64,000 bases of DNA from Isoetes taiwanensis (taxonomy: Eukaryota; Streptophyta; Lycopodiopsida; Isoetales; Isoetaceae). Positions within the stretch are counted from its first letter, which is position 1; every line of letters starts with the position of its first letter. Below the pieces are notes generated by a model, which searched no databases, was not told the origin of the DNA, and saw nothing but the letters and a program-made list of their open reading frames with translations. The stretch is from the NCBI GenBank assembly GCA_021234155.1, contig JAJEKV010000014.1:7393563-7457562 (forward strand), written 5' to 3'. The position numbers and the translations under genes were made by a program. Below are positions 1-64,000 of this stretch, one piece after another.

Positions 1-746
1 GGTGGCCCTAGCAAAGCAACTAATTGAGCTGGAGTAATATTTCCAAGGGTAATCCATGCTTCTTCTGTAATGGGTGCCAGAGCTCCAAAGTTCTTGGATC
101 TCCAAATGCCTTGATTATATAACACTGAATAGCTCTCCACAATCCTTTGTGGTATGATAGGGAACCTGTGACAGTTAGCCAGATTAAAGCCGAAATCATC
201 TTTGTCAATCTTATTACCTCCTGTGGTCCTGCTTTTAAGAGTTTTTTTGTCCTTTTCTGAGAGGAGGTTTTCTCCAAATGGGTCTTCTTCTTCATCCACA
301 TCAACATTTAGGCTCTCCTCAAATGTTAATTTTTTAATTTCATTGGCCTTTTCCAGTGCAGTCAGGCCAGCAATAAACTGCTTATTGCATTTATCTTCTT
401 CTTGAGTCCATTTGTATATGAGGTCTGGTAGAGCTTCATACATATTGTCAATACAGTTGACAATGTTTTCCAGAGTGTCACTGTTTTTGTTAATGACAGG
501 GACCTGTTTTAACCATTCGCTGAAACCCATATGTGAGATGCACGAGAACTCTTCAGGTCTTCTCAGGCTTTCTCGAACTTGTATGTGTTCGTGTACCCTT
601 TTATCTTTGATGCAACATATCAGGGTTTGTACAGCATTGCATGGGCATTCCATGTTGCCCTCGGCATATCCAAGAGCACAGAGTTCTTTGTTCCATACGG
701 GCAGTACCATTTTAAACCCTTCATCATCTGAAAGTTCTGTGTATTC
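1..746 (-). CDS. ORF1 exon, subfamily A unit 1, cut by the window edge
   Basis: This is the N-terminal part of the unknown ORF1 protein found four more times here. On the minus strand a splice acceptor (AACAG) precedes the first codon at 746. The frame then stays open to the left edge, about 248 codons. It begins with an acidic stretch, then MVLPVWNKELCALGY, a cysteine pair (ECPC) and ICCIKDKRVHEHIQV, which align with the intact copy at 59477-61081. Unit 1 reads cleanly through the place where units 2 and 3 are shifted (near 480-530). The last bases before the edge (GCAAAGCAAC against GCAGCAGC at 6430) would break the frame and look like a CAG-site discordance. No known family is recognised. 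Confidence 0.6.
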
Positions 747-2347
747 CTGTTACATGAACATTCAGAATATCAAATCAGTAATGGTTAGTTCCAGAAAGCT
801 CGTTATTAATAAAGCCTAGAGTCCCCTGTTTACTAAAGGAAAAGAGCATCACCAGTAAGACCAGTGAGTTCAAGTATCAAGAAAAAAACCCGGCAAATCC
901 TAGCCTTAGACAAAAGCCTAGCTAGAATTAACGTCTGAATAAGTCAATCCTTATTCAGCATGATCAACCCATACAAAGCCTAGGCAATCTTTGATGGTAC
1001 TCTACTTCCTTAGTTTCTTACACAAATTCTTTAACCAAACCATATAATATCTTTCATATAATATACAAGCCACAAGACACTCTTGTAAACTCCAAATGTA
1101 TATTTAATTACCAAATAAGTAGTGGTATTAATTCATTAAAGCCATTGTAGAAGGAAAGCCAATTTGTACAACCAGTAGTCATAAGAATTATAAAATATAT
1201 ACTCTTGGCCTGAAAACTCCAGATATGTATGTCTTATGTGGACCCAACATGTATTTGTAATCCAGTATTTTTAATTAGATCTTAGCATTCTATGACTTTC
1301 ATGCTTATGCATAATGTTAATAATACATACCTGTAGCATTAATAATCTGAACTTTAAGATGTTAAGTGAAGAATTTTCTCATTGTATTTAGCATGAAAAA
1401 CGAACATCTATGTTTCTGTAGAACAGGGGAAGCATTTAGATTGGCCAATGAAGTTAGAATGCAGACCTATAATGATTATTCATACTATCTTATGTGGAAC
1501 TAGCCTTTATTCAGAATATCATAAACAATGTAAAATTAATCCTGCAAGAGTACATACTCATTGACATACCATAAAACCCTGAAATATCAGCCCATTTCTA
1601 TTCATTGATATGATGGAAAGAGTCAAGACAGAGCTGTCATTAGATGTATCCTCTGTATGAAGTTTGTTATATGACTGTAATAATGGATGAGCTTACGCAA
1701 AATTTAGTGCAGAACACGTGGAAACAAAATATGCCTGGTTTTCATGAAAGCTGGCCAGACATTCTCAAGATTAAAACTGTTTAGGCAGCTTCATATTAAG
1801 TATATTGTAGAAAAAACAGAAGCTACTTATAGAAATGATAGTAAAGCAAGATGTATGCTCCCTCTTTTGTGTCACAACATATTATCTGTTCATCCCTTTG
1901 GCAAAATCCAGCAACTCCAGATTGAATTCCTTCTACCAGCCAAACACCAACTAAGCAATAGAGCGACAAGGGAAGGAGAGTAATTGCACTGCAAACCAAC
2001 CATCAAAACATTAGCAGGAAACTGGTAATGATTGAAGGGCCAAAAGGTACATGTGATTACTCTCAGTTTATCACATTTCACCCCTTGTAGCCCATTACCA
2101 ATCATTAGTCCTAGCTTAAAATAGAAGGAGAAGTACATACGAAATATAGCTAAGGGCTTTAAACCCCAGATCTAGTGTATATAAAAAATATCAAATGCAA
2201 AATACAGACCAAATAAGTGTATGTTTATGGGCAAAGCCTTTTTCGAACACAGCAGATCACTTGATTATATGAAGAAACAGGTGTTCCAGGCCATTTATTC
2301 TGAGGTGAACCATATACAAAAACTTAAGCAATTATTATGAAATATAC
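747..2347 (-). other. Long intron between leader exon 2 and ORF1, unit 1 (non-coding)
   Basis: There is no convincing coding sequence here. It holds the A7 tract at 882-888 followed by CCC (coding strand GGG then T7), which marks the end of the leader cassette. A perfect 9-bp hairpin lies at 935-958 with arms CTGAATAAG and CTTATTCAG and loop TCAATC on the + strand. A larger two-helix structure lies at 2037-2093. The short open frames are shadows. The 5' splice site is the GTATAT at 2347 and the acceptor is at about 747. The same content recurs at 7165-8765 and 13576-15179. Confidence 0.55.
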
Positions 2348-2759
2348 CTGATCGTTGTCTTGTTCAGATACAAAGCCCTCATTTTCTTGTGTTTCTGGAA
2401 CGGATATAATATTAGCCCCTGGTCCAGAACCATGCTTTGGATCTTATTATGAATGGTATCTCGGAGGATTTTTTTTTCTTGCTAATAGCTTCAACCGATT
2501 CATCCTTACTACGTTTTTGTCCATGTGCTTCATTATCCTTAGCCATCGTTATCATGAAAAGCTGCAATCCAGACTATCTTTGCACCACTGGATCTCCTTT
2601 TCAATGCATTCTATATTAAGGCGCTCAAGATCGGAGGAGGAGATAAAGTTATCAGGGTCTGAATCTGAATCCATTTTGTAGCTATTTAGGGTTATACGAA
2701 AGCAAATGTCAAGGTCTAAGAAAATCGACTCTTCATAAATTACATAGACTCGAGGCAAT
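2348..2759 (-). pseudogene. Leader exon 2 (acidic N-terminal segment), unit 1, broken
   Basis: Coding strand: it follows a putative acceptor (GAATAAG) and ends at CAG before GTATAT, a good plant 5' splice site. The readable part contains MDSDSDPDNFISSSDLERLN, a strongly acidic segment followed by a helix-like ECIEKEIQWCKDSLDC stretch. Compared with the copy at 8766-9177, unit 1 has several small indels (near 2433, 2459, 2543 and 2725), nearly all on CAG/CTG triplets. The breaks may therefore be consensus errors and not decay. The role is unknown; it would supply the N-terminus of the ORF1 polypeptide if the splicing model is right. Confidence 0.45.
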
Positions 2760-2833
2760 CTTATTCAGCAGAGAATCTATGAATGGTAAAGCTAATGCAT
2801 GTGGCACTGCAAAACCCTGCTAGGTACACATAC

Positions 2834-2907
2834 CTAAGATCATTGGGAATGCGGACTCTTAATGGTATACGGCTGGTCATCTGGTCCTTGGATGCAAAAT
2901 CCGGCAT
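2834..2907 (-). CDS. Leader exon 1, unit 1
   Basis: A short exon starting MPDFASKDQMTSR and ending at CTTAG before GTATGT, a near-perfect 5' splice site. It is 74 nt here and 77 nt in units 2 and 3 because unit 1 lacks three bases near 2853. The 77-nt version leaves two bases of a codon (phase 2), which matches the one extra base at the start of exon 2. It aligns loosely with exon 1 of the subfamily B leader (43298-43347). The true transcript start is not visible. Confidence 0.4.
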
Positions 2908-3290
2908 GAACTATTATGCTTCACGAATGCCTTTAGGGTAGAAAATAGAAACTGGTATAGTGTAACTTAACCCAAAGATATCGTTAAAGTAACCTTATTT
3001 CACATATTTTTTAAGTCCAACAACCATAATATGTAATTCCTTACCATTAGAGGTTCTATTTAATTATGCTTTGGGGATATGTTCCTAGAGGTATGTAATG
3101 GTGACCCATATGACCAGTCAACATGTTTCTAAGAAAAAAACCCTACCACCTCCAAGGAAATGCTAAGACCTCTCAGATAATTAGTAATTATAGGGAGGGC
3201 TGACCCCTACCATTACAGGTTGAGGTCGACCACTCCCTTTAGCTTTTGCCTAGCCACTTTCGGAACCTTTTAAAACTTAAAAGTATTACC
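2908..3290 (-). other. Unit 2 RT 3' trailer, cassette boundary and unit 1 leader start
   Basis: No gene. On the coding strand the RT of unit 2 stops at 3291-3293 and is followed by a trailer of about 150 bases that ends GGTGGTAGGG then T7 (A7 at 3134-3140, CCC at 3141-3143). The trailer can fold: AGGGAG pairs with CTCCCT, and GACCTC with GGGGTC (one G-U) inside it, between about 3190 and 3237. The next leader begins directly at 3133 with TTAGAAACATGTTG. The same trailer and boundary recur at 9329-9698. Confidence 0.55.
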
Positions 3291-5363
3291 TCAAATATTG
3301 TGGATAATCTCTTGCTTCAATACTTCAATGTCATACTTGATACCAGGGAAGTTGCTGCAATGGATATATTTGATCACTCTGCTTTTTCAGGCCATGGCGG
3401 TCAAAACCATTATCTATAAACTGTCGTATCAGATTAACAATATCTGAACCTGCTTTTACTGGACAAGAGTTATACATGAATGGTAAGATCTGTGATAGGA
3501 TAACATTACGAGCTTGATGGTATGGCCGACAACTACTGGCATGAATGTACTTCAAAGCATTAAATGGCAGAACGTCTCTCTTATCATATTTATAAGTCCA
3601 ATATGACCCATTAGCTCTCCCAATAATCTCAATGCACATATTAAGAAAGTTAGCTTTCTGACCAAATGTATATTTACTGTCTGTCCCATGTAACAACCCT
3701 GTTTCTTCTTTAATTTCTATACTGTTTAGGTCATAAATCCATATACCTTTATTGGCGTCCATTGTAGCCTTATCCAGGAAGTTTCTGATGATGGGGCAGT
3801 TTACAGCTAGTAAATCATCCATATATCTGTATACATGTTTAAACTGTTCCATTTCATTATACCTGCCCTGTTTTGCAAGCTCCTTAATGAAATTCATTTC
3901 AAACCAAGCTAGAAAGAGGTTACACCAGCATGGACTGCATGAGAATCCCATAGGGATACCGCTGACTTGTCTCCAAGATTCCTTGCCCATATGGATGAAA
4001 CAGTTGGTTAACAACCAACAATTAGCATTAATAAAAGTCTGACAGCCCATTCTGGTCCAGCATTCACTAGTGGGAGCATATTTAAACCACTTGGCAACAT
4101 ATTTGTTATCTTTAGTCCTTTTTATCCAAATCTCATTTTTATGGTGCTTGCTTTTGTTCCATTTCCATGCCGCCTCTATAACCAGAGTGATGATCTTGCA
4201 AATGCCCTTATCCCCAAGCGGTGGGATTGTTTCATAACATTTAGTTATGTCTGCTACATACACTTCATGTATCTTGTTAGGAAGGTTTATGATAACGTCA
4301 TAAACTGAATTAACCATCCAGTTGGAATTGACACTATGCGGGAATAAAGTACTAACCTTGGCGCAGAGCATTTTAGAAATATCAGGCCATGCCTCTGTTA
4401 TGTCATTGAGGACTGCAGTAATAATATCAGCAATCTGTCAGATAGATAGTCCCATGGGCGTTAGTTATCCATCGTAATTCTTCTTATGTGCTTTATAAAC
4501 ACCAAGTAGGTATGGAAGCTTCTCGGTGTTCGATACAAATTTGTCCCGGGATATCTATAAATCCGCTTTGATATTTGAGGCCACATCCTCAATAGTGGTC
4601 TTAGTAGATATGAAATCCTTGTCGCTTAACCTCTCTATTGCTTTGTTCCTAATATGCAATGGACAAATGAAGCGTGCATTATTTGTAGCCTTATCTACCC
4701 CGAGAGATGTACAGATTCTTCCTTAACCATTCTAAATTTTGGATAATGCTTGGGTCACTCAAAGGGAAGAGTCTATCACTGTCTGATTTTATGGCCAGAT
4801 CTATTTCTTCCTTAATTCTGTAACATATCCTCTCTTTAGCCCTTTCTTTATCATTATCGAGAAGTGGAAACCGAAATCGTGGTAACTTCGAAGAAGACAT
4901 CACCCATGTGTTGTATCTCTGTTTTTAGCTCCTTCCATACCAACTTTCTGTCGGGGATATTATTTAGACCCTTTCGGAATAGATTTCTAAGTCCTTTATT
5001 CTTCACAATATTCACATTAGTGGTACGGATATGACCAACTACTTAGGGTCAATGAATGTTTGAAGGTGTGGGCTCTTACATGGGCATGGAGTTTCATCAT
5101 TTTGGGCAAATGTCATATAAGGTTTGTAGCATAAGTCCCTAAGTGTCTCCACATATCTCCATGAAAACGTGATGTCTGCCATCATGAGTTCCCCATTGCC
5201 ATGGAAGATCTCGGTCATTACTTCATCAAAAACTGTGGGATACATATTTTATCTAATATCTTGGAGAAAAAAAGTACAATGTATGATTTTCTTTTTGTTT
5301 TTTATCGGTACATGTAGCTATGTGCAATGCCTTACGACAATCCCTCACCATCTTCTTAATAAT
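3291..5363 (-). pseudogene. Reverse transcriptase exon, subfamily A unit 2, frameshifted
   Basis: Full-length counterpart of the intact 690-residue RT at 57202-59274. The exon starts after a strong acceptor (TTTTTTCAG at 5364-5366) and its stop matches 3291-3293. Visible motifs, in order: CKSPHLQTFID (N-terminal CxC region), DKATNNA-type block, VADITKCYETIP (motif A aspartate), GIPMGFSCSP (motif B), YRYMDDL (motif C) and YDKRDVLPF (thumb). The catalytic aspartates are present. The frame is interrupted at several sites (near 3378, 3475, 4436, 4520, 4697, 4863 and 5041), many at CAG/CTG triplets where unit 3 reads differently, so several breaks may be sequencing artefacts. No endonuclease domain (GIY-YIG, APE or restriction-like) is visible. 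Confidence 0.75.
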
Positions 5364-5611
5364 CTGAAAAAATTACTAAACCAGGTTATTTAAAATACAT
5401 ACTTAAGATCAAAAGAACCTCTCTACATTCTGGTAGGATAGAAAGTAGTAATGGGCCAAGTGGCATATTTATGGATAGCTCCTTTATTTTCAGAACATTG
5501 TTCTGTTTCCATCATATGTACAACATTTAAGGCGTAACATGTAATCATGTACACAAGCATTTCAAACCTAATTCCTTGTATGCATTCATAAATGAAATAA
5601 ATTTAACTTAC

Positions 5612-7164
5612 CCTTTTTACTTATGGTACGTGAAGTTTTTGCAAATCCGATCCTTGTAGTTGTCCATCCCTGGTTTGCTGCCCTTAGTAACAGAGTGTCC
5701 CAAATTGGTAGGAGTATTTAACCCTTCCACAGTTTCACTATCTGAGCCACAAGTAATAGCTTTTATAGGTGCCATGGTGATCCTAGGTGGTCCACTGATC
5801 ATGCTGCTGTGGCTGGTACGATTCTTAGGGGCTGCTTTTCCATATTTATTGACTCTTCCACTACTAGTGCTGGCTGATCCTTCATTTGACTTAAGGAAAG
5901 ACTGGGGTTTAATACTCTTCTCACATATGTCAACTAACATGCACTTAGGCCTGCTCAGTTTAAAATCTGCCCAGGGGTCTGTTGCCAATTGGAGTGCCAT
6001 ATCTATAAGCATACGTCTGGCTACTAAATAGGAGAGAAAGGCCATGACACTGGATTTTAGAGTAGTTTTGATGCAGGTCCTGAAGGCTACCATTTGGCCA
6101 GCAACAGTCATATCCGGGTAAATTTCATCAAGATTGTTAAACATATACCAAATAGCCTGATCAAACCATGTCATATTATCCTTACATTTTTTGGTATTGA
6201 CGTTACCCCTAGTAGGCTCGCAGATGCATTTGAAATATGGGCAGAATGTACTCCATATTCGCTTAAGATAAAAGTCTCCTCTTGTTTCGCTTGGGTACGC
6301 CATGTGCCCTTTCTGATTGATGTATATAAATTCTGTTTTGTCACAAGTCTTGTCAAAAAACCTGTGATCTATCCGAAATTTGACTCTCTCTTGTTTGACC
6401 AGTTTCTCCATCTTGTAGGCAGCGGCCCTAGCAGCAGCTAATTGAGCTGGAGTAATATTTCCAAGGGTAATCCATGCTTCTTCTGTAATGGGTGCCAGAG
6501 CTCCAAAGTTCTTGGATCTCCAAATGCCTTGATTATATAACACTGAATAGCTCTCCACAATCCTTTGTGGTATGATAGGGAACCTGTGACAGTTAGCCAG
6601 ATTAAAGCCGAAATCATCTTTGTCAATCTTATTACCTCCTGTGGTCCTGCTTTTAAGAGTTTTTTTGTCCTTTTCTGAGAGGAGGTTTTCTCCAAATGGG
6701 TCTTCTTCTTCATCCACATCAACATTTAGGCTCTCCTCAAATGTTAATTTTTTAATTTCATTGGCCTTTTCCAGTGCAGTCAGGCCAGCAATAAACTGCT
6801 TATTGCATTTATCTTCTTCTTGAGTCCATTTGTATATGAGGTCTGGTAGAGCTTCATACATATTGTCAATACAGTTGACAATGTTTTCCAGAGTGTCACT
6901 GTTTTTGTTAATGTGGGGGACTGTTTTTAACCATTATTTGAAACCCATATGTGAGATGCACGAGAACTCTCCAGGTCCCCTCAGGCTTTCTCGAACTTGT
7001 ATGTGTTCGTGTACCCTTTTATCTTTGATGCAACATATCAGGGTTTGTACAGCATTGCATGGGCATTCCATGTTGCCCTCGGCATATCCAAGAGCACAGA
7101 GTTCTTTGTTCCATACGGGCAGTACCATTTTAAACCCTTCATCATCTGAAAGTTCTGTGTATTC
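5612..7164 (-). pseudogene. ORF1 exon, subfamily A unit 2, one frameshift near the N-terminus
   Basis: The exon starts after AACAG at 7165 and ends beside a consensus donor (GTAAGT at 5611-5606). A continuous 414-codon frame covers 6861-5617; the N-terminal part (7164 to about 6930) is in another frame because of changes near 6915-6950. Features: acidic DVDEEEDPFGENLLSE segment; FPIIPQRIVESYSVLYNQ; NFGALAPITEEAW; a cysteine cluster CPYFKCICEP followed by KKCKDN; WFDQAIWYMFNN; and a basic C-terminal tail with PPRIT. The stop codon (5619-5617) lies five bases before the donor, so the RT exon is not simply fused in frame. The family is unknown. The Cys cluster suggests metal or nucleic-acid binding, as inference only. 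Confidence 0.65.
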
Positions 7165-8765
7165 CTGTTACATGAACATTCAGAATATCAAATCAGTAAT
7201 GGTTAGTTCCAGAAAGCTCGTTATTAATAAAGCCTAGAGTCCCCTGTTTACTAAAGGAAAAGAGCATCACCAGTAAGACCAGTGAGTTCAAGTATCAAGA
7301 AAAAAACCCGGCAAATCCTAGCCTTAGACAAAAGCCTAGCTAGAATTAACGTCTGAATAAGTCAATCCTTATTCAGCATGATCAACCCATACAAAGCCTA
7401 GGCAATCTTTGATGGTACTCTACTTCCTTAGTTTCTTACACAAATTCTTTAACCAAGCCATATAATATCTTTCATATAATATACAAGCCACAAGACACTC
7501 TTGTAAACTCCAAATGTATATTTAATTACCAAATAAGTAGTGGTATTAATTCATTAAAGCCATTGTAGAAGGAAAGCCAATTTGTACAACCAGTAGTCAT
7601 AAGAATTATAAAATATATACTCTTGGCACGAAAACTCGGATATGTATGTCTTATGTGGACCCAACATGTATTTGTAATCCAAAGTATTTTTAATTAGATC
7701 TTAGCATTCTATGACTTTCATGCTTATGCATAATGTTAATAATACATACCTGTAGCATTAATAATCTGAACTTTAAGATGTTAAGTGAAGAATTTTCTCA
7801 TTGTATTTAGCATGAAAAACGAACATCTATGTTTCTGTAGAACAGGGGCAGCATTTAGATTGGCCAATGAAGTTAGAATGCAGACCTATAATGATTATTC
7901 ATACTATCTTATGTGGAACTAGCCTTTATTCGAATATCATAAACAATGTAAAATTAATCCTGCAAGAGTACATACTCATTGACATACCATAAAACCACGA
8001 AATATCAGCCCATTTCTATTCATTGATATGATGGAAAGAGTCAAGGCAGATTTGTCATTAGATGTATCCTCTGTATGAAGTTTGTTATATGATTTGTAAT
8101 AATGGATGAGCTTACGCATAAAATTTAGTGCGAGAACACGTGGAAACAAAATATGCCTGGTTTTCATGAAATTTGGCGGACATTCTCAAGATTAAAACTG
8201 TTTAGGCAGCTTCATATTAAGTATATTGTAGAAAAAACAGAAGCTACTTATAGAAATGATAGTAAAGCAAGATGTATGCTCCCTCTTTTGTGTCACAACA
8301 TATTATCTGTTCATCCCTTTGGCAAAATCCAAAGCAACTCAGTTGAATTCCTTCTACCCGCCAAACACCAACTAAGCAATAGAGCGACAAGGGAAGGAGA
8401 GTAATTCGTACTGTGACCAACCATCAAAACATTAGCGAGGCGGTAATGATTGAAGGCCAAAAGGTACATGTGATTACTCTCGGTTTATCACATTTCACCC
8501 CTTGTAGCCCATTACCAATCATTAGTCCTAGCTTAAAATAGAAGGAGAAGTACATACGAGAAATATAGCTAAGGGCTTTAAACCCCGGATCTAGTGTATA
8601 TAAAAATATCAAATGCAAAATACAGACCAAATAAGTGTATGTTTATGGGCAAAGCCTTTTTCGAACACAGCAGATCACTTGATTATATGAAGAAACAGGT
8701 GTTCCAGGCCATTTATTCTGAGGTGAACCATATACAAAAACTTAAGCAATTATTATGAAATATAC
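7165..8765 (-). other. Long intron of unit 2 with cassette boundary and RNA hairpins
   Basis: Same non-coding content as 747-2347. The A7 tract is at 7300-7306 followed by CCC. The 9-bp hairpin with loop TCAATC is at about 7353-7376, and the two-helix leader structure is around 8450-8515. The latter is partly degraded on paper because of CAG/CTG discordances (for example 8405-8450 against 14818-14870). No gene is seen. Confidence 0.5.
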
Positions 8766-9177
8766 CTGATCGTTGTCTTGTTCAGATACAAAGCCCTCAT
8801 TTTCTTGTGTTTCTGGAACGGATATAATATTAGCCCCTGGTCCAGAACCATGCTGGATCTTATTATGAATGGTATCTCCAGAGGATTTTTTCTTGCTAAT
8901 AGCTTCAACCGATTCATCCTTACTACGTTTTTGTCCATGTGCTTCATTATCCTTAGCCATCAGGTTACTGCGAAAGCTGCAATCCAGACTATCTTTGCAC
9001 CACTGGATCTCCTTTTCAATGCATTCTATATTAAGGCGCTCAAGATCGGAGGAGGAGATAAAGTTATCAGGGTCTGAATCTGAATCCATTTTGTAGCTAC
9101 TTAGGGTTATACGAAAGCAAATGTCAAGGTCTAAGAAATCTGTCAGCTCTTCATAAATTACATAGACTCGAGGCAAT
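8766..9177 (-). CDS. Leader exon 2 (acidic segment), unit 2
   Basis: A 412-nt exon with one leading base and 137 codons, so it enters in phase 2 and leaves in phase 0, matching exon 1 upstream and the ORF1 exon downstream. It opens with PRVYVIYEELTDFLDLDIC, continues with the acidic MDSDSDPDNFISSSDLERLN segment, then a lysine-rich part (KRSKDESVEAISKKKSSGD), and ends SEQDNDQ at CAG before GTATAT. The lysine-rich stretch could act as a nuclear localisation signal; this is inference. It is open throughout in this unit. Confidence 0.5.
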
Positions 9178-9251
9178 CTTATTCAGCAGAGAATCTATGA
9201 ATGGTAAAGCTAATGCATGTGGCACTGTAAAACCCTGCTAGGTACACATAC

Positions 9252-9328
9252 CTAAGATCATTGGGAATGCGGACGCCTCTTAATGGTATACGGCTGGTCA
9301 TCTGGTCCTTGGATGCAAAATCCGGCAT
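9252..9328 (-). CDS. Leader exon 1, unit 2
   Basis: 77 nt from the first ATG, ending CTTAG before GTATGTGTA, which is a consensus plant 5' splice site. The peptide begins MPDFASKDQMTSRIPLRG. The intron to exon 2 would be about 74 nt, at the short end for plants, with a TTCTCTGCTGAATAAG acceptor. Phase (2) agrees with exon 2. Further upstream non-coding exons are possible. Confidence 0.45.
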
Positions 9329-9698
9329 GAACTATTATGCTTCACGAATGCCTTTAGGGTAGAAAATAGAAACTGGTATAGTGTAACTTAACCCAAAGAT
9401 ATCGTTAAAGTAACCTTATTTCACATATTTTTTAAGTCCAACAACCATAATATGTAATTCCTTACCATTAGAGGTTCTATTTAATTATGCTTTAGGGGAT
9501 ATGTTCCTAGAGGTATGTAATGGTGACCCATATGACCAGTCAACATGTTTCTAAAGAAAAAAAACCCTACCACCTCCCGAAGGAAATGCTAAGACCTCTG
9601 TATAATTCTGTAATTATAGGGAGGGCTGACCAGGTCAGACCACTCCCTTTAGCACCTGCCTAGCCACTCAGAACCTTTTAAAACTTAAAAGTATTACC
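9329..9698 (-). other. Unit 3 RT trailer, cassette boundary (A8 at 9557-9564) and unit 2 leader start
   Basis: No gene. Repeat of the arrangement at 2908-3290: coding-strand trailer ending GGGT8, then the leader start. The folded trailer segment is damaged here (9590-9645) compared with 3175-3237, again with changes around CTG/CAG. Confidence 0.5.
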
Positions 9699-11766
9699 TC
9701 AAATATTGTGGATAATCTCTTGCTTCAATACTTCAATGTCATACTTGATACCAGGGAAGTTGCTGCAATGGATATATTTGATCACTCTGCTTTTCAGGCC
9801 ATGGCGGTCAAAACCATTATCTATAAACTGTCGTATCAGATTAACAATATCTGAACCTGCTTTTACTGGACAAGAGTTAACATACATGAATGGTAAGATC
9901 TGTGATAGGATAACATTACGAGCTTGATGGTATGGCCGACAACTACTGGCATGAATGTACTTCAAAGCATTAAATGGCAGAACGTCTCTCTTATCATATT
10001 TATAAGTCCAATATGACCCATTAGCTCTCCCAATAATCTCAATGCACATATTAAGAAAGTTAGCTTTCTGACCAAATGTATATTTCTTATCACGTCCCAT
10101 GTAACAACCCCTGTTTCTTCTTTAATTTCTATCTTGTTTAGGTCATAAATCCATATACCTTTATTGGCGTCCATTGTAGCCTTATCCGGGGAAGTTTTCG
10201 ATGATGGGGCGGTTCTGACTAGTAAATCATCCATATATATCGTATACATGTTTAAACTGTTTCCATTTCATTATACACCTTTTGTTTTGTAAGCTCCTTA
10301 ATGAAATTCATTTCAAACCAAGCTAGAAAGAGGTTACACCGGCATGGTGCATGAGAATCCCATAGGGATACCGTGACTTGTCTCCAAGATTCCTTGCCCA
10401 TATGGATGAAACAGTTGGTTAACAACCAACAATTAGCATTAATAAAAGTCTGACAGCCCATTCTGGTCCAGCATTCACTAGTGGGAGCATATTTAAACCA
10501 CTTGGCAACATATTTGTTATCTTTAGTCCTTTTTATCCAAATCTCATTTTTATGGTGCTTGCTTTTGTTCCATTTCCATGCCGCCTCTATAACCAGAGTG
10601 ATGATCTTGCAAATGCCCTTATCCCCAAGCGGTGGGATTGTTTCATAACATTTAGTTATGTCTGCTACATACACTTCATGTATCTTGTTAGGAAGGTTTA
10701 TGATAACGTCATAAACTGAATTAACCATCCAGTTGGAATTGACACTATGCGGGAATAAAGTACTAACCTTGGCGCAGAGCATTTTAGAAATATCAGGCCA
10801 TGCCTCTGTTATGTCATTGAGGACTGCAGTAATAATATCAGCAATCTCTGTATAGATAGTCCCATGGGCGTTAGTTATCCATCTGTAATTCTTCTTATGT
10901 GCTTTATAAACACCAAGTAGGTATGGAAGCTTCTCGTGTTCGATACAAATTTGTCCCAGGATATCTATAATGTCTGCCTTGATATTTGAGGCCACATTCT
11001 CAATAGTGGTCTTAGTAGATATGAAATCCTTGCTGCTTAACCTCTCTATTGCTTTGTTCCTAATATGCAATGGACAAATGAAGCAGGCATTATTTGTAGC
11101 CTTATCTACCCCTGAGATGTACAGATTCTTCCTTAACCATTCTAAATTTTGGATAATGCTTGGGTCACTCAAAGGGAAGAGTCTATCACTGTCTGATTTT
11201 ATGGCCAGATCTATTTCTTCCTTAATTCTGTAACATATCCTCTCTTTAGCCCTTTCTTTATCATTATCGGTGAGAAGTGGGCGAAATCAGTGTAACTCGA
11301 AGAAGACATCACCCATGTGTTGTATCTCTGTTTTTAGCTCCTTCCATACCAACTTTCTGTCAGGGATATTATTTAGACCCTTTCGGAATAGATTTCTAAG
11401 TCCTTTATTCTTCACAATATTCACATTAGTGGTACGGATATGACCAACTACCGGGTCAATGAATGTTTGAAGGTGTGGGCTCTTACATGGGCATGGAGTT
11501 TCATCATTTTGGGCAAATGTCAGATAAGGTTTGTAGCATAAGTCCCTAAGTGTCTCCACATATCTCCATGAAAACGTGATGTCTGCCATCATGAGTTCCC
11601 CATTGCCATGGAAGATCTCGGTCATTACTTCATCAAAAATCTGTGGGATACATATTTTATCTAATATCTTGGAGAAAAAAGTACAATGTATGATTTTCTT
11701 TTTGTTTTATCGGTACATGTAGCTATGTGCAATGCATACGACAATCCCTCACCATCTTCTTAATAA
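9699..11766 (-). pseudogene. Reverse transcriptase exon, subfamily A unit 3, frameshifted
   Basis: Second nearly complete copy of the subfamily A RT. The long open block 11172-10252 runs from KNLYISGVDKATNNACFICP through the YKAHKKNYRWITNAHGT block to motif A (VADITKCYETIP). It loses frame just before motif B, where the + strand reads CCGGCATGGTGCATGAG against CCAGCATGGACTGCATGAG at 3926. The C-terminal block 10100-9699 is open and keeps the normal end (NFPGIKYDIEVLKQ). YMDD is present near 10230-10245. The acceptor at about 11766 reads TTTTTTCATT in place of TTTTTTCAG in unit 2, a CTG-site loss. Read with unit 2, the two copies repair most of each other's breaks, which argues that many are artefacts. 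Confidence 0.7.
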
Positions 11767-12014
11767 TGAAAAAATTACTAAACCCGGGTTATTTAAAATA
11801 CATACTTAAGATCAAAAGAACCTCTCTACATTTACGGTAGGATAGAAAGTAGTAATGGGCCAAGTGGCATATTTATGGATAGCTCCTTTATTTTTGAACA
11901 TTGTTCTGTTTCCATCATATGTACAACATTTAAGGCGTAACATGTAATCATGTACACAAGCATTTCAAACCTAATTCCTTGTATGCATTCATAAATGAAA
12001 TAAATTTAACTTAC

Positions 12015-13575
12015 CCTTTTTACTTATGGTGCGTAAGTTTTGCAAATCCGTCCTTGTAGTTGTCCATCCCCTGGTTTGCTACCCTTAGTAACGAGTGTCC
12101 CAAATTGGTAGGAGTATTTAACCCTTCCACAGTTTCACTATCTGAGCCACAAGTAATAGCTTTTATAGGTGCCATGGTGATCCTAGGTGGTCCACTGATC
12201 ATGCTGCTGTGGCTGGTACGATTCTTAGGGGCTGCTTTTCCATATTTATTGACTCTTCCACTACTAGTCTTTGGCTGATCCTTCATTTGACTTAAGGAAA
12301 GGCTGGGGTTTAATACTCTTCTCACATATGTCAACTAACATGCACTTAGGCTGCTTTCGGTTTAAAATCTGCCTGTGGGTGCATTTGCCAATTGGAGTGC
12401 CATATCTATAAGCATACGTCGGCTACTAAATAGGAGAGAAAGGCCATGACACCTTTGGATTTTTGAGTAGTTTTGATCACGGTCACGAAGGCTACCATTT
12501 GGCCAACCTTGATCATATCGGGTAAATTTCATCAAGATTGTTAAACATATACCAAATAGCCTGATCAAACCATGTCATATTATCCTTACATTTTTTGGTA
12601 TTGACGTTACCCCTAGTAGGCTCGCAGATGCATTTGAAATATGGGCAGAATGTACTCCATATTCGCTTAAGATAAAAGTCTCCTCTTGTTTCGCTTGGGT
12701 ACGCCATGTGCCCTTTCTGATTGATGTATATAAATTCTGTTTTGTCACAAGTCTTGTCAAAAAACCTGTGATCTATCCGAAATTTGACTCTCTCTTGTTT
12801 GACCAGTTTCTCCATCTTGTAGGCAGCGGCCCTAGCAGCAGCTAATTGAGCTGGAGTAATATTTCCAAGGGTAATCCATGCTTCTTCTGTAATGGGTGCC
12901 AGAGCTCCAAAGTTCTTGGATCTCCAAATGCCTTGATTATATAACACTGAATAGCTCTCCACAATCCTTTGTGGTATGATAGGGAACCTGTGACAGTTAG
13001 CCAGATTAAAGCCGAAATCATCTTTGTCAATCTTATTACCTCCTGTGGTCCTGCTTTTAAGAGTTTTTTTGTCCTTTTCTGAGAGGAGGTTTTCTCCAAA
13101 TGGGTCTTCTTCTTCATCCACATCAACATTTAGGCTCTCCTCAAATGTTAATTTTTTAATTTCATTGGCCTTTTCGGTCGCGGTCGGGGCCGACAATAAA
13201 GCGCTTATTGCATTTATCTTCTTCTTGAGTCCATTTGTATATGAGGTCCGGTAGAGCTTCATACATATTGTCAATCTGATTGACAATGTTTTCCGAGAGT
13301 GTCATCCTTTGTTTTTGTTAATGGCGGGGACTGTTTTTTAACCATTATTTGAAACCCATATGTGAGATGCACGAGAACTCTCCAGGTCCCCTCAGGCTTT
13401 CTCGAACTTGTATGTGTTCGTGTACCCTTTTATCTTTGATGCAACATATCAGGGTTTGTACATCATTGCATGGGCATTCCATGTTGCCCTCGGCATATCC
13501 AAGAGCACAGAGTTCTTTGTTCCATACGGGCAGTACCATTTTAAACCCTTCATCATCTGAAAGTTCTGTGTATTC
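12015..13575 (-). pseudogene. ORF1 exon, subfamily A unit 3, several frameshifts
   Basis: Copy of the ORF1 exon with the same acceptor (AACAG) and donor (GTAAGT at 12014-12009). The middle block 13286-12513 is open and keeps NFGALAPITEEAW and the CPYFKCICEP cysteine cluster. Breaks occur near 12300-12500 and 13170-13330. At 13173-13205 every difference from unit 2 falls on CAG or CTG (for example CCAGTGCAG reads CGGTCGCGG), so the apparent decay is suspicious. C-terminal PPRIT segment retained. Confidence 0.6.
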
Positions 13576-15179
13576 CTGTTACATGAACATTCAGAATATC
13601 AAATCAGTAATGGTTAGTTCCAGAAAGCTCGTTATTAATAAAGCCTAGAGTCCCCTGTTTACTAAAGGAAAAGAGCATCACCGGTAAGACCAGTGAGTTC
13701 AAGTATCAAGAAAAAAACCCGGCAAATCCTAGCCTTAGACAAAAGCCTAGCTAGAATTAACGTCTGAATAAGTCAATCCTTATTCAGCATGATCAACCCA
13801 TACAAAGCCTAGGCAATCTTTGATGGTACTCTACTTCCTTAGTTTCTTACACAAATTCTTTAACCAAGCCATATAATATCTTTCATATAATATACAAGCC
13901 ACAAGACACTCTTGTAAACTCCAAATGTATATTTAATTACCAAATAAGTAGTGGTATTAATTCATTAAAGCCATTGTAGAAGGAAAGCCAATTTGTACAA
14001 CCAGTAGTCATAAGAATTATAAAATATATACTCTTGGCCTGAAAACTCCAGATATGTATGTCTTATGTGGACCCAACATGTATTTGTAATCCAGTATTTT
14101 TAATTAGATCTTAGCATTCTATGACTTTCATGCTTATGCATAATGTTAATAATACATACTGTAGCATTAATAATCTGAACTTTAAGATGTTAAGTGAAGA
14201 ATTTTCTCATTGTATTTAGCATGAAAAGCGAACATCTATGTTTTCAGTAGAACAAGGGCAGACATTTAGATTGGCCAATGAAGTTAGAATGCAGACCTAT
14301 AATGATTATTCATACTATCTTATGTGGAACTAGCCTTTATTCAGAATATCATAAACAATGTAAAATTAATCCTGCAAGAGTACATACTCATTGACATACC
14401 ATAAAACCCTGAAATATCAGCCCATTTCTATTCATTGATATGATGGAAAGAGTCAAAGACAGATTTGTCATTAGATGTATCCTCCGTATGAAGTTTGTTA
14501 TATGACCTGTAATAATGGATGAGCTTACATAAAATTTAGTGCGTAACACGTGGAAACAAAATATACGGTTTTCATGAAAGCTGGCCAGACATTCTCAAGA
14601 TTAAAACTGTTTAGGCAGCTTCATATTAAGTATATTGTAGAAAAAACAGAAGCTACTTATAGAAATGATAGTAAAGCAAGATGTATGCTCCCTCTTTTGT
14701 GTCACAACATATTATCTGTTCATCCCTTTGGCAAAATCCAGCAACTCCAGATTGAATTCCTTCTACCAGCCAAACACCAACTAAGCAATAGAGCGACAAG
14801 GGAAGGAGAGTAATTAGGTACTGCTGACCAACCATCAAAACATTAGCAGGAAACTGGTAATGATTGAAGGGCCAAAAGGTACATGTGATTACTCTCAGTT
14901 TATCACATTTCACCCCTTGTAGCCCATTACCAATCATTAGTCCTAGCTTAAAATAGAAGGAGAAGTACATACGAAATATAGCTAAGGGCTTTAAACCCCA
15001 GATCTAGTGTATATAAAAAATATCAAATGCAAAATACAGACCAAATAAGTGTATGTTTATGGGCAAAGCCTTTTTCGAACACAGCAGATCACTTGATTAT
15101 ATGAAGAAACAGGTGTTCCAGGCCATTTATTCTGAGGTGAACCATATACAAAAACTTAAGCAATTATTATGAAATATAC
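13576..15179 (-). other. Long intron of unit 3 with cassette boundary and RNA hairpins
   Basis: Non-coding. A7 tract at 13711-13717 before CCC; perfect hairpin with loop TCAATC at about 13764-13787; two-helix structure near 14873-14933, best preserved here and in unit 1. No independent gene seen. Confidence 0.5.
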
Positions 15180-15593
15180 CTGATCGTTGTCTTGTTCGGG
15201 GATACAAAGCCCTCATTTTCTTGTGTTTCTGGAACGGATATAATATTAGCCCCTGGTCCAGAACCATGCTGGATCTTATTATGAATGGTATCTCCAGAGG
15301 ATTTTTTCTTGCTAATAGCTTCAACCGATTCATCCTTACTACGTTTTTGTCCATGTGCTTCATTATCCTTAGCCATCAGGTTACTGCGAAAGCTGCAATC
15401 CAGACTATCTTTGCACCACTGGATCTCCTTTTCAATGCATTCTATATTAAGGCGCTCAAGATCGGAGGAGGAGATAAAGTTATCAGGGTCTGAATCTGAA
15501 TCCATTTTGTAGCTACTTAGGGTTATACGAAAGCAAATGTCAAGGTCTAAGAAATCTGTCAGCTCTTCATAAATTACATAGACTCGAGGCAAT
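15180..15593 (-). CDS. Leader exon 2 (acidic segment), unit 3
   Basis: Same exon as 8766-9177, ending at GTATAT. It is two bases longer because of TTCGGGGATAC against TTCAGATAC near 15195, which shifts the last few codons. The discordance is again at a CAG. All other features (acidic MDSDSDPDNF block, lysine-rich stretch, ENEG C-terminus) are conserved. Confidence 0.45.
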
Positions 15594-15667
15594 CTTATTC
15601 AGCAGAGAATCTATGAATGGTAAAGCTAATGCATGTGGCACTGTAAAACCCTGCTAGGTACACATAC

Positions 15668-15744
15668 CTAAGATCATTGGGAATGCGGACGCCTCTTAAT
15701 GGTATACGGCTGGTCATCTGGTCCTTGGATGCAAAATCCGGCAT
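15668..15744 (-). CDS. Leader exon 1, unit 3
   Basis: Identical in layout to 9252-9328: ATG at 15744, 77 nt, ending CTTAG before GTATGT. This is the outermost exon of the array; the leader cassette begins at 15969, so any promoter must lie in 15745-15969 or in the flanking DNA. Confidence 0.45.
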
Positions 15745-16470
15745 GAACTATTATGCTTCACGAATGCCTTTAGGGTAGAAAATAGAAACTGGTATAGTGT
15801 AACTTAACCCAAAGATATCGTTAAAGTAACCTTATTTCACATATTTTTTAAGTCCAACAACCATAATATGTAATTCCTTACCATTAGAGGTTCTATTTAA
15901 TTATGCTTTAGGGGATATGTTCCTAGAGGTATGTAATGGTGACCCATATGACCAGTCAACATGTTTCTAAAATGAAAATAAAATGAAAAAAAAAAAAAGA
16001 CCACACGTGGTCTTTCATTTCTAGCGTTGTTTTCGGATCAAAATTTTAAAAACCACATAATTAAAAAAAAATGGACATGTAGATAAAGCAATGCTACACG
16101 CGTAGAAACAATGCTACAAGTAAAACAATGCGTTGTTTACGCGCGGAGAAACAATGTCACAAGTAAAACAATACATTGTTTTTACTATCTAATAACCAAT
16201 CAAACATTGACACGTGGCACACTCAAATAAAAAAATAATATAAATCACAATTTAAAGCCAATATAATCATATTTTATTTTTTCAATATGAATTGTTTTTG
16301 GGAACCAAGTATTGTCTTTTGACTATTATTTCTAAGTGCTTGATTCCACAAATATTCTTTATTTTATGCCACATATCTAAGGTTGGCAAATTTTTATAAA
16401 ACTAAAACTATAGAAAACAAACAATTAAGATTACTTTCATATTTACAATACAAGAACTTCATATATTTAA
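15745..16470. other. Array edge and flanking DNA without a recognised gene
   Basis: 15745-15969 is leader sequence shared by all three units. At 15970 the match ends. A short foldback follows: AAATGAAA, an A-tract, the palindrome GACCACACGTGGTC (15999-16012), then TTTCATTT. 16085-16240 repeats AAACAATG several times, including a palindrome around AAACAATGCGTTGTTT, and has a GACACGTGGC box near 16209. This could be a small MITE-like insert or regulatory DNA. I cannot decide which. Confidence 0.35.
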
Positions 16471-16767
16471 TATTTAACAATTGAAACCAGAGATTACATT
16501 TACATTCCATTTTACACTTCAAGATCTGCAGATGAAACCTGGGCGTGTTTAAAAGCCAAGTTCAGTAAAGATCCTGGCCTCAGTAAAGAAACCAACATTA
16601 AATCAATATCGGACTCTAGCACAGAGCCAACAAAAAAGCATCTTGTAACAAAGAAGAAAAGGACGGAAGAAGGCCTCTGCTCCAACAATCAGCCGATCAA
16701 ACAAAGGAGGAAAAGACTTGTGGCAGAAACTTTCTGGCAAGACTCAACAAGAATGGCAGGAGTTTAA
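16471..16767 (+). other. Short open frame upstream of the oxidase exon, unrecognised
   Basis: About 95 codons are open, ending TAA at 16765-16767. The translation is serine/lysine-rich with basic clusters (KKKRTEEG, KQRRKRLVAET). It lies directly before the multicopper-oxidase exon in a different frame. It may be a fragment of an unrelated nuclear protein or chance. No ATG, promoter or homology is recognised. Confidence 0.15.
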
Positions 16768-16772
16768 TGCAG

Positions 16773-17054
16773 GAGACGTGGGAAAGATTGTCAGTAGTGG
16801 ATTATCAAGATCCAAAGGGCTGCTACATTGCGAATTTTACAGAGCCATATAATGATCAGTCTGGCTGGAAAGACACAGTTACAGTTTGTCCAGACTATGT
16901 GACAAGATTCCTTACATCTTTTACTCCACAGGATGAAAAGGCATTTCCCTTCAATGTCACCCAAGCTCCGGGCTATGTCTGGCATTGCCATATCTTAGAC
17001 CTTGAAGACAACGAGATGATGCATCCTCTCCTTGTTAAGCCGTCTATTCATTGA
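16773..17054 (+). pseudogene. 3' exon of a multicopper oxidase (LPR/CotA-like), probably a remnant
   Basis: About 93 codons after a putative acceptor (TTTAATGCAG) and ending at TGA 17052-17054. The C-terminal signature GYVWHCHILDLEDNEMM is that of multicopper oxidases of the bacterial CotA/plant LOW PHOSPHATE ROOT type, which oxidise iron or phenolics outside the cell. HCH supplies type-3 copper ligands and the type-1 cysteine; the last M is the axial position. In active members the motif reads HCHILDHE; here the second-last type-1 ligand histidine is leucine. GWKDTVTV and the PFNVT block match the same region. No upstream oxidase exons are visible, and the HPIHxH block is missing. Most likely a gene fragment. 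Confidence 0.65.
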
Positions 17055-17660
17055 CTTGAATTTTATAGCCGACATTTGTCTGTATACACATAAAGAAAAT
17101 ATTTAACCTTGTTTTTTAAAAAAAAAAAAGAGCAGAATAGAACAAAATAGTATGAACCTCTAGGCCAACGATGGTGGCTTTGCCCGGTGGCATGTATGAA
17201 GGAAAAAAAACTCTCCATTGTACCTTTGCTACCAGTCCCACAAACCAGCATGGGAAACACACCAAGCCTCTGCACAAAACAAGAAGAATAAAGTAAAAGC
17301 AAAGAAACAAAGGCAATAAAAATGAATGAGGTCTGCATTCTGCCAAGAACCTCTTACCGCTACCAGAAACTCCTAGCCGATGGTTTCAGCGCAGCCCTTC
17401 TTCAGGTGGATCTTTTCTGTCATTCTTAGCACAGTTTGTTTTTCTTCGTATTGGGCGCTCTGATCTGCTCCTTAGTTTAGCTCAAGGTTGCTATGCAATA
17501 ACACCTTATTCTGCAAAAGGAGAAGAATAGCATGTCTGTTTTAGCAGAAACAAACCGGCCTCAAGGCTACGGAGCTGCCCATTTCGAAACAGAGGCAGAT
17601 TCTGCAGCAAAACCAACTCCACAAACAGAATCCGGGCCGGAATGCGCTCTTCAGACCCTC
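17055..17660. other. Stretch without a supported gene
   Basis: Contains an A12 run near 17118 and GC-richer DNA after 17340. A possible intron donor (GCGGTAAGAG on the minus strand near 17355) could belong to the minus-strand gene candidate at 17671-17883, but no coding exon can be defended. Confidence 0.3.
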
Positions 17661-17670
17661 TGTTGGATTA

Positions 17671-17883
17671 TTCCCCATCGGATTGCACAGCGGATTGCAT
17701 AACCCCAGCCCATTCTTTAAGTAAGCAGGATGAAGCATAATGGCGGACAGAAATCACATGGGCGAAATTAGAAGAGCGGAAAAGATCTGAGCGGGCGAAG
17801 TCATCACAAATTCTTAAAGCAAGAGGCAGTTCCCATCGCTGGAGGAGCGAGCAAGATAAGCGGCCATTGCTACCTATCGCCAT
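17671..17883 (-). CDS. Possible first exon of a nuclear gene for a mitochondrial protein
   Basis: Minus-strand frame from an ATG at 17883. The predicted peptide has a composition typical of a mitochondrial presequence: few acids early, arginine/serine-rich, with LALRICDDFARSDLFRSS and then SVRHYASS, where R-x-Y before A/S is a common cleavage context. Plant promoter motifs sit about 50-75 bases upstream. The frame stops at 17668-17670; a real exon would probably end earlier, for example at the GTTATG near 17697. No downstream exon or product is identified, so function is unknown and the exon may be orphaned. Confidence 0.25.
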
Positions 17884-17934
17884 AGCTGGGCGCGGGAAAC
17901 AAAACACAAACTGGCGCCTAAGCAAGCACAAACT

Positions 17935-17955
17935 GGCCCATTAAGCCCAACCAAT
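17935..17955 (-). promoter_or_regulatory. Paired site II motifs and CCAAT box upstream of the candidate exon
   Basis: On the minus strand, ATTGG (17955-17951), TGGGCTT (17949-17943) and TGGGCC (17940-17935) lie in a row, 52-72 bases before the ATG at 17883. In plants TGGGCC/T site II elements, often in pairs, are typical of promoters of ribosomal and mitochondrial protein genes bound by TCP factors. This supports the minus-strand gene start. Confidence 0.4.
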
Positions 17956-17960
17956 AGGAT

Positions 17961-19635
17961 GAGAGGGTCTGGATTGAAATCTAGGCCGTTTATCTCGGCA
18001 CAACTCTACCGTTGGATGGGATGCGTGTTTATCAAAATGTGTTCTATTTTTTATAATTTTCAAAGTGCCCCTCTATTTTTTGCATTTGTTAAAATGCCTC
18101 TCTTATACCATCACGAGCTGCTATTTTCTTTCGTTCCCATGCGCTATGAAGGGATTTCCAATTTATTATTCCAAATCGATAATTGGGCCAAGCTTGTCCG
18201 CGAGGCATGATGTTATGCACCGAATTTGAAGCACGAGAATTTTCTCTTGGCCAGCAGGAAAGAAGAGTCCATGTATTTTTTAGCACAGGGACACCTAGGC
18301 AACCAACCACGGCCCCAGTTTCAGGGCGCCCGGCTCAACATGTATGAAGGATCCGCAAATGCTTGATCCAGGGCCGATTTAGTTTGGTATGCAGGGCCAG
18401 AGTTTAAACATGCCCGCTTTCTGGTGTTTGGTGCTTCCTGGACCGCTTTCAGGCTCCTTTTCATATTTGTCTATATGATTTGAGATCAAACATGTATATT
18501 CTTTGAAGATTGCAATATATTGATTTTGAACTTTTAAATAGATGGGTTTGCAATACACTTAGTCTCTGCTAGAAATATTTGCAAAGATTCCTAGCTATTA
18601 ATAAATATACATTTTGTTGGTACATTGTGTCCTTGCCACTTATAAAAACTATCCCCTTGGAGTTACCACAGCACCATGTAAATAATTATATATTTTGTAA
18701 GTACGTTGTGTCCTTGCCACTTTTAAAAACTATCCTATTGAAGTCAGCATGGCACCGGATAACTAGACATTCTCTTTGTAGGCCGATGTTTTATTTGCAG
18801 TCTGCAGAAATGATCCACTATAGGTTTATATGTGCAGTTGAATCGTACGCAGTAAACTAAAATGAGTGAGATACAAGCATCCAGTGATGGATTCTACTTG
18901 GTAAATCTGCTATTAACTGTTAAAATAACTAAGTCGATTATTTCTTAGAGCAACATGAAAAGAAAAAACAGCAATTGGCCTGAGCTTGAGCAGAAACACA
19001 TTCATTTGATAAGGCATAGCTAATAGAGTTATAATAAGAAATTGCTACTCTGTTGGCCAAATGCCAATCCTATACTCTCTGGCCAGATGGTAATTCTGTA
19101 CTATGCTATATGCAGGAAGTTGTACTACGAGGCTTATGTGCACTTGAAAATTGGAAGTTACTAAATGCACTGGTGAACCATGCACAGGTTTATCACAGAG
19201 GAAGAATTGTGAAGCTTTGGTACAAACCAACCCTTTGGATTAAGTTACCTCTTTGAGTACTGCTCATAAGCTACTGTCAAGAGCTAGAGAGGCGGAGCTT
19301 TATTTGTCATGCCCACACAATATATTACAGTATATAAGGAAGGATTTTCTTTCACATGGTGCAAAATGATGTCACTGTTGATCTTGTGATATTGATCTGC
19401 ATTGCATTTGTTACTCAAATAATTGGTATGACATTCCTTCCTTATTATTCTTGACATTACTAAAAACTAAGAAGGATAGACAAACTGTTTTTCTTTGGAA
19501 TTCTTTTAACACAAGGACCTTTATAAAGGTGACTATGGATGTTTTGCTCTTAATTCACTTTGAGGTTACCACATTGTTGAACATTGAATTATTAGTTTTC
19601 ATCAGACGCATCAAGGTCTTTCTGGGGTCAAACTG
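17961..19635. repeat. Intergenic DNA with a two-copy direct repeat
   Basis: No gene supported. 18605-18680 and 18690-18765 are diverged direct copies of one segment (shared core GTGTCCTTGCCACTT, then AAAAACTATCC, ending CACC after a variable stretch). The rest is AT-rich with short chance frames only. Confidence 0.4.
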
Positions 19636-19639
19636 ACCC

Positions 19640-19835
19640 GCTTTTAAAGGGGTGCTCCTTGACCAAACAACATGGGTTAAGACAGTATTTAGGCACACTG
19701 GTACTCAACATAATCTACGACATGGCATAACTTAAACACAACACCAGCATTCAAAGATGAGACGAGCCTGAGGAATCGAACCCCGGTTCTAATCCAATGC
19801 TCAGGACTCACCTGCTCATGTTATGATTCTTCACA
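19640..19835 (-). mobile_element. tRNA-derived SINE-like remnant
   Basis: On the minus strand the segment contains GGTTCGATTCC (19782-19772), a full match to the internal pol III B box. About 35-45 bases upstream is an A-box-like GAGCAGGTGAG (near 19813-19823). No cloverleaf or CCA end is seen, so it is not a functional tRNA; a SINE head is the best reading. The downstream body (toward 19640) ends near a short inverted motif GGTCAGTTTGACC. No target duplication could be identified. Confidence 0.4.
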
Positions 19836-20376
19836 TTTATCGAAGCTTAAATACCGAGGCTCTCTGCAAGCAAGAACCCACATGATTTCGGTCAATTTTT
19901 GCTGATGGCTTCGCTAATTTGGTCAAGTCAGACCTTGTATTAATGTCAATTCATCAATATGACCATGTTAGGGCATTGATTTGGCTCCAGAAAAAAGGAA
20001 ACCTACAATTTATGATGTTTATTTCCCTAATAATGCAAGCTCGCCATCTCTCATTCGGACCCATCTAATATATCCGCAAAGCTGATTCTAGAATCTAACG
20101 TCTTGCTTGAGTGATTAATTTGCAACCGATGCGGCTTTGATGCACCCAAATTTTCACCGATTTTAAGCTCTGGACTTGTTAAACTAATTGAACCCCACAT
20201 GATTCTAGAGCATTTTATACTGATGGCTTACTGAACCCGTCCAATCAGGGCTTTTATTAGCCCCAAGTCGTCAATTCCTGCCTTTATCAAGCATGCATGA
20301 CAGTATTTGCACAACCAAAAAACAACAAAACACAAGCACAGCACCGAACCGCGCACTTAATCGGAACATGCCACGA
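19836..20376. other. Stretch without a supported gene
   Basis: Nothing recognisable on either strand apart from chance frames; it leads into the foldback element. Confidence 0.3.
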
Positions 20377-20645
20377 ACATGTCACCCAGCTCAAACATGC
20401 CAAGGTGGCTCAAACATGCACCGCGGGCTCCAACATGCCATCTAGGCTCCAACATGTCACGGTGGCTCAAACATGCCACCTAAGCACCAACATGCCACCT
20501 AGGCTCAAACATGCCAAGGTGGCTCAAACATGCCACGCAGGCTCCGATATGCCACCTAGGCTCCGACATGCCAACGTGGCTCAAACATGCAATGTGGACT
20601 CCAACATGCCAATGTGGCTTAGGCATGCCACCTAGGCACCCCAAG
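20377..20645 (-). repeat. Left minisatellite segment of the foldback
   Basis: About fourteen 19-bp units in the orientation opposite to the right array, of the forms ACATGCCACCTAGGCTCCA and ACATGCCAAGGTGGCTCAA. The open frame across it is a by-product of the 19-bp period (57 bp equals 19 codons). Confidence 0.85.
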
Positions 20646-21965
20646 TGGTGACATGGCATGCCAAGAAAGCAAGGCCAAGTTTTGACTAGGCCAAAAATGA
20701 AAAAAAATGTCCATCTCTGGCCTTTTCATTGGGTGATGTTGGCAAATTTTGGATGACATGGCTAGATGGTGGTGACATGGACATGATGACTAGGACTTTA
20801 TGCAAGAAATATGATGACCTTTGAAATTTTTGGTAGAGGAGTTTGGCAAGGAATTAAATAGAGGGATTTGAAGAACTTAAAGCGCCGACACACTTCCCCA
20901 ACTCGAACCAGGCCAGGACTTTGCGCAGTTTTCTCACCAGAGGGGAGAGGCCAGACCCCAGGAGATGGACCTCAGAAAGGTTGTCGAGGCAGCCTTTCCT
21001 ATCAGTGCTCCTCTGGGAGGGCAAATGCCAATTCCCCTCCGGGAGCTCAATTTTCCTATCCGATCGTTGAATCCGTCATTCAAATAACCTGCTTCGAGTA
21101 GGCTCAAAAAAATCCAAGATCCGTCCGGGAGAACTTATCACACCACGAAGCGTTATGCGGGTTGACCGCATAGAAAACCAAGTGTTTTGTGTTCGGGCAG
21201 TATAAAGGCTCTGGAATGGAGATTCGACTTCGCCATGTCGGCCGGAATGGCGAAATTACCCCAGGGACCAAGTTACATGTCATTTTGGCAACGAAAGAAA
21301 CACGAACCCTCTACATAGTGGTATTCCGCAGCCACCTCTTAGGCCAATTGACTACGAACGTGTTGGAAGTGAGCTACCTTGGTGCTTCTTGAAGAAGGGG
21401 TGGTCTTCTGCCCACGAAACTTGCTCCCCGGGGTAAAGTCGACATTTTGAGTCCATTGGCAGAGTCAGTTCACAGTTCCGGAGTGGGAAAGTTGCCCGTC
21501 TGTGGCCAGGATTCTTTGGGAGAGGACCTTTGGGGCGAACTGCCTCCGAAAAGTTTTAAAGGTCCATCTTATGGCCTCAACACCCTCCCTCTACGTGATG
21601 ACATTGTGCAAGATTTTGGTCGAATCTGACTAGGATATGGCCTCCGAAACGTAAACCCTGTGTGCTGCTAGGTTATTGAAGGGTTTACGTTATGGGGGTC
21701 GAGTTTTAGTCGGTTGCACTTGGGTCATGGTTGAGAAGCTGCAATTGAGAACATGAAGCAATAGGAACTCATGGAATGGGGTTTGGAGTTATCCTCCTCC
21801 CAGTGTTGCAATTAGAAGTCAAGAGCGCCTTTTGTTGTAGCAAAATTGTTTGGGATCATTCGGGATGGCCAATAGATCCAAACTCTGTTATTTCAGTTGC
21901 TATGGCTCCGCATGTGTGTTTAGCAAAGGTGCATCTAGCTATCCGAGAAAATGATCACATTTTAG
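20646..21965 (+). repeat. Left unique arm of the foldback
   Basis: Pairs with 22024-23367 on the opposite strand. Contains an inner copy of the loop palindrome near 21632-21700 (CCTCCGAAACGTAAACCCT and its partner). A protein-like block with FGNERNTNPLHSGIPQPP and PIDYERVG can be read in both arms (here near 21285-21370, partner 22625-22720), so a gene fragment may have been captured before the arms formed. It matches no family I know. Confidence 0.6.
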
Positions 21966-22023
21966 CCTCCGAAACGTAAACCCTACAATAACCTAGCAAC
22001 ACACAGGGTTTATATTTCGGAGG
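21966..22023. repeat. Central palindrome of the foldback
   Basis: CCTCCGAAACGTAAACCCT (21966-21984) and AGGGTTTATATTTCGGAGG (22005-22023) are inverted copies around a 20-base loop. The pairing continues outward into the arms with mostly C/T differences. The same palindrome half recurs at about 21632 and 22290-22350. Confidence 0.85.
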
Positions 22024-23367
22024 CCAAAACGTGGTCGTTTTCTTGGATAGCTAGGTGCGCCTTTGCTAAACACACATGCGGAGCCATGGCAACTGAAATA
22101 ACAGAGTTTGGATCTATTGGCCATCCCGAATGATCCCAAACAATTTTGCTACTGCAAAAGGTGCTCTTGACTTCTAATTGCCACACTGGGAGGAAGTTAA
22201 ATCCAAATCCCATTCCCTCAGTTCCTATTGCTTCACATTTTCAACTGCAGCTTCTTGACCATGTCCCAAGTGCAACCGACTAAAACTCGACCTCCATAAT
22301 GCAAACCTTTCAATAACCTAGCAACACACAGGGTTTACATTTTGGAGGCTGTATCCTAGTCAGATTCGACCAGGATCTTGCAAAATGTCATCATGTAGAG
22401 GGAGGGTGTTGATGCCAGAAGACGGACCCTTAAAACCTTCCGGAACCAGTTCGCCCCTAAGGTCCTCTCCCGAAGGCCCCCGCCACCGCGGACGGGCAAC
22501 TCTCCCACTCCAAAACCGTGGAACCGACCGCCAATGGACTCAAAATGTCGACTTTTACCCCCGGGGACCAAGTTTTTCGGGCGTAACACCACCCCTTCTC
22601 CAAGAAGCACCAAAGTAGCTCATGTCCAACACGTTCGTAGTCAATTGGCCTAATAGGTGGCTGCGGAATACCGCTATGTAGAGGGTTCGTGTTTCTTTCG
22701 TTGCCAAAAATGACCATGTAACTTGGTCCCTGGGGTAATTTCGCCATTCCGGATGACATGGCGAAGTCGAACCTCCATTCCAGAGCCTTTGTACTGCCCG
22801 AACGACAAAACACTTGGTTTTCTACGCGGTCAACTCGGGCAGTAACGCCGCGGGTTTGATAAGTTCTCCTGGATGGATCTTGGATTCTTTTGAGCCTGCT
22901 CGAAGCAGGTTACTTGAATGACGGATTCAACGGTCGGATAGGAAAATTGAGCTCCCGGGAGGGGGAGGGGAGGGGATTGGCATTTGCCCTTCTAGAGGAG
23001 CGCTGATAGGAAAGGCTGCCTCGACAACCTTTCTGAGGTCCATCTCCAGGGGTCTGGCCTCTCCCCTCTGGTGAGAAAGCTGCGCAAAGTCCTGGCCTGG
23101 TTCGAGTTGGGAAAGTATGTCAGCGCATTAAGTTCTTCAGATCCCTCTATTATATTCCTTGCCAAACTCCTCTACCAAAAATTTCAAAGGTTATCATATT
23201 TTTTGCATAAAGTCCTAGTCATCATGTCCATGTCACCATCATCTAGCCATGTCACCTAAAATTTGCCAACATCACCCAATGAAAAGACCAAAGATGGACA
23301 TCTTTTCATTTTTGGCCTAGTCAAAACTTTTGACCTGCTTACTTGGCATGCCATGTCACCACTTGGG
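22024..23367 (-). repeat. Right unique arm of the foldback
   Basis: Inverted partner of 20646-21965. Differences between the arms are mainly transitions and small indels. No intact gene; the minus-strand frame 22813-22457 carries the shared ERNTNPLHSGIPQPP block. Confidence 0.6.
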
Positions 23368-26300
23368 GTGCCTAGGTGGCATGCTTGAGCCTAGGTGGCA
23401 TGCCTGACCCACCTTGGCATGTTGGAGCCTAGATGGCATGTTGGAGCCTGGAGCCACCTTGGCATATTTGAGCCTAGGTGGCATGTTTGAGCCACCTTGG
23501 CATGTTGGAGCCCAAATGGCATTATATGTTTGAGTCTAGGTGGCATGTTGGAGCCTAGGGTGGCATGTTTGAGCCACCTTGGCATGTTTGAGCCTAGGTG
23601 GCATGTTGGAGCCACCTTGGCATGTTGGAGCCTAAGTGAGCCTGCATGGCATGTTTGAGCCTAGGTGGCATGTTTGAGCAACCTAGGAATGTTGGAGCCC
23701 ACGTGGCATATTTGAGCCACCTTGGCAAGTTGGAGCATAGGTGGCATGTTGGAGCCACCTTGGCATTTTGAGCCTAGGTGGCATGTTTGAGCCACCTTGG
23801 CATGTTGGAGCCCACGTGGCATTATGGAGTCCACGTGGCATGTTTGAGCCTAGGTGGCATGTTGGAGCCTAGGTGGCATGTTTGAGCCCACCTTGGCATG
23901 TTTTAGCCACCTGGCATGTTTACGCCTAGGTGGGATGTTGGAGACTGCGTGGCATGCTTGAGCCACCTTGGCATGTTGGAGCCCGTGGCATATTTGAGCC
24001 ACCTTGGCAAGTTGGAGCATAGGTGGCATGTTAGAGCGGCGTGGCATGTTCGGCAAACATGTTGGAGCCACCTTGGCATTTTGAGCCTAGGTGGCATGTT
24101 TGAGCCACCTTGGCATGTTGGAGCCCACGTGGCATTATGGAGTCCATGTGGCATGTTTGAGCCTAGGTGGCATGTTGGAGCCTAGGTGGCATGTTTGAGC
24201 CCACCTTGGCATGTTTGAGCCACCTGCATGTTTGATCCTAGGTGGCATGTTGGAGCCCTAGGTGGCATGTGGGAGCCACCTTGGCATGTTTGAGCCTAGG
24301 TGGCATGTTTGAGCCACCTTGGCATGTTGGAGCCAACGTGGCATGTTGGAGCCTAGGTGGCATGTTGGAGCCCACGTGGCATGTTGGAGCCACCTTGACA
24401 TGTTTGAGCATGTTGGAGCCTAGGTGGCATGTTTGAGCCACCTTGGCATGTTGGAGCCTAGGTGGCATGTTGGAGACCACGTGGCATGTTTGAGCCCACC
24501 TTGGCATGTTTGAGCCACCTGGCATGTTTGAGCCTAGGTGGCATGTTGGAGCCTAGGTGGCATGTTGGAGCCACCTTGGTATGTTTGAGCCTAGGTGGCA
24601 TGTTTGAGCCACCTAGGAATGTTGGAGCCTAGGTGGCATGTTGGAGCCCACGTGGCATATTTGAGCCACCTTGGCAAGTTGGAGACATAGGTGGCATGTT
24701 GGAGCCCGTGGCATGTTTGAGCATGTTGGAGCCTAGGTGGCATGTTTGAGCCATTTTGTCATGTTGGAGCCTAGGTGGCATGTTTGAGCCACCTTGGCAT
24801 GTTTGAGCCTAGGTGGCATGTTGGAGCCACCTTGGCATGTGGGAGCCACCTTGGCATGTTTGAGCCTAGGTGGCATGTTTGAGCCACCTTGGCATGTTGG
24901 AGCCCACATGGCATGTTGGAGCCTATGTGGCATGTTGGAGCCCACGTGGCATGTTTGAGCCACCTTGGCATGTTTGAGCACGTTGGAGCCTAGGTGGCAT
25001 GTTTGAGCCACCTTGGCATGTTGGAGCCTAGGTGGCATGTTGGAGACCACGTGGCATGTTTGAGCCACCTTGGCATGTTAGAGCCTAGGTGGCATATTGG
25101 AGCCTGTGTGGCATGCTTGAGCCACCTTGGCATGTTGGAGCATAGGTGGCATGTTGGAGCCCGCGTGGCATGTTTGAGCACGTTGGAGCCCTAGGTGGCA
25201 TGTTTGAGCCATTTTGTCATGTTGGAGCCTAGGTGGAGCCCCGTGGCATGTTTGAGCCACCTTGGCATGTTGGAGCCTAGGTGGCATGTTGAAGCCCATG
25301 TGGCATGTTGAAGCCCATGTGGCATGTTTGAGCCACCTTGTCATGTTGGAGCCTAGGTGGCATGTTTGAGCCACCTTGGCATGTTGGAGCCTAGGTGGCA
25401 TGTTGGAGCCCACGTGGCATGTTTGAGCCACCTTGGCATGTTTGAGCCTAGGTGGCATGTTAGAGCCATGGTGGCATGTTGGAGTCTAGGTGGCATGTTT
25501 GAGCCAACTTGGCATATTTAAGCCTAGGTGGCATGTTGTGAGCCACCTTGACATGTTGGAGCTTAGGTGGCATGGTGGAGCCCACGTGGCATGTTTGAGC
25601 TACCTTGGAATGTTGGAGCCTAGGTGGCATATTGGAGCCTAGGTGGCATGTTTGAGCCCACCTTGGCATGTTTGAGCCACCTGGCATGTTTGAGCCTAGG
25701 TGGCATGTTGGAGCCTAGATGGCATGTTTGAGCCACCTTGGCATGTTCGAGCCTAGGTGGCATGTTGGAGCCACCTTGGCATGTTGGAGCCTAAGTGAGC
25801 CTATGTGGCATGTTTGAGCCACCTAGGAATGTTGGAGCCTAGGTGGCATGTTGGAGCCCACGTGGCATATTTGAGCCACCTTGGCAAGTTGGAGCATAGG
25901 TGGCATGTTGGAGCCTAGGTGGCATGTTTGAGCCATTTTGTCATGTTGGAGCCTAGGTGGCATGTTGGAGCCACCTTGGCATGTTTGAGCCTAGGTGGCA
26001 TGTTTGAGCCACCTTGGCATGTTGGAGCCGTGGCATGTTTGAGCCACCTTGGCATGTTGGAGCCTAGGTGCCATGTTGAAGCCCATGTGGCATGTTTGAG
26101 CCATTGTCATGTTGGAGCCTAGGTGGCATGTTTGAGCCACCTTGGCATGTTGGAGCCCCGTGGCATGTTTGAGCCTAGGTGGCATGTTAGAGCCACGGTG
26201 GCATGTTGGAGCCTAGGTGGCATGTTTGAGCCAACTTGGCATATTTAAGCCTAGGTGGCATTTTGTGAGCCTCCTTGGCATGTTGGAGCCTAGGTGGCAT

Positions 26301-27290
26301 GGTGGAGCCCACGTGGCATGTTTGAGCCACCTTGGCATGTTAGAGCCTAGGTGGCATGTTGGAGGCTAGGTGGCATGTTTGAGCCACCTGGCATGTTTGA
26401 GCCTAGGTGGAATGTTGGAGCCTAGGTGGCATGTTTGAGCCACCTTGGCACGTTTGAGCCTAGGTGGCATGTTGGAGCCACCTTGGCATGTTGGAGCCTA
26501 AGTGAGCTTGCATGGCATGTTTGAGCCTATGTGGCATGTTTGAGCCACCTAGGAATGTTGGAGCCTAGGTGGCATGTTGGAGCCCACGTGGCATATTTGA
26601 GCCACGTTGGCAAGTTGGAGCATAGGTGGCATGTTGGAGCCTGCGTGGCATGTTTGAGTACGTTAAAGCCTAGGTGGCATGTTTGAGCCATTTTGCATGT
26701 TGGAGCCTAAGTGGCATGTTGGAGCCACCTTGGCATGTTTGAGCCTAGGTGGCATGTTAGAGCCACCTTGGCATGTTGGAGCCCACGTGGCATGTTTGAG
26801 CCACCTTGGCATGTTGGAGCCTAGGTGGCATGTTGAAGCCCATGTGGCATGTTTGAGCCACCTTGTCATGTTGGAGCCTAGGTGGCATGTTTGAGCCACC
26901 TTGGCATGTTGGAGCCTAGGTGGCATGTTGGAGCCCACGTGGCATGTTTGAGCCACTTTGGCATGCTTGAGCCTAGGTGGCATGTTAGAGCTACGGTGGC
27001 ATGCTGGAGCCTAGGTGGCATGTTTGAGCCAACTTGGCATATTTAAGCCTAGGTGACATGTTGTGAGCCACCTTGGCATGTTGGAGCCTAGGTGGCATGG
27101 TGGAGCCCACATGGCATGTTTGTGCCACATTGGCATATTGGAGCCTGCATGGCATGTTAGAGCCCGCGTGGCATGTTGGAGCCACCTTGGCATGTTGGAG
27201 CCACCTTTGTGGCATGTTTGAGCCACCTTGTGTATGTTTGAGCCACCTTGGTGGCATGTTTGAGCCACCTTGGCATGTTTGAGCTGATTG
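23368..27290 (+). repeat. 3.9-kb minisatellite array, 19-bp units
   Basis: Units alternate among TGAGCCACCTTGGCATGTT, GGAGCCTAGGTGGCATGTT and GGAGCCCACGTGGCATGTT. Higher-order blocks are visible: a variant run with CCTAGGAATGTTGGAGCC followed by GGCAAGTTGGAGCATAGG recurs near 23685, 24610, 25825 and 26545, and a run with AACTTGGCATATTTAAGCC near 25503, 26228 and 27033. All open frames in it are periodic artefacts. Many units hold a CACGTGGC G-box-like core. Confidence 0.95.
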
Positions 27291-27348
27291 GGACCTGAGA
27301 TCATGTGCATATGCTCAAAAAATGGATTTGAGGCATAAACAAGCAAAA

Positions 27349-27370
27349 CTCTCTCTCTCTCTCTCTCTCT
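27349..27370 (+). repeat. (CT)11 microsatellite
   Basis: Simple dinucleotide run just outside the minisatellite array. Confidence 0.95.
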
Positions 27371-28439
27371 ACAAAAATTCAATTTTGGGGATCTTCATAA
27401 TGCCTTTGCATTCTAGTTTTCTATAAGCATGAGGGGTAAAGGGACAATAGATGAGATATTGCATTTTTGCAGCGGTCCTGCACCCCCTCAAGGAATACAA
27501 ATAAAATTCTTGATGGTTTTGTTATGCAAAAATAGGTGTTAAGTAATTGAAGTAGTTGAAGTAACTTGTCTTACATGGAATACTAGTATAAGGACATGTG
27601 ATCGTGCACGTGCATCACATGTAGCAAATCAAGTACTCTGTCCTACCACTATAAAGACCCGTGATATGGAAGGATAGGACATGTAGAGAATCAAGTATTC
27701 TTTCCTACTTCTATAAAGACATGTGACATAATTCATGTATTCTTTCCTACAATGCCTTAGCAAATAAAGTACTCTGTCCTACTACTATAAAGACATGTGA
27801 CATGGAAGCATAGGACATGTAGAGAATCAAGTATTCTTTCCTACTTCTATAAAGACATGTGACAATAGAAGTATTACACATGTCGTAATTCATGTATTCT
27901 TTCCTACAATGCCTTAGCAAATAAAGTACTCTGTCCTACTACTATAAAGACATGTGAATGGAAGTATAGGACATGTAGAGAATCAAATATTCTTTCCTAC
28001 ATCTATAAAGACATGTGACAATAGAATTATTAGACATGTAGAAATTCAAGTATTCTTTCCTACAGTGGATTGTATTATAAAATGACATGTCACAATAGAA
28101 GAAACTACAAAACAACAGTGGATATTTTAGTCCACTGAAAAAAGAACACCATTATCGAACAAAACCATACCTCCACAAATCCACATGTAGGATTCTTTGA
28201 AAACAGGACATGTAGACCTACCAAAACTGATGTTTTCAACAGTGGACCAAAAACTGGGGTGAGTGTGCCTGCTGGACTACCTTCCAGGCCCGAAGCAAGC
28301 CTTTCAGTACTGGAGAGGCATGTGAATAAGCTTTCAATGGATATAACAATGCCCAAGGGAGCTCAATTCTCACACCTCGCTTATGAAAAACCATACACTT
28401 CTTCACTGATTGTTTAAGTAACTTCATACCTGGTGATGC
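27371..28439 (+). repeat. Interspersed tandem repeat block and flanks, no gene
   Basis: 27590-28075 contains about three imperfect units of 130-160 bp. Each has GGACATGTAGAGAATCAA, then TATTCTTTCCTAC, then TATAAAGACATGTGAC, and a partner segment TAAAGTACTCTGTCCTAC. They are themselves built from related half-units. 27371-27589 and 28076-28439 hold no recognisable gene; 28200-28430 borders the truncated RT. Confidence 0.7.
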
Positions 28440-29994
28440 ACAATCAATGTATCAATGAATCTTGCTGCATTCTGAAACCTATATATGTCCTTGTATCTAC
28501 CTTTGTATCCCAGCTTCATTATGAATTTTAATTCATACCAACCAAGGTATAAATTACACCATGCTGGGCTGCATCCAAACCCCATGGGAATTCCTTTCTT
28601 TTGTATCCAGATTCCATTACCCATTTGTAAATAACAATGGGTCAGAAGCCATTGGTTCATATCTCTAAATTCAGTCCTTGAAATGTGCATCCAACTAGCA
28701 AATTCCTTATCTTTGTAATTCTTAGCCCATTTGACCATAATACTTGCTTTCTTATCTTTTATCACTATATCAAATAGCTGTTTTTCTTCCATCATATACA
28801 TCCAAATTAGATCTATGATTTCGTTCATAATCTCTACAATTCCTTCACTCCCATATAACGGGATGTTTTCATAACATTTCGTTATGTCCGCTGCAAACAC
28901 ATTGTGTACTTTGAAAGGCATATTTAGAACTACATCATATACAGAGTTTATTATCCAAGCTTGCATTGATAGGTTTTTTTGCCCATAGCCCGAAAATAGT
29001 CATTTGTCTTTTCATTACACACCATAGGCCAAATTTCTATAAAATTATTTAGTACTCCGGTAACAATATTTGCAGTGTTTGTAAACAGTGTGTCATAAGC
29101 ATTGGTCACTGCTTTATGCGCTTTGTATGTGGCCATCAAGTATGGCATTTATTGTTGGAGAGCTGAGTCACACTGGTGAACTTTGCAATGTCCGAAATAC
29201 ACAGTTTAATGCACTCTTCAGGGGATATCTCACATTTTTGGAAATCACTGCTTTCTAGTCTATCTCTGGCCATTTGTGCAATATGCTTTTGACAAATAAA
29301 TGCAGCATTATTGGATGCCTTGTCAATACCGGCAACATAAAGGTTTTTGTTGAGCCATTCTACATTTTTCTTTACCTCCTTGTCATTCCATAAGTATCTT
29401 CTGCTAGATTTTGTTTGAACTCTCCATATGGGCGTATTGTATCAACATGTCAGATATATTTTGTATGTCTGTTTCTGTTAGATCTAGCAGGTCAAATTTG
29501 TGAACAGAGAAGAATTGCTGGCATAGTCTTGTGAAATCATTCATAAACTCTTGGATGCAGAAGCTACTATCTGGAATATGGTTCAACCCATATTCAAAGG
29601 CTTTTCTGAGTTTTCTAGAGTGTATAATATCTAAGTCGATGGTTCTTATATGCCCAATGGTTGGATCCACAAATTTGGCTAGGTTAGGGTTTTTACATGG
29701 GCAACAATTTTTCATTCCATCTGCAAATACGCTATATGGTCTATAGACCTTGTCTTTGATCTGCTCAATATATCTCCAAGAAAAGACTGTTTTTTCCAGT
29801 AGCTCTAATCCTCTTTCTTGCAATGTTTCCATAAGTATTATATGAAAAATCTTTTTTGTATTGAACTTTTCTAGTGCCTTGGAAAAAAACGTAGCATGAA
29901 TGATTCGAATATCATTGTTTTCCTCATCTTTACATACCAGGTGTCTCTTTTGGTTGCAGTCTCTGATAATTGTCCTTGTTTTGTTGTTATGCAC
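28440..29994 (-). pseudogene. RT exon, subfamily B copy 1, truncated at the catalytic motif
   Basis: Nearly identical to 49806-51902. Starts after acceptor GATGTAG with GTG CAT AAC and reads TRTIIRDCNQKRHLVCK, the CPCKNPNLAKF block and GHIRTIDLDIIHS, then motif A (FAADITKCYENIP) and motif B (GIPMGFGCSP). The match ends inside motif C: after RFQNAAR the YIDD sequence is replaced and the frame stops. A 13-base deletion near 29105 removes part of the YRWLTNA block. Two further frame breaks (29404 and 29148) are shared with copy 2. Enzymatically dead. Confidence 0.8.
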
Positions 29995-30010
29995 CTACAT
30001 CAATTTTTTA

Positions 30011-30071
30011 ACTATTAGTACTAATAGTACCACAGTTACTGCCAGAATTTCAAAAAAAAAAAAAAAAAAAA
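30011..30071 (-). repeat. 5' end of RT_B cassette: 18-bp palindrome and A20 boundary
   Basis: A perfect palindrome (ACTATTAGT then ACTAATAGT, 30011-30028) lies just inside the cassette start. A20 at 30052-30071 followed by CC is the boundary with the leader cassette. The same palindrome and tract occur at 51919-51936 and 51960-51977, after which the flanking sequences differ. Confidence 0.75.
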
Positions 30072-31551
30072 CCAGTCCACGCTAGCCTTAGCAGCAGCCA
30101 ACTAGCCGTGACATCTACATAGGTCAATCCCTACTGTAGTCTTATCAGTCCATACTGGGATCAAGATCCCTGATGGCACCAACAATTCAGGAACTGTATA
30201 TTTAGTCCAACACAGTAAACTATAAAACTACACATCAGTCAATCTGACACGTCTACTTAGAAAGTATGTCAAAAAGTCCCTTTAATGTAACTGTCGAAAC
30301 TCATATTACTCCCAAACATTATTGCCATTGTGAATACATAACAAAGTCCAGTTCCCTTTCCAGCCAAAGCCTATAGTTAAACCTATGCAAGTTTTCTGGA
30401 ATACTTCAGAAGTACTTTATGCCTATTCACTAAAATACTTGATAAGAATCCTTTCTTATATGCTGTCATACTCCATAGACATTGAGTCTTTGGTCTTATA
30501 TTTTTGCATGCTTATTGGACAATGCCACTGTCCTTAATATTCCATGTTTAGGTCTTGTATTTATCTATTGGCCATAATCCTTAGCCGCCTCCTATCACTC
30601 TAATGCATACTTTAAAATTCAGCAATAATATGTCATAAAGCCAGCCTGCCTGTCATACTTTGTTTGTCTACATCTTAAAGCCCTATGGAGTCACAAAATC
30701 TGTAAGTTCAGAGATAAAGCCCGTATCATTAAGCCATTAAGGCTTTGCATGCACTACAAATTATTATGAAGCATTTAACCAGCATTCAGCTCAGCCTATG
30801 CATGCCTCAAATGTTGATTTAACAATAGTCATTATGCATATTCGGTAAAGTTACCGAGTAAATAGATGCAAACCTTCAAGTAAACATCAGATTATATTCA
30901 GCCTGACAATACATTGCTTTCCAAAAACTATCATTTTCTATTACGGTCAAGTTTTCAAGACTCAAATGAACTTAACCCTTAGTTATGCAAAATAGCCACA
31001 CAATAGTTCAGACCATGATGTTTTTTCAGATTATACAGACCCATAAGCCTGCTATATTAAACTCTGACTATTTTTAAAGTAAAAGCATGATGTAAATATT
31101 TCTCCCTTGTCTTGTAAAAAGCAGATGTGAACTCCTTGTATGTCTTATAAGACCAGATGTATCCTCCATACAAGTGTGACTCCAAAATAAGTACTTCATT
31201 GCAAATTCATCCCTTTCCAGCCAGAACATGAAATTGAAAGTAAGAAAACGACAATAAGAGGAGAAATCGGTACCTGCAGCCAAACAACACAACATTAGCA
31301 TTAAAAATGGTAATGAGTGAGGGGCCAGAAGGTACATTAGGTTTCTCAGCTCTTCGCTGATCACCTATTGTAGCCTTCTTGCTCTCAAATCAATACCAGC
31401 TGAAAGAAATCTAAATAAACTACCAGTCTAGGAAGTTCCAATTTATTCTTGATTTTAACCATACTTATAACAGAGTAGAGAAGCTTCTGTCATGTTTATG
31501 CCGCAGCAGATCCAAAACAGAGGTTCTATATGCAAGAAATGAACCATTTAC
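30072..31551 (-). other. 3' part of subfamily B leader cassette (non-coding, structured)
   Basis: No gene. On the coding strand it ends GGACTGG then T20. A hairpin at 30115-30139 (arms CTACATAGG and CCTACTGTAG with one bulged C, loop TCAATC) corresponds to the subfamily A hairpin with the same loop. At 31327-31379 a three-helix structure is seen: AGAAGG with CCTTCT, TAGGT with ACCTA, TCAGC with GCTGA around TCTTC. Just before it on the + strand a CTGCAG-containing segment (about 31264-31285) matches the other leaders. The LTR element interrupts this cassette. Confidence 0.5.
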
Positions 31552-31556
31552 ATGCA

Positions 31557-32149
31557 TGTTAGTCCTGTGCCTCCTGGTTCAGGACTATTCATGCATACGA
31601 CGGACCAGGTCAAGCTTAAGGATCCACAGACAGGCACGGGTCAGTCTTCCAAAGCCCAGCAGAAGACCAAGCGGCCGGAATTCACTTGATCAAAGCACGC
31701 ATCCCGTCAACAAGAGGCTTCCGGACAAGTGATGGCCCGCCACCGCCCGCGTCAGCGTCAGCGTGATTCGAGGCACTTCAAGAGGCACCGCCAAACATTC
31801 CTGCAAATCAGGCCTCCTTCCAGGAGTCGGCACCGAGATCAGTCAGGGTGTCTATATTGGGCCGAAGGCCATTGTACTATATATATGAGTAGAGCTAGCA
31901 TATGATGGCTAGATGAGTTTTGAGTCTTGTCTCTCTCCAGTCTTCTCTCGATTGCGAGAGCTCATGTATGTTCATCATTGATATCAAGGAAGCTTATCAT
32001 TTTCCTCTCACTGTTCTCTCTTGTTCTGTTTTCTTCTTCTTGTTCTTTTCTTGCAAATCCCCAGCGTGACATAGTCCCGGATTCTCTGTTAGATCCAAGG
32101 GTCCTCACAGAGGGCTGTCTTGCGAGGAGTTCGAACCCGACCCCAAACA
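31557..32149 (+). repeat. 5' LTR
   Basis: Begins TGTTAGTCCTG and ends CCCCAAACA. Contains a TATA-like ACTATATATAT (about 31876-31886) followed by the transcription start region and a palindromic TGATATCA downstream. It differs from the 3' LTR mainly at a CAG-rich stretch (31670-31740 against 41792-41855) and by a small CGTCAG duplication near 31755. Confidence 0.9.
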
Positions 32150-32196
32150 CCGCCGCGGCTGCGGGTGCGATTAGTTTTTCCTTCCTTCGCCGCCAT

Positions 32197-33960
32197 ATGC
32201 GCCGAAACTTCACGCCAGAAGAACTTCTTTCCCAGACGGCGTCTCGCTTGGAGCGCCATCATCGAAGGGAAGCTGTTCGTGACATGTATGGATCTGCTTA
32301 TGACATTGAGGGAGGCCACATTCGGTCTAGGGCTCAGTCGGCGCCACCCACCCCTCGTGTCATGTCTCGTCCAAATTCTCCGCCTCAAGCGTGCAAACAT
32401 TGCTCCACGACCTCGGTCTCCTCGGACTATCGGGTGCCCTATCCGCTCCTCCACACGCTCAACCTTACTTTCATACCCCAGAACATGCCTTCATCCATCA
32501 CTCTTCTGGCCATACGCCTCTGCCTTCACAACCATCATCTCCTACGGGGGGACAGGGATATCCACATGTCTCTTTTGCTCCTCCCCAGGAATTTCCCTTC
32601 CCTACCTTTCCCACTGCTCTTCCTGTTTACACTCTTACAGACCTCAAAACCAATGATCAGGCACCTCCAGTACCTCCACCTCAGCCACCCCTTAAGCAGG
32701 GTCTTTCCGGCACCATACCACCTCCAACTCCACCTCAATATCCTCACTATCATGTTCCTGTCCAGCCCAGCACTTTTACCTCTACCTTTCAGACCCTTAA
32801 GCTGACTTATCCCACCTTTGGCAACACGAAAGGCAAACCTTTAGACCAAAGTGCTCAGGCCCACATGGAAGAATTTGAGGCTCTGGCTGTCCTGAATGGT
32901 CATGCGCAACCTCAACTGAAATTCCACATCTTTTCCACCACATTGCGTGGCTCCCCTCATCAATGGCTCATGTCCAACAAAAGCCACTGGAAAGAAGACT
33001 GGTCCGAAATGAGAACTGCTTTTCTTTCTCACTATGGGACCACGGATGATGATCAGCTTCATCTCAAACAACTTAATGACCTTCAACAAGAGCCCACGGA
33101 GTCTGCCAGGGATTTTGCAGATCGACTTCACATTCTGCTCAGCAAACTCAAAGAGTACCCCACACAGAGCCAGATCTTGGTCTGGTTTCTCCAAGGACTT
33201 CCTCCAGCTATCCGACTCATGACCAGAATACTGGCAGAAGACTTTGGAGCGGGCTATCGATCTTGTCAATCACTTTCGATCAATGTTTCCTCCCGTGGCG
33301 TGGCTCTTCGGGGAGCTCCCTTTCATTCCACCCGTCATGGTTCCCCGGTTCTTTGTTCAACCTCAACATGCCAATCCAGCGGCCGCGATCGGATCACGGT
33401 GCCATATCGCAAATATCAAGGCCACTTGGCTTAATGAGTGCAACTCCACCAATGGCCCGCCTCATTGTAAAAGATGCAACATGTGCAATCATGCCCGCGG
33501 AAGAGTGCACTCGCACTCATCCTACACCTTTCATAACAAGATGGTTTATCAAGTGCAAACAACACCTCGGCACCAATCGCAATATCGGTGACCACCGCTG
33601 CGAGCAACCCACTCAACTCTATCGGCCAGCAGGGAGCAACAAGCGGGGACCCAACACACGTCCTCCTTTTGATCCTTGGCTTCAAAGTGTTATCTTTGTC
33701 AAGAATGGGGTCATACCACCCGGCGTGTCCTCAACTTCCACAAGTTCAGGGTGCGGCTTCGGCACCAATCGGACCACATTGGTCCGCCTCACGGCTTACC
33801 AACTCTGGATTGCCAACGGCAAACAAGGCCCGCGTCCTGTTCTTCGGAAGCCACCTCGCGCCTTCCACGTCTCAACCTCCACGCTCTCAGACATATCCCA
33901 ATATCACTGCGGAGGTTGACCTACTCAAAAAGTTAACGCTTCTTTACCACGCGCCTCCGC
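32197..33960 (+). pseudogene. gag, frameshifted
   Basis: ATG at 32197 opens MRRNFTPEELLSQ. Frame moves at about 32385 to a proline-rich linker and then the capsid-like core (32780-33240) with FHIFSTTLRGSPHQWL, WSEMRTAFLSHYG, and ESARDFADRLHILLSKLKE, matching the plant retrotransposon gag domain. A zinc-knuckle remnant CYLCQEWGHTTRR is at about 33685-33725; its last cysteine is missing because of a base change next to a CTG-like site. The product would form the virus-like particle. At least three frame breaks. Confidence 0.75.
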
Positions 33961-33964
33961 TTTT

Positions 33965-34408
33965 GTGGATCCAGCCAGATCCTTTTTCTCATGTGCCTCG
34001 GAACTCCAAGAGGAGCTAGCCAAAATCAAAATTCCTTTAAGCTTGGCCACAATTTTGAAACTCGTCACGCTCTCAAGGACCGGTTACCACTCCCCATTTG
34101 TTTTGGTTGGGGCTGTTGCTACCTCTACTCCCACGGTACATGCCACGGTAGGCAATCAACAAGTCAATCATGTTCAAATTGACGGAGGTAGCGCGGTCAA
34201 TCTCATCACGGATAAACTCCGCAAACAAATGGGCATCAAACAACTCTATCGTGCCCCATATGACATCAAATTGGCCAATGGCCATATCACGAGACCTCAA
34301 GGCGTCACGCCTCTTCTTCACATCAACATTGGTGATCTCCGATTCCCCTTGGAATTTGGTGTTTGGAAGGCTAGAGAAGATCCAGGTGATTATGAAATGT
34401 TGGTGTGA
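33965..34408 (+). pseudogene. Aspartic protease domain
   Basis: A 147-codon open block with the retropepsin-like active site written IDGGSAVNLI, where the usual DTGS/DSGA is DGGS, a variant common in plant Gypsy elements. It continues with MGIKQLYRAPYDIKLANG and a glycine-containing second half. It would cut Gag-Pol. An acidic linker (34510-34600) joins it to RT in another frame. Confidence 0.7.
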
Positions 34409-35099
34409 GACCTTTTCTCCGCCAGGGCCAAGAGTATCCATTCTTGGGCCCACGGATCGGGTTATCATCACTGATGGTCACCTCAATGCCACCATGGACT
34501 TGGAAACAGGAAAAATCATTTCCGTCGACAATGCTGAACCCTCTCTCTCCGACACCGATTCTGAGGACGCCCAGAATATTTATCAAGTTCAGGCTCCACC
34601 TGCGAGTCTGCCTCTGTCATCCTACCCCGAATATGCTGATCCTTGGGGAGAAATGACTCTTGATCGGGATCGGGATGTGGCCGCTTTGCTTGACCCTTAC
34701 CGGCTCCTTGCAATCCAATCCAACGTGTTGATCACTTTTCGGGACGCTGAACCTCCTGCGGCTCTCCGTAGATGTACCATTTGTCATGAAGCAACCTGCG
34801 CTTGAGGAAACTCAAAGAACCTCTCTTTTTGCACCACGCGAGTGCCACGTATCTGTTATACTTCAACCTCCCGCTCATATTGTCCGGGACGGAAGTTATC
34901 CCCATATTCGGACTCTCGAAGTCAAGATTGTGGAAGTAGGCAACAATCACCTGTCCGACTTGTCGCCAATCTTCCGACACCCTATCGTAACAGGCCAATC
35001 TTCCGACACCCTATCGTAATGACACGGAGCTCTGGCCCGATCTTCGGGGATCAACAAAACCTTGGGGGAACTCACCATTCCTACCAAGTCCGATGCACG

Positions 35100-36406
35100 C
35101 CCGCCTAGCAACGACAGCACCGGCTCAACCCCAATTCACGGATGATGGCGTCAAGGCGAGAAATTGACAAACTCCTTGCTGCAGTTTGATCTATGAGGTC
35201 AAACATTCAATGGGTGAGCCCCATCGTCATTGCACTCAAACACAATGGTAAGATCCGCGTTCACGTGGACTACCGAAAACTCAATCGAGCCACCTGGGCG
35301 TGATCATTTTCCACTTCCCTTCCTGAGCACTGTGTTGCGGAAGAGGTTCTTTGGACATGAGATGTACTCCTTCATGGATGGTTTTTTGGCTACAATCAGA
35401 TCTCAATCAAAGAATCGATCAACTCAAGACTACCTTCACCACCGGGTGGGGCACTTTTTGCCTACAAGGTGGTTCCTTTTGGATTATCAAACTCTCCATC
35501 CACGTTTCAACGTATCATGCTCTCGGTTTTTCATGATTTTATGAAGGAAAATCCCTTCTTGCAATTTTTTCAAGATGACTTCTCGCCTCTGGTTCCATGG
35601 CTGACCATTTGGATAAATTGGAACTTCGTCTTTTCGAGAAATGTGATGAGTCAGGCATTAGTCTCAATCAGAAATGCACCTTTGCGGCCACGGGTGTTCT
35701 GTTGGGACATGTGGTCAGCAAAGCAGGTATCACCACGGATCCTGCCAAAATCAGCTGTGTGCTCAAGGCTCAAGCACCAGCCAATATCAAGGAAACACGC
35801 TCTTTCTTGGGTAAGGTCAATTATTACTCCACCTTCATTCACGGACTCGCGACCATTGCAGATCCCATTCATAAACTCACGGGTGATGAATCCACACGGG
35901 CTTGGAATTCCCGGGCGGATCTTTGCTTTCCAACGGTTGAAGCTCTTGCTTACTCAGGCCCCGGTATTTGTTCCTCCTCAATGGGACAAGCCCTTTCATG
36001 TCCATGTCGATGTCTCGGCCTTTGCTATTGGAGTTGTTCTTTCTCAAGAATATGATCGCATTAATCGACAAACCAAACCGCCACGCCCGGTAGGAAACTC
36101 AATTCTGCTGAACGCAACTACTCTGCCACAGAGCGAGAAGCCTTGGGTTTAATTTTCTGCGTCCAACGCTTCCGTCACTATCTTTTGGGCAGTCAGATCA
36201 AATTCTTTGTTGACCACCAGGCACTTCTTTATTTGATCAACAAATCCACGCCCACGGGCCGCATTGCTCGTTGGGTCCTCCTTCTGCAAGAATTTGCACC
36301 TTTTGAAATTATTTACAAGGTCGGCAAATCTCATGTTGTCCCGGATTATCTTTCCCGCATCCACACGGATGATCCCCTCCTTTGGAGTCTCAGACGCCTT
36401 TCCTGA
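35100..36406 (+). pseudogene. Gypsy RT and RNase H, frameshifted
   Basis: RT blocks in order: WVSPIVIALKHNGKIRVHVDYRKLNRATW (about 35205-35300, quoted only as a region), VVPFGLSNSPSTFQRIML (35465-35520), FFQDDFS (catalytic DD, near 35570) and NQKCTFAATGVLLGHVVS. RNase H: HVHVDVSAFAIGVVLSQ near 36000-36055 and the VGKSHVVPDYLSR end near 36320-36360. At least four frame breaks separate them. Copies the element RNA into DNA in the particle. Dead as read here. Confidence 0.8.
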
Positions 36407-37747
36407 CGCTCAACTCTTTTTGGTCACGGCAACACCTCATTGGTTTCATGACTTTCAGCAGTATCTCCTCACAGGCGCTCTTCCCCCAGAGGACGCCACG
36501 CTCTCTCCAGCCAAGCAACAATCCCGTCGACATCAGTTTCTCCGCGAGGTCTGTGACTACACCATGGTTGCAGGCCATCTTTACAAAAAGGGTAAGGATA
36601 CCATCCTTCGACGCTGTGTTCTCCCTCATGAGGTCCCAGATATTGTTCGAGAAGCCCATGAAGGGCTCGGTGGTGGTCATTTTCATGGTGACACCACGAA
36701 GACGCAAAAATCCTTCTTCTTTGGTTATTTTGGCCCACGCTCTTCAAAGGCCACGCCCGACGTATGATGCTTGCCCGGTATGGGGCGGCCCACGGCCCGT
36801 GGCGCTCTTCCCTTGACGTCGGGCCGCCACGCCACTTCCCTTCAACCAAATGGGGCATGGATTTTGTGGGACCCATCGATCCTCTGCGCGCGGCACACCC
36901 GTGCCGCTACATTCTCGTTCTTCGGGCGAAGCTTGCGCACTTCGGACAACAACTGCGGCAAGCACGCCCAAGGTTATCTATCAACAAATCATCACGCGAT
37001 TCGGCTGCCCCACGAGGCTGGTCGAGTGATCGTGGTGTCCACTTTATCAATCATACCATCAAGGAGCTGACGGATTATCTCCTGATACAACATCACAAGA
37101 GCACACCTTACTATCCTCAAGGGAATGGTTTGGCAGAAAGCACCAACAAAACTCTGGTCACAATTCTCAAGAAAATTTGTGACGCTTCTCGCACTGACTG
37201 GCAAACCAAGCTTCCTACTGTTCTTTGGGCTTACAATACTTGTTTCAAAATAGCTACGGGTCACACTCCTTTCAAATTGGTTTATGGTCAAGAAGCTCTC
37301 ATGCCTTTTGAGTACATTCTCCCCACTCTCCGTTTTCAACTGGCTACTGCCCATAATCCGCCTGCTGCACTCAAAGAAAGGGTTTATCAATTGGAACAGT
37401 TGGATGAACTTAGAAGGGATGCTTATATTCGTGTTCTTCATGGACAACAGTTGCAAAAATCTTTACATGACAAACGGCTGAAGACAAAAACATTCAACGA
37501 AGGAGATTTGGTTCTTCTTTATGATTCTCGGTACAAAAATTTTCCGGGTAAACTTAAGTTTCGTTGGCTTGGCCCTTATCAAATTGTTCAAGTGGTTCGA
37601 CCCAGCGTTTTTCAACTGGCTGAGTTAGATGGCACTCCATTACCTACACTGGTTAATGGCTTCCGCCTCAAAACATTTCATCCCACAGAAAGCGACAATC
37701 AACAAACAGATGCAGTTCAAGACACAACCACAACCGAAAGTGACTAA
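36407..37747 (+). pseudogene. Gypsy integrase
   Basis: N-terminal zinc-binding region around HEVPDIVREAHEGLGGGH (36625-36690) then a break; the catalytic core is open from 36764 to TAA at 37747. The three acidic residues can be seen: GMDFVGP, SDRGVHFINH and the glutamate of PQGNGLAESTNKTL. The C-terminus has a GPY-type module (FRWLGPYQIVQV). No chromodomain follows. The first third of the core (36880-37020) is scrambled relative to the family. Confidence 0.8.
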
Positions 37748-38681
37748 AACAGTGGCATATTATATTATAGGTGGAATTTTTTACAAAATGTGGGCACAGC
37801 CCAGCTATTTCCACTATAGGCACTGCCCTATATACAAAAACGGGCTCAGAGCCCTATCTACTAAGTCCTAAGAAGAAAAACCCTCTACTCCGGGTTCGGA
37901 GCAGAGGTGATGCGCAGGATGTGGTAGAGGTTCTGCTCAGGGTCCCAGCGAAGGTGCAGAACCACCTCCATCCCGTTGGTATGAGGATCGGGATGTTCAG
38001 CCATCCCGGCACACCAGCCATCCATTCTCAGGCCACGATTGTGGCAGCGCCAGAGGTCCAGACAATTCATTTTGCAAGTAATCCACTCTTGACAGTTAGT
38101 GGGCATCGTGCGGGTTTCGTTCAAACCCGGCAGCGGCCATCTTTGGCGCCATCGGATGCCTTCGCTTCACTCCGGTTCGTCTTATATAGCCAATCGAGGA
38201 ACTCCTTGTCGGCGTGGACCAATCACAAAAATCGCTAGCGTGTTTTTCAATGCAAAATTTTGTTTCTAAAAGAGAATCTTTTCTCCGCCGCATATCTAGC
38301 CATGGTACCTTCGACACATTCCTTTTAATGATATCCCATTTCGAAGTTACGGTATTAAATACCATTCCTTCTTTTCACGCCCGTCGAACATTAATGTGTG
38401 TCCTTTGGCCACTGTCACATCCCATCATTCTCTTCGCCTCATCTCCACCGTTCATTCCTTCTCCCTTTGTTGTTTGGGGACTTAGCCAAATTTTTGCCTC
38501 TCAATCGCCTCCTTGGCATCTTTCGACTGGCACCATCAGCGGTTGCGGCTTCGCCCTTATCATGCCCCTTAAGCCCACCTTTGCCGCCCTAAACCTTTTT
38601 CGTCTCTCTGCGCCTTCGTCTTACATTCTCTGCTCTCCGCCTTCTTCAAAGCGGTTCCTTCGTTTCGATGCTTTTTCGCCA
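37748..38681 (+). other. Spacer after pol
   Basis: GC-rich, no reading frame with domain-like features on either strand. It separates pol from the extra ORF region. Confidence 0.4.
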
Positions 38682-40323
38682 TGGCTGCCCCAAAATTTCC
38701 TACACTTCAAGTTTACGCTCGGAACCGGCTCTTTTTCGAGTCCATTATCTTTCTTGACGCCCACTTTCCGTGAAGCCCTTGTTGGCCCGAATCGTGAAGT
38801 CCAGAGCGCCGAAGTTTTTTTCTGAATTTTTCCCAAATGGAACTTCCGGCTCCAAATCCGGACCGGTTAGGCGGTTCATCGCTCACATCGTCAACAGCCC
38901 GAATGGCTACACTACGATGGTCGATGGCACCACCATTTCACCGACCCAAAGACCTAATTTCGAGGTATTCCATATCCCTTTGCAACCCCCTTGTTTATCT
39001 TGGTCCGCCATACGGGATCTTGATGTCACCGAAGTTTGGTGCTCTCGCTATCACGCAAACGCGCCTCACAAATATTGACAAGCCCCATGAAACTTTTGTT
39101 AAGTTTACGTAGGTATAAGTACCTTGGGTATTCTATCAAGAACACCCATATCAATAAGCCTTTCTATAATATGGTGATCACTGCTACTCGCTCCAACCAC
39201 CACATTGATTGGCCCCAATTGTTGTTTTACCGTCTTCTCCAAGAAGTTGACCGTCTTCGGGCTTCCGCTTCTACCTCTGAAACTTCTGTGGGAGGCCATC
39301 TTCAAGCCCTCATATGTCATTACTTTCCTCCCTCACCTCCTCATTCTCATGCTTCCACTCAACAGTCCCTTCATTCACTTCCTCAAAATCCACAAGTTGG
39401 CACTTCACGCCCTTCTTCTTCTGGTCATGTCAAAGATAACACCACGCATGTCCTTTGTCTCCTCCTCCTCTCGTAAACGAGGCCCTCCACTTCTCATCAT
39501 GTCTCACAAACGTCTCAAACCACGGCAACAAAGAGGCCCCTCGCCTCTGCACCCTCGCCCATTTGTTGTATCAAGATCGGCCAGGATGCTCAAGGCCGCT
39601 TTGTTCTAAAGTTACAAGAATCCCAAGAAGCTCTTATGAATGGGGTTCACCACGGCCCCGACGACCTCGGATCGCGTTTCTTTGGGACCTTCAAGCTGCA
39701 ATCGCACATGTTCAAACTTTGGAAGCCCAACTTCAAGAAAAGCGCGGGGCTCTCTTTACAGGCCATAGATCTCAAAATGCGAGGATCGGACCAGCCTACT
39801 TGCGAGATCAGCGGGCTCGGCTTCAATCGAAATTGGGGACTTATTGGAGCAAAACAAGTCCAAAGCCACCCTCCTTAGTGACAAGGAGAAAGATATTGCT
39901 AAGCTCGGCCTTGTACTCCGAAGCTTTGTGACAATTCTGACACTCAAGTTCAACACCTTATGAGGCGTGGCGCTCAAATTGCCTCTTTAGCGGCTCGGCT
40001 CTCCCCACGGACTTCTCGGCTCACATCCCTCCAAGATCAGCTTTACGGAGGTTGAAGCGAAACTTCTTGATGGCGCGGAGATTGCCATGCCGACTCAATG
40101 CTCTGGGCAATCCTCCTCACGGGTTCACCCTTCACCGAGAAGCGGGTCCGTGACCGATCCACGCTATACGTTAGAAAAGGACCACGAGGATCCGTGACCT
40201 CGAACAACGATTCTGACAAGCTATTGGTCTGGCTGATGAGGCTCGAACCAAACCGGGCGGCTATATCACCATCGTTAGCAACCCGCTGTTGATTTTCGGT
40301 TCCTTCCGCGCTATCCGGATTAT
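38682..40323 (+). pseudogene. 5' part of the extra ORF of the Gypsy element, broken
   Basis: A good plant start context (GCCATGGCT) opens MAAPKFPTLQVYARN and soon shifts frame. Protein-like blocks follow in changing frames: RRFIAHIVNSPNGYTTMVDG, then a ITATRSNHHIDWPQLLFYRL block (39175-39240), then proline-rich linkers. The layout vaguely recalls the extra ORFs of Tat/Athila elements (the ATHILA ORF-1 or plant-transposon-protein type domains), but I cannot confirm homology. Likely a single reading frame with the next entry in an intact relative. Confidence 0.4.
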
Positions 40324-41853
40324 GTGGTTGCCCGCCGCCACCTCTTTCTTCGGAAGTGGCATGGGGCTGATGGTCCCGTGGATGTTCCATCTGCGACTAC
40401 TGATTTTCTTGATTTGGCGAACTCTCTATTGAAGACAAAGGTGTCTGGCATTGCCCTTTTAGTCTTTGATCTCATTCACTGCGAAGATCCGGATTTCATC
40501 ACCTTCAGAGTTGTTCAGCCCATGGCTTACATTTTTCATGATTTCTATCTGGGTGATACACAGGAGAGATTTCGGGATGGGCCACCACAGAACTATCAGG
40601 GTGACCCCACCCTTCAATGGTTGCTTGGGGATAACAACCCTTACCTGGCTGATCATGCTCAGACACACGCTCTTCATCAAGAGTACATGCCTGAGCTTGC
40701 ACATCATTTACCTCTCTGGCAAGCGGAAGTGCTGCAACAAATAAGGAAGTATCTGGGACATCCTGAGGATCTTCCCTATGCACAAATTTATATGCAACAC
40801 CTCGCCGGTTACAATCAATTACGTGCTCTTCTGGATAGCAAGACAGTCCCCACAGGCTGGGATAGCCCTCCTGTCAACTCTCAACTCTCTGCCTCTGTCT
40901 GGGATCGTTGGTGTAAAGCTCTTGATCCGGCCCTTGTCAGTGAATTCCGGGAGCAGGCTCAGCAACCCACGCCCACGGGCATGGTTCCCTCTCCCTATGC
41001 TTCCCTGGGTGTTCCTCCACGCCCCAGGTTCCTGACTTCTGATTGGCGTCTCCCCTTTTGGACAAAGGTCATGGATGGCCATGCTGGATGGACTCCACCT
41101 CAGATCTCGACGGATCTCCGGTGGGATCCCCGTTTTGTTCGCCGCTCCCATTGGGAGGAGGGTGCCACTCTTGATAACACCACGAATTGGATCTATATTG
41201 CTAATGAGCGTGGTTGGCAACGCCCTGCTGATGCGCTCCATGGTCTTGACACCTTCTTGCAGAATGCCGCCACCTCACCAGATCCTTCAGTCCACCTTCA
41301 AGCAGGTTTTTGTGCTGCTCTAAAATGCATCTTGCTCAGCTCCTTAAATCGGCAGCGTCCCATTTTTTACTGCAATCCGAATGCCAGCGTCAGTGCCTTC
41401 GGCCTCCAGACCTGCCTGCTCATGGAATGTCAGTTTGTTTCTTCCGACGCCCATGCTGCCCTTGAGGACATGGTGCGATCTCATTTTCTCATTGATGCAG
41501 ATCCTGCCCTTGGACTCAACACTTTTCCTGCTCTTCAAACACGCCAGGATCTCATTGGCCAGTACCATAATGGTGCCCGTCCTCATTCCCGTGAGGATCA
41601 CTTTCAGACTGATGGCTTCCCACCCTCAGAAACACTTCCTCCTTTTCTTCACTCTGAGTGTCGTTTGGTGGGGGGGAGTGTTAGTCCTGTGCCTCCTGGT
41701 TCAGGACTATTCATGCATACGACGGACCAGGTCAAGCTTAAGGATCCACAGACAGGCACGGGTCAGTCTTCCAAAGCCCAGCAGAAGACCAAGCAGCAGA
41801 CCACGCAGTCAAAGCCTGCGTCCGTCAACAAGAGGCGCCGCTCAGACAAGTGA
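40324..41853 (+). CDS. 3' part of the extra ORF, 509 codons, running into the 3' LTR
   Basis: Longest intact frame of the element. Rich in W, H, P and D (for example RPRFLTSDWRLPFWTKVMDG and LRWDPRFVRRSHWEEGATL), no transmembrane segment, no recognised domain. The last roughly 58 codons lie inside the 3' LTR, passing through the polypurine tract, and end in a basic tail KRRRSDK. No Env-like features. It stays open while every other gene of the element is broken, although that may reflect fewer CAG/CTG errors. Whether it starts here or is the continuation of the broken upstream part is unknown. Confidence 0.6.
   Translation: MVARRHLFLRKWHGADGPVDVPSATTDFLDLANSLLKTKVSGIALLVFDLIHCEDPDFITFRVVQPMAYIFHDFYLGDTQERFRDGPPQNYQGDPTLQWLLGDNNPYLADHAQTHALHQEYMPELAHHLPLWQAEVLQQIRKYLGHPEDLPYAQIYMQHLAGYNQLRALLDSKTVPTGWDSPPVNSQLSASVWDRWCKALDPALVSEFREQAQQPTPTGMVPSPYASLGVPPRPRFLTSDWRLPFWTKVMDGHAGWTPPQISTDLRWDPRFVRRSHWEEGATLDNTTNWIYIANERGWQRPADALHGLDTFLQNAATSPDPSVHLQAGFCAALKCILLSSLNRQRPIFYCNPNASVSAFGLQTCLLMECQFVSSDAHAALEDMVRSHFLIDADPALGLNTFPALQTRQDLIGQYHNGARPHSREDHFQTDGFPPSETLPPFLHSECRLVGGSVSPVPPGSGLFMHTTDQVKLKDPQTGTGQSSKAQQKTKQQTTQSKPASVNKRRRSDK
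41668..41678 (+). other. Polypurine tract
   Basis: GTGGGGGGGAG directly before the 3' LTR start TGTTAG, the usual place for plus-strand priming. It is also coding for the extra ORF. Confidence 0.8.
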
Positions 41854-42267
41854 TGGCCCGCCACCGCCCGCGTCAGCGTGATTCGAGGCACTTCAAGAGG
41901 CACCGCCAAACATTCCTGCAAATCAGGCCTCCTTCCAGGAGTCGGCACCGAGATCAGTCAGGGTGTCTATATTGGGCCGAAGGCCATTGTACTATATATA
42001 TGAGTAGAGCTAGCATATGATGGCTAGATGAGTTTTGAGTCTTGTCTCTCTTCAGTCTTCTCTCGATTGCGAGAGCTCATGTATGTTCATCATTGATATC
42101 AAGGAAGCTTATCATTTTCCTCTCACTGTTCTCTCTTGTTCTGTTTTCTTCTTCTTGTTCTTTTCTTGCAAATCCCGCGTGACATAGTCCCCCGGATTCT
42201 TCTGTTAGATCCAAGGGTCCTCACAGAGGGCTGTCTTGCAGGAGTTCCCGAACCCAGACCCCAAATA
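41679..42267 (+). repeat. 3' LTR
   Basis: Starts TGTTAGTCCTG and ends CCCCAAATA, where the 5' LTR has CCCCAAACA, a C-to-T change at the otherwise canonical CA end. TATA-like region at about 41990-42000. Followed by the target duplication ATGCA (42268-42272). Confidence 0.9.
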
Positions 42268-42272
42268 ATGCA

Positions 42273-42773
42273 TCATACTGCAATAAATGGAGGATCAAAC
42301 CATAATACTCATTCAATATGAACTCTATGGCTTTTATTTTTAAACCATCAAATACCAGTCCTGTATGTCTTACATAACCAGCCGCTATGCCTCAGTACCG
42401 AGAGATATCTTGGTTATTTAAAGGAATGGAAATGAGAATACAAGGTTAGCAAGACCATAGCCGAGAAAGCCATTGCTACTTTATGCAAGAAATTGAAGCT
42501 GAGATTTATGAGCAATGCTACATTTATAACTTAAACTTTCTATTAATGTAGGAAAGATGGTCTACAGCAGTCTACAACCCTTACTGCTGTGTCATTGCTA
42601 ACAGCCATGTAGTAACTCTAAATCTTAAAGAAAACAATATAGGCATTTGTTAGCCATCATTCTAAACTGTGATTAAACTCGTTATGAATTTATGAGTCCA
42701 GAGCTTGCATAAAAATGCAACAAGAGGCCAGAGTTATTGTCATTTCTAATCTAAATGTGTATTTCAGTCTGAC
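42273..42773 (-). other. Intronic part of subfamily B leader, right of the LTR element
   Basis: No gene. It begins at the donor GTCAGA (coding strand, 42773) and continues across the LTR element into 31551-30072. Confidence 0.4.
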
Positions 42774-43122
42774 CTGAATGTCTTCAAGCTCAAACTCGGA
42801 ATCAGAATCTTGTGTATTTGGGACTCTATTCCTGAAGTTAGAATTAGCATGTCTGCCTCCTTCTCCATCCTGCATGCCCACATATCTCTGTTTGTGAGCA
42901 CTAGACCCTTGGTAGTTTTGCCAAGGTCGTTTGCCACTGCCCTTTCCATCAGCTTCCATGTCTGCTTGACAACTCTCAAGGCAAGCTTTGAATTCAGCAG
43001 CAAGCCACTCTTCTTCAAGCGCTTCTTCTCCGTTTGAACTTACCGGATACCCATCAGAATCGTATTCATCAGAGAACATCTTGTGGTTGTTGTATATATC
43101 CAAATCTTTAAGGCATTTATTC
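42774..43122 (-). CDS. Subfamily B leader exon 2 (acidic)
   Basis: 349 nt from an acceptor (GAGACAG) to CAG before GTCAGA; one leading base plus 116 codons, the same phases as exon 2 of subfamily A. The peptide has LKDLDIYNNHKMFSDEYDSD, which lines up with LDLDIC...KMDSDSD of subfamily A, then acidic and Q/N-rich parts and ends DSEFELEDIQ. Function unknown; the acidic block is the conserved feature. Open throughout. Confidence 0.5.
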
Positions 43123-43297
43123 CTGTCTCCTGCATGTATCCGTAATATGCCCTTTACCTTATTGCATCGTGTAAACTTCTATGCCTAATCCAATGAGATC
43201 CTAGGCCTGGCACCATGTATCAGTTATCTTTCCGTCTAAAGTGTAGAGTTTTATTCTAGACACCAAGAAGCGGCCATATTTATGTCAGAAAACATAC

Positions 43298-43347
43298 CTC
43301 GAGCCACCGTTTCTGTACCTGAGTTTGATGTTTAGAGCACATTCCAT
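43298..43347 (-). CDS. Subfamily B leader exon 1
   Basis: From ATG at 43347 the peptide MECALNIKLRYRNGGS ends at CGAG before GTATGTTTT, an excellent 5' splice site, in phase 2 as in subfamily A exon 1. The frame is open further upstream to about 43390 (SSTEN before the M), so the true exon may be longer. It aligns weakly with MPDFASKDQMTSR of subfamily A. Confidence 0.4.
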
Positions 43348-43773
43348 ATTCTCTGTGCTGCTCAGGCCGATTCTATAGCCGTGGACCTAAACGGATTCGT
43401 GTGGAGCATCACTATACTCTGATCGTTAGTACCCTAAATTGAGGTCCTCGATATTTTTGCGGAAATGCAGCATCTTACTACTAGGTTACTTGACCCCCAT
43501 GAAAAACCCTTATTGGGTTATGCCTATATTCCAAATAAAGTTAAAGAGAATATTTATGTAAGTGTAGAATCCAATGGTCCAGCAATGCTTATGCCTAAAC
43601 ATTAGAACCATAGATATTGTTTAATTCCAGTCTAAACCATAGTCTTGGATTTCTCAGATTGCTATTTTAAGCTACAAGAAACCAAACATGTAGTTTGAGG
43701 TATCATTTTAATCATAAATCAGTGTGTCCACTATGGGTTATATGCATGTCAAAGCTATCAAACCATAAGCCCT

Positions 43774-43777
<4 letters not shown>
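43348..43777 (-). other. Start of subfamily B leader cassette, no gene
   Basis: AT-rich leader upstream of exon 1. No TATA box clear of the microsatellite can be named. Confidence 0.3.
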
Positions 43778-43831
<54 letters not shown>

Positions 43832-43843
43832 AAAAAAAAAAAA
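43778..43843 (+). repeat. (TA)n microsatellite and A18 boundary
   Basis: About 24 TA dinucleotides (43778-43825) followed by A18 (43826-43843) and then CTGGGAATTC, the end of the subfamily C ORF1 cassette. In the second copy (63564-63576) the same CTGGGAATTC is preceded by A13 and then by a different leader. Confidence 0.9.
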
Positions 43844-43953
43844 CTGGGAATTCATATTGATATTATTGCCAAATGGCTATGGGGAATTCCCAATAAGACG
43901 TACAGAAATTTCAAACTTTCAGTTACTATTCCAAGTGGCCTTGGCACTGAAAG

Positions 43954-45444
43954 TTACTGTGAATCTTCTACCATGTTAATTTCAGCACATTCATCATCCC
44001 CAAGAGAGGTGATTTCCTTTGCTTCAAAGTTTTTTCCTTTGCTTGTATTTCCGGTCGCATCCACTTGAATTTCCCCATGCTTTCTAGGATCGTTAGTTAT
44101 CCTTGGTGGCAGCTTAGGGGTTTTCACATTTGCAATCTTGGTCTGTTTGTAACCAGAATACCTTTTGTCCACGTAAGGAGGCCTTGTAACAGGACCCTGA
44201 GATTTCAGAAATGACAGAGGTTTCAGAAATGACAGAGGTTTAAGCCCTTTATCTGGGGTCTTAGCAAAGCTTAAAGTCATTTCCAACATCACTTTCCTAA
44301 CCTCTAGATAGGAAATATATGCTATAACAGCTGGTCTTAGTCCATTTTTTAGCATTTTGGTCAAAGACACCATTTTCATCATTAGTGAGGTCTGCGGCAT
44401 AATTGTTTCCATTTGGTTGATCATGAACCAAACACCGTGATCAAACCAAATTACGTTGCATTTGCGTGCTTCTTCTTTTTTCTTCTTGTTGTACTTATTC
44501 TTATCACATCTGCATGTGAAGTAAGGACAATAGGATCTCCAGACCCTTTTGAGATAGAAGTCATCCCTCGTAATATTAGGAAAAGCCATGTGTCCTTTTT
44601 GTAAAATCTGTATTACTCCTCCCTTAAGGCATGTTTGCTCAAAAAAATCCATCTTGAATGGGAACTCTTCAGTAAGTACATTGAAGGTTTTTTCCAGCTT
44701 AATGGCAGCAGCATTAGCATTGTTGATCTCTTTAGTGATCCCTGCCAAAGCAATCCAGGTTTCTACATCAATTGGTGCAAGTGCACCGAAATTCTGGCTT
44801 TTCCAGATTGCATGCTCATACATGACAGCATAGGCTTCTACTGACTGTTCAATGATGACAGGATAACAGGCTGAGTTGGCTAAGGTGAGATTTGGGACAT
44901 CCTCTTCTCCTTCAGTGCCATATACCTTGATTTCCTCACTTTGTGGGAAGTCCTCTTCAATCAGAACCATTTCGGAAAAAAGACTATCCTGTGTATCCTC
45001 TTTTATGGGACTGGCAATCTTCTTCCCTTTGTCTTTATCAAAGGTAAGAGGTACGATTTTATTTCCATCTTCCAATGCAGTAAGGCCAATCACAAAATTC
45101 TTTGCCTGAATGTCCTCAAGACACGTTCTGTCATACAGTATAGTGCTGATTTCCTGATACACATTTGTAATAATGCTTCTACATTTTGTAAATTCAAAAT
45201 TCACTTTTTTCATGGATTGATATACCTTGAACCAGCCGTTAAAGCCAAGGCAAGCTACTGGAGATATTTTCTTGTCACATAAGTTGAACTCCTTGAACGT
45301 AATAAAGGAATGTATCTCCTTGTTTCGAATGCAGCCCAAAATAGTCTGGACTGCATAGTTTGGGCAGTCAATATTGCACTTGTGATAGTCAAATGCCAAC
45401 AGCTCCTTGATCCACTGATTATTTTCCTCATTCATTGTCTTTTC
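43954..45444 (-). CDS. ORF1 exon, subfamily C, intact
   Basis: About 497 codons open from the acceptor (AATATAG at 45445) to TAA 43956-43954. Features by residue from MNEEN: cysteine pair CNIDCPNYAVQT near 20-30; acidic middle; NFGALAPIDVETWIALAG near 215-235; cysteine cluster CPYFTCRCDKN followed by a lysine-rich insert and KCNVIWFDHGVWF near 310-350; C-terminal LPPRITNDPRK. A short FLKPLS tandem duplication lies near 415-425. A donor GTAACT overlaps the stop. Unknown family; same protein as 59477-61081. The RT that should follow is replaced by a foreign leader cassette. Confidence 0.75.
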   Translation of the reverse strand, partial: EKTMNEENNQWIKELLAFDYHKCNIDCPNYAVQTILGCIRNKEIHSFITFKEFNLCDKKISPVACLGFNGWFKVYQSMKKVNFEFTKCRSIITNVYQEISTILYDRTCLEDIQAKNFVIGLTALEDGNKIVPLTFDKDKGKKIASPIKEDTQDSLFSEMVLIEEDFPQSEEIKVYGTEGEEDVPNLTLANSACYPVIIEQSVEAYAVMYEHAIWKSQNFGALAPIDVETWIALAGITKEINNANAAAIKLEKTFNVLTEEFPFKMDFFEQTCLKGGVIQILQKGHMAFPNITRDDFYLKRVWRSYCPYFTCRCDKNKYNKKKKEEARKCNVIWFDHGVWFMINQMETIMPQTSLMMKMVSLTKMLKNGLRPAVIAYISYLEVRKVMLEMTLSFAKTPDKGLKPLSFLKPLSFLKSQGPVTRPPYVDKRYSGYKQTKIANVKTPKLPPRITNDPRKHGEIQVDATGNTSKGKNFEAKEITSLGDDECAEINMVEDSQ

Positions 45445-47901
45445 CTATATTATCAAACAAAAATGTCATTGTTAGCATGATATAATTTCACCTGAATTTT
45501 ATGAAACATAGTCAAGGTTACTGGTATAACCAATAAACTGAGTTAAAGAAAAAAAACCTTTTAAATCTGTCTCCAGACTTTTATCTTGTTAGACCTTTGC
45601 AAGGAACCAACTCGATACAATAAGCAGCCCTAAGTTTAGTCAGGTGTACTAATCTTAGGCCCAGACTATGTTACTTTGTTCTTCCTTAATGAGCTAAAAA
45701 AGACTAATCCATTAACCAATGCCAAGTGTTAAACAAGTATACAACAATGTAAAATTTTCCTTTCCATATGACTTTTCCAAAGCAAAATAGTTACATGTAC
45801 ATCTAATTAGTATCAAACTTTCCACTGTTGAATACTATGAAAATCAAACCAATGCAAACAGAATAATTCATTGTAGCTCCACGAGTGTATTTTCCGCTTT
45901 ATTTCCAATCTTCCAATATGAATTTTTGGTCTTTATCCAGCTTCCACTTTTTAAAGAATACATAACAATGAGCAAAAGATCTTGTTACCTGCACCAACAT
46001 TACAAAAACAAGCATTAGAAATGGTTGCCTTGTACATGGTAGCAGGTGTCATGGGATCTTTTGGGGTCATCCCCCTTCACACTGCTATGTACACAAACAG
46101 AATAGTAAAACATAATCCAAAACAACACCATTAGCAAGGGGAAAACCAGATATACTAATGGAATGGACCAAGGCAAACGCCCCAAGCTGTTCAAACCTGT
46201 TCAAAGTACATCACTATCCTGCGAGAAGATTATTCTATGCCTTTCTACTCTTATGACATCTTTAGCTTATCTGCAGCAGTCTTACAATCTTATGCATGTA
46301 TCCATAGTTACCTTCATTGCCATGCAACATATCAGCATTAAATAGAAGTTTCAAGTCAGCTTCAGACTTTAGCCTTAATCATTATGCCAGATTTAAGATA
46401 TAGCCCAAGCTGGAGCCATCCTCTCTCATTTGCTAAATGTAACCTTACACTTACCTAGTTAGCGCATTTGAGCCAATATATTTCTATTTTCATTAAACTA
46501 TATGCCAGCATCTAAGTTATTACTAATAGCACAAGCAGTATGCAATATTACTACCAGAGTAGTTAGCTGCATTATGAAGACAACAGTATACCATTTACTA
46601 CTGGGGTAAATTATAGCATTAAGCAAATTCTAAATAGCAGCAGTAACATTCATGGATAGCTGACGTAGATCAAGCTTCCTACTATAATTAGTGGCATTAT
46701 CATGCGCAAGATTTGCAGTAAAATGCAATCTGTCTTGTACAGCCAATGTGGGCTTAACCTCTATAAGGTAGATTGGCTGGTCACAGAATTTTAAGGCAAA
46801 TGATGCTGAAACATACAGTTAGTAGGTAGCCGTATCAATATGCATGTCTAATAGTGACCTTACATGCAGTAAATCTACTCAAGACTACTCTGCCCTAATG
46901 CAATCTTTATTGAAGCTCCCATAAGCCTTCAAACTTAGGCAAATACTCATGCTTAAGCCCATGGCTCTGCATGCTGACATGCAACACAGCAACATATAGG
47001 ACAATACATGAATTCTTGTGCTCTTTAAATATTAGAGCCATGCCCTTACACTGTTACCATACGAAGATCTAGCTTTTTAATTTTCAAATATATGCAGGTC
47101 TACACCAAGTTCATATATCCATAGTTACACATAAGTTTATGTTGCAACTTCCAGTAGTTGCTTGTACTGCACAGTACTCCAGTGGATCAATGCCTCGTTT
47201 AGAGAGCTTGTATACAAGGACAGTCTAAATCAATGACTTTAACATCCTTATCTAGAAGTCCCGCTCAATTATATGCATGTAACATGTAACACCTATGAAC
47301 TATGCAAAGGACATCTCTATAAGTACAGCTTCTAGAGAATCTACCTTGTGCTGCCTTAACATTTCTGATCTGTCAGCCTCGCTCATCATAAGATTATGTT
47401 TATAATAAGGCCATGATATCTCAGTGTCAGTTCTAGCACCACACTTCACGTGTGCCTACTGCAAGCCATTTCTAATGATTGAATCGACCATATCAGCTGC
47501 AGATGTATCCGCTTAACCTATATTGTCCTGATCTAACTGTCTGGTTAAATTCAAAACACTGCATCTTACATTTGAACAGTAGCACATACCTTTGTTATTC
47601 TCATGTCTATGCCTTTGTTATTCTCTTGCTGCTCTTTAAATATTTGCGCAAAGCCCCCCCTATAATGTTACCTTGTGCCTATTTATCTTTTAATTTTCTC
47701 AAGTTTAATCTACATCATAATCAAAGGACTGGTTAAGAACCCCATTCTATCAGCTATTATAAGGATTTTCGTCCATGTGATTAATGCTGGTGTTATGATA
47801 CAAGCTCTAGCACTTTAATTTTCATAACTTCAACTTGAATATATAGAAATATACTTGTCTGCTAATACAAATATTAACCTGATTGTCTTGTTTGTGCTCT
47901 T
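45445..47901 (-). other. 5' end of ORF1_C cassette and long intron of the subfamily C leader
   Basis: No gene. Near the cassette start, TTACTGGT and ACCAATAA (45518-45536) form a hairpin whose odd pair is G-U on the coding strand. A8 at 45549-45556 is the boundary. In the leader, 45629-45659 folds with arms CCTAAGTTTAGT and ACTAATCTTAGG; 46041-46086 folds with AGCAG/CTGCT, GTG/CAC and GGGAT/ATCCC. 46100-47900 is AT-rich sequence with nothing recognisable. Confidence 0.5.
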
Positions 47902-47993
47902 GCTATTCTATTCTATTCTATTCTATTCTATTCTATTCTATTCTATTCTATTCTATTCTATTCTATTCTATTCTATTCTATTCTATTCTATTC
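47902..47993 (+). repeat. (TTCTA)18 microsatellite
   Basis: Pure pentanucleotide run of about 92 bases ending exactly at the 3' edge of the leader exon on the coding strand, where a 5' splice site would be expected. Confidence 0.95.
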
Positions 47994-48370
47994 CTTGTTG
48001 CAAGTCTCCAGATCTTGTTGGGGTGGCTGCAATGCCTCCTTGTTGGCTGAAATCTCCATAGATCCATTTGATTTGTTGGGATCTTCATCTTGCACTTCAT
48101 CTGATGCCTTATTTCCACTGGATTCAATGATATTACTCTCAGAGATTTTTGCAATGCAATCATTCCCTCCATTAGGATCCGAATTTGCTGCTTTCTTCCC
48201 AGTTTCAGTGCAATTTTTCAGTGCATCTTTCACAGTTGCCTTGTGAAATTGAAACACCTTCTTGCTGCCTAGCATTAAGCTCTTTTGCTCTGCTATTCTC
48301 TTCCTTGTAGACATATTTAGATCTCCTTTCTTTCTGCCCATGCGCTCACAGAAGCCCGGGCCTTTGCACG
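47994..48370 (-). CDS. Subfamily C leader exon, basic KKGDLN type
   Basis: Starts after a good acceptor (TTTGTTCAG at 48371) and reads CSACKGPGFCERMGRKKGDLN, then TRKRIAEQK and SKKVFQFHKATVKDALKNC, followed by an acidic/Asn-rich tail. The RKKGDLN...TRKRIAE block is shared with the subfamily D leader exon (56168-56764) but not with A, B or E. The basic cluster could be a nuclear localisation or nucleic-acid-binding element (inference). Downstream the microsatellite replaces the expected donor. Confidence 0.45.
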
Positions 48371-48820
48371 CTGAACAAATCACAAGAGTTCCCTCATAAT
48401 TCTCCTATTTTCGGCACATATTCTTATACTAGTGGTCCTTGTTACCGTCAGTTACATTCTACTTTTAGGTGCACGCCCCTCCCAGTAATCCATATGCATA
48501 TGCCAGCTATGTATGCATTTCCATAATCAACTACGCTGCCATATCCGGACTGCTCATATCCGGACTGCTCAGAGGTCGTTAGGAAAGACCCTAAACCTGT
48601 TCTATTTTTTTCTTTTGCATATTTTCTATTCTAGAATGGGACTCGCATGAAACCAACAAACCGCCCACTTGCTTCTCATTCATCTCAGCAGATTTTTCTA
48701 CAATGGTGGATAGTGAGTAGCCGCACACATGCGAACTACCCACAAAAATAAAGGGAAAATCCAATTATATCATTTGGACCCCAACAAATTACAATGCTAA
48801 TAGAGATTGGGCTAGTGTAC
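48371..48820 (-). other. Putative intron of subfamily C leader
   Basis: Lies between the donor GTACAC (48820) and the acceptor at 48371. No gene. The phases of the two sites do not match perfectly, so an unseen exon may lie in between. Confidence 0.3.
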
Positions 48821-48985
48821 CTGCCGAAAGCTTATCACCGGGATTAAAAAACCCCGCCCTTTCGGGTTTTCGAGGAAAAACCCTAGTGATAAGCCTTCGG
48901 CAAGGGGCTTGGACAAACGCAAGGCATAAAAAACGCTCCCAAAACCCACGAATGGAAAAGTCGAAGCAGGCGCCGGCTCGCTCAT
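48821..48985 (-). CDS. Possible first exon of subfamily C leader
   Basis: ATG at 48985 opens MSEPAPASTFPFVGFGSVF and runs 55 codons to CAG before GTACAC. The second half is encoded by a strong inverted repeat: 48822-48838 and 48886-48902 are 17-base arms with one mismatch, enclosing a second hairpin (AAAACCC with GGGTTTT). The peptide itself has no known domain. The 5' flank is GC-rich. It may instead be untranslated leader. Confidence 0.35.
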
Positions 48986-49690
48986 TGCACGCACATCACC
49001 AACAAAACAACAAGACAAAACAAACCTCCCGAGTGGAGGGGCTGATTCTGTAGCGTGCACGCGATAAAAATACAAAAACAAAGAAGGGGGAGAGGGTGGG
49101 TTCACAGAGAATAAGGTACTGCTGAGAGAGAAGAGGAAGCGCCGATGAGATGTTGCTGCAGAATCGCGCCTAAAATAGCGAACTCCCAACCAGAATGGGC
49201 ATGCGCCGCCCGCATGCATGCAAAACATGCATGCTCGTCCCATTCTAGAATGGCAATCCGATGTCTCGGATCGATGGGATAGTTCAATTGTAAATATCCA
49301 TATTTCAGTATGCGCCAATCATGCCCTTTCTTTCTCTATATGTTCCTAGGCTATTTCTGCCCTAAAATGTTGTATTCCAACGAGCCAGAACTCCATTATC
49401 CATCACACTTAATGTAAAAAATTACTATATTTGAGATTACTTCCTCTCAAATTATTTGAGTAAGAACGGCATGGGTGCTTGCCTCAAAACTTCCATCCAT
49501 CTTTTTTGCATTAATATTCCACTTACTAACTTCATTCCCCCTTTAGAATGCTCATGTCCGTGTTATTTTTCAAATTTTCGGCCCTTTTACACGCCCTTTT
49601 ATCTTCTAGACCATCACTTACCATGGCATATTGAGTTATAATTTGGATTCCAATCTTATACATCCTTATGGACAATTTTCTCTTTTTAAT
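48986..49690 (-). promoter_or_regulatory. Probable promoter and 5' leader region of subfamily C
   Basis: Unlike the rest of the element this part is GC-rich near 48960-49290 and pyrimidine-rich on the coding strand before the ATG. A TATA-like ACATATAGAG lies near 49335-49345 on the coding strand. CATGCATG (RY-type) motifs occur at about 49210-49235. The cassette starts at 49690 next to the A10 tract. Confidence 0.35.
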
Positions 49691-49805
49691 AAAAAAAAAA
49701 CCTACCTCCTTCCGTAGGTTAAGTGGGCGTTTCCAGCTGTTGCTTTATTGTGCAACATACGTCAAGTATCTTATCTGTAACAACAAGGTCGGTAGGGCCC
49801 TGTTG
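49691..49805 (-). other. RT_B copy 2 3' trailer and cassette end
   Basis: Coding-strand end reads GGAGGTAGG then T10 (A10 at 49691-49700). Its main hairpin (49775-49787 with 49799-49811) overlaps the stop region: 13 paired positions, two of which are G-U on the coding strand and would be A-C on the other. It is related to the trailer hairpin of subfamily D (57116-57142). Confidence 0.6.
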
Positions 49806-51902
49806 CTACAGGCCACCTACACCTATTTTACTTATTGCTTGCACCATGTGTTTCGGCTCGCTAATTATATCACTGATATTGTATCTTATTCCAGGGAAGT
49901 TTTCCCTTTGTAAGATGTTCAGGACATTTGTCATTAAGTCCTTCCAGCCAAACCCATTCTTGTGAAACGCATCTATGAGGTCAGCTAAATCTTCTGCTAC
50001 TTTATCACTCTCTGAGTGTTCATATACATAAGGCATTACTTGTGAGATAATCACCTTGGATGCTTGATTGTATGGTCTGCAACTATCTGCACGTATAAAC
50101 TTGTTGACCTTAAAAGGTAGTTTTTCCCTTTTGTCATACCTGGTCACTTTAAACAGTCCTCTGTTGTGATCCACAACTTCGATTGTTAAATTTAGGAAGT
50201 CGCATTTGCTTCCTATTTTGCTTTGGTCCTCATGCTGCTTGCGATATGTAGTCTCATCCTTAATTCCTAAATATTTCATATTATATATGCTAATCTCAGA
50301 TTGAGGAGTAAGAAATTCCATAATATCCCCTCCGTTGACTATATTCAGGTCATCAATGTATCTTGCTGCATTCTGAAACCTATATATGTCCTTGTATCTA
50401 CCTTTGTATCCCAGCTTCATTATGAATTTTAATTCATACCAACCAAGGTATAAATTACACCATGCTGGGCTGCATCCAAACCCCATGGGAATTCCTTTCT
50501 TTTGTATCCAGATTCCATTACCCATTTGTAAATAACAATGGGTCAGAAGCCATTGGTTCATATCTCTAAATTCAGTCCTTGAAATGTGCATCCAACTAGC
50601 AAATTCCTTATCTTTGTAATTCTTAGCCCATTTGACCATAATACTTGCTTTCTTATCTTTTATCACTATATCAAATAGCTGTTTTTCTTCCATCATATAC
50701 ATCCAAATTAGATCTATGATTTCGTTCATAATCTCTACAATTCCTTCACTCCCATATAACGGGATGTTTTCATAACATTTCGTTATGTCCGCTGCAAACA
50801 CATTGTGTACTTTGAAAGGCATATTTAGAACTACATCATATACAGAGTTTATTATCCAGCTTGCATTGATAGGTTTTTTTGCCCATAGCCTGAAAATAGC
50901 TGTCTTTCTGTTACACACCATAGGCCAAATTTCTATAAAATTATTTAGTACTCCGGTAACAATATTTGCAGTGCCTGTAAACAGTGTGTCATAAGCATTG
51001 GTCAACCACCTGTATTCTGCTTTATGCGCTTTGTATATGGCCATCAAGTATGGCATTTATTGTTGGAGAGCTGAGTCACACTGGTGAACTTTGCAATGTC
51101 CGAAATACACAGTTTAATGCACTCTTCAGGGGATATCTCACATTTTTGGAAATCACTGCTTTCTAGTCTATCTCTGGCCATTTGTGCAATATGCTTTTGA
51201 CAAATAAATGCAGCATTATTGGATGCCTTGTCAATACCGGCAACATAAAGGTTTTTGTTGAGCCATTCTACATTTTTCTTTACCTCCTTGTCATTCCATA
51301 AGTATCTTCTGCTAGATTTTGTTTGAACTCTCCATATGGGCGTATTGTATCAACATGTCAGATATATTTTGTATGTCTGTTTCTGTTAGATCTAGCAGGT
51401 CAAATTTGTGAACAGAGAAGAATTGCTGGCATAGTCTTGTGAAATCATTCATAAACTCTTGGATGCAGAAGCTACTATCTGGAATATGGTTCAACCCATA
51501 TTCAAAGGCTTTTCTGAGTTTTCTAGAGTGTATAATATCTAAGTCGATGGCTCTTATATGCCCAATGGTTGGATCCACAAATTTGGCTAGGTTAGGGTTT
51601 TTACATGGGCAACAATTTTTCATTCCATCTGCAAATACGCTATATGGTCTATAGACCTTGTCTTTGATCTGCTCAATATATCTCCAAGAAAAGACTGTTT
51701 TTTCTAGTAGCTCTAATCCTCTTTCTTGCAATGTTTCCATAAGTATTATATGAAAAATCTTTTTTGTATTGAACTTTTCTAGTGCCTTGGAAAAAAACGT
51801 AGCATGAATGATTCGAATATCATTGTTTTCCTCATCTTTACATACCAGGTGTCTCTTTTGGTTGCAGTCTCTGATAATTGTCCTTGTTTTGTTGTTATGC
51901 AC
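49806..51902 (-). pseudogene. RT exon, subfamily B copy 2, two frame breaks
   Basis: Starts after GATGTAG with a GTG codon. The N-terminal block 51902-51312 has CCPCKNPNLAKFVDPTIGHIR. The middle (51312-51056) is open in another frame (NKNLYVAGIDKASNNAAFIC). The C-terminal block 51056-49806 is 416 codons and holds the YKAHKAEYRWLTNAYDT block, motif A FAADITKCYENIP, motif B GIPMGFGCSP, motif C RYIDDLNIVNGG and thumb YDKREKLPFKVNKF. All catalytic residues are present. The two breaks also occur in copy 1, so they predate the duplication or reflect a shared read error. Upstream, ORF1 is separated by inserted cassettes. Confidence 0.8.
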
Positions 51903-51918
51903 CTACATCAATTTTTTA

Positions 51919-51977
51919 ACTATTAGTACTAATAGTACCACAGTTACTGCCAGAATTTCAAAAAAAAAAAAAAAAAA
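51919..51977 (-). repeat. 5' end of RT_B copy 2: 18-bp palindrome and A18 boundary
   Basis: Same perfect palindrome as in copy 1 at 51919-51936 and an A18 tract at 51960-51977 followed by CCTTTTAAGCC, the end of leader E. Confidence 0.75.
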
Positions 51978-53822
51978 CCTTTTAAGCCTGTTAAGACCGT
52001 AAGAAACAACAGACTTTAGGCCTTATAGTTCCATTTGGAAAAATAAGGACCTTCAATTGCAATCCTAGAACTAGATAGGTGTAATCTAATTCTAGGCCCT
52101 GATAAGGAGCAAATTAAAATAAAAAATAGATCAAGAAGAAAAGATTACAGAGTAAACACCAAGATATTAAAGACATAGTTCAAAAAATAATAGCTCAAGA
52201 ACGTAATACTTTACAATGTAGACAAAAGAAATATGATATTCAAATAAAAGAGATTGAAAGATATCTCAGATAATATTTGGAGCTTTAAAACAACAACATA
52301 AAATATCGCAATAGTAAAGGAATATTGCAGATCTAGAATGATCCTTAAGTAGCTTATACGAAGCAACTGGTTCTCATAAAATTAACTTATAACAACCATC
52401 AACGGTGGTGTAACATCAAATAACAATTTAAAACAGAGAAAAGTAGATAGATAGATGTCACCAAGAAGCAAAACTTTCAAAGTTGAATCTTGCAGATTTG
52501 AGCAGTGGTTTTTGCTCATCGAACACCATGGAAAATACCACATGGAGGGATAAGTCCGGTTACCTGCAGTGGAACCAAACGCAAGTTAGCCTGAGAAGGG
52601 TAAATGCGTAAGCCACAAACAGGTAAGCAGTGAACTCATCCGGCTTAACGCCTTTCACCATAAAACGAACACGTAATAATAATAAGAGACAGCAGTTAAG
52701 AAAATGAATTCTGAAATTGATACAACGGAAATAGAGAGAGTTTAGATTATCAGTGCAAACTGCTGCAAGAACATTTATGTAAGTAGAAATCAGGATAAAT
52801 ATACCACGAATCCACCTTCAAGGTTAGTGTACAGCTCATGAAACAGTTTCAGAAAATTTCTGATTTCCAGACTTAAGTTGTCTATTCCCATGATCTTCAA
52901 TCCGTTGAAAAACTTACACATAAGCATTTTTCAGCGTGTTTAATTTGGTGGCAGCATAGAAGGCTACATGTTTTATCTTGCAAGTAAAAGACGAAGCTAA
53001 AATTCACATCCTGATTATAACCATATCATGTAAAAAACAAATATTATTCAAACGGCAGAAGATATTAGCACACCAAGGCAATAACTGCATGAGCTAAGTT
53101 ATAGGAGGAAGATAAAACATAGAACAGAATAGGTAGAGCAAAGAACATTAATATTATGATGCATTAGAATAGCAAAGCATGAATAAACTCCAGAAATAAC
53201 TTGAAATCAGATTATCCTAGTTTAAACTATCAAGACTGAAATGTATACAGCATGCAGGAGTATGGGTTAAAACAATAAAGGAAACATATGGAGAACCTAT
53301 ATAAATTAGGGGAATGAATTTAAGAGAAAGAAAATTTTCTACTAGCAAATAAGATGATTTAGTACAAAAGGCCTGAATTAGGGACCGAAGAATTAGATCA
53401 GAGAGGTTGGGAAATTAGATCAGAGAGGTTGGAAAACGGATCAGAAAAGTTGGAGAGGTTGGAATTGAACAGCAGGCCACAGTAACTTGTTGAAGCTGCA
53501 CTATATGAGCAAAGTTACAAGAGGAAGAACAAGATAAAATTAGACTTTATATTATGGAAAGAACACGAATCAGATAAGCAATTATAGACAGATATTAACT
53601 AGAAGATATGAGCAGCATAGATAACTAATTCCAGACATAAGGAAGGACATGGATATTAATGGTGTAGTTCAGGAATAAGGCTGAGGCCTGGATAAGGGAT
53701 ATACACCAGGATTATGGAATAGATCATACTGAAAAAATCAAATAATATCTTGACGAATATAATCTAAATGGAGATCATAGTGTTAATGAAAGAAGATAGA
53801 ATGCAACAGTATGAACCTAAAC
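51978..53822 (-). other. Leader E, long non-coding part with RNA hairpins
   Basis: No gene. 52064-52096 folds into a 13-bp stem (arms CCTAGAACTAGAT and ATCTAATTCTAGG) with one pair that is U-G only on the coding strand; it matches the hairpin of leader C. A GGTGAAAGGCG-containing structure and a CTGCAG motif near 52565-52665 correspond to the mid-leader hairpin of other subfamilies. The rest is purine-rich DNA without frames. Confidence 0.45.
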
Positions 53823-54063
53823 CTTATTTGAAGAATCGTGCAGAGGAACTCCAGCTTATTTGATCATGAAAAACTCCAGTAGTTGAAGATGCAGTCGGAT
53901 TCACACTAGGTTGCCAGATTGGTAGCCGATTTGGTACAAAACACATTGGGCAAGGAAATTTGCCCCTTAATGCTTCGCTATTCAGGACTGTAAACTTGTA
54001 AACTTGTTCTGCTGGTACAAGAGCTGGCAGAGGAAAGACGGTTAAGAACACATCGGCAGCCAT
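53823..54063 (-). CDS. First exon of leader E
   Basis: ATG at 54063 in a good plant context (ACGATGGCT) opens MAADVFLTVFPLPALVPAEQ and continues about 80 codons to AAATAAG before GTTTAG; the in-frame stop sits on the exon edge. The first 17 residues are hydrophobic and signal-like. It contains CPMCFVPN. It has no similarity to the first exons of the other leaders. It is preceded by a TATA box and a pyrimidine-rich leader, so it looks like the start of a real transcript. Product unknown. Confidence 0.45.
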
Positions 54064-54236
54064 CGTGAGATCTTCAGAGCGGAGCTTGCAGACCTAAACC
54101 CAAGGAAGAGATCCACGAAAAAAGAAAAGGAGAAAAAACCTAAAGGAGAAATTTCGAAAATGAAAAGATAGAAAAAGGAAAAATAAACTGATAAAAAGAA
54201 ACCTTAGGGGTAACATAGATATAGATCGAGAAGACA

Positions 54237-54245
54237 ATATTTATA
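54237..54245 (-). promoter_or_regulatory. TATA box of leader E
   Basis: GTATAAATA on the coding strand, about 175 bases before the ATG. The intervening sequence is strongly pyrimidine-rich (TTTCTCCTTTAGG, CTCCTTTTC), as in many plant 5' leaders. Confidence 0.45.
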
Positions 54246-54680
54246 CAAAAAAAGTAGATCGAGAAGACAAGATAAAGAATATAGGGAACTTGACAAAGAT
54301 CCAAAGAAATAAGATGCCATAAAAATTTCCCATACAGAATAAAAGGATATGAACAAGTTCAAGACTAAAGTGAAACACGACTATACAATCTATGAGACAA
54401 TTTATGGGGCGAAAGGTCGATCCAATGGTTACAAAATTTGGAAGCAAATCCAGCTTGAACCCCATGGATATGAGGTTTATGAAGTCCGAATATGAATATA
54501 TAGTTAGAGATTATGAAAAAAGATGAGATAGTTGGGCCAGTGGCAATCCTAGCACATATAGAAGCATATACTATGAAATCAATCAGAAGATGTATTGTGT
54601 AGAATAGTGTTCCAATAGGAACAAGGAAATCTGGCGTAAGAATATCATAACATTATAAAAAAAAAAAAAAAAAAAAAAAA
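54246..54680 (-). other. Upstream part of leader E and A24 boundary
   Basis: No gene; a TTGTATAG-rich AT region. A24 tract at 54657-54680 followed by CCC joins it to the 3' end of the subfamily D leader copy 1. Confidence 0.5.
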
Positions 54681-56167
54681 CCCAAAATCAGTTCTAGACC
54701 ACTAGAACCTCTTTTTACTGTCAAAAAGACAGCCCAATTAGCAGTCCTAAACACAGGCAAAAACCTATGTCTAGGTCAATGTCCTGGTTTAACATCAGAG
54801 CTAAAAACCTTTTATTCAAGTAGTTCCCAAAATGCCAAGCTTACAATGTATGCATGTTTAACCTATAATTCAAGGTTTCACACCTTCTATTAATATGATC
54901 AAACATACCATTACCCACCTTCTTAATAAGTGGACCATGTACATGTTAAAAACTTATTTCAAACTATTATCAACATTTTGTCATCCCAAATACCTTTATA
55001 TTAAATGACATAAGCAATTTAGATGAAAATTCCTGCATATCTCTAAGTGTATTCGACACTATTATTAATTCATAGTTTCTATTTATGCCTAACATCACCA
55101 TTAGGACAATATTCAAACCCCATCCACTTTATCACCTATGTATCCAACCATTAGAATAATGGATGTACCAGATTCATGCCTTCTTGTTTTCAAGAAAATT
55201 GTGCAAAAAAATAAAAAACGAGGATTCATTTAATCTCCTATTCAAGCACCATAATCCATCCAATGGAACCAGCATACCTTTTAAACTTCACATTTAAGCC
55301 TATTATTCATGTATCGCTTTTTTTATTTTCCATGGTCATGCGGACTTTACCTTAATATCAGTAAAAAATTGCTCCCATATCTCTGATTTTATCTTTATTA
55401 CTGTATATTATGCTATCAGCTGATGCACCGACTTTTTAACTAATATTTTGACTTAGATCAGTGCAAATAGTCAAGTATCCATCACATAAAATACCTAATA
55501 TAAGCCCCATATACTTTTAATCACGTTTTCAAACATGCATCAAGAGTCAATAAGCATAGATTCAATGAGAAACTATATTCGGATCAAAGTAACCCAGGTA
55601 ATAATACAAGATCCATGTATTGAAAAAGCATCTTCATAACTTTCCTTTGTTTAGCTATACCTTGAATCATCCTATTCCTTACACCATTATATTTGGTCAC
55701 AACACATCATAATCTACAGCAAAAAGATATTACCAAGCTTATTGGAAACAAATGTTTAAGAATGTCATATTTCCCCTCCAACTCCAGGAATTATATGGAT
55801 CAGCTTTTATCTCCTTGAAAATACAAAACAGAGAGCAAGGAAATCTGTTACCTGCAGTAGAACCAAAGGACAGTTAGCCAAGAAATGGGTAAAAGCCTAA
55901 GCTACTAGCAGGGTGTCATGGATTTCCTTGAGGTTATCCCATTTCACCCTGCTTATATTTTCGCTACATAGCTATCAAATTAATCATCAGTTTCCAAGAG
56001 AGAAATCAGTCAGAAGAATTTAAAGGCTGTTTCTATCCATATCTTGGAAACTAAGACAGTATGCCCCACTATTTATTTTTCCTATTTAAGCATATGTTCA
56101 AAATACATCATCTAAATATTCATTGATACATTTCCCAACTATAATTCTCAAATTAAACCTATCAAAC
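54681..56167 (-). other. Subfamily D leader copy 1, intron with RNA hairpins
   Basis: Non-coding. 54746-54775 folds on the coding strand into 12 continuous pairs (arms CCTAGACATAGG and CCTGTGTTTAGG) with two G-U pairs that are A-C on the + strand. 55908-55952 folds with perfect 8-bp arms GCAGGGTG and CACCCTGC around GGAT/ATCC. 55860-55870 carries the conserved CTGCAG. The donor of the preceding exon is GTTTGAT at 56167. Confidence 0.5.
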
Positions 56168-56764
56168 CTTAGAGATTCGAGTAGATCCCATTGTTTTCTC
56201 CATAATGGTCCCCTCACATTGGCCAGCTTCTTTGTTACTGTAAGTAAACTCGAATGCATCCTCTTTATTGCCATCTCTGGTGTCTGCCATGCTGATAGCT
56301 TCATTTCCCCTTTCAGTGATCCCACAATCAGATATGGGATTTGCTGGTCCCTGAGCCTTTTCCTTATCTTTTACCTTCTCTATATCTCCACTTTGGCAAG
56401 CTTTCAATGCAGGATCCCTCACTGACTTGTGGTATTGGTAAATCTTCTTACTAGACCCCTCATTCTGCTTTGTTTCAGCAATCCTCTTCCGGGTGGCTTG
56501 ATTCAAGTCACCCTTCTTCCTTGGCATATTTGCTACCAGGGATCTACCCCTGGGTAGCGGCCTCCTAATTCTAGAACTGAGAACTACCATTTTCGGAGCA
56601 GTCCAGTTTAAATAGCATGCAACAATACTTACTACCGACAGTTCTATATGATGTTTCATACCTATTTTGGCCTGTCGTGGGTTCTTAGTCCTTGCTGTCA
56701 TATCCTTGTTCTTCTCTGCCAGTCGCTCGTCTACCTGTCGTCTTGGTTCCAGAAGTTTCTTCAT
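56168..56764 (-). CDS. Subfamily D leader exons copy 1, basic KKGDLN type
   Basis: 200 codons are open from MKKLLEPRRQ at 56764. It probably comprises two exons: the first up to the donor GTATGA near 56659, the second holding MPRKKGDLNQATRKRIAE, SKKIYQYHKS, and an acidic tail ending STRISK before GTTTGA in phase 0, which fits the ORF1 acceptor. The RKKGDLN...TRKRIAE block is shared with subfamily C (47994-48370). Very basic N-terminal half suggests nuclear targeting or RNA binding (inference). In this copy it is followed by leader E, not by its own ORF1. Confidence 0.45.
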
Positions 56765-57201
56765 GCCCTAAAGCTTATTTCCGGCATCCAGGTTGCCCTA
56801 AAATTTGCAGCATGTCGAAATATTCGTAATGGTTTGTTAGTAATCAAACAGATCAATAATAATACCTTTGTATAAGCCATTATCTTCAACAACCTTTTTC
56901 TTCATTATAAATCCATCCTTTTGCTTAACATTATAACTATGCATCCAAGTTCTAATGTAGGCCACTTTTTAAATACCCATGGTCTACTTGACAACCTCTC
57001 TTCATCATATGCATCTACACTTATTTTCAATTAATAAAAAACCCTGCCACCTACCACAGGTCAGGGGGGCCAAATTATATTTTTATGTGCAAAAAAAAGG
57101 AAACTTTGTCTGGTAGCAACAAGGGACATAGGACCTTGTTGCACCAAGGCCCTACCCCACCCATCTTGTTCTACCCTATTCGTCATGCAGCTCAAATTTT
57201 G
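56765..57201 (-). other. Start of leader D copy 1, boundary, and RT_D 3' trailer
   Basis: No gene apart from a possible tiny exon near 56890 (MKKKVVEDNG before GTATTA). Leader starts at about 57035. A6 at 57036-57041, then CCC: coding-strand end of the RT trailer is GGTAGGTGGCAGGG then T6. The trailer has a 9-bp hairpin, GCAACAAGG (57116-57124) with CCTTGTTGC (57134-57142). Confidence 0.55.
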
Positions 57202-59274
57202 TTATAATCTGTGCTTGAGGTATCTTATCATTTCCTGAATTTTGTAAAGTAAACCAGGAAACTCTTCTCCCTGTACAACATTAAGCACAATTTGGGTAAT
57301 CTTATTTTTCCCAAAACCATTACTTACAAAAGCTTCAATTAATTCATGAAGACTCCCGGCCGCTTCTTCAGCTTCTGAGTGTGCATACAGATATGGTGCT
57401 ATTTGTGAAATGATTACTTTAGAAGCCTGTTTATATGGCCTGCAGCTGTTTGCTCTAATAAACTTGTTTACTTTGAATGGTAGACTGTTCCTCTTATCAT
57501 ACCTGTGCATTTTGAACGTCCCTCTGTTATGGTCAGTAACCATGAATGACAAATTCAGAAAATTACATGTAACCCCAACTGGTTTATCCGAGTTATCCCT
57601 TGTCTCATAACCTGTTTCATCTCTGATACTAAGACAGTTTAGGTTGTATATAGGAAATTCTGCCTCATTAGTAAGAAATTCCATCACCTGTCCCCCATTA
57701 ATCACATTTAGGTCATCTATATATCTTGTGGCATGTTGAAACCTATAGATGAGATCATATTTATTGTTGTGAGCTAAGTTCAGAATAAACCTCAATTCAT
57801 ACCATGCAAGGTAGAGGTTGCACCAAGCAGGGCTGCAGCTAAAGCCCATTGGTATTCCCTTAACCTGTTTCCATATTTCGTTACCCATTTGTATGTAGCA
57901 GCTGCTCAAAAGCCAAGCATTTATATCTTTAAATTCCTGTTTGGTGACCAGTTTCCAGCTAATGTTCTCTTTGTCCTTGGAAGATCTTGCCCACTTTACT
58001 TTGATCCCCTCATTCCTTGCCTTAATGAGCATGTCAAAATATGTATGTTCGATCATTTGATGCTCCCATATCATGTCTGCTACTTCATTTAGAATCTCTA
58101 TAATACCATCCTCTCCAAATAGAGGGATATTCTCATAGCATTTCATTATGTCCGCTGAAAATACATTGTGGATTCTACTTGGCAAATTTAATACCACATC
58201 ATACATGGAATTTACAATCCAACACGCATTAATCTTTCTTGGGTGCCAAAACCTGAATTTTGCAGTCACCTTGAAGCACACTTTAGGCCAAACTTCCAGG
58301 AAATTATTTAAAATCCCTGTTACAATACCAGCACATTCTGAATATAATGTATTGTGGGCGTTTGTCAACCACCTATAATCTCCTTTATGTTCCTTGTACG
58401 TCGCCATTAAGTATGGGAGTTTCATACTTTGTAACTCTATTTCCCCGGTAAGTCTCTTTATTTCTAGCATACATTTCCTTTTCACTTCCTCAGGTTTAAG
58501 TTTTTGCTTCTGAAAATCTGCACTATCCAGCCTAAGTTTGGCCATCTGAAAAATGTGTTTCGGACAAATGAAAACTGCATTATTGGCTGCTTTATCCAAG
58601 CCAGCCACATATAAGTTCTTATTAAGCCAATCAATATTTTTTAGCACTTCCTTATCCTTCCATAAAAATCTTTTTTGTTGAAGAGTGTTCTTCAAATCCA
58701 CAATCTGTGTATGTGCTACTTTCTGTAATAGCTCACATAAGTTCAAGACATCAGTGTCTGTGAGATCAAGCAAGTCATATTTGTGTGCTTGAAAAAATTG
58801 CTGGCACATTTTAGCAAATTCTTCCATGAATTCTTGGACGCTCAGGGCGTTGTCAGGGATATGGTTGAGGCCACATTCCATCGCCTTTTTCAACTTTGTT
58901 GAATGTATAATATCCAAGCTGGTAGTTCTGACATGGCCAATCCTTTGGTCAATGAATTTTGCTAAATTAGGGTTTGAGCATGGACATTTCTTAACATCAT
59001 TATCAGCAAATGTCAGGAATGGTTTGTACACCTTGTCCCTTATCTGTTCAATATACCTCCAAGCAAATTTCGTGTTGTTTACAATTTCAGTTCCCCTATC
59101 CTGAAATACTTCAAACATAATGTTGTGGAAAATACCTCTAATGTCAAAGCCTTCCATTGCTTTAGAGAGAAAAGTCATATGTACTATTTTAGCATCTTTG
59201 TCCCTTTCTTTGCATTGCAAGTGCCTGTTTTTATTTATGTCCCTAATAATGGTCCTGTTCTTCCCAATTTCCAC
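57202..59274 (-). CDS. Reverse transcriptase exon, subfamily D, intact 690 residues
   Basis: The one uninterrupted RT here. The exon starts after TTTTTGTAG with GTG GAA ATT. N-terminal domain: KCPCSNPNLAKF (Cys 97 and 99) and GHVRT at 113-117. A block GLDKAANNAVFICPKH (225-240) and YKEHKGDYRWLTNA (293-306) precede the palm. Motif A is FSADIMKCY with Asp 375; motif B GIPMGFSCSP 473-482; motif C RYIDDLN with Asp 520-521; thumb RYDKRNSLPFKVNKF from 591. About 100 residues separate motifs A and B, more than in most retroelement RTs. The motif style (GIPMG, YIDD, YDKR) is that of the Penelope-like/rvt branch, not LTR or LINE RTs. No endonuclease domain is visible. It would copy the element RNA. 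Confidence 0.85.
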   Translation of the reverse strand: MEIGKNRTIIRDINKNRHLQCKERDKDAKIVHMTFLSKAMEGFDIRGIFHNIMFEVFQDRGTEIVNNTKFAWRYIEQIRDKVYKPFLTFADNDVKKCPCSNPNLAKFIDQRIGHVRTTSLDIIHSTKLKKAMECGLNHIPDNALSVQEFMEEFAKMCQQFFQAHKYDLLDLTDTDVLNLCELLQKVAHTQIVDLKNTLQQKRFLWKDKEVLKNIDWLNKNLYVAGLDKAANNAVFICPKHIFQMAKLRLDSADFQKQKLKPEEVKRKCMLEIKRLTGEIELQSMKLPYLMATYKEHKGDYRWLTNAHNTLYSECAGIVTGILNNFLEVWPKVCFKVTAKFRFWHPRKINACWIVNSMYDVVLNLPSRIHNVFSADIMKCYENIPLFGEDGIIEILNEVADMIWEHQMIEHTYFDMLIKARNEGIKVKWARSSKDKENISWKLVTKQEFKDINAWLLSSCYIQMGNEIWKQVKGIPMGFSCSPAWCNLYLAWYELRFILNLAHNNKYDLIYRFQHATRYIDDLNVINGGQVMEFLTNEAEFPIYNLNCLSIRDETGYETRDNSDKPVGVTCNFLNLSFMVTDHNRGTFKMHRYDKRNSLPFKVNKFIRANSCRPYKQASKVIISQIAPYLYAHSEAEEAAGSLHELIEAFVSNGFGKNKITQIVLNVVQGEEFPGLLYKIQEMIRYLKHRL

Positions 59275-59476
59275 CTACAAAAATATCATATATCAGAATT
59301 TGTCATATTATTTTATAAGAAAATTCAGAAATTCAATAGAATTAATACTTATATTTCCAAAATACTTGGCCTAATGGCACAGTACAAAAATGCTGTCATA
59401 GACATTTGTTTTTTTCAAAAAAATACTAAGCCATATATTTGGGGCTTCTATATATTCTGAAGCAAAAATTCAGATA
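59275..59476 (-). other. Intron between ORF1 and RT, subfamily D
   Basis: 202 bases, AT-rich, with a clear acceptor TTTTTGTAG. The donor is not obvious: ORF1 stops with TAG inside GAATAGTATCTG, and GTATCT directly at the stop is the best candidate. In subfamilies B/C the corresponding intron is the place where foreign cassettes are inserted. Confidence 0.4.
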
Positions 59477-61081
59477 CTATTCCTGTGAATCTTGCACATA
59501 TTCAAGCTTCATAGGAGTATTTTCATCTAATGATATGATCTTGTCATCCAATTTTGTGATGGAGTATGCATCCACCACTACCACACTTCCCGAAGTTGGA
59601 GTGTTAGGAATTTGTGCCATTTCCTTAGTACCCCTTGGGTCACATGTAATTCTTGGAGGCATTTTAGGAGTTCGAGTAATACTCTGCTTTGATCTGGAGC
59701 TGTTGCTGCTAACTTCAGATTTACCATAGAAGGTCCTTTTGTTTGAAGATATTTTGTCTTTCAGAAAAGACACTGGTCGGATCATCTTTTCTGCAATATC
59801 CGCCATCTTACTGTTGCCAAATGCTTCCTTTAAATTTGTTCTAGAATTCTTGGCAAACTGTAAAGTCATTTCAATCATGATCCTCCTCACTTCAAGATGA
59901 GATATATATGCCATCACTGCTGGTTTCATGATCTTGTTCAGCATTTTAGTCATTATGACCATTTTAAGCATTGGAGTTGTACCAGGGTATAGTTTTTCCA
60001 TATGGTTCATCATAAACCATATCCCTTGGTCAAACCAAACAATAGTGCATTTGCACTTATCATCATTATTTTTCTTGAAACTGAATTTTTCTTTTTCACA
60101 TTGGCACCTAAAATAAGGGCAATGTGTTCTGAAAATACGCTTGAGATAGTAGTCATCTCTGTCAATACTAGCAAATGCCATGTGCCCCTTTTGGCTGATT
60201 ACAATAGGAGCATTTTTAATGCAAGTGAGTCCAAAAAAATCCATCTTGAAATTAAGATCTGGATTGATACTAGGAAAAGCTTTTTCCAGTTTGTGGGCTG
60301 CACCCTTTGCTTCCATTATTTCCTCATTAGAAATACCAGCTAAGGCAATCCACGTTTCCAGGTCAATTGGGGCAAGAGCTGCAAAATTCTGGCTTAGCCA
60401 AATAGCATGGTCATAAATTCCAGCATAACACTCCACAGTCTGTTCTATGAGGACAGGAAAACATGTTGAATTTGCTAATGTCAATTCAGGGACGCTTTCA
60501 TCAAAGTCCAGCTCTTTATTTAGCGGTTCCTTAATATCCAATAGTCTTTCCTTTTTATAATTAATCCCTGCCAGATCATCTTCATTGAGGTCAGAATCAG
60601 AGAATAGACATTCATTGGAATCTCCAGCCATCTCGATTTCTGCTTTTTGAATGACCACTTCATCTTTCTGAAAAGATGGCATTATATCATTAGCAATTTC
60701 CAAAGCAGTGATGCCTGCAACAAATTTCAGAGCAGCTTCATCTTCAAGACATGTTCTCTTGAACATAATATTCTCCATATCATTATAAAGAGTGGTGATG
60801 ATGCTTTTGCATTTGCCGAACTCAAAATTTGTCTTCTTCATGTTTTGAAACACTTTGAACCAGCCACTAAATCCCAAATATGAAACCGGGGATAAAGCTT
60901 TGCTGTATAAATTAACTTCCTTGAAAGTTATAAAAGAATGGATCTCCTTATTTCTGATGCACCCGAGTATTGTTTGCACAGCAAAATTTGGGCTGCAGAT
61001 CTTACATTTGTCATAGTCCAATGCCACTAATTCTTTAATCCATTGGTTGTATATGTCAGGTTCGTCTTCCCCAAGTGGTTC
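59477..61081 (-). CDS. ORF1 exon, subfamily D, intact
   Basis: About 534 codons open from the acceptor (TGTTTAG at 61082) to the stop. No ATG lies near the start (EPLGEDEPDIYNQWIKELVA), and TAG is in frame directly before it, so splicing to a leader exon is needed. Landmarks: NQWIKELVALDYDKCK; AVQTILGCIRNKEIHSFITF; acidic middle with SDSDLNEDDLAG; NFAALAPIDLETWIALAG; QKGHMAFASIDRDDYYLKR; cysteine cluster CPYFRCQCEKEKF then KCKCTIVWFDQGIWFMMN; basic tail with MPPRITCDPRG. No known family. Possible roles are a Gag-like RNA-binding protein or an RT partner; this is inference from position and composition. Confidence 0.8.
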   Translation of the reverse strand, partial: EPLGEDEPDIYNQWIKELVALDYDKCKICSPNFAVQTILGCIRNKEIHSFITFKEVNLYSKALSPVSYLGFSGWFKVFQNMKKTNFEFGKCKSIITTLYNDMENIMFKRTCLEDEAALKFVAGITALEIANDIMPSFQKDEVVIQKAEIEMAGDSNECLFSDSDLNEDDLAGINYKKERLLDIKEPLNKELDFDESVPELTLANSTCFPVLIEQTVECYAGIYDHAIWLSQNFAALAPIDLETWIALAGISNEEIMEAKGAAHKLEKAFPSINPDLNFKMDFFGLTCIKNAPIVISQKGHMAFASIDRDDYYLKRIFRTHCPYFRCQCEKEKFSFKKNNDDKCKCTIVWFDQGIWFMMNHMEKLYPGTTPMLKMVIMTKMLNKIMKPAVMAYISHLEVRRIMIEMTLQFAKNSRTNLKEAFGNSKMADIAEKMIRPVSFLKDKISSNKRTFYGKSEVSSNSSRSKQSITRTPKMPPRITCDPRGTKEMAQIPNTPTSGSVVVVDAYSITKLDDKIISLDENTPMKLEYVQDSQE

Positions 61082-62696
61082 CTAAACACATGACACCATT
61101 CAAACTTTAATTAGTAAAATGAGTTCAAATCAATAGTAATATTAATAATTCTAAACCAGAGACATTGTTATTGGTATAACCAATAAACTGAAATGTGATA
61201 AAAAAAACCCAAAATCAGTTCTAGACCACTAGAACCTCTTTTTACTGTCAAAAAGACAGCCCAATTAGCAGTCCTAAACACAGGCAAAAACCTATGTCTA
61301 GGTCAATGTCCTGGTTTAACATCAGAGCTAAAAACCTTTTATTCAAGTAGTTCCCAAAATGCCAAGCTTACAATGTATGCATGTTTAACCTATAATTCAA
61401 GGTTTCACACCTTCTATTAATATGATCAAACATACCATTACCCACCTTCTTAATAAGTGGACCATGTACATGTTAAAAACTTATTTCAAACTATTATCAA
61501 CATTTTGTCATCCCAAATACCTTTATATTAAATGACATAAGCAATTTAGATGAAAATTCCTGCATATCTCTAAGTGTATTCGACACTATTATTAATTCAT
61601 AGTTTCTATTTATGCCTAACATCACCATTAGGACAATATTCAAACCCCATCCACTTTATCACCTATGTATCCAACCATTAGAATAATGGATGTACCAGAT
61701 TCATGCCTTCTTGTTTTCAAGAAAATTGTGCAAAAAAATAAAAAACGAGGATTCATTTAATCTCCTATTCAAGCACCATAATCCATCCAATGGAACCAGC
61801 ATACCTTTTAAACTTCACATTTAAGCCTATTATTCATGTATCAGCTTTTATTTTCCATGGTCATGCAGACTTTACCTTAATATCAGTAAAAAATTGCTCC
61901 CATATCTCTGATTTTATCTTTATTACTGTATATTATGCTATCAGCTGATGCACCGACTTTTTAACTAATATTTTGACTTAGATCAGTGCAAATAGTCAAG
62001 TATCCATCACATAAAATACCTAATATAAGCCCCATATACTTTTAATCACGTTTTCAAACATGCATCAAGAGTCAATAAGCATAGATTCAATGAGAAACTA
62101 TATTCAGATCAAAGTAACCAGCAGGTAATAATACAAGATCCATGTATTGAAAAAAGCATCTTCATAACTTTCCTTTGTTTAGCTATACCTTGAATCATCC
62201 TATTCCTTACACCATTATATTTCTGGTCACAACACATCATAATCTACAGCAAAAAGATATTACCAAGCTTATTGGAAACAAATGTTTAAGAATGTCATAT
62301 TTCCCCTCCAACTCCAGGAATTATATGGATCAGCTTTTATCTCCTTGAAAATACAAAACAGAGAGCAAGGAAATCTGTTACCTGCAGTAGAACCAAAGGA
62401 CAGTTAGCCAAGAAATGGGTAAAAGCCTAAGCTACTAGCAGGTGTCATGGATTTCCTTGAGGTTATCCCATTTCACCCTGCTTATATTTTCGCTACATAG
62501 CTATCAAATTAATCATCAGTTTCCAAGAGAGAAATCAGTCAGAAGAATTTAAAGGCTGTTTCTATCCATATCTTGGAAACTAAGACAGTATGCCCCACTA
62601 TTTATTTTTCCTATTTAAGCATATGTTCAAAATACATCATCTAAATATTCATTGATACATTTCCCAACTATAATTCTCAAATTAAACCTATCAAAC
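61082..62696 (-). other. L_D start hairpin, boundary and leader D copy 2 intron
   Basis: No gene. TTATTGGT and ACCAATAA (61168-61186) form an 8-bp hairpin with loop ATA at the start of the coding cassette. A8 at 61200-61207, then CCC, is the end of the leader. 61273-61302 is the 12-pair hairpin, and 62438-62483 the mid-leader hairpin (one G fewer than copy 1). The region is nearly identical to 54681-56167; differences are at CAG/CTG triplets (for example 61841 TCAGCTTTT against 55317 TCGCTTTTT). Confidence 0.55.
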
Positions 62697-63295
62697 CTTA
62701 GAGATTCGAGTAGATCCCATTGTTTTCTCCATAATGGTCCCCTCACATTGGCCAGCTTCTTTGTTACTGTAAGTAAACTCGAATGCATCCTCTTTATTGC
62801 CATCTCTGGTGTCTGCCATGCTGATAGCTTCATTTCCCCTTTCAGTGATCCCACAATCAGATATGGGATTTGCTGGTCCCTGAGCCTTTTCCTTATCTTT
62901 TACCTTCTCTATATCTCCACTTTGGCAAGCTTTCAATGCAGGATCCCTCACTGACTTGTGGTATTGGTAAATCTTCTTACTAGACCCCTCATTCTGCTTT
63001 GTTTCAGCAATCCTCTTAGGGTGGCTTGATTCAAGTCACCCTTCTTCCTTGGCATATTTGCTACCAGGGATCTACCCCTGGGTAGCGGCCTCCTAATTCT
63101 AGAACTGAGAACTACCATTTTCGGAGCAGTCCAGTTTAAATAGCATGCAACAATACTTACTACCGACAGTTCTATATGATGTTTCATACCTATTTTGGCC
63201 TGTCGTGGGTTCTTAGTCCTTGCTGTCATATCCTTGTTCTTCTCTCGCCGGCGCTTTCGTCTACATTGCCGTCTTGGTTCCAGAAGTTTCTTCAT
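62697..63295 (-). pseudogene. Subfamily D leader exons copy 2, one frame break
   Basis: Same as 56168-56764. A change near 63018 (CTCTTAGGGTGG against CTCTTCCGGGTGG) shifts the frame inside the TRKRIAE block, and 63243-63268 differs at CAG/CTG-like sites. This is the leader directly upstream of the intact ORF1 and RT, so the unit 63563-57042 would be complete if these differences are read errors. Confidence 0.45.
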
Positions 63296-63576
63296 GCCCT
63301 AAAGCTTATTTCCGGCATCCAGGTTGCCCTAAAATTTGCAGCATGTCGAAATATTCGTAATGGTTTGTTAGTAATCAAACAGATCAATAATAATACCTTT
63401 GTATAAGCCATTATCTTCAACAACCTTTTTCTTCATTATAAATCCATCCTTTTGCTTAACATTATAACTATGCATCCAAGTTCTAATGTAGGCCACTTTT
63501 TAAATACCCATGGTCTACTTGACAACCTCTCTTCATCATATGCATCTACACTTATTTTCAATTAAAAAAAAAAAAA
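63296..63576 (-). other. Start of leader D copy 2 and A13 boundary
   Basis: The leader begins at 63563 with AATTGAAAATAAGTG on the coding strand, exactly as at 57035. A13 at 63564-63576 joins it to the end of the ORF1_C cassette. Confidence 0.6.
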
Positions 63577-64000
63577 ACTGGGAATTCATATTGATATTAT
63601 TGCCAAATGGCTATGGGGAATTCCCAATAAGACGTACAGAAATTTCAAACTTTCAGTTACTATTCCAAGTGGCCTTGGCACTGAAAGTTACTGTGAATCT
63701 TCTACCATGTTAATTTCAGCACATTCATCATCCCCAAGAGAGGTGATTTCCTTTGCTTCAAAGTTTTTTCCTTTGCTTGTATTTCCGGTCGCATCCACTT
63801 GAATTTCCCCATGCTTTCTAGGATCGTTAGTTATCCTTGGTGGCAGCTTAGGGGTTTTCACATTTGCAATCTTGGTCTGTTTGTAACCAGAATACCTTTT
63901 GTCCACGTAAGGAGGCCTTGTAACAGGACCCTGAGATTTCAGAAATGACAGAGGTTTCAGAAATGACAGAGGTTTAAGCCCTTTATCTGGGGTCTTAGCA
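63577..64000 (-). CDS. ORF1, subfamily C copy 2, C-terminal part, cut by the window edge
   Basis: Virtually identical to 43844-44270, including the duplicated FLKPLS segment, LPPRITNDPRK and the stop (63690-63688) overlapping the donor GTAACT. About 104 codons lie in the window. It shows that the subfamily C/B element exists here in two almost identical copies, each with different DNA inserted into its ORF1-RT intron. Confidence 0.75.

Follow-up and report, generated by a model that had tools for sequence, protein, structure and literature searches.

A probable Penelope-like retroelement of Isoetes taiwanensis that appears to begin its own copying inside an intron

Organization of the element copies

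The window analysed here, a 64-kb stretch of the Isoetes taiwanensis genome, holds several copies of a reverse transcriptase (RT) element (Table 1). The D unit, which spans 63572-57042 on the minus strand, has the architecture of a spliced gene, and the claim of a preliminary description that this is an RT element with introns is supported by the sequence. The ORF1 and RT exons that it had placed on one strand are both present, each with an acceptor directly before it (GTGTTTAG/GAA for ORF1 and TTTTTGTAG/GTG for RT; slashes mark predicted splice points). No start codon lies at the edge of either exon, as had been noted for ORF1, and an in-frame TAG is created by the acceptor sequence. A leader is present too; instead of the several leader exons proposed earlier, a single one is supported, ending in phase 0 at AAG/GTTTG in D and at CAG/GT in A2 and E. 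The leader in the unit's own 5′ copy carries a frameshift relative to the copy at 56527-56168.

The tail of a B ORF1 (64000-63688) lies on one side of the D insert and a C RT (51902-49806) on the other, and a second B ORF1 (45444-43957) is followed by inserted DNA and then by a second C RT (29994-28406). Because of this arrangement, 'B' and 'C', listed earlier as separate subfamilies, are probably the ORF1 and the RT of a single one. In subfamily A no clear RT acceptor emerged. A microsatellite upsets the reading frame of the B leader. An open frame seen in one block of A and E was not accepted as coding, as the reading frames disagree and stops occur in D and B.

Table 1. Element copies and their features in the 64-kb window
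Feature	Position	Strand	Remarks
Pseudo-LTR of D unit	61200..63572	-	5′ end and leader exon, plus the greater part of intron 1; 99.0% identity to 54673-57041; 5′ junction at T-run
Leader exon of D	62697..63055	-	basic, MPRKKGDLN...; donor AAG/GTTTG; two tblastn frames
RNA structure in intron 1 of D	62348..62481	-	covariation
GGG-T8	61200..61210	-	pseudo-LTR copy end point, proposed reverse transcription start; hairpin directly upstream
Hairpin downstream of D U-run	61167..61187	-	covarying
ORF1 exon of D	59477..61081	-	534 codons and stop; CPYFxCxC cluster
Intron 2 of D	59275..59476	-	includes 3′ UTR of ORF1
RT exon of D	57202..59274	-	690 codons and stop; CPC motif, GIPMGFSCSP, YIDD
GGG-T6	57036..57044	-	D unit 3′ end, border with next copy
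Second D pseudo-LTR	54673..57041	-	behind D unit; leader 56527-56168 open; RNA structure 55818-55952; terminates at GGG, then T-run of 24 (54680-54657)
F, partial copy	51960..54656	-	RNA structure 52530-52661; terminates at GG-T18 (51979-51960)
RT of B/C unit	49806..51902	-	spread over three frames
B	43954..48341	-	leader 48341-48027; RNA structure 45955-46085; GG-T8 before ORF1; ORF1 45444-43954
E, partial copy	30052..43780	-	acidic leader (from 43079); RNA structure 31243-31369; interrupted by gypsy element (31557-42265); 3′ end at GG-T20 (30073-30052)
Second C RT	28406..29994	-	truncated, broken
A	1..15982	-	three head-to-tail units, spacing 6.4 kb; window edge cuts third
RNA structures of A units	14788-14918, 8379-8503, 1958-2086	-

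Gene order, splice phases and selection across the genome

The element forms a large family in the 1.66-Gb I. taiwanensis genome, and several copies sit megabases inside contigs. Across 20 fetched loci, a leader exon is followed by intron 1, the ORF1 exon, intron 2 and the RT exon; the leader, ORF1 and RT coding parts were all found in 15 of these, and one locus (L014) lacks the leader, the RNA structure and the GG-T-run described below. Acceptors are in phase 0 at 19/19 loci for ORF1 and at 20/20 loci for RT. Against a general rule of no start codon, an in-frame ATG lies in the opening 4-6 codons of the RT exon at 5 of 20 other loci. The phase-0 donor AAG/GTTTG occurs in 17 of 31 leaders and CAG/GTTT in 2 further ones; the 12 leaders that have no such donor lack it mostly because their reading frame is broken, and several leaders have another GT that scores higher.

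Judged from the sequences, purifying selection acts on both ORF1 and RT, and the coding pattern is not due to chance. Between the subfamilies of the window pN/pS is 0.30-0.56 with dS saturated, and the unsaturated pairs of loci (17/190 for RT, 6/105 for ORF1) give dN/dS values of 0.07-0.18 for RT and 0.06-0.19 for ORF1. Eleven of the 14 intact ORF1 copies from the loci carry V-x-(D/E)-S within their last ten residues; ORF1 thus has a conserved end of its own, suggesting that the RT is a separate product.

Database and structure searches

ORF1 is conserved and had been described as novel; profile searches gave no match in NCBIfam or PDB and none that was credible in Pfam. The RT scored under Pfam's cut-off, and searches of NCBIfam, PHROGs and PADLOC returned weak RT matches for the RT and nothing credible for ORF1; PDB profile searches with either protein were of no use. 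The RT of Penelope-like elements (PLEs) shares ancestry with telomerase reverse transcriptase (TERT). In a comparison with the TERT of the host, the RT profile found one of two exons at E 1.3e-4, where 100 shuffles reached 0.97 at best; the other exon scored E 6.1, and the gypsy RT of the window was not found. C97-P-C99 of the RT is conserved in at least 90% of the rows at those columns. Neither GIY-YIG nor, in Pfam, an AP/RLE endonuclease, an integrase or a tyrosine recombinase was matched at E 0.1 by the 22 members of the RT alignment or the 17 of the ORF1 alignment, and no nuclease able to make a nick was found in the element. Structure models of the two proteins, predicted with shallow alignments as input, were poor, with a mean pLDDT of 39 and a pTM of 0.27-0.28.

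No relatives were confirmed in viral contigs, nor were any confirmed in bacterial and archaeal genomes and phages, scanned with the RT only. Pattern scans of viral contigs for animal PLE motifs gave in one case a single match, which its reading frames showed to be due to chance, and in another none.

Intron 1 carries an RNA structure and a U-run at which copies end

Intron 1 contains a 132-nt RNA structure in which 33 of 49 pairs show two-sided changes among five sequences (0/500 shuffles), and 38 of 46 pairs do so in a larger set of 38 distinct rows. A TGCAG/GTAAC block in this intron was considered as a recursive splice site and rejected, being one strand of the structure. Ahead of ORF1 lies GG-U7-9 flanked by two hairpins. 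GG-T7+ is present in the 51-nt slot before ORF1 at 17 of 19 loci, compared with 0.13 expected, and one locus (L013) has the U-run in a variant form. The upstream hairpin was present in 21/21, a count taken without a shuffled control, and sequence alignment yielded no consensus fold for it; the downstream hairpin is conserved in 156 of 160 cells.

Pseudo-LTRs end exactly at the GG-T-run at 12 of the 13 loci whose 3′ end is in view, and at 3/3 in the window, while all 14 of the 5′ ends in view lie at T-runs. At L028 the 3′ end falls in a T-rich stretch past the GG-T-run, and at L011 homology stops mid intron. The copied stretch takes in the donor of the leader and most of intron 1, as far as the U-run. 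The RNA structures and the U-run junctions lie beyond what the preliminary description had read from this DNA.

Proposed mechanism and alternatives

We consider it probable that the element is a PLE of a lycophyte without a recognisable endonuclease (EN), although the place of its RT among PLEs is weakly tested, and that acceptor choice, an intron 1-containing RNA genome and A-run priming at the U-run together account for its copies at T-run targets. Transcription would start near the 5′ end of a unit and could pass from one tandem unit into the next. A leader exon spliced to the ORF1 exon would yield a leader-ORF1 product, and one spliced beyond ORF1 to the RT exon a leader-RT product. Since intron 1 carries both the RNA structure and the origin (hairpin, GG-U7-9, hairpin), the RNA retaining it would be the genomic RNA. 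At a target T-run, the A-run on the other strand would anneal by its 3′ end to the U-run and prime the first strand. Copying from the origin to the RNA 5′ end would give a solo pseudo-LTR; if it began at the next tandem unit's origin, the product would be a full unit with a pseudo-LTR behind it. Splicing, the choice of acceptor, contact of the RT with these RNAs, A-run priming and the nick are steps that we infer. The element appears to begin its own copying inside an intron.

A rather unlikely reading is that of an ordinary EN-deficient PLE of the Athena or Coprina kind, which uses free 3′ ends and breaks, with RNA folds that serve splicing control only and T-run ends that are by-products of repair. 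The lack of an endonuclease domain in any aligned RT or ORF1 member fits it, as do the two ORFs, the length of about 6.5 kb and the tandem arrays, which match EN-lacking PLEs as described in a review (PMC6431247). Repair alone, however, leaves unexplained why diverged copies end at one homologous U-run and why two hairpins surround it, and the lack of telomere repeats in the window and the position of several copies megabases inside contigs also argue against it. We give still less credit to the idea that transcription or RNA processing ends at the GG-T-run, with pseudo-LTR RNAs that stop there and are copied from their own 3′ end. A hairpin followed by a U-run does resemble a terminator, and the 3′ end of the unit reads GGG-T6-10, but full units run on past the GG-T-run and include ORF1 and RT, and conservation extends to the second hairpin, which lies behind the run and out of reach of a terminated RNA. 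Least probable is a polyprotein of leader, ORF1 and RT, for which a donor inside ORF1 would be joined to the RT exon: the exons do follow in order on one strand with the RT acceptor in phase 0, yet the ORF1 C-terminus and its stop are conserved in most copies, and no conserved donor was seen by eye near the ORF1 end in D and B.

PLEs are known for retaining introns, and the cause is not settled. A 2013 paper weighs antisense against unspliced templates (PMC3846280). If reverse transcription starts in an intron, only unspliced RNA would be copied, which would explain the introns kept by such elements and open the question to direct tests; the element would then also be a natural system of A-run-primed insertion with a defined RNA origin. 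More tentatively, and with some doubt on our part, a PLE lineage may have turned a spliceosomal intron into a replication origin with a recognition RNA and a U-run primer site, splicing would separate the transcripts that serve as message (leader-ORF1 or leader-RT) from those that serve as genome, and a putative nuclease or chaperone supplied by ORF1 would open T-runs. The element is abundant, and as its RT falls below Pfam's cut-off, it may well be overlooked when repeats are annotated automatically.

Comparison with known systems

Features of PLEs found here are tandem or partial-tandem units, 2-kb pseudo-LTRs and introns retained in transposed copies, and, as in EN-deficient PLEs, two ORFs with no EN domain detected. 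Canonical EN-bearing PLEs have a GIY-YIG endonuclease, which was not matched in the aligned members, and a hammerhead ribozyme in the pseudo-LTR; no hammerhead ribozyme matched Rfam at the gathering score within the window. The AP/RLE endonuclease, integrase or tyrosine recombinase by which LINE, LTR and DIRS elements are known likewise went unmatched in the aligned members, and the poly(A) 3′ end of LINEs is absent, the 3′ end being a T-run on the sense strand.

A CxC motif between EN and RT is a defining mark of the Chlamys/Naiad clade, along with an N-terminal GIY-YIG, an insertion-in-fingers domain and its position in the RT tree. Craig et al. in 2021 reportedly described Chlamys and Naiad as PLEs with an N-terminal EN, a CxC motif before the RT, pseudo-LTRs and insertion at simple sequence. 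The present element shares the motif, the pseudo-LTRs and the simple-sequence sites; it differs in that no N-terminal GIY-YIG was detected and a separate ORF1 is present. The packaging signal of retroviruses lies downstream of the splice donor and marks unspliced RNA as the genome; the likeness is one of working and not of kinship, and here the same intron would also carry the priming site.

The preliminary description had taken an upstream ORF to be foreign to PLEs, a view not supported by the review, in which EN-lacking PLEs are given two ORFs and a length of 4-6 kb (PMC6431247). EN-deficient PLEs, among them Athena and Coprina, a class also listed for Selaginella and conifers (PMC9033089), resemble the present element by description in their two ORFs, lack of an EN domain, size class and head-to-tail arrays. 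They join chromosome ends with telomere repeats, whereas the sites here are T-runs and TTTAGGG x2 has 0 matches in the window. Poseidon, a PLE of the lizard Anolis, resembles the mechanism proposed here in that its reverse transcription starts at an internal site, a stem loop near the pseudo-LTR end, and at AT-rich DNA (PMC11167929). In contrast to the present element, Poseidon combines a single GIY-YIG ORF with a hammerhead, and its start lies at another stem loop, in the ORF region and not in an intron.

Architecture of the element in the window

The most complete unit of the window, D, carries a leader exon, an ORF1 exon and a reverse transcriptase (RT) exon on one strand, as a preliminary description had it, separated by introns 1 and 2. 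Its first part is repeated next to it as a 2.37-kb copy (99.0% identical), the same arrangement as in Penelope-like elements (PLEs), where a pseudo-LTR (a copy of the 5′ end, leader and most of intron 1) stands behind the unit. Among the subfamilies A, B and C previously distinguished, A stands as a head-to-tail array of three units of 6.4 kb each; B and C probably belong together in a single subfamily, since the D insert is flanked by a B-type ORF1 tail and a C-type RT. Both B/C units hold inserts between ORF1 and RT, seemingly at the same T-run of intron 2, and a partial copy inside that intron puts a leader donor ahead of the RT exon.

Several other features were observed. In B, a perfect (CTATT)18 microsatellite stands where the leader exon ends and disturbs its frame, and a Ty3/gypsy element with broken frames, gag and integrase matches and LTRs 94% alike sits in intron 1 of another copy, E. 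The window also contains a 19-bp minisatellite, GCCTACGTGGCATGTTTGA, in two blocks of opposite orientation with large inverted repeats between them, and an ORF presumably resembling the end part of an LPR-type multicopper oxidase from plants.

Coordinates of features in the window
Feature	Position	Strand
D unit	63572-57042	minus
D leader exon	ATG at 63055	minus
D ORF1 exon	61081-59477	minus
D RT exon	59274-57202	minus
Partial copy of D	54673-57041	
Inserts in the B/C units	63572-51960; 43800-30052	
(CTATT)18 microsatellite	47903-47993	
Ty3/gypsy element	31557-42265	plus
Gypsy LTRs	31557-32147; 41679-42265	
Minisatellite blocks	23370-27284; 20376-20632	
Inverted repeats	21514-22475; 20702-21036 with 22972-23306	
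Multicopper oxidase-like ORF	16620-17054	plus

Copies across the genome and predicted splicing

An RT search of the 1.658-Gb genome (1110 contigs), in which 64 of 4757 first-look candidates were scored, gave at least 65 matches at 54-100% identity, the window's own counted; 48 of the 65 listed have no inner stop. Twenty of these places, chosen across the identity range (19/20 without an inner stop in the RT), were studied as loci, with downstream extensions taken for 12. ORF1 is present in 19/20, and the leader lies upstream in 15 and downstream in 17 (either or both in 19). The ORF1-RT distance is unusually large in L019, L022 and L028, suggesting insertions within intron 2. Where dS is below 1, pairwise dN/dS lay at 0.07-0.18 in the RT (17 of 190 pairs) and at 0.06-0.19 in ORF1 (6 of 105). 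Among the window's subfamilies, where dS is saturated, pN/pS was 0.30-0.48 in the RT and 0.38-0.56 in ORF1, the leader giving 0.51.

The element had been proposed to require splicing. The predicted acceptors are in phase 0 before ORF1 in 19/19 loci and before the RT in 20/20 (where automated choice picked an AG further along, also in frame, for ORF1 in L019, L020 and L022 and for the RT in L018 and L025, the phase was unchanged). In 5/20 loci an in-frame ATG stands early in the RT exon, so that a start in these does not strictly need splicing. Of 31 leaders listed, 17 end at AAG/GTTTG in phase 0 (10/14 upstream, 7/17 downstream), two more end at CAG/GTTT and most of the remaining 12 are broken or incomplete; by simple donor scoring, a different GT scores higher in several leaders. 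The leader is in frame with both ORF1 and the RT, suggesting from the reading frames a choice between acceptors or skipping of the ORF1 exon. Of the 14 intact ORF1 copies from the loci, 11 have V-x-(D/E)-S within their last ten residues (exceptions L021, L028 and L029).

Conserved RNA structure and a U-run in intron 1

One alignable block of intron 1 is common to D, B, A, E and a further copy, F, and the stretch immediately before ORF1 is also common to D and B. The consensus fold of the block (five sequences) has 49 pairs, 33 of them with two-sided changes. None of 500 shuffles reached any of five measures, column shuffles gave z = -22, and sliding abolished the fold. A model built from seven copies found eight places in the window, including A1, which is absent from its training copies, and 35 places in 19/20 loci, with none in L014. 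In a second model (44 matches, 38 distinct), two-sided changes occur at 38/46 pairs and 85.9% of cells pair, compared to 67.5% in shuffles; this alignment, having been fitted to the structure, is biased towards it, which does not apply to the five-sequence alignment of the 500-shuffle test. Rfam gave no match in the window at gathering score, and two sub-gathering matches fall elsewhere in the unit, away from this structure.

Within intron 1, GG followed by at least 7 T lies 85-135 nt ahead of the ORF1 acceptor in 17/19 loci, compared to 0.13 predicted from the remainder of that DNA; of the other two loci, L013 carries a variant form and L014 has none. Hairpins around this U-run were compared in 21 sequences (18 loci plus D, B and A3; L014 and L024 excluded). 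Directly upstream, a hairpin of at least 5 pairs occurs in 21/21, counted without a shuffled control, and RNAalifold returned no consensus fold for it from a sequence alignment; the window's six pseudo-LTR ends, folded singly, gave z of -1.9 to -6.1. In the downstream hairpin, 156/160 cells pair (20 distinct rows), compared to only 31-62 when slid, with two-sided changes at 4/8 positions and an energy reached by 0/300 column shuffles. Neither this hairpin nor the 3′ ends of units were significant in single folds.

Insertion junctions and proposed replication

The upstream part aligns with the downstream copy in 17 of 19 loci examined (not in L014 or L022; L024, which has no ORF1, was omitted). 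The 3′ end is in view at 13 loci and falls exactly at the GG-T-run in 12, after which the T-run lengthens to 13-30 (10 in L029, with T-rich DNA beyond) and other DNA follows; in L028 the end is at a T-rich stretch further on. The alignment runs on into ORF1 in L020, stops mid intron in L011, covers only 451 nt in L012 and reaches the stretch end in L023; in L024, GG-T14 follows the downstream leader. Within the window itself, a GG-T-run also closes D's copy, F and E (3/3). Across the loci, every upstream 5′ end in view (14/14) is at a T-run. At L017, L021 and L026 the 3′ flank is the same, a T-run followed by GAAGG(T/C)AAGAA, and in L025 (position 10731, oriented, extended) it stands after only a short GG-T7 run, so that T-runs seem to lengthen upon insertion; the flank common to the four is perhaps a repeated target.

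An RNA origin most likely lies inside the intron. Reverse transcription would start in intron 1 at the U-run, to which an A-run opposite a T-run target would anneal as primer. The RNA that was copied had kept intron 1, because the copies contain its donor and interior. Such RNA would be marked by the covarying structure, which lies downstream of that donor. The parts, their conservation and their end points can be read directly in the DNA; we infer from it the splicing, the contact of the RT with these RNAs and the A-run priming. No known nuclease was detected in either ORF among the members of the RT and ORF1 alignments searched.

Relationship to Penelope-like elements

Matches of the RT to RVT_1 were under the cut-off (21/22 members at E 0.1). 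The RT profile found one of two exons of the host TERT (E 1.3e-4, compared to 0.97 for the best of 100 shuffles; other exon E 6.1) and did not find the window's gypsy RT; its match to an animal RT fragment (E 2e-25) is a lead only. A conserved CPC motif ahead of the RT is reminiscent of the CxC motif that Naiad/Chlamys PLEs reportedly carry. We conclude that the element, which is abundant in this genome, is probably a novel variant among PLEs; its ORF1 belongs to no recognised family.

The preliminary description knew of no upstream ORF of this type in Penelope elements; PMC6431247 already describes endonuclease-lacking PLEs with two ORFs, and in PMC9033089 Selaginella and conifers are listed as having EN(-) PLEs. 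The literature covered contains no recognisable account of an intron-borne start site or of this ORF1, which is weak evidence of novelty since key papers on EN-deficient and N-terminal-EN PLEs lie outside that coverage. In Poseidon, a lizard PLE, reverse transcription starts internally on the RNA, within a stem loop close to where the pseudo-LTR ends, at AT-rich DNA (PMC11167929); the junctions described here fit the same scheme, with the start placed in intron 1.
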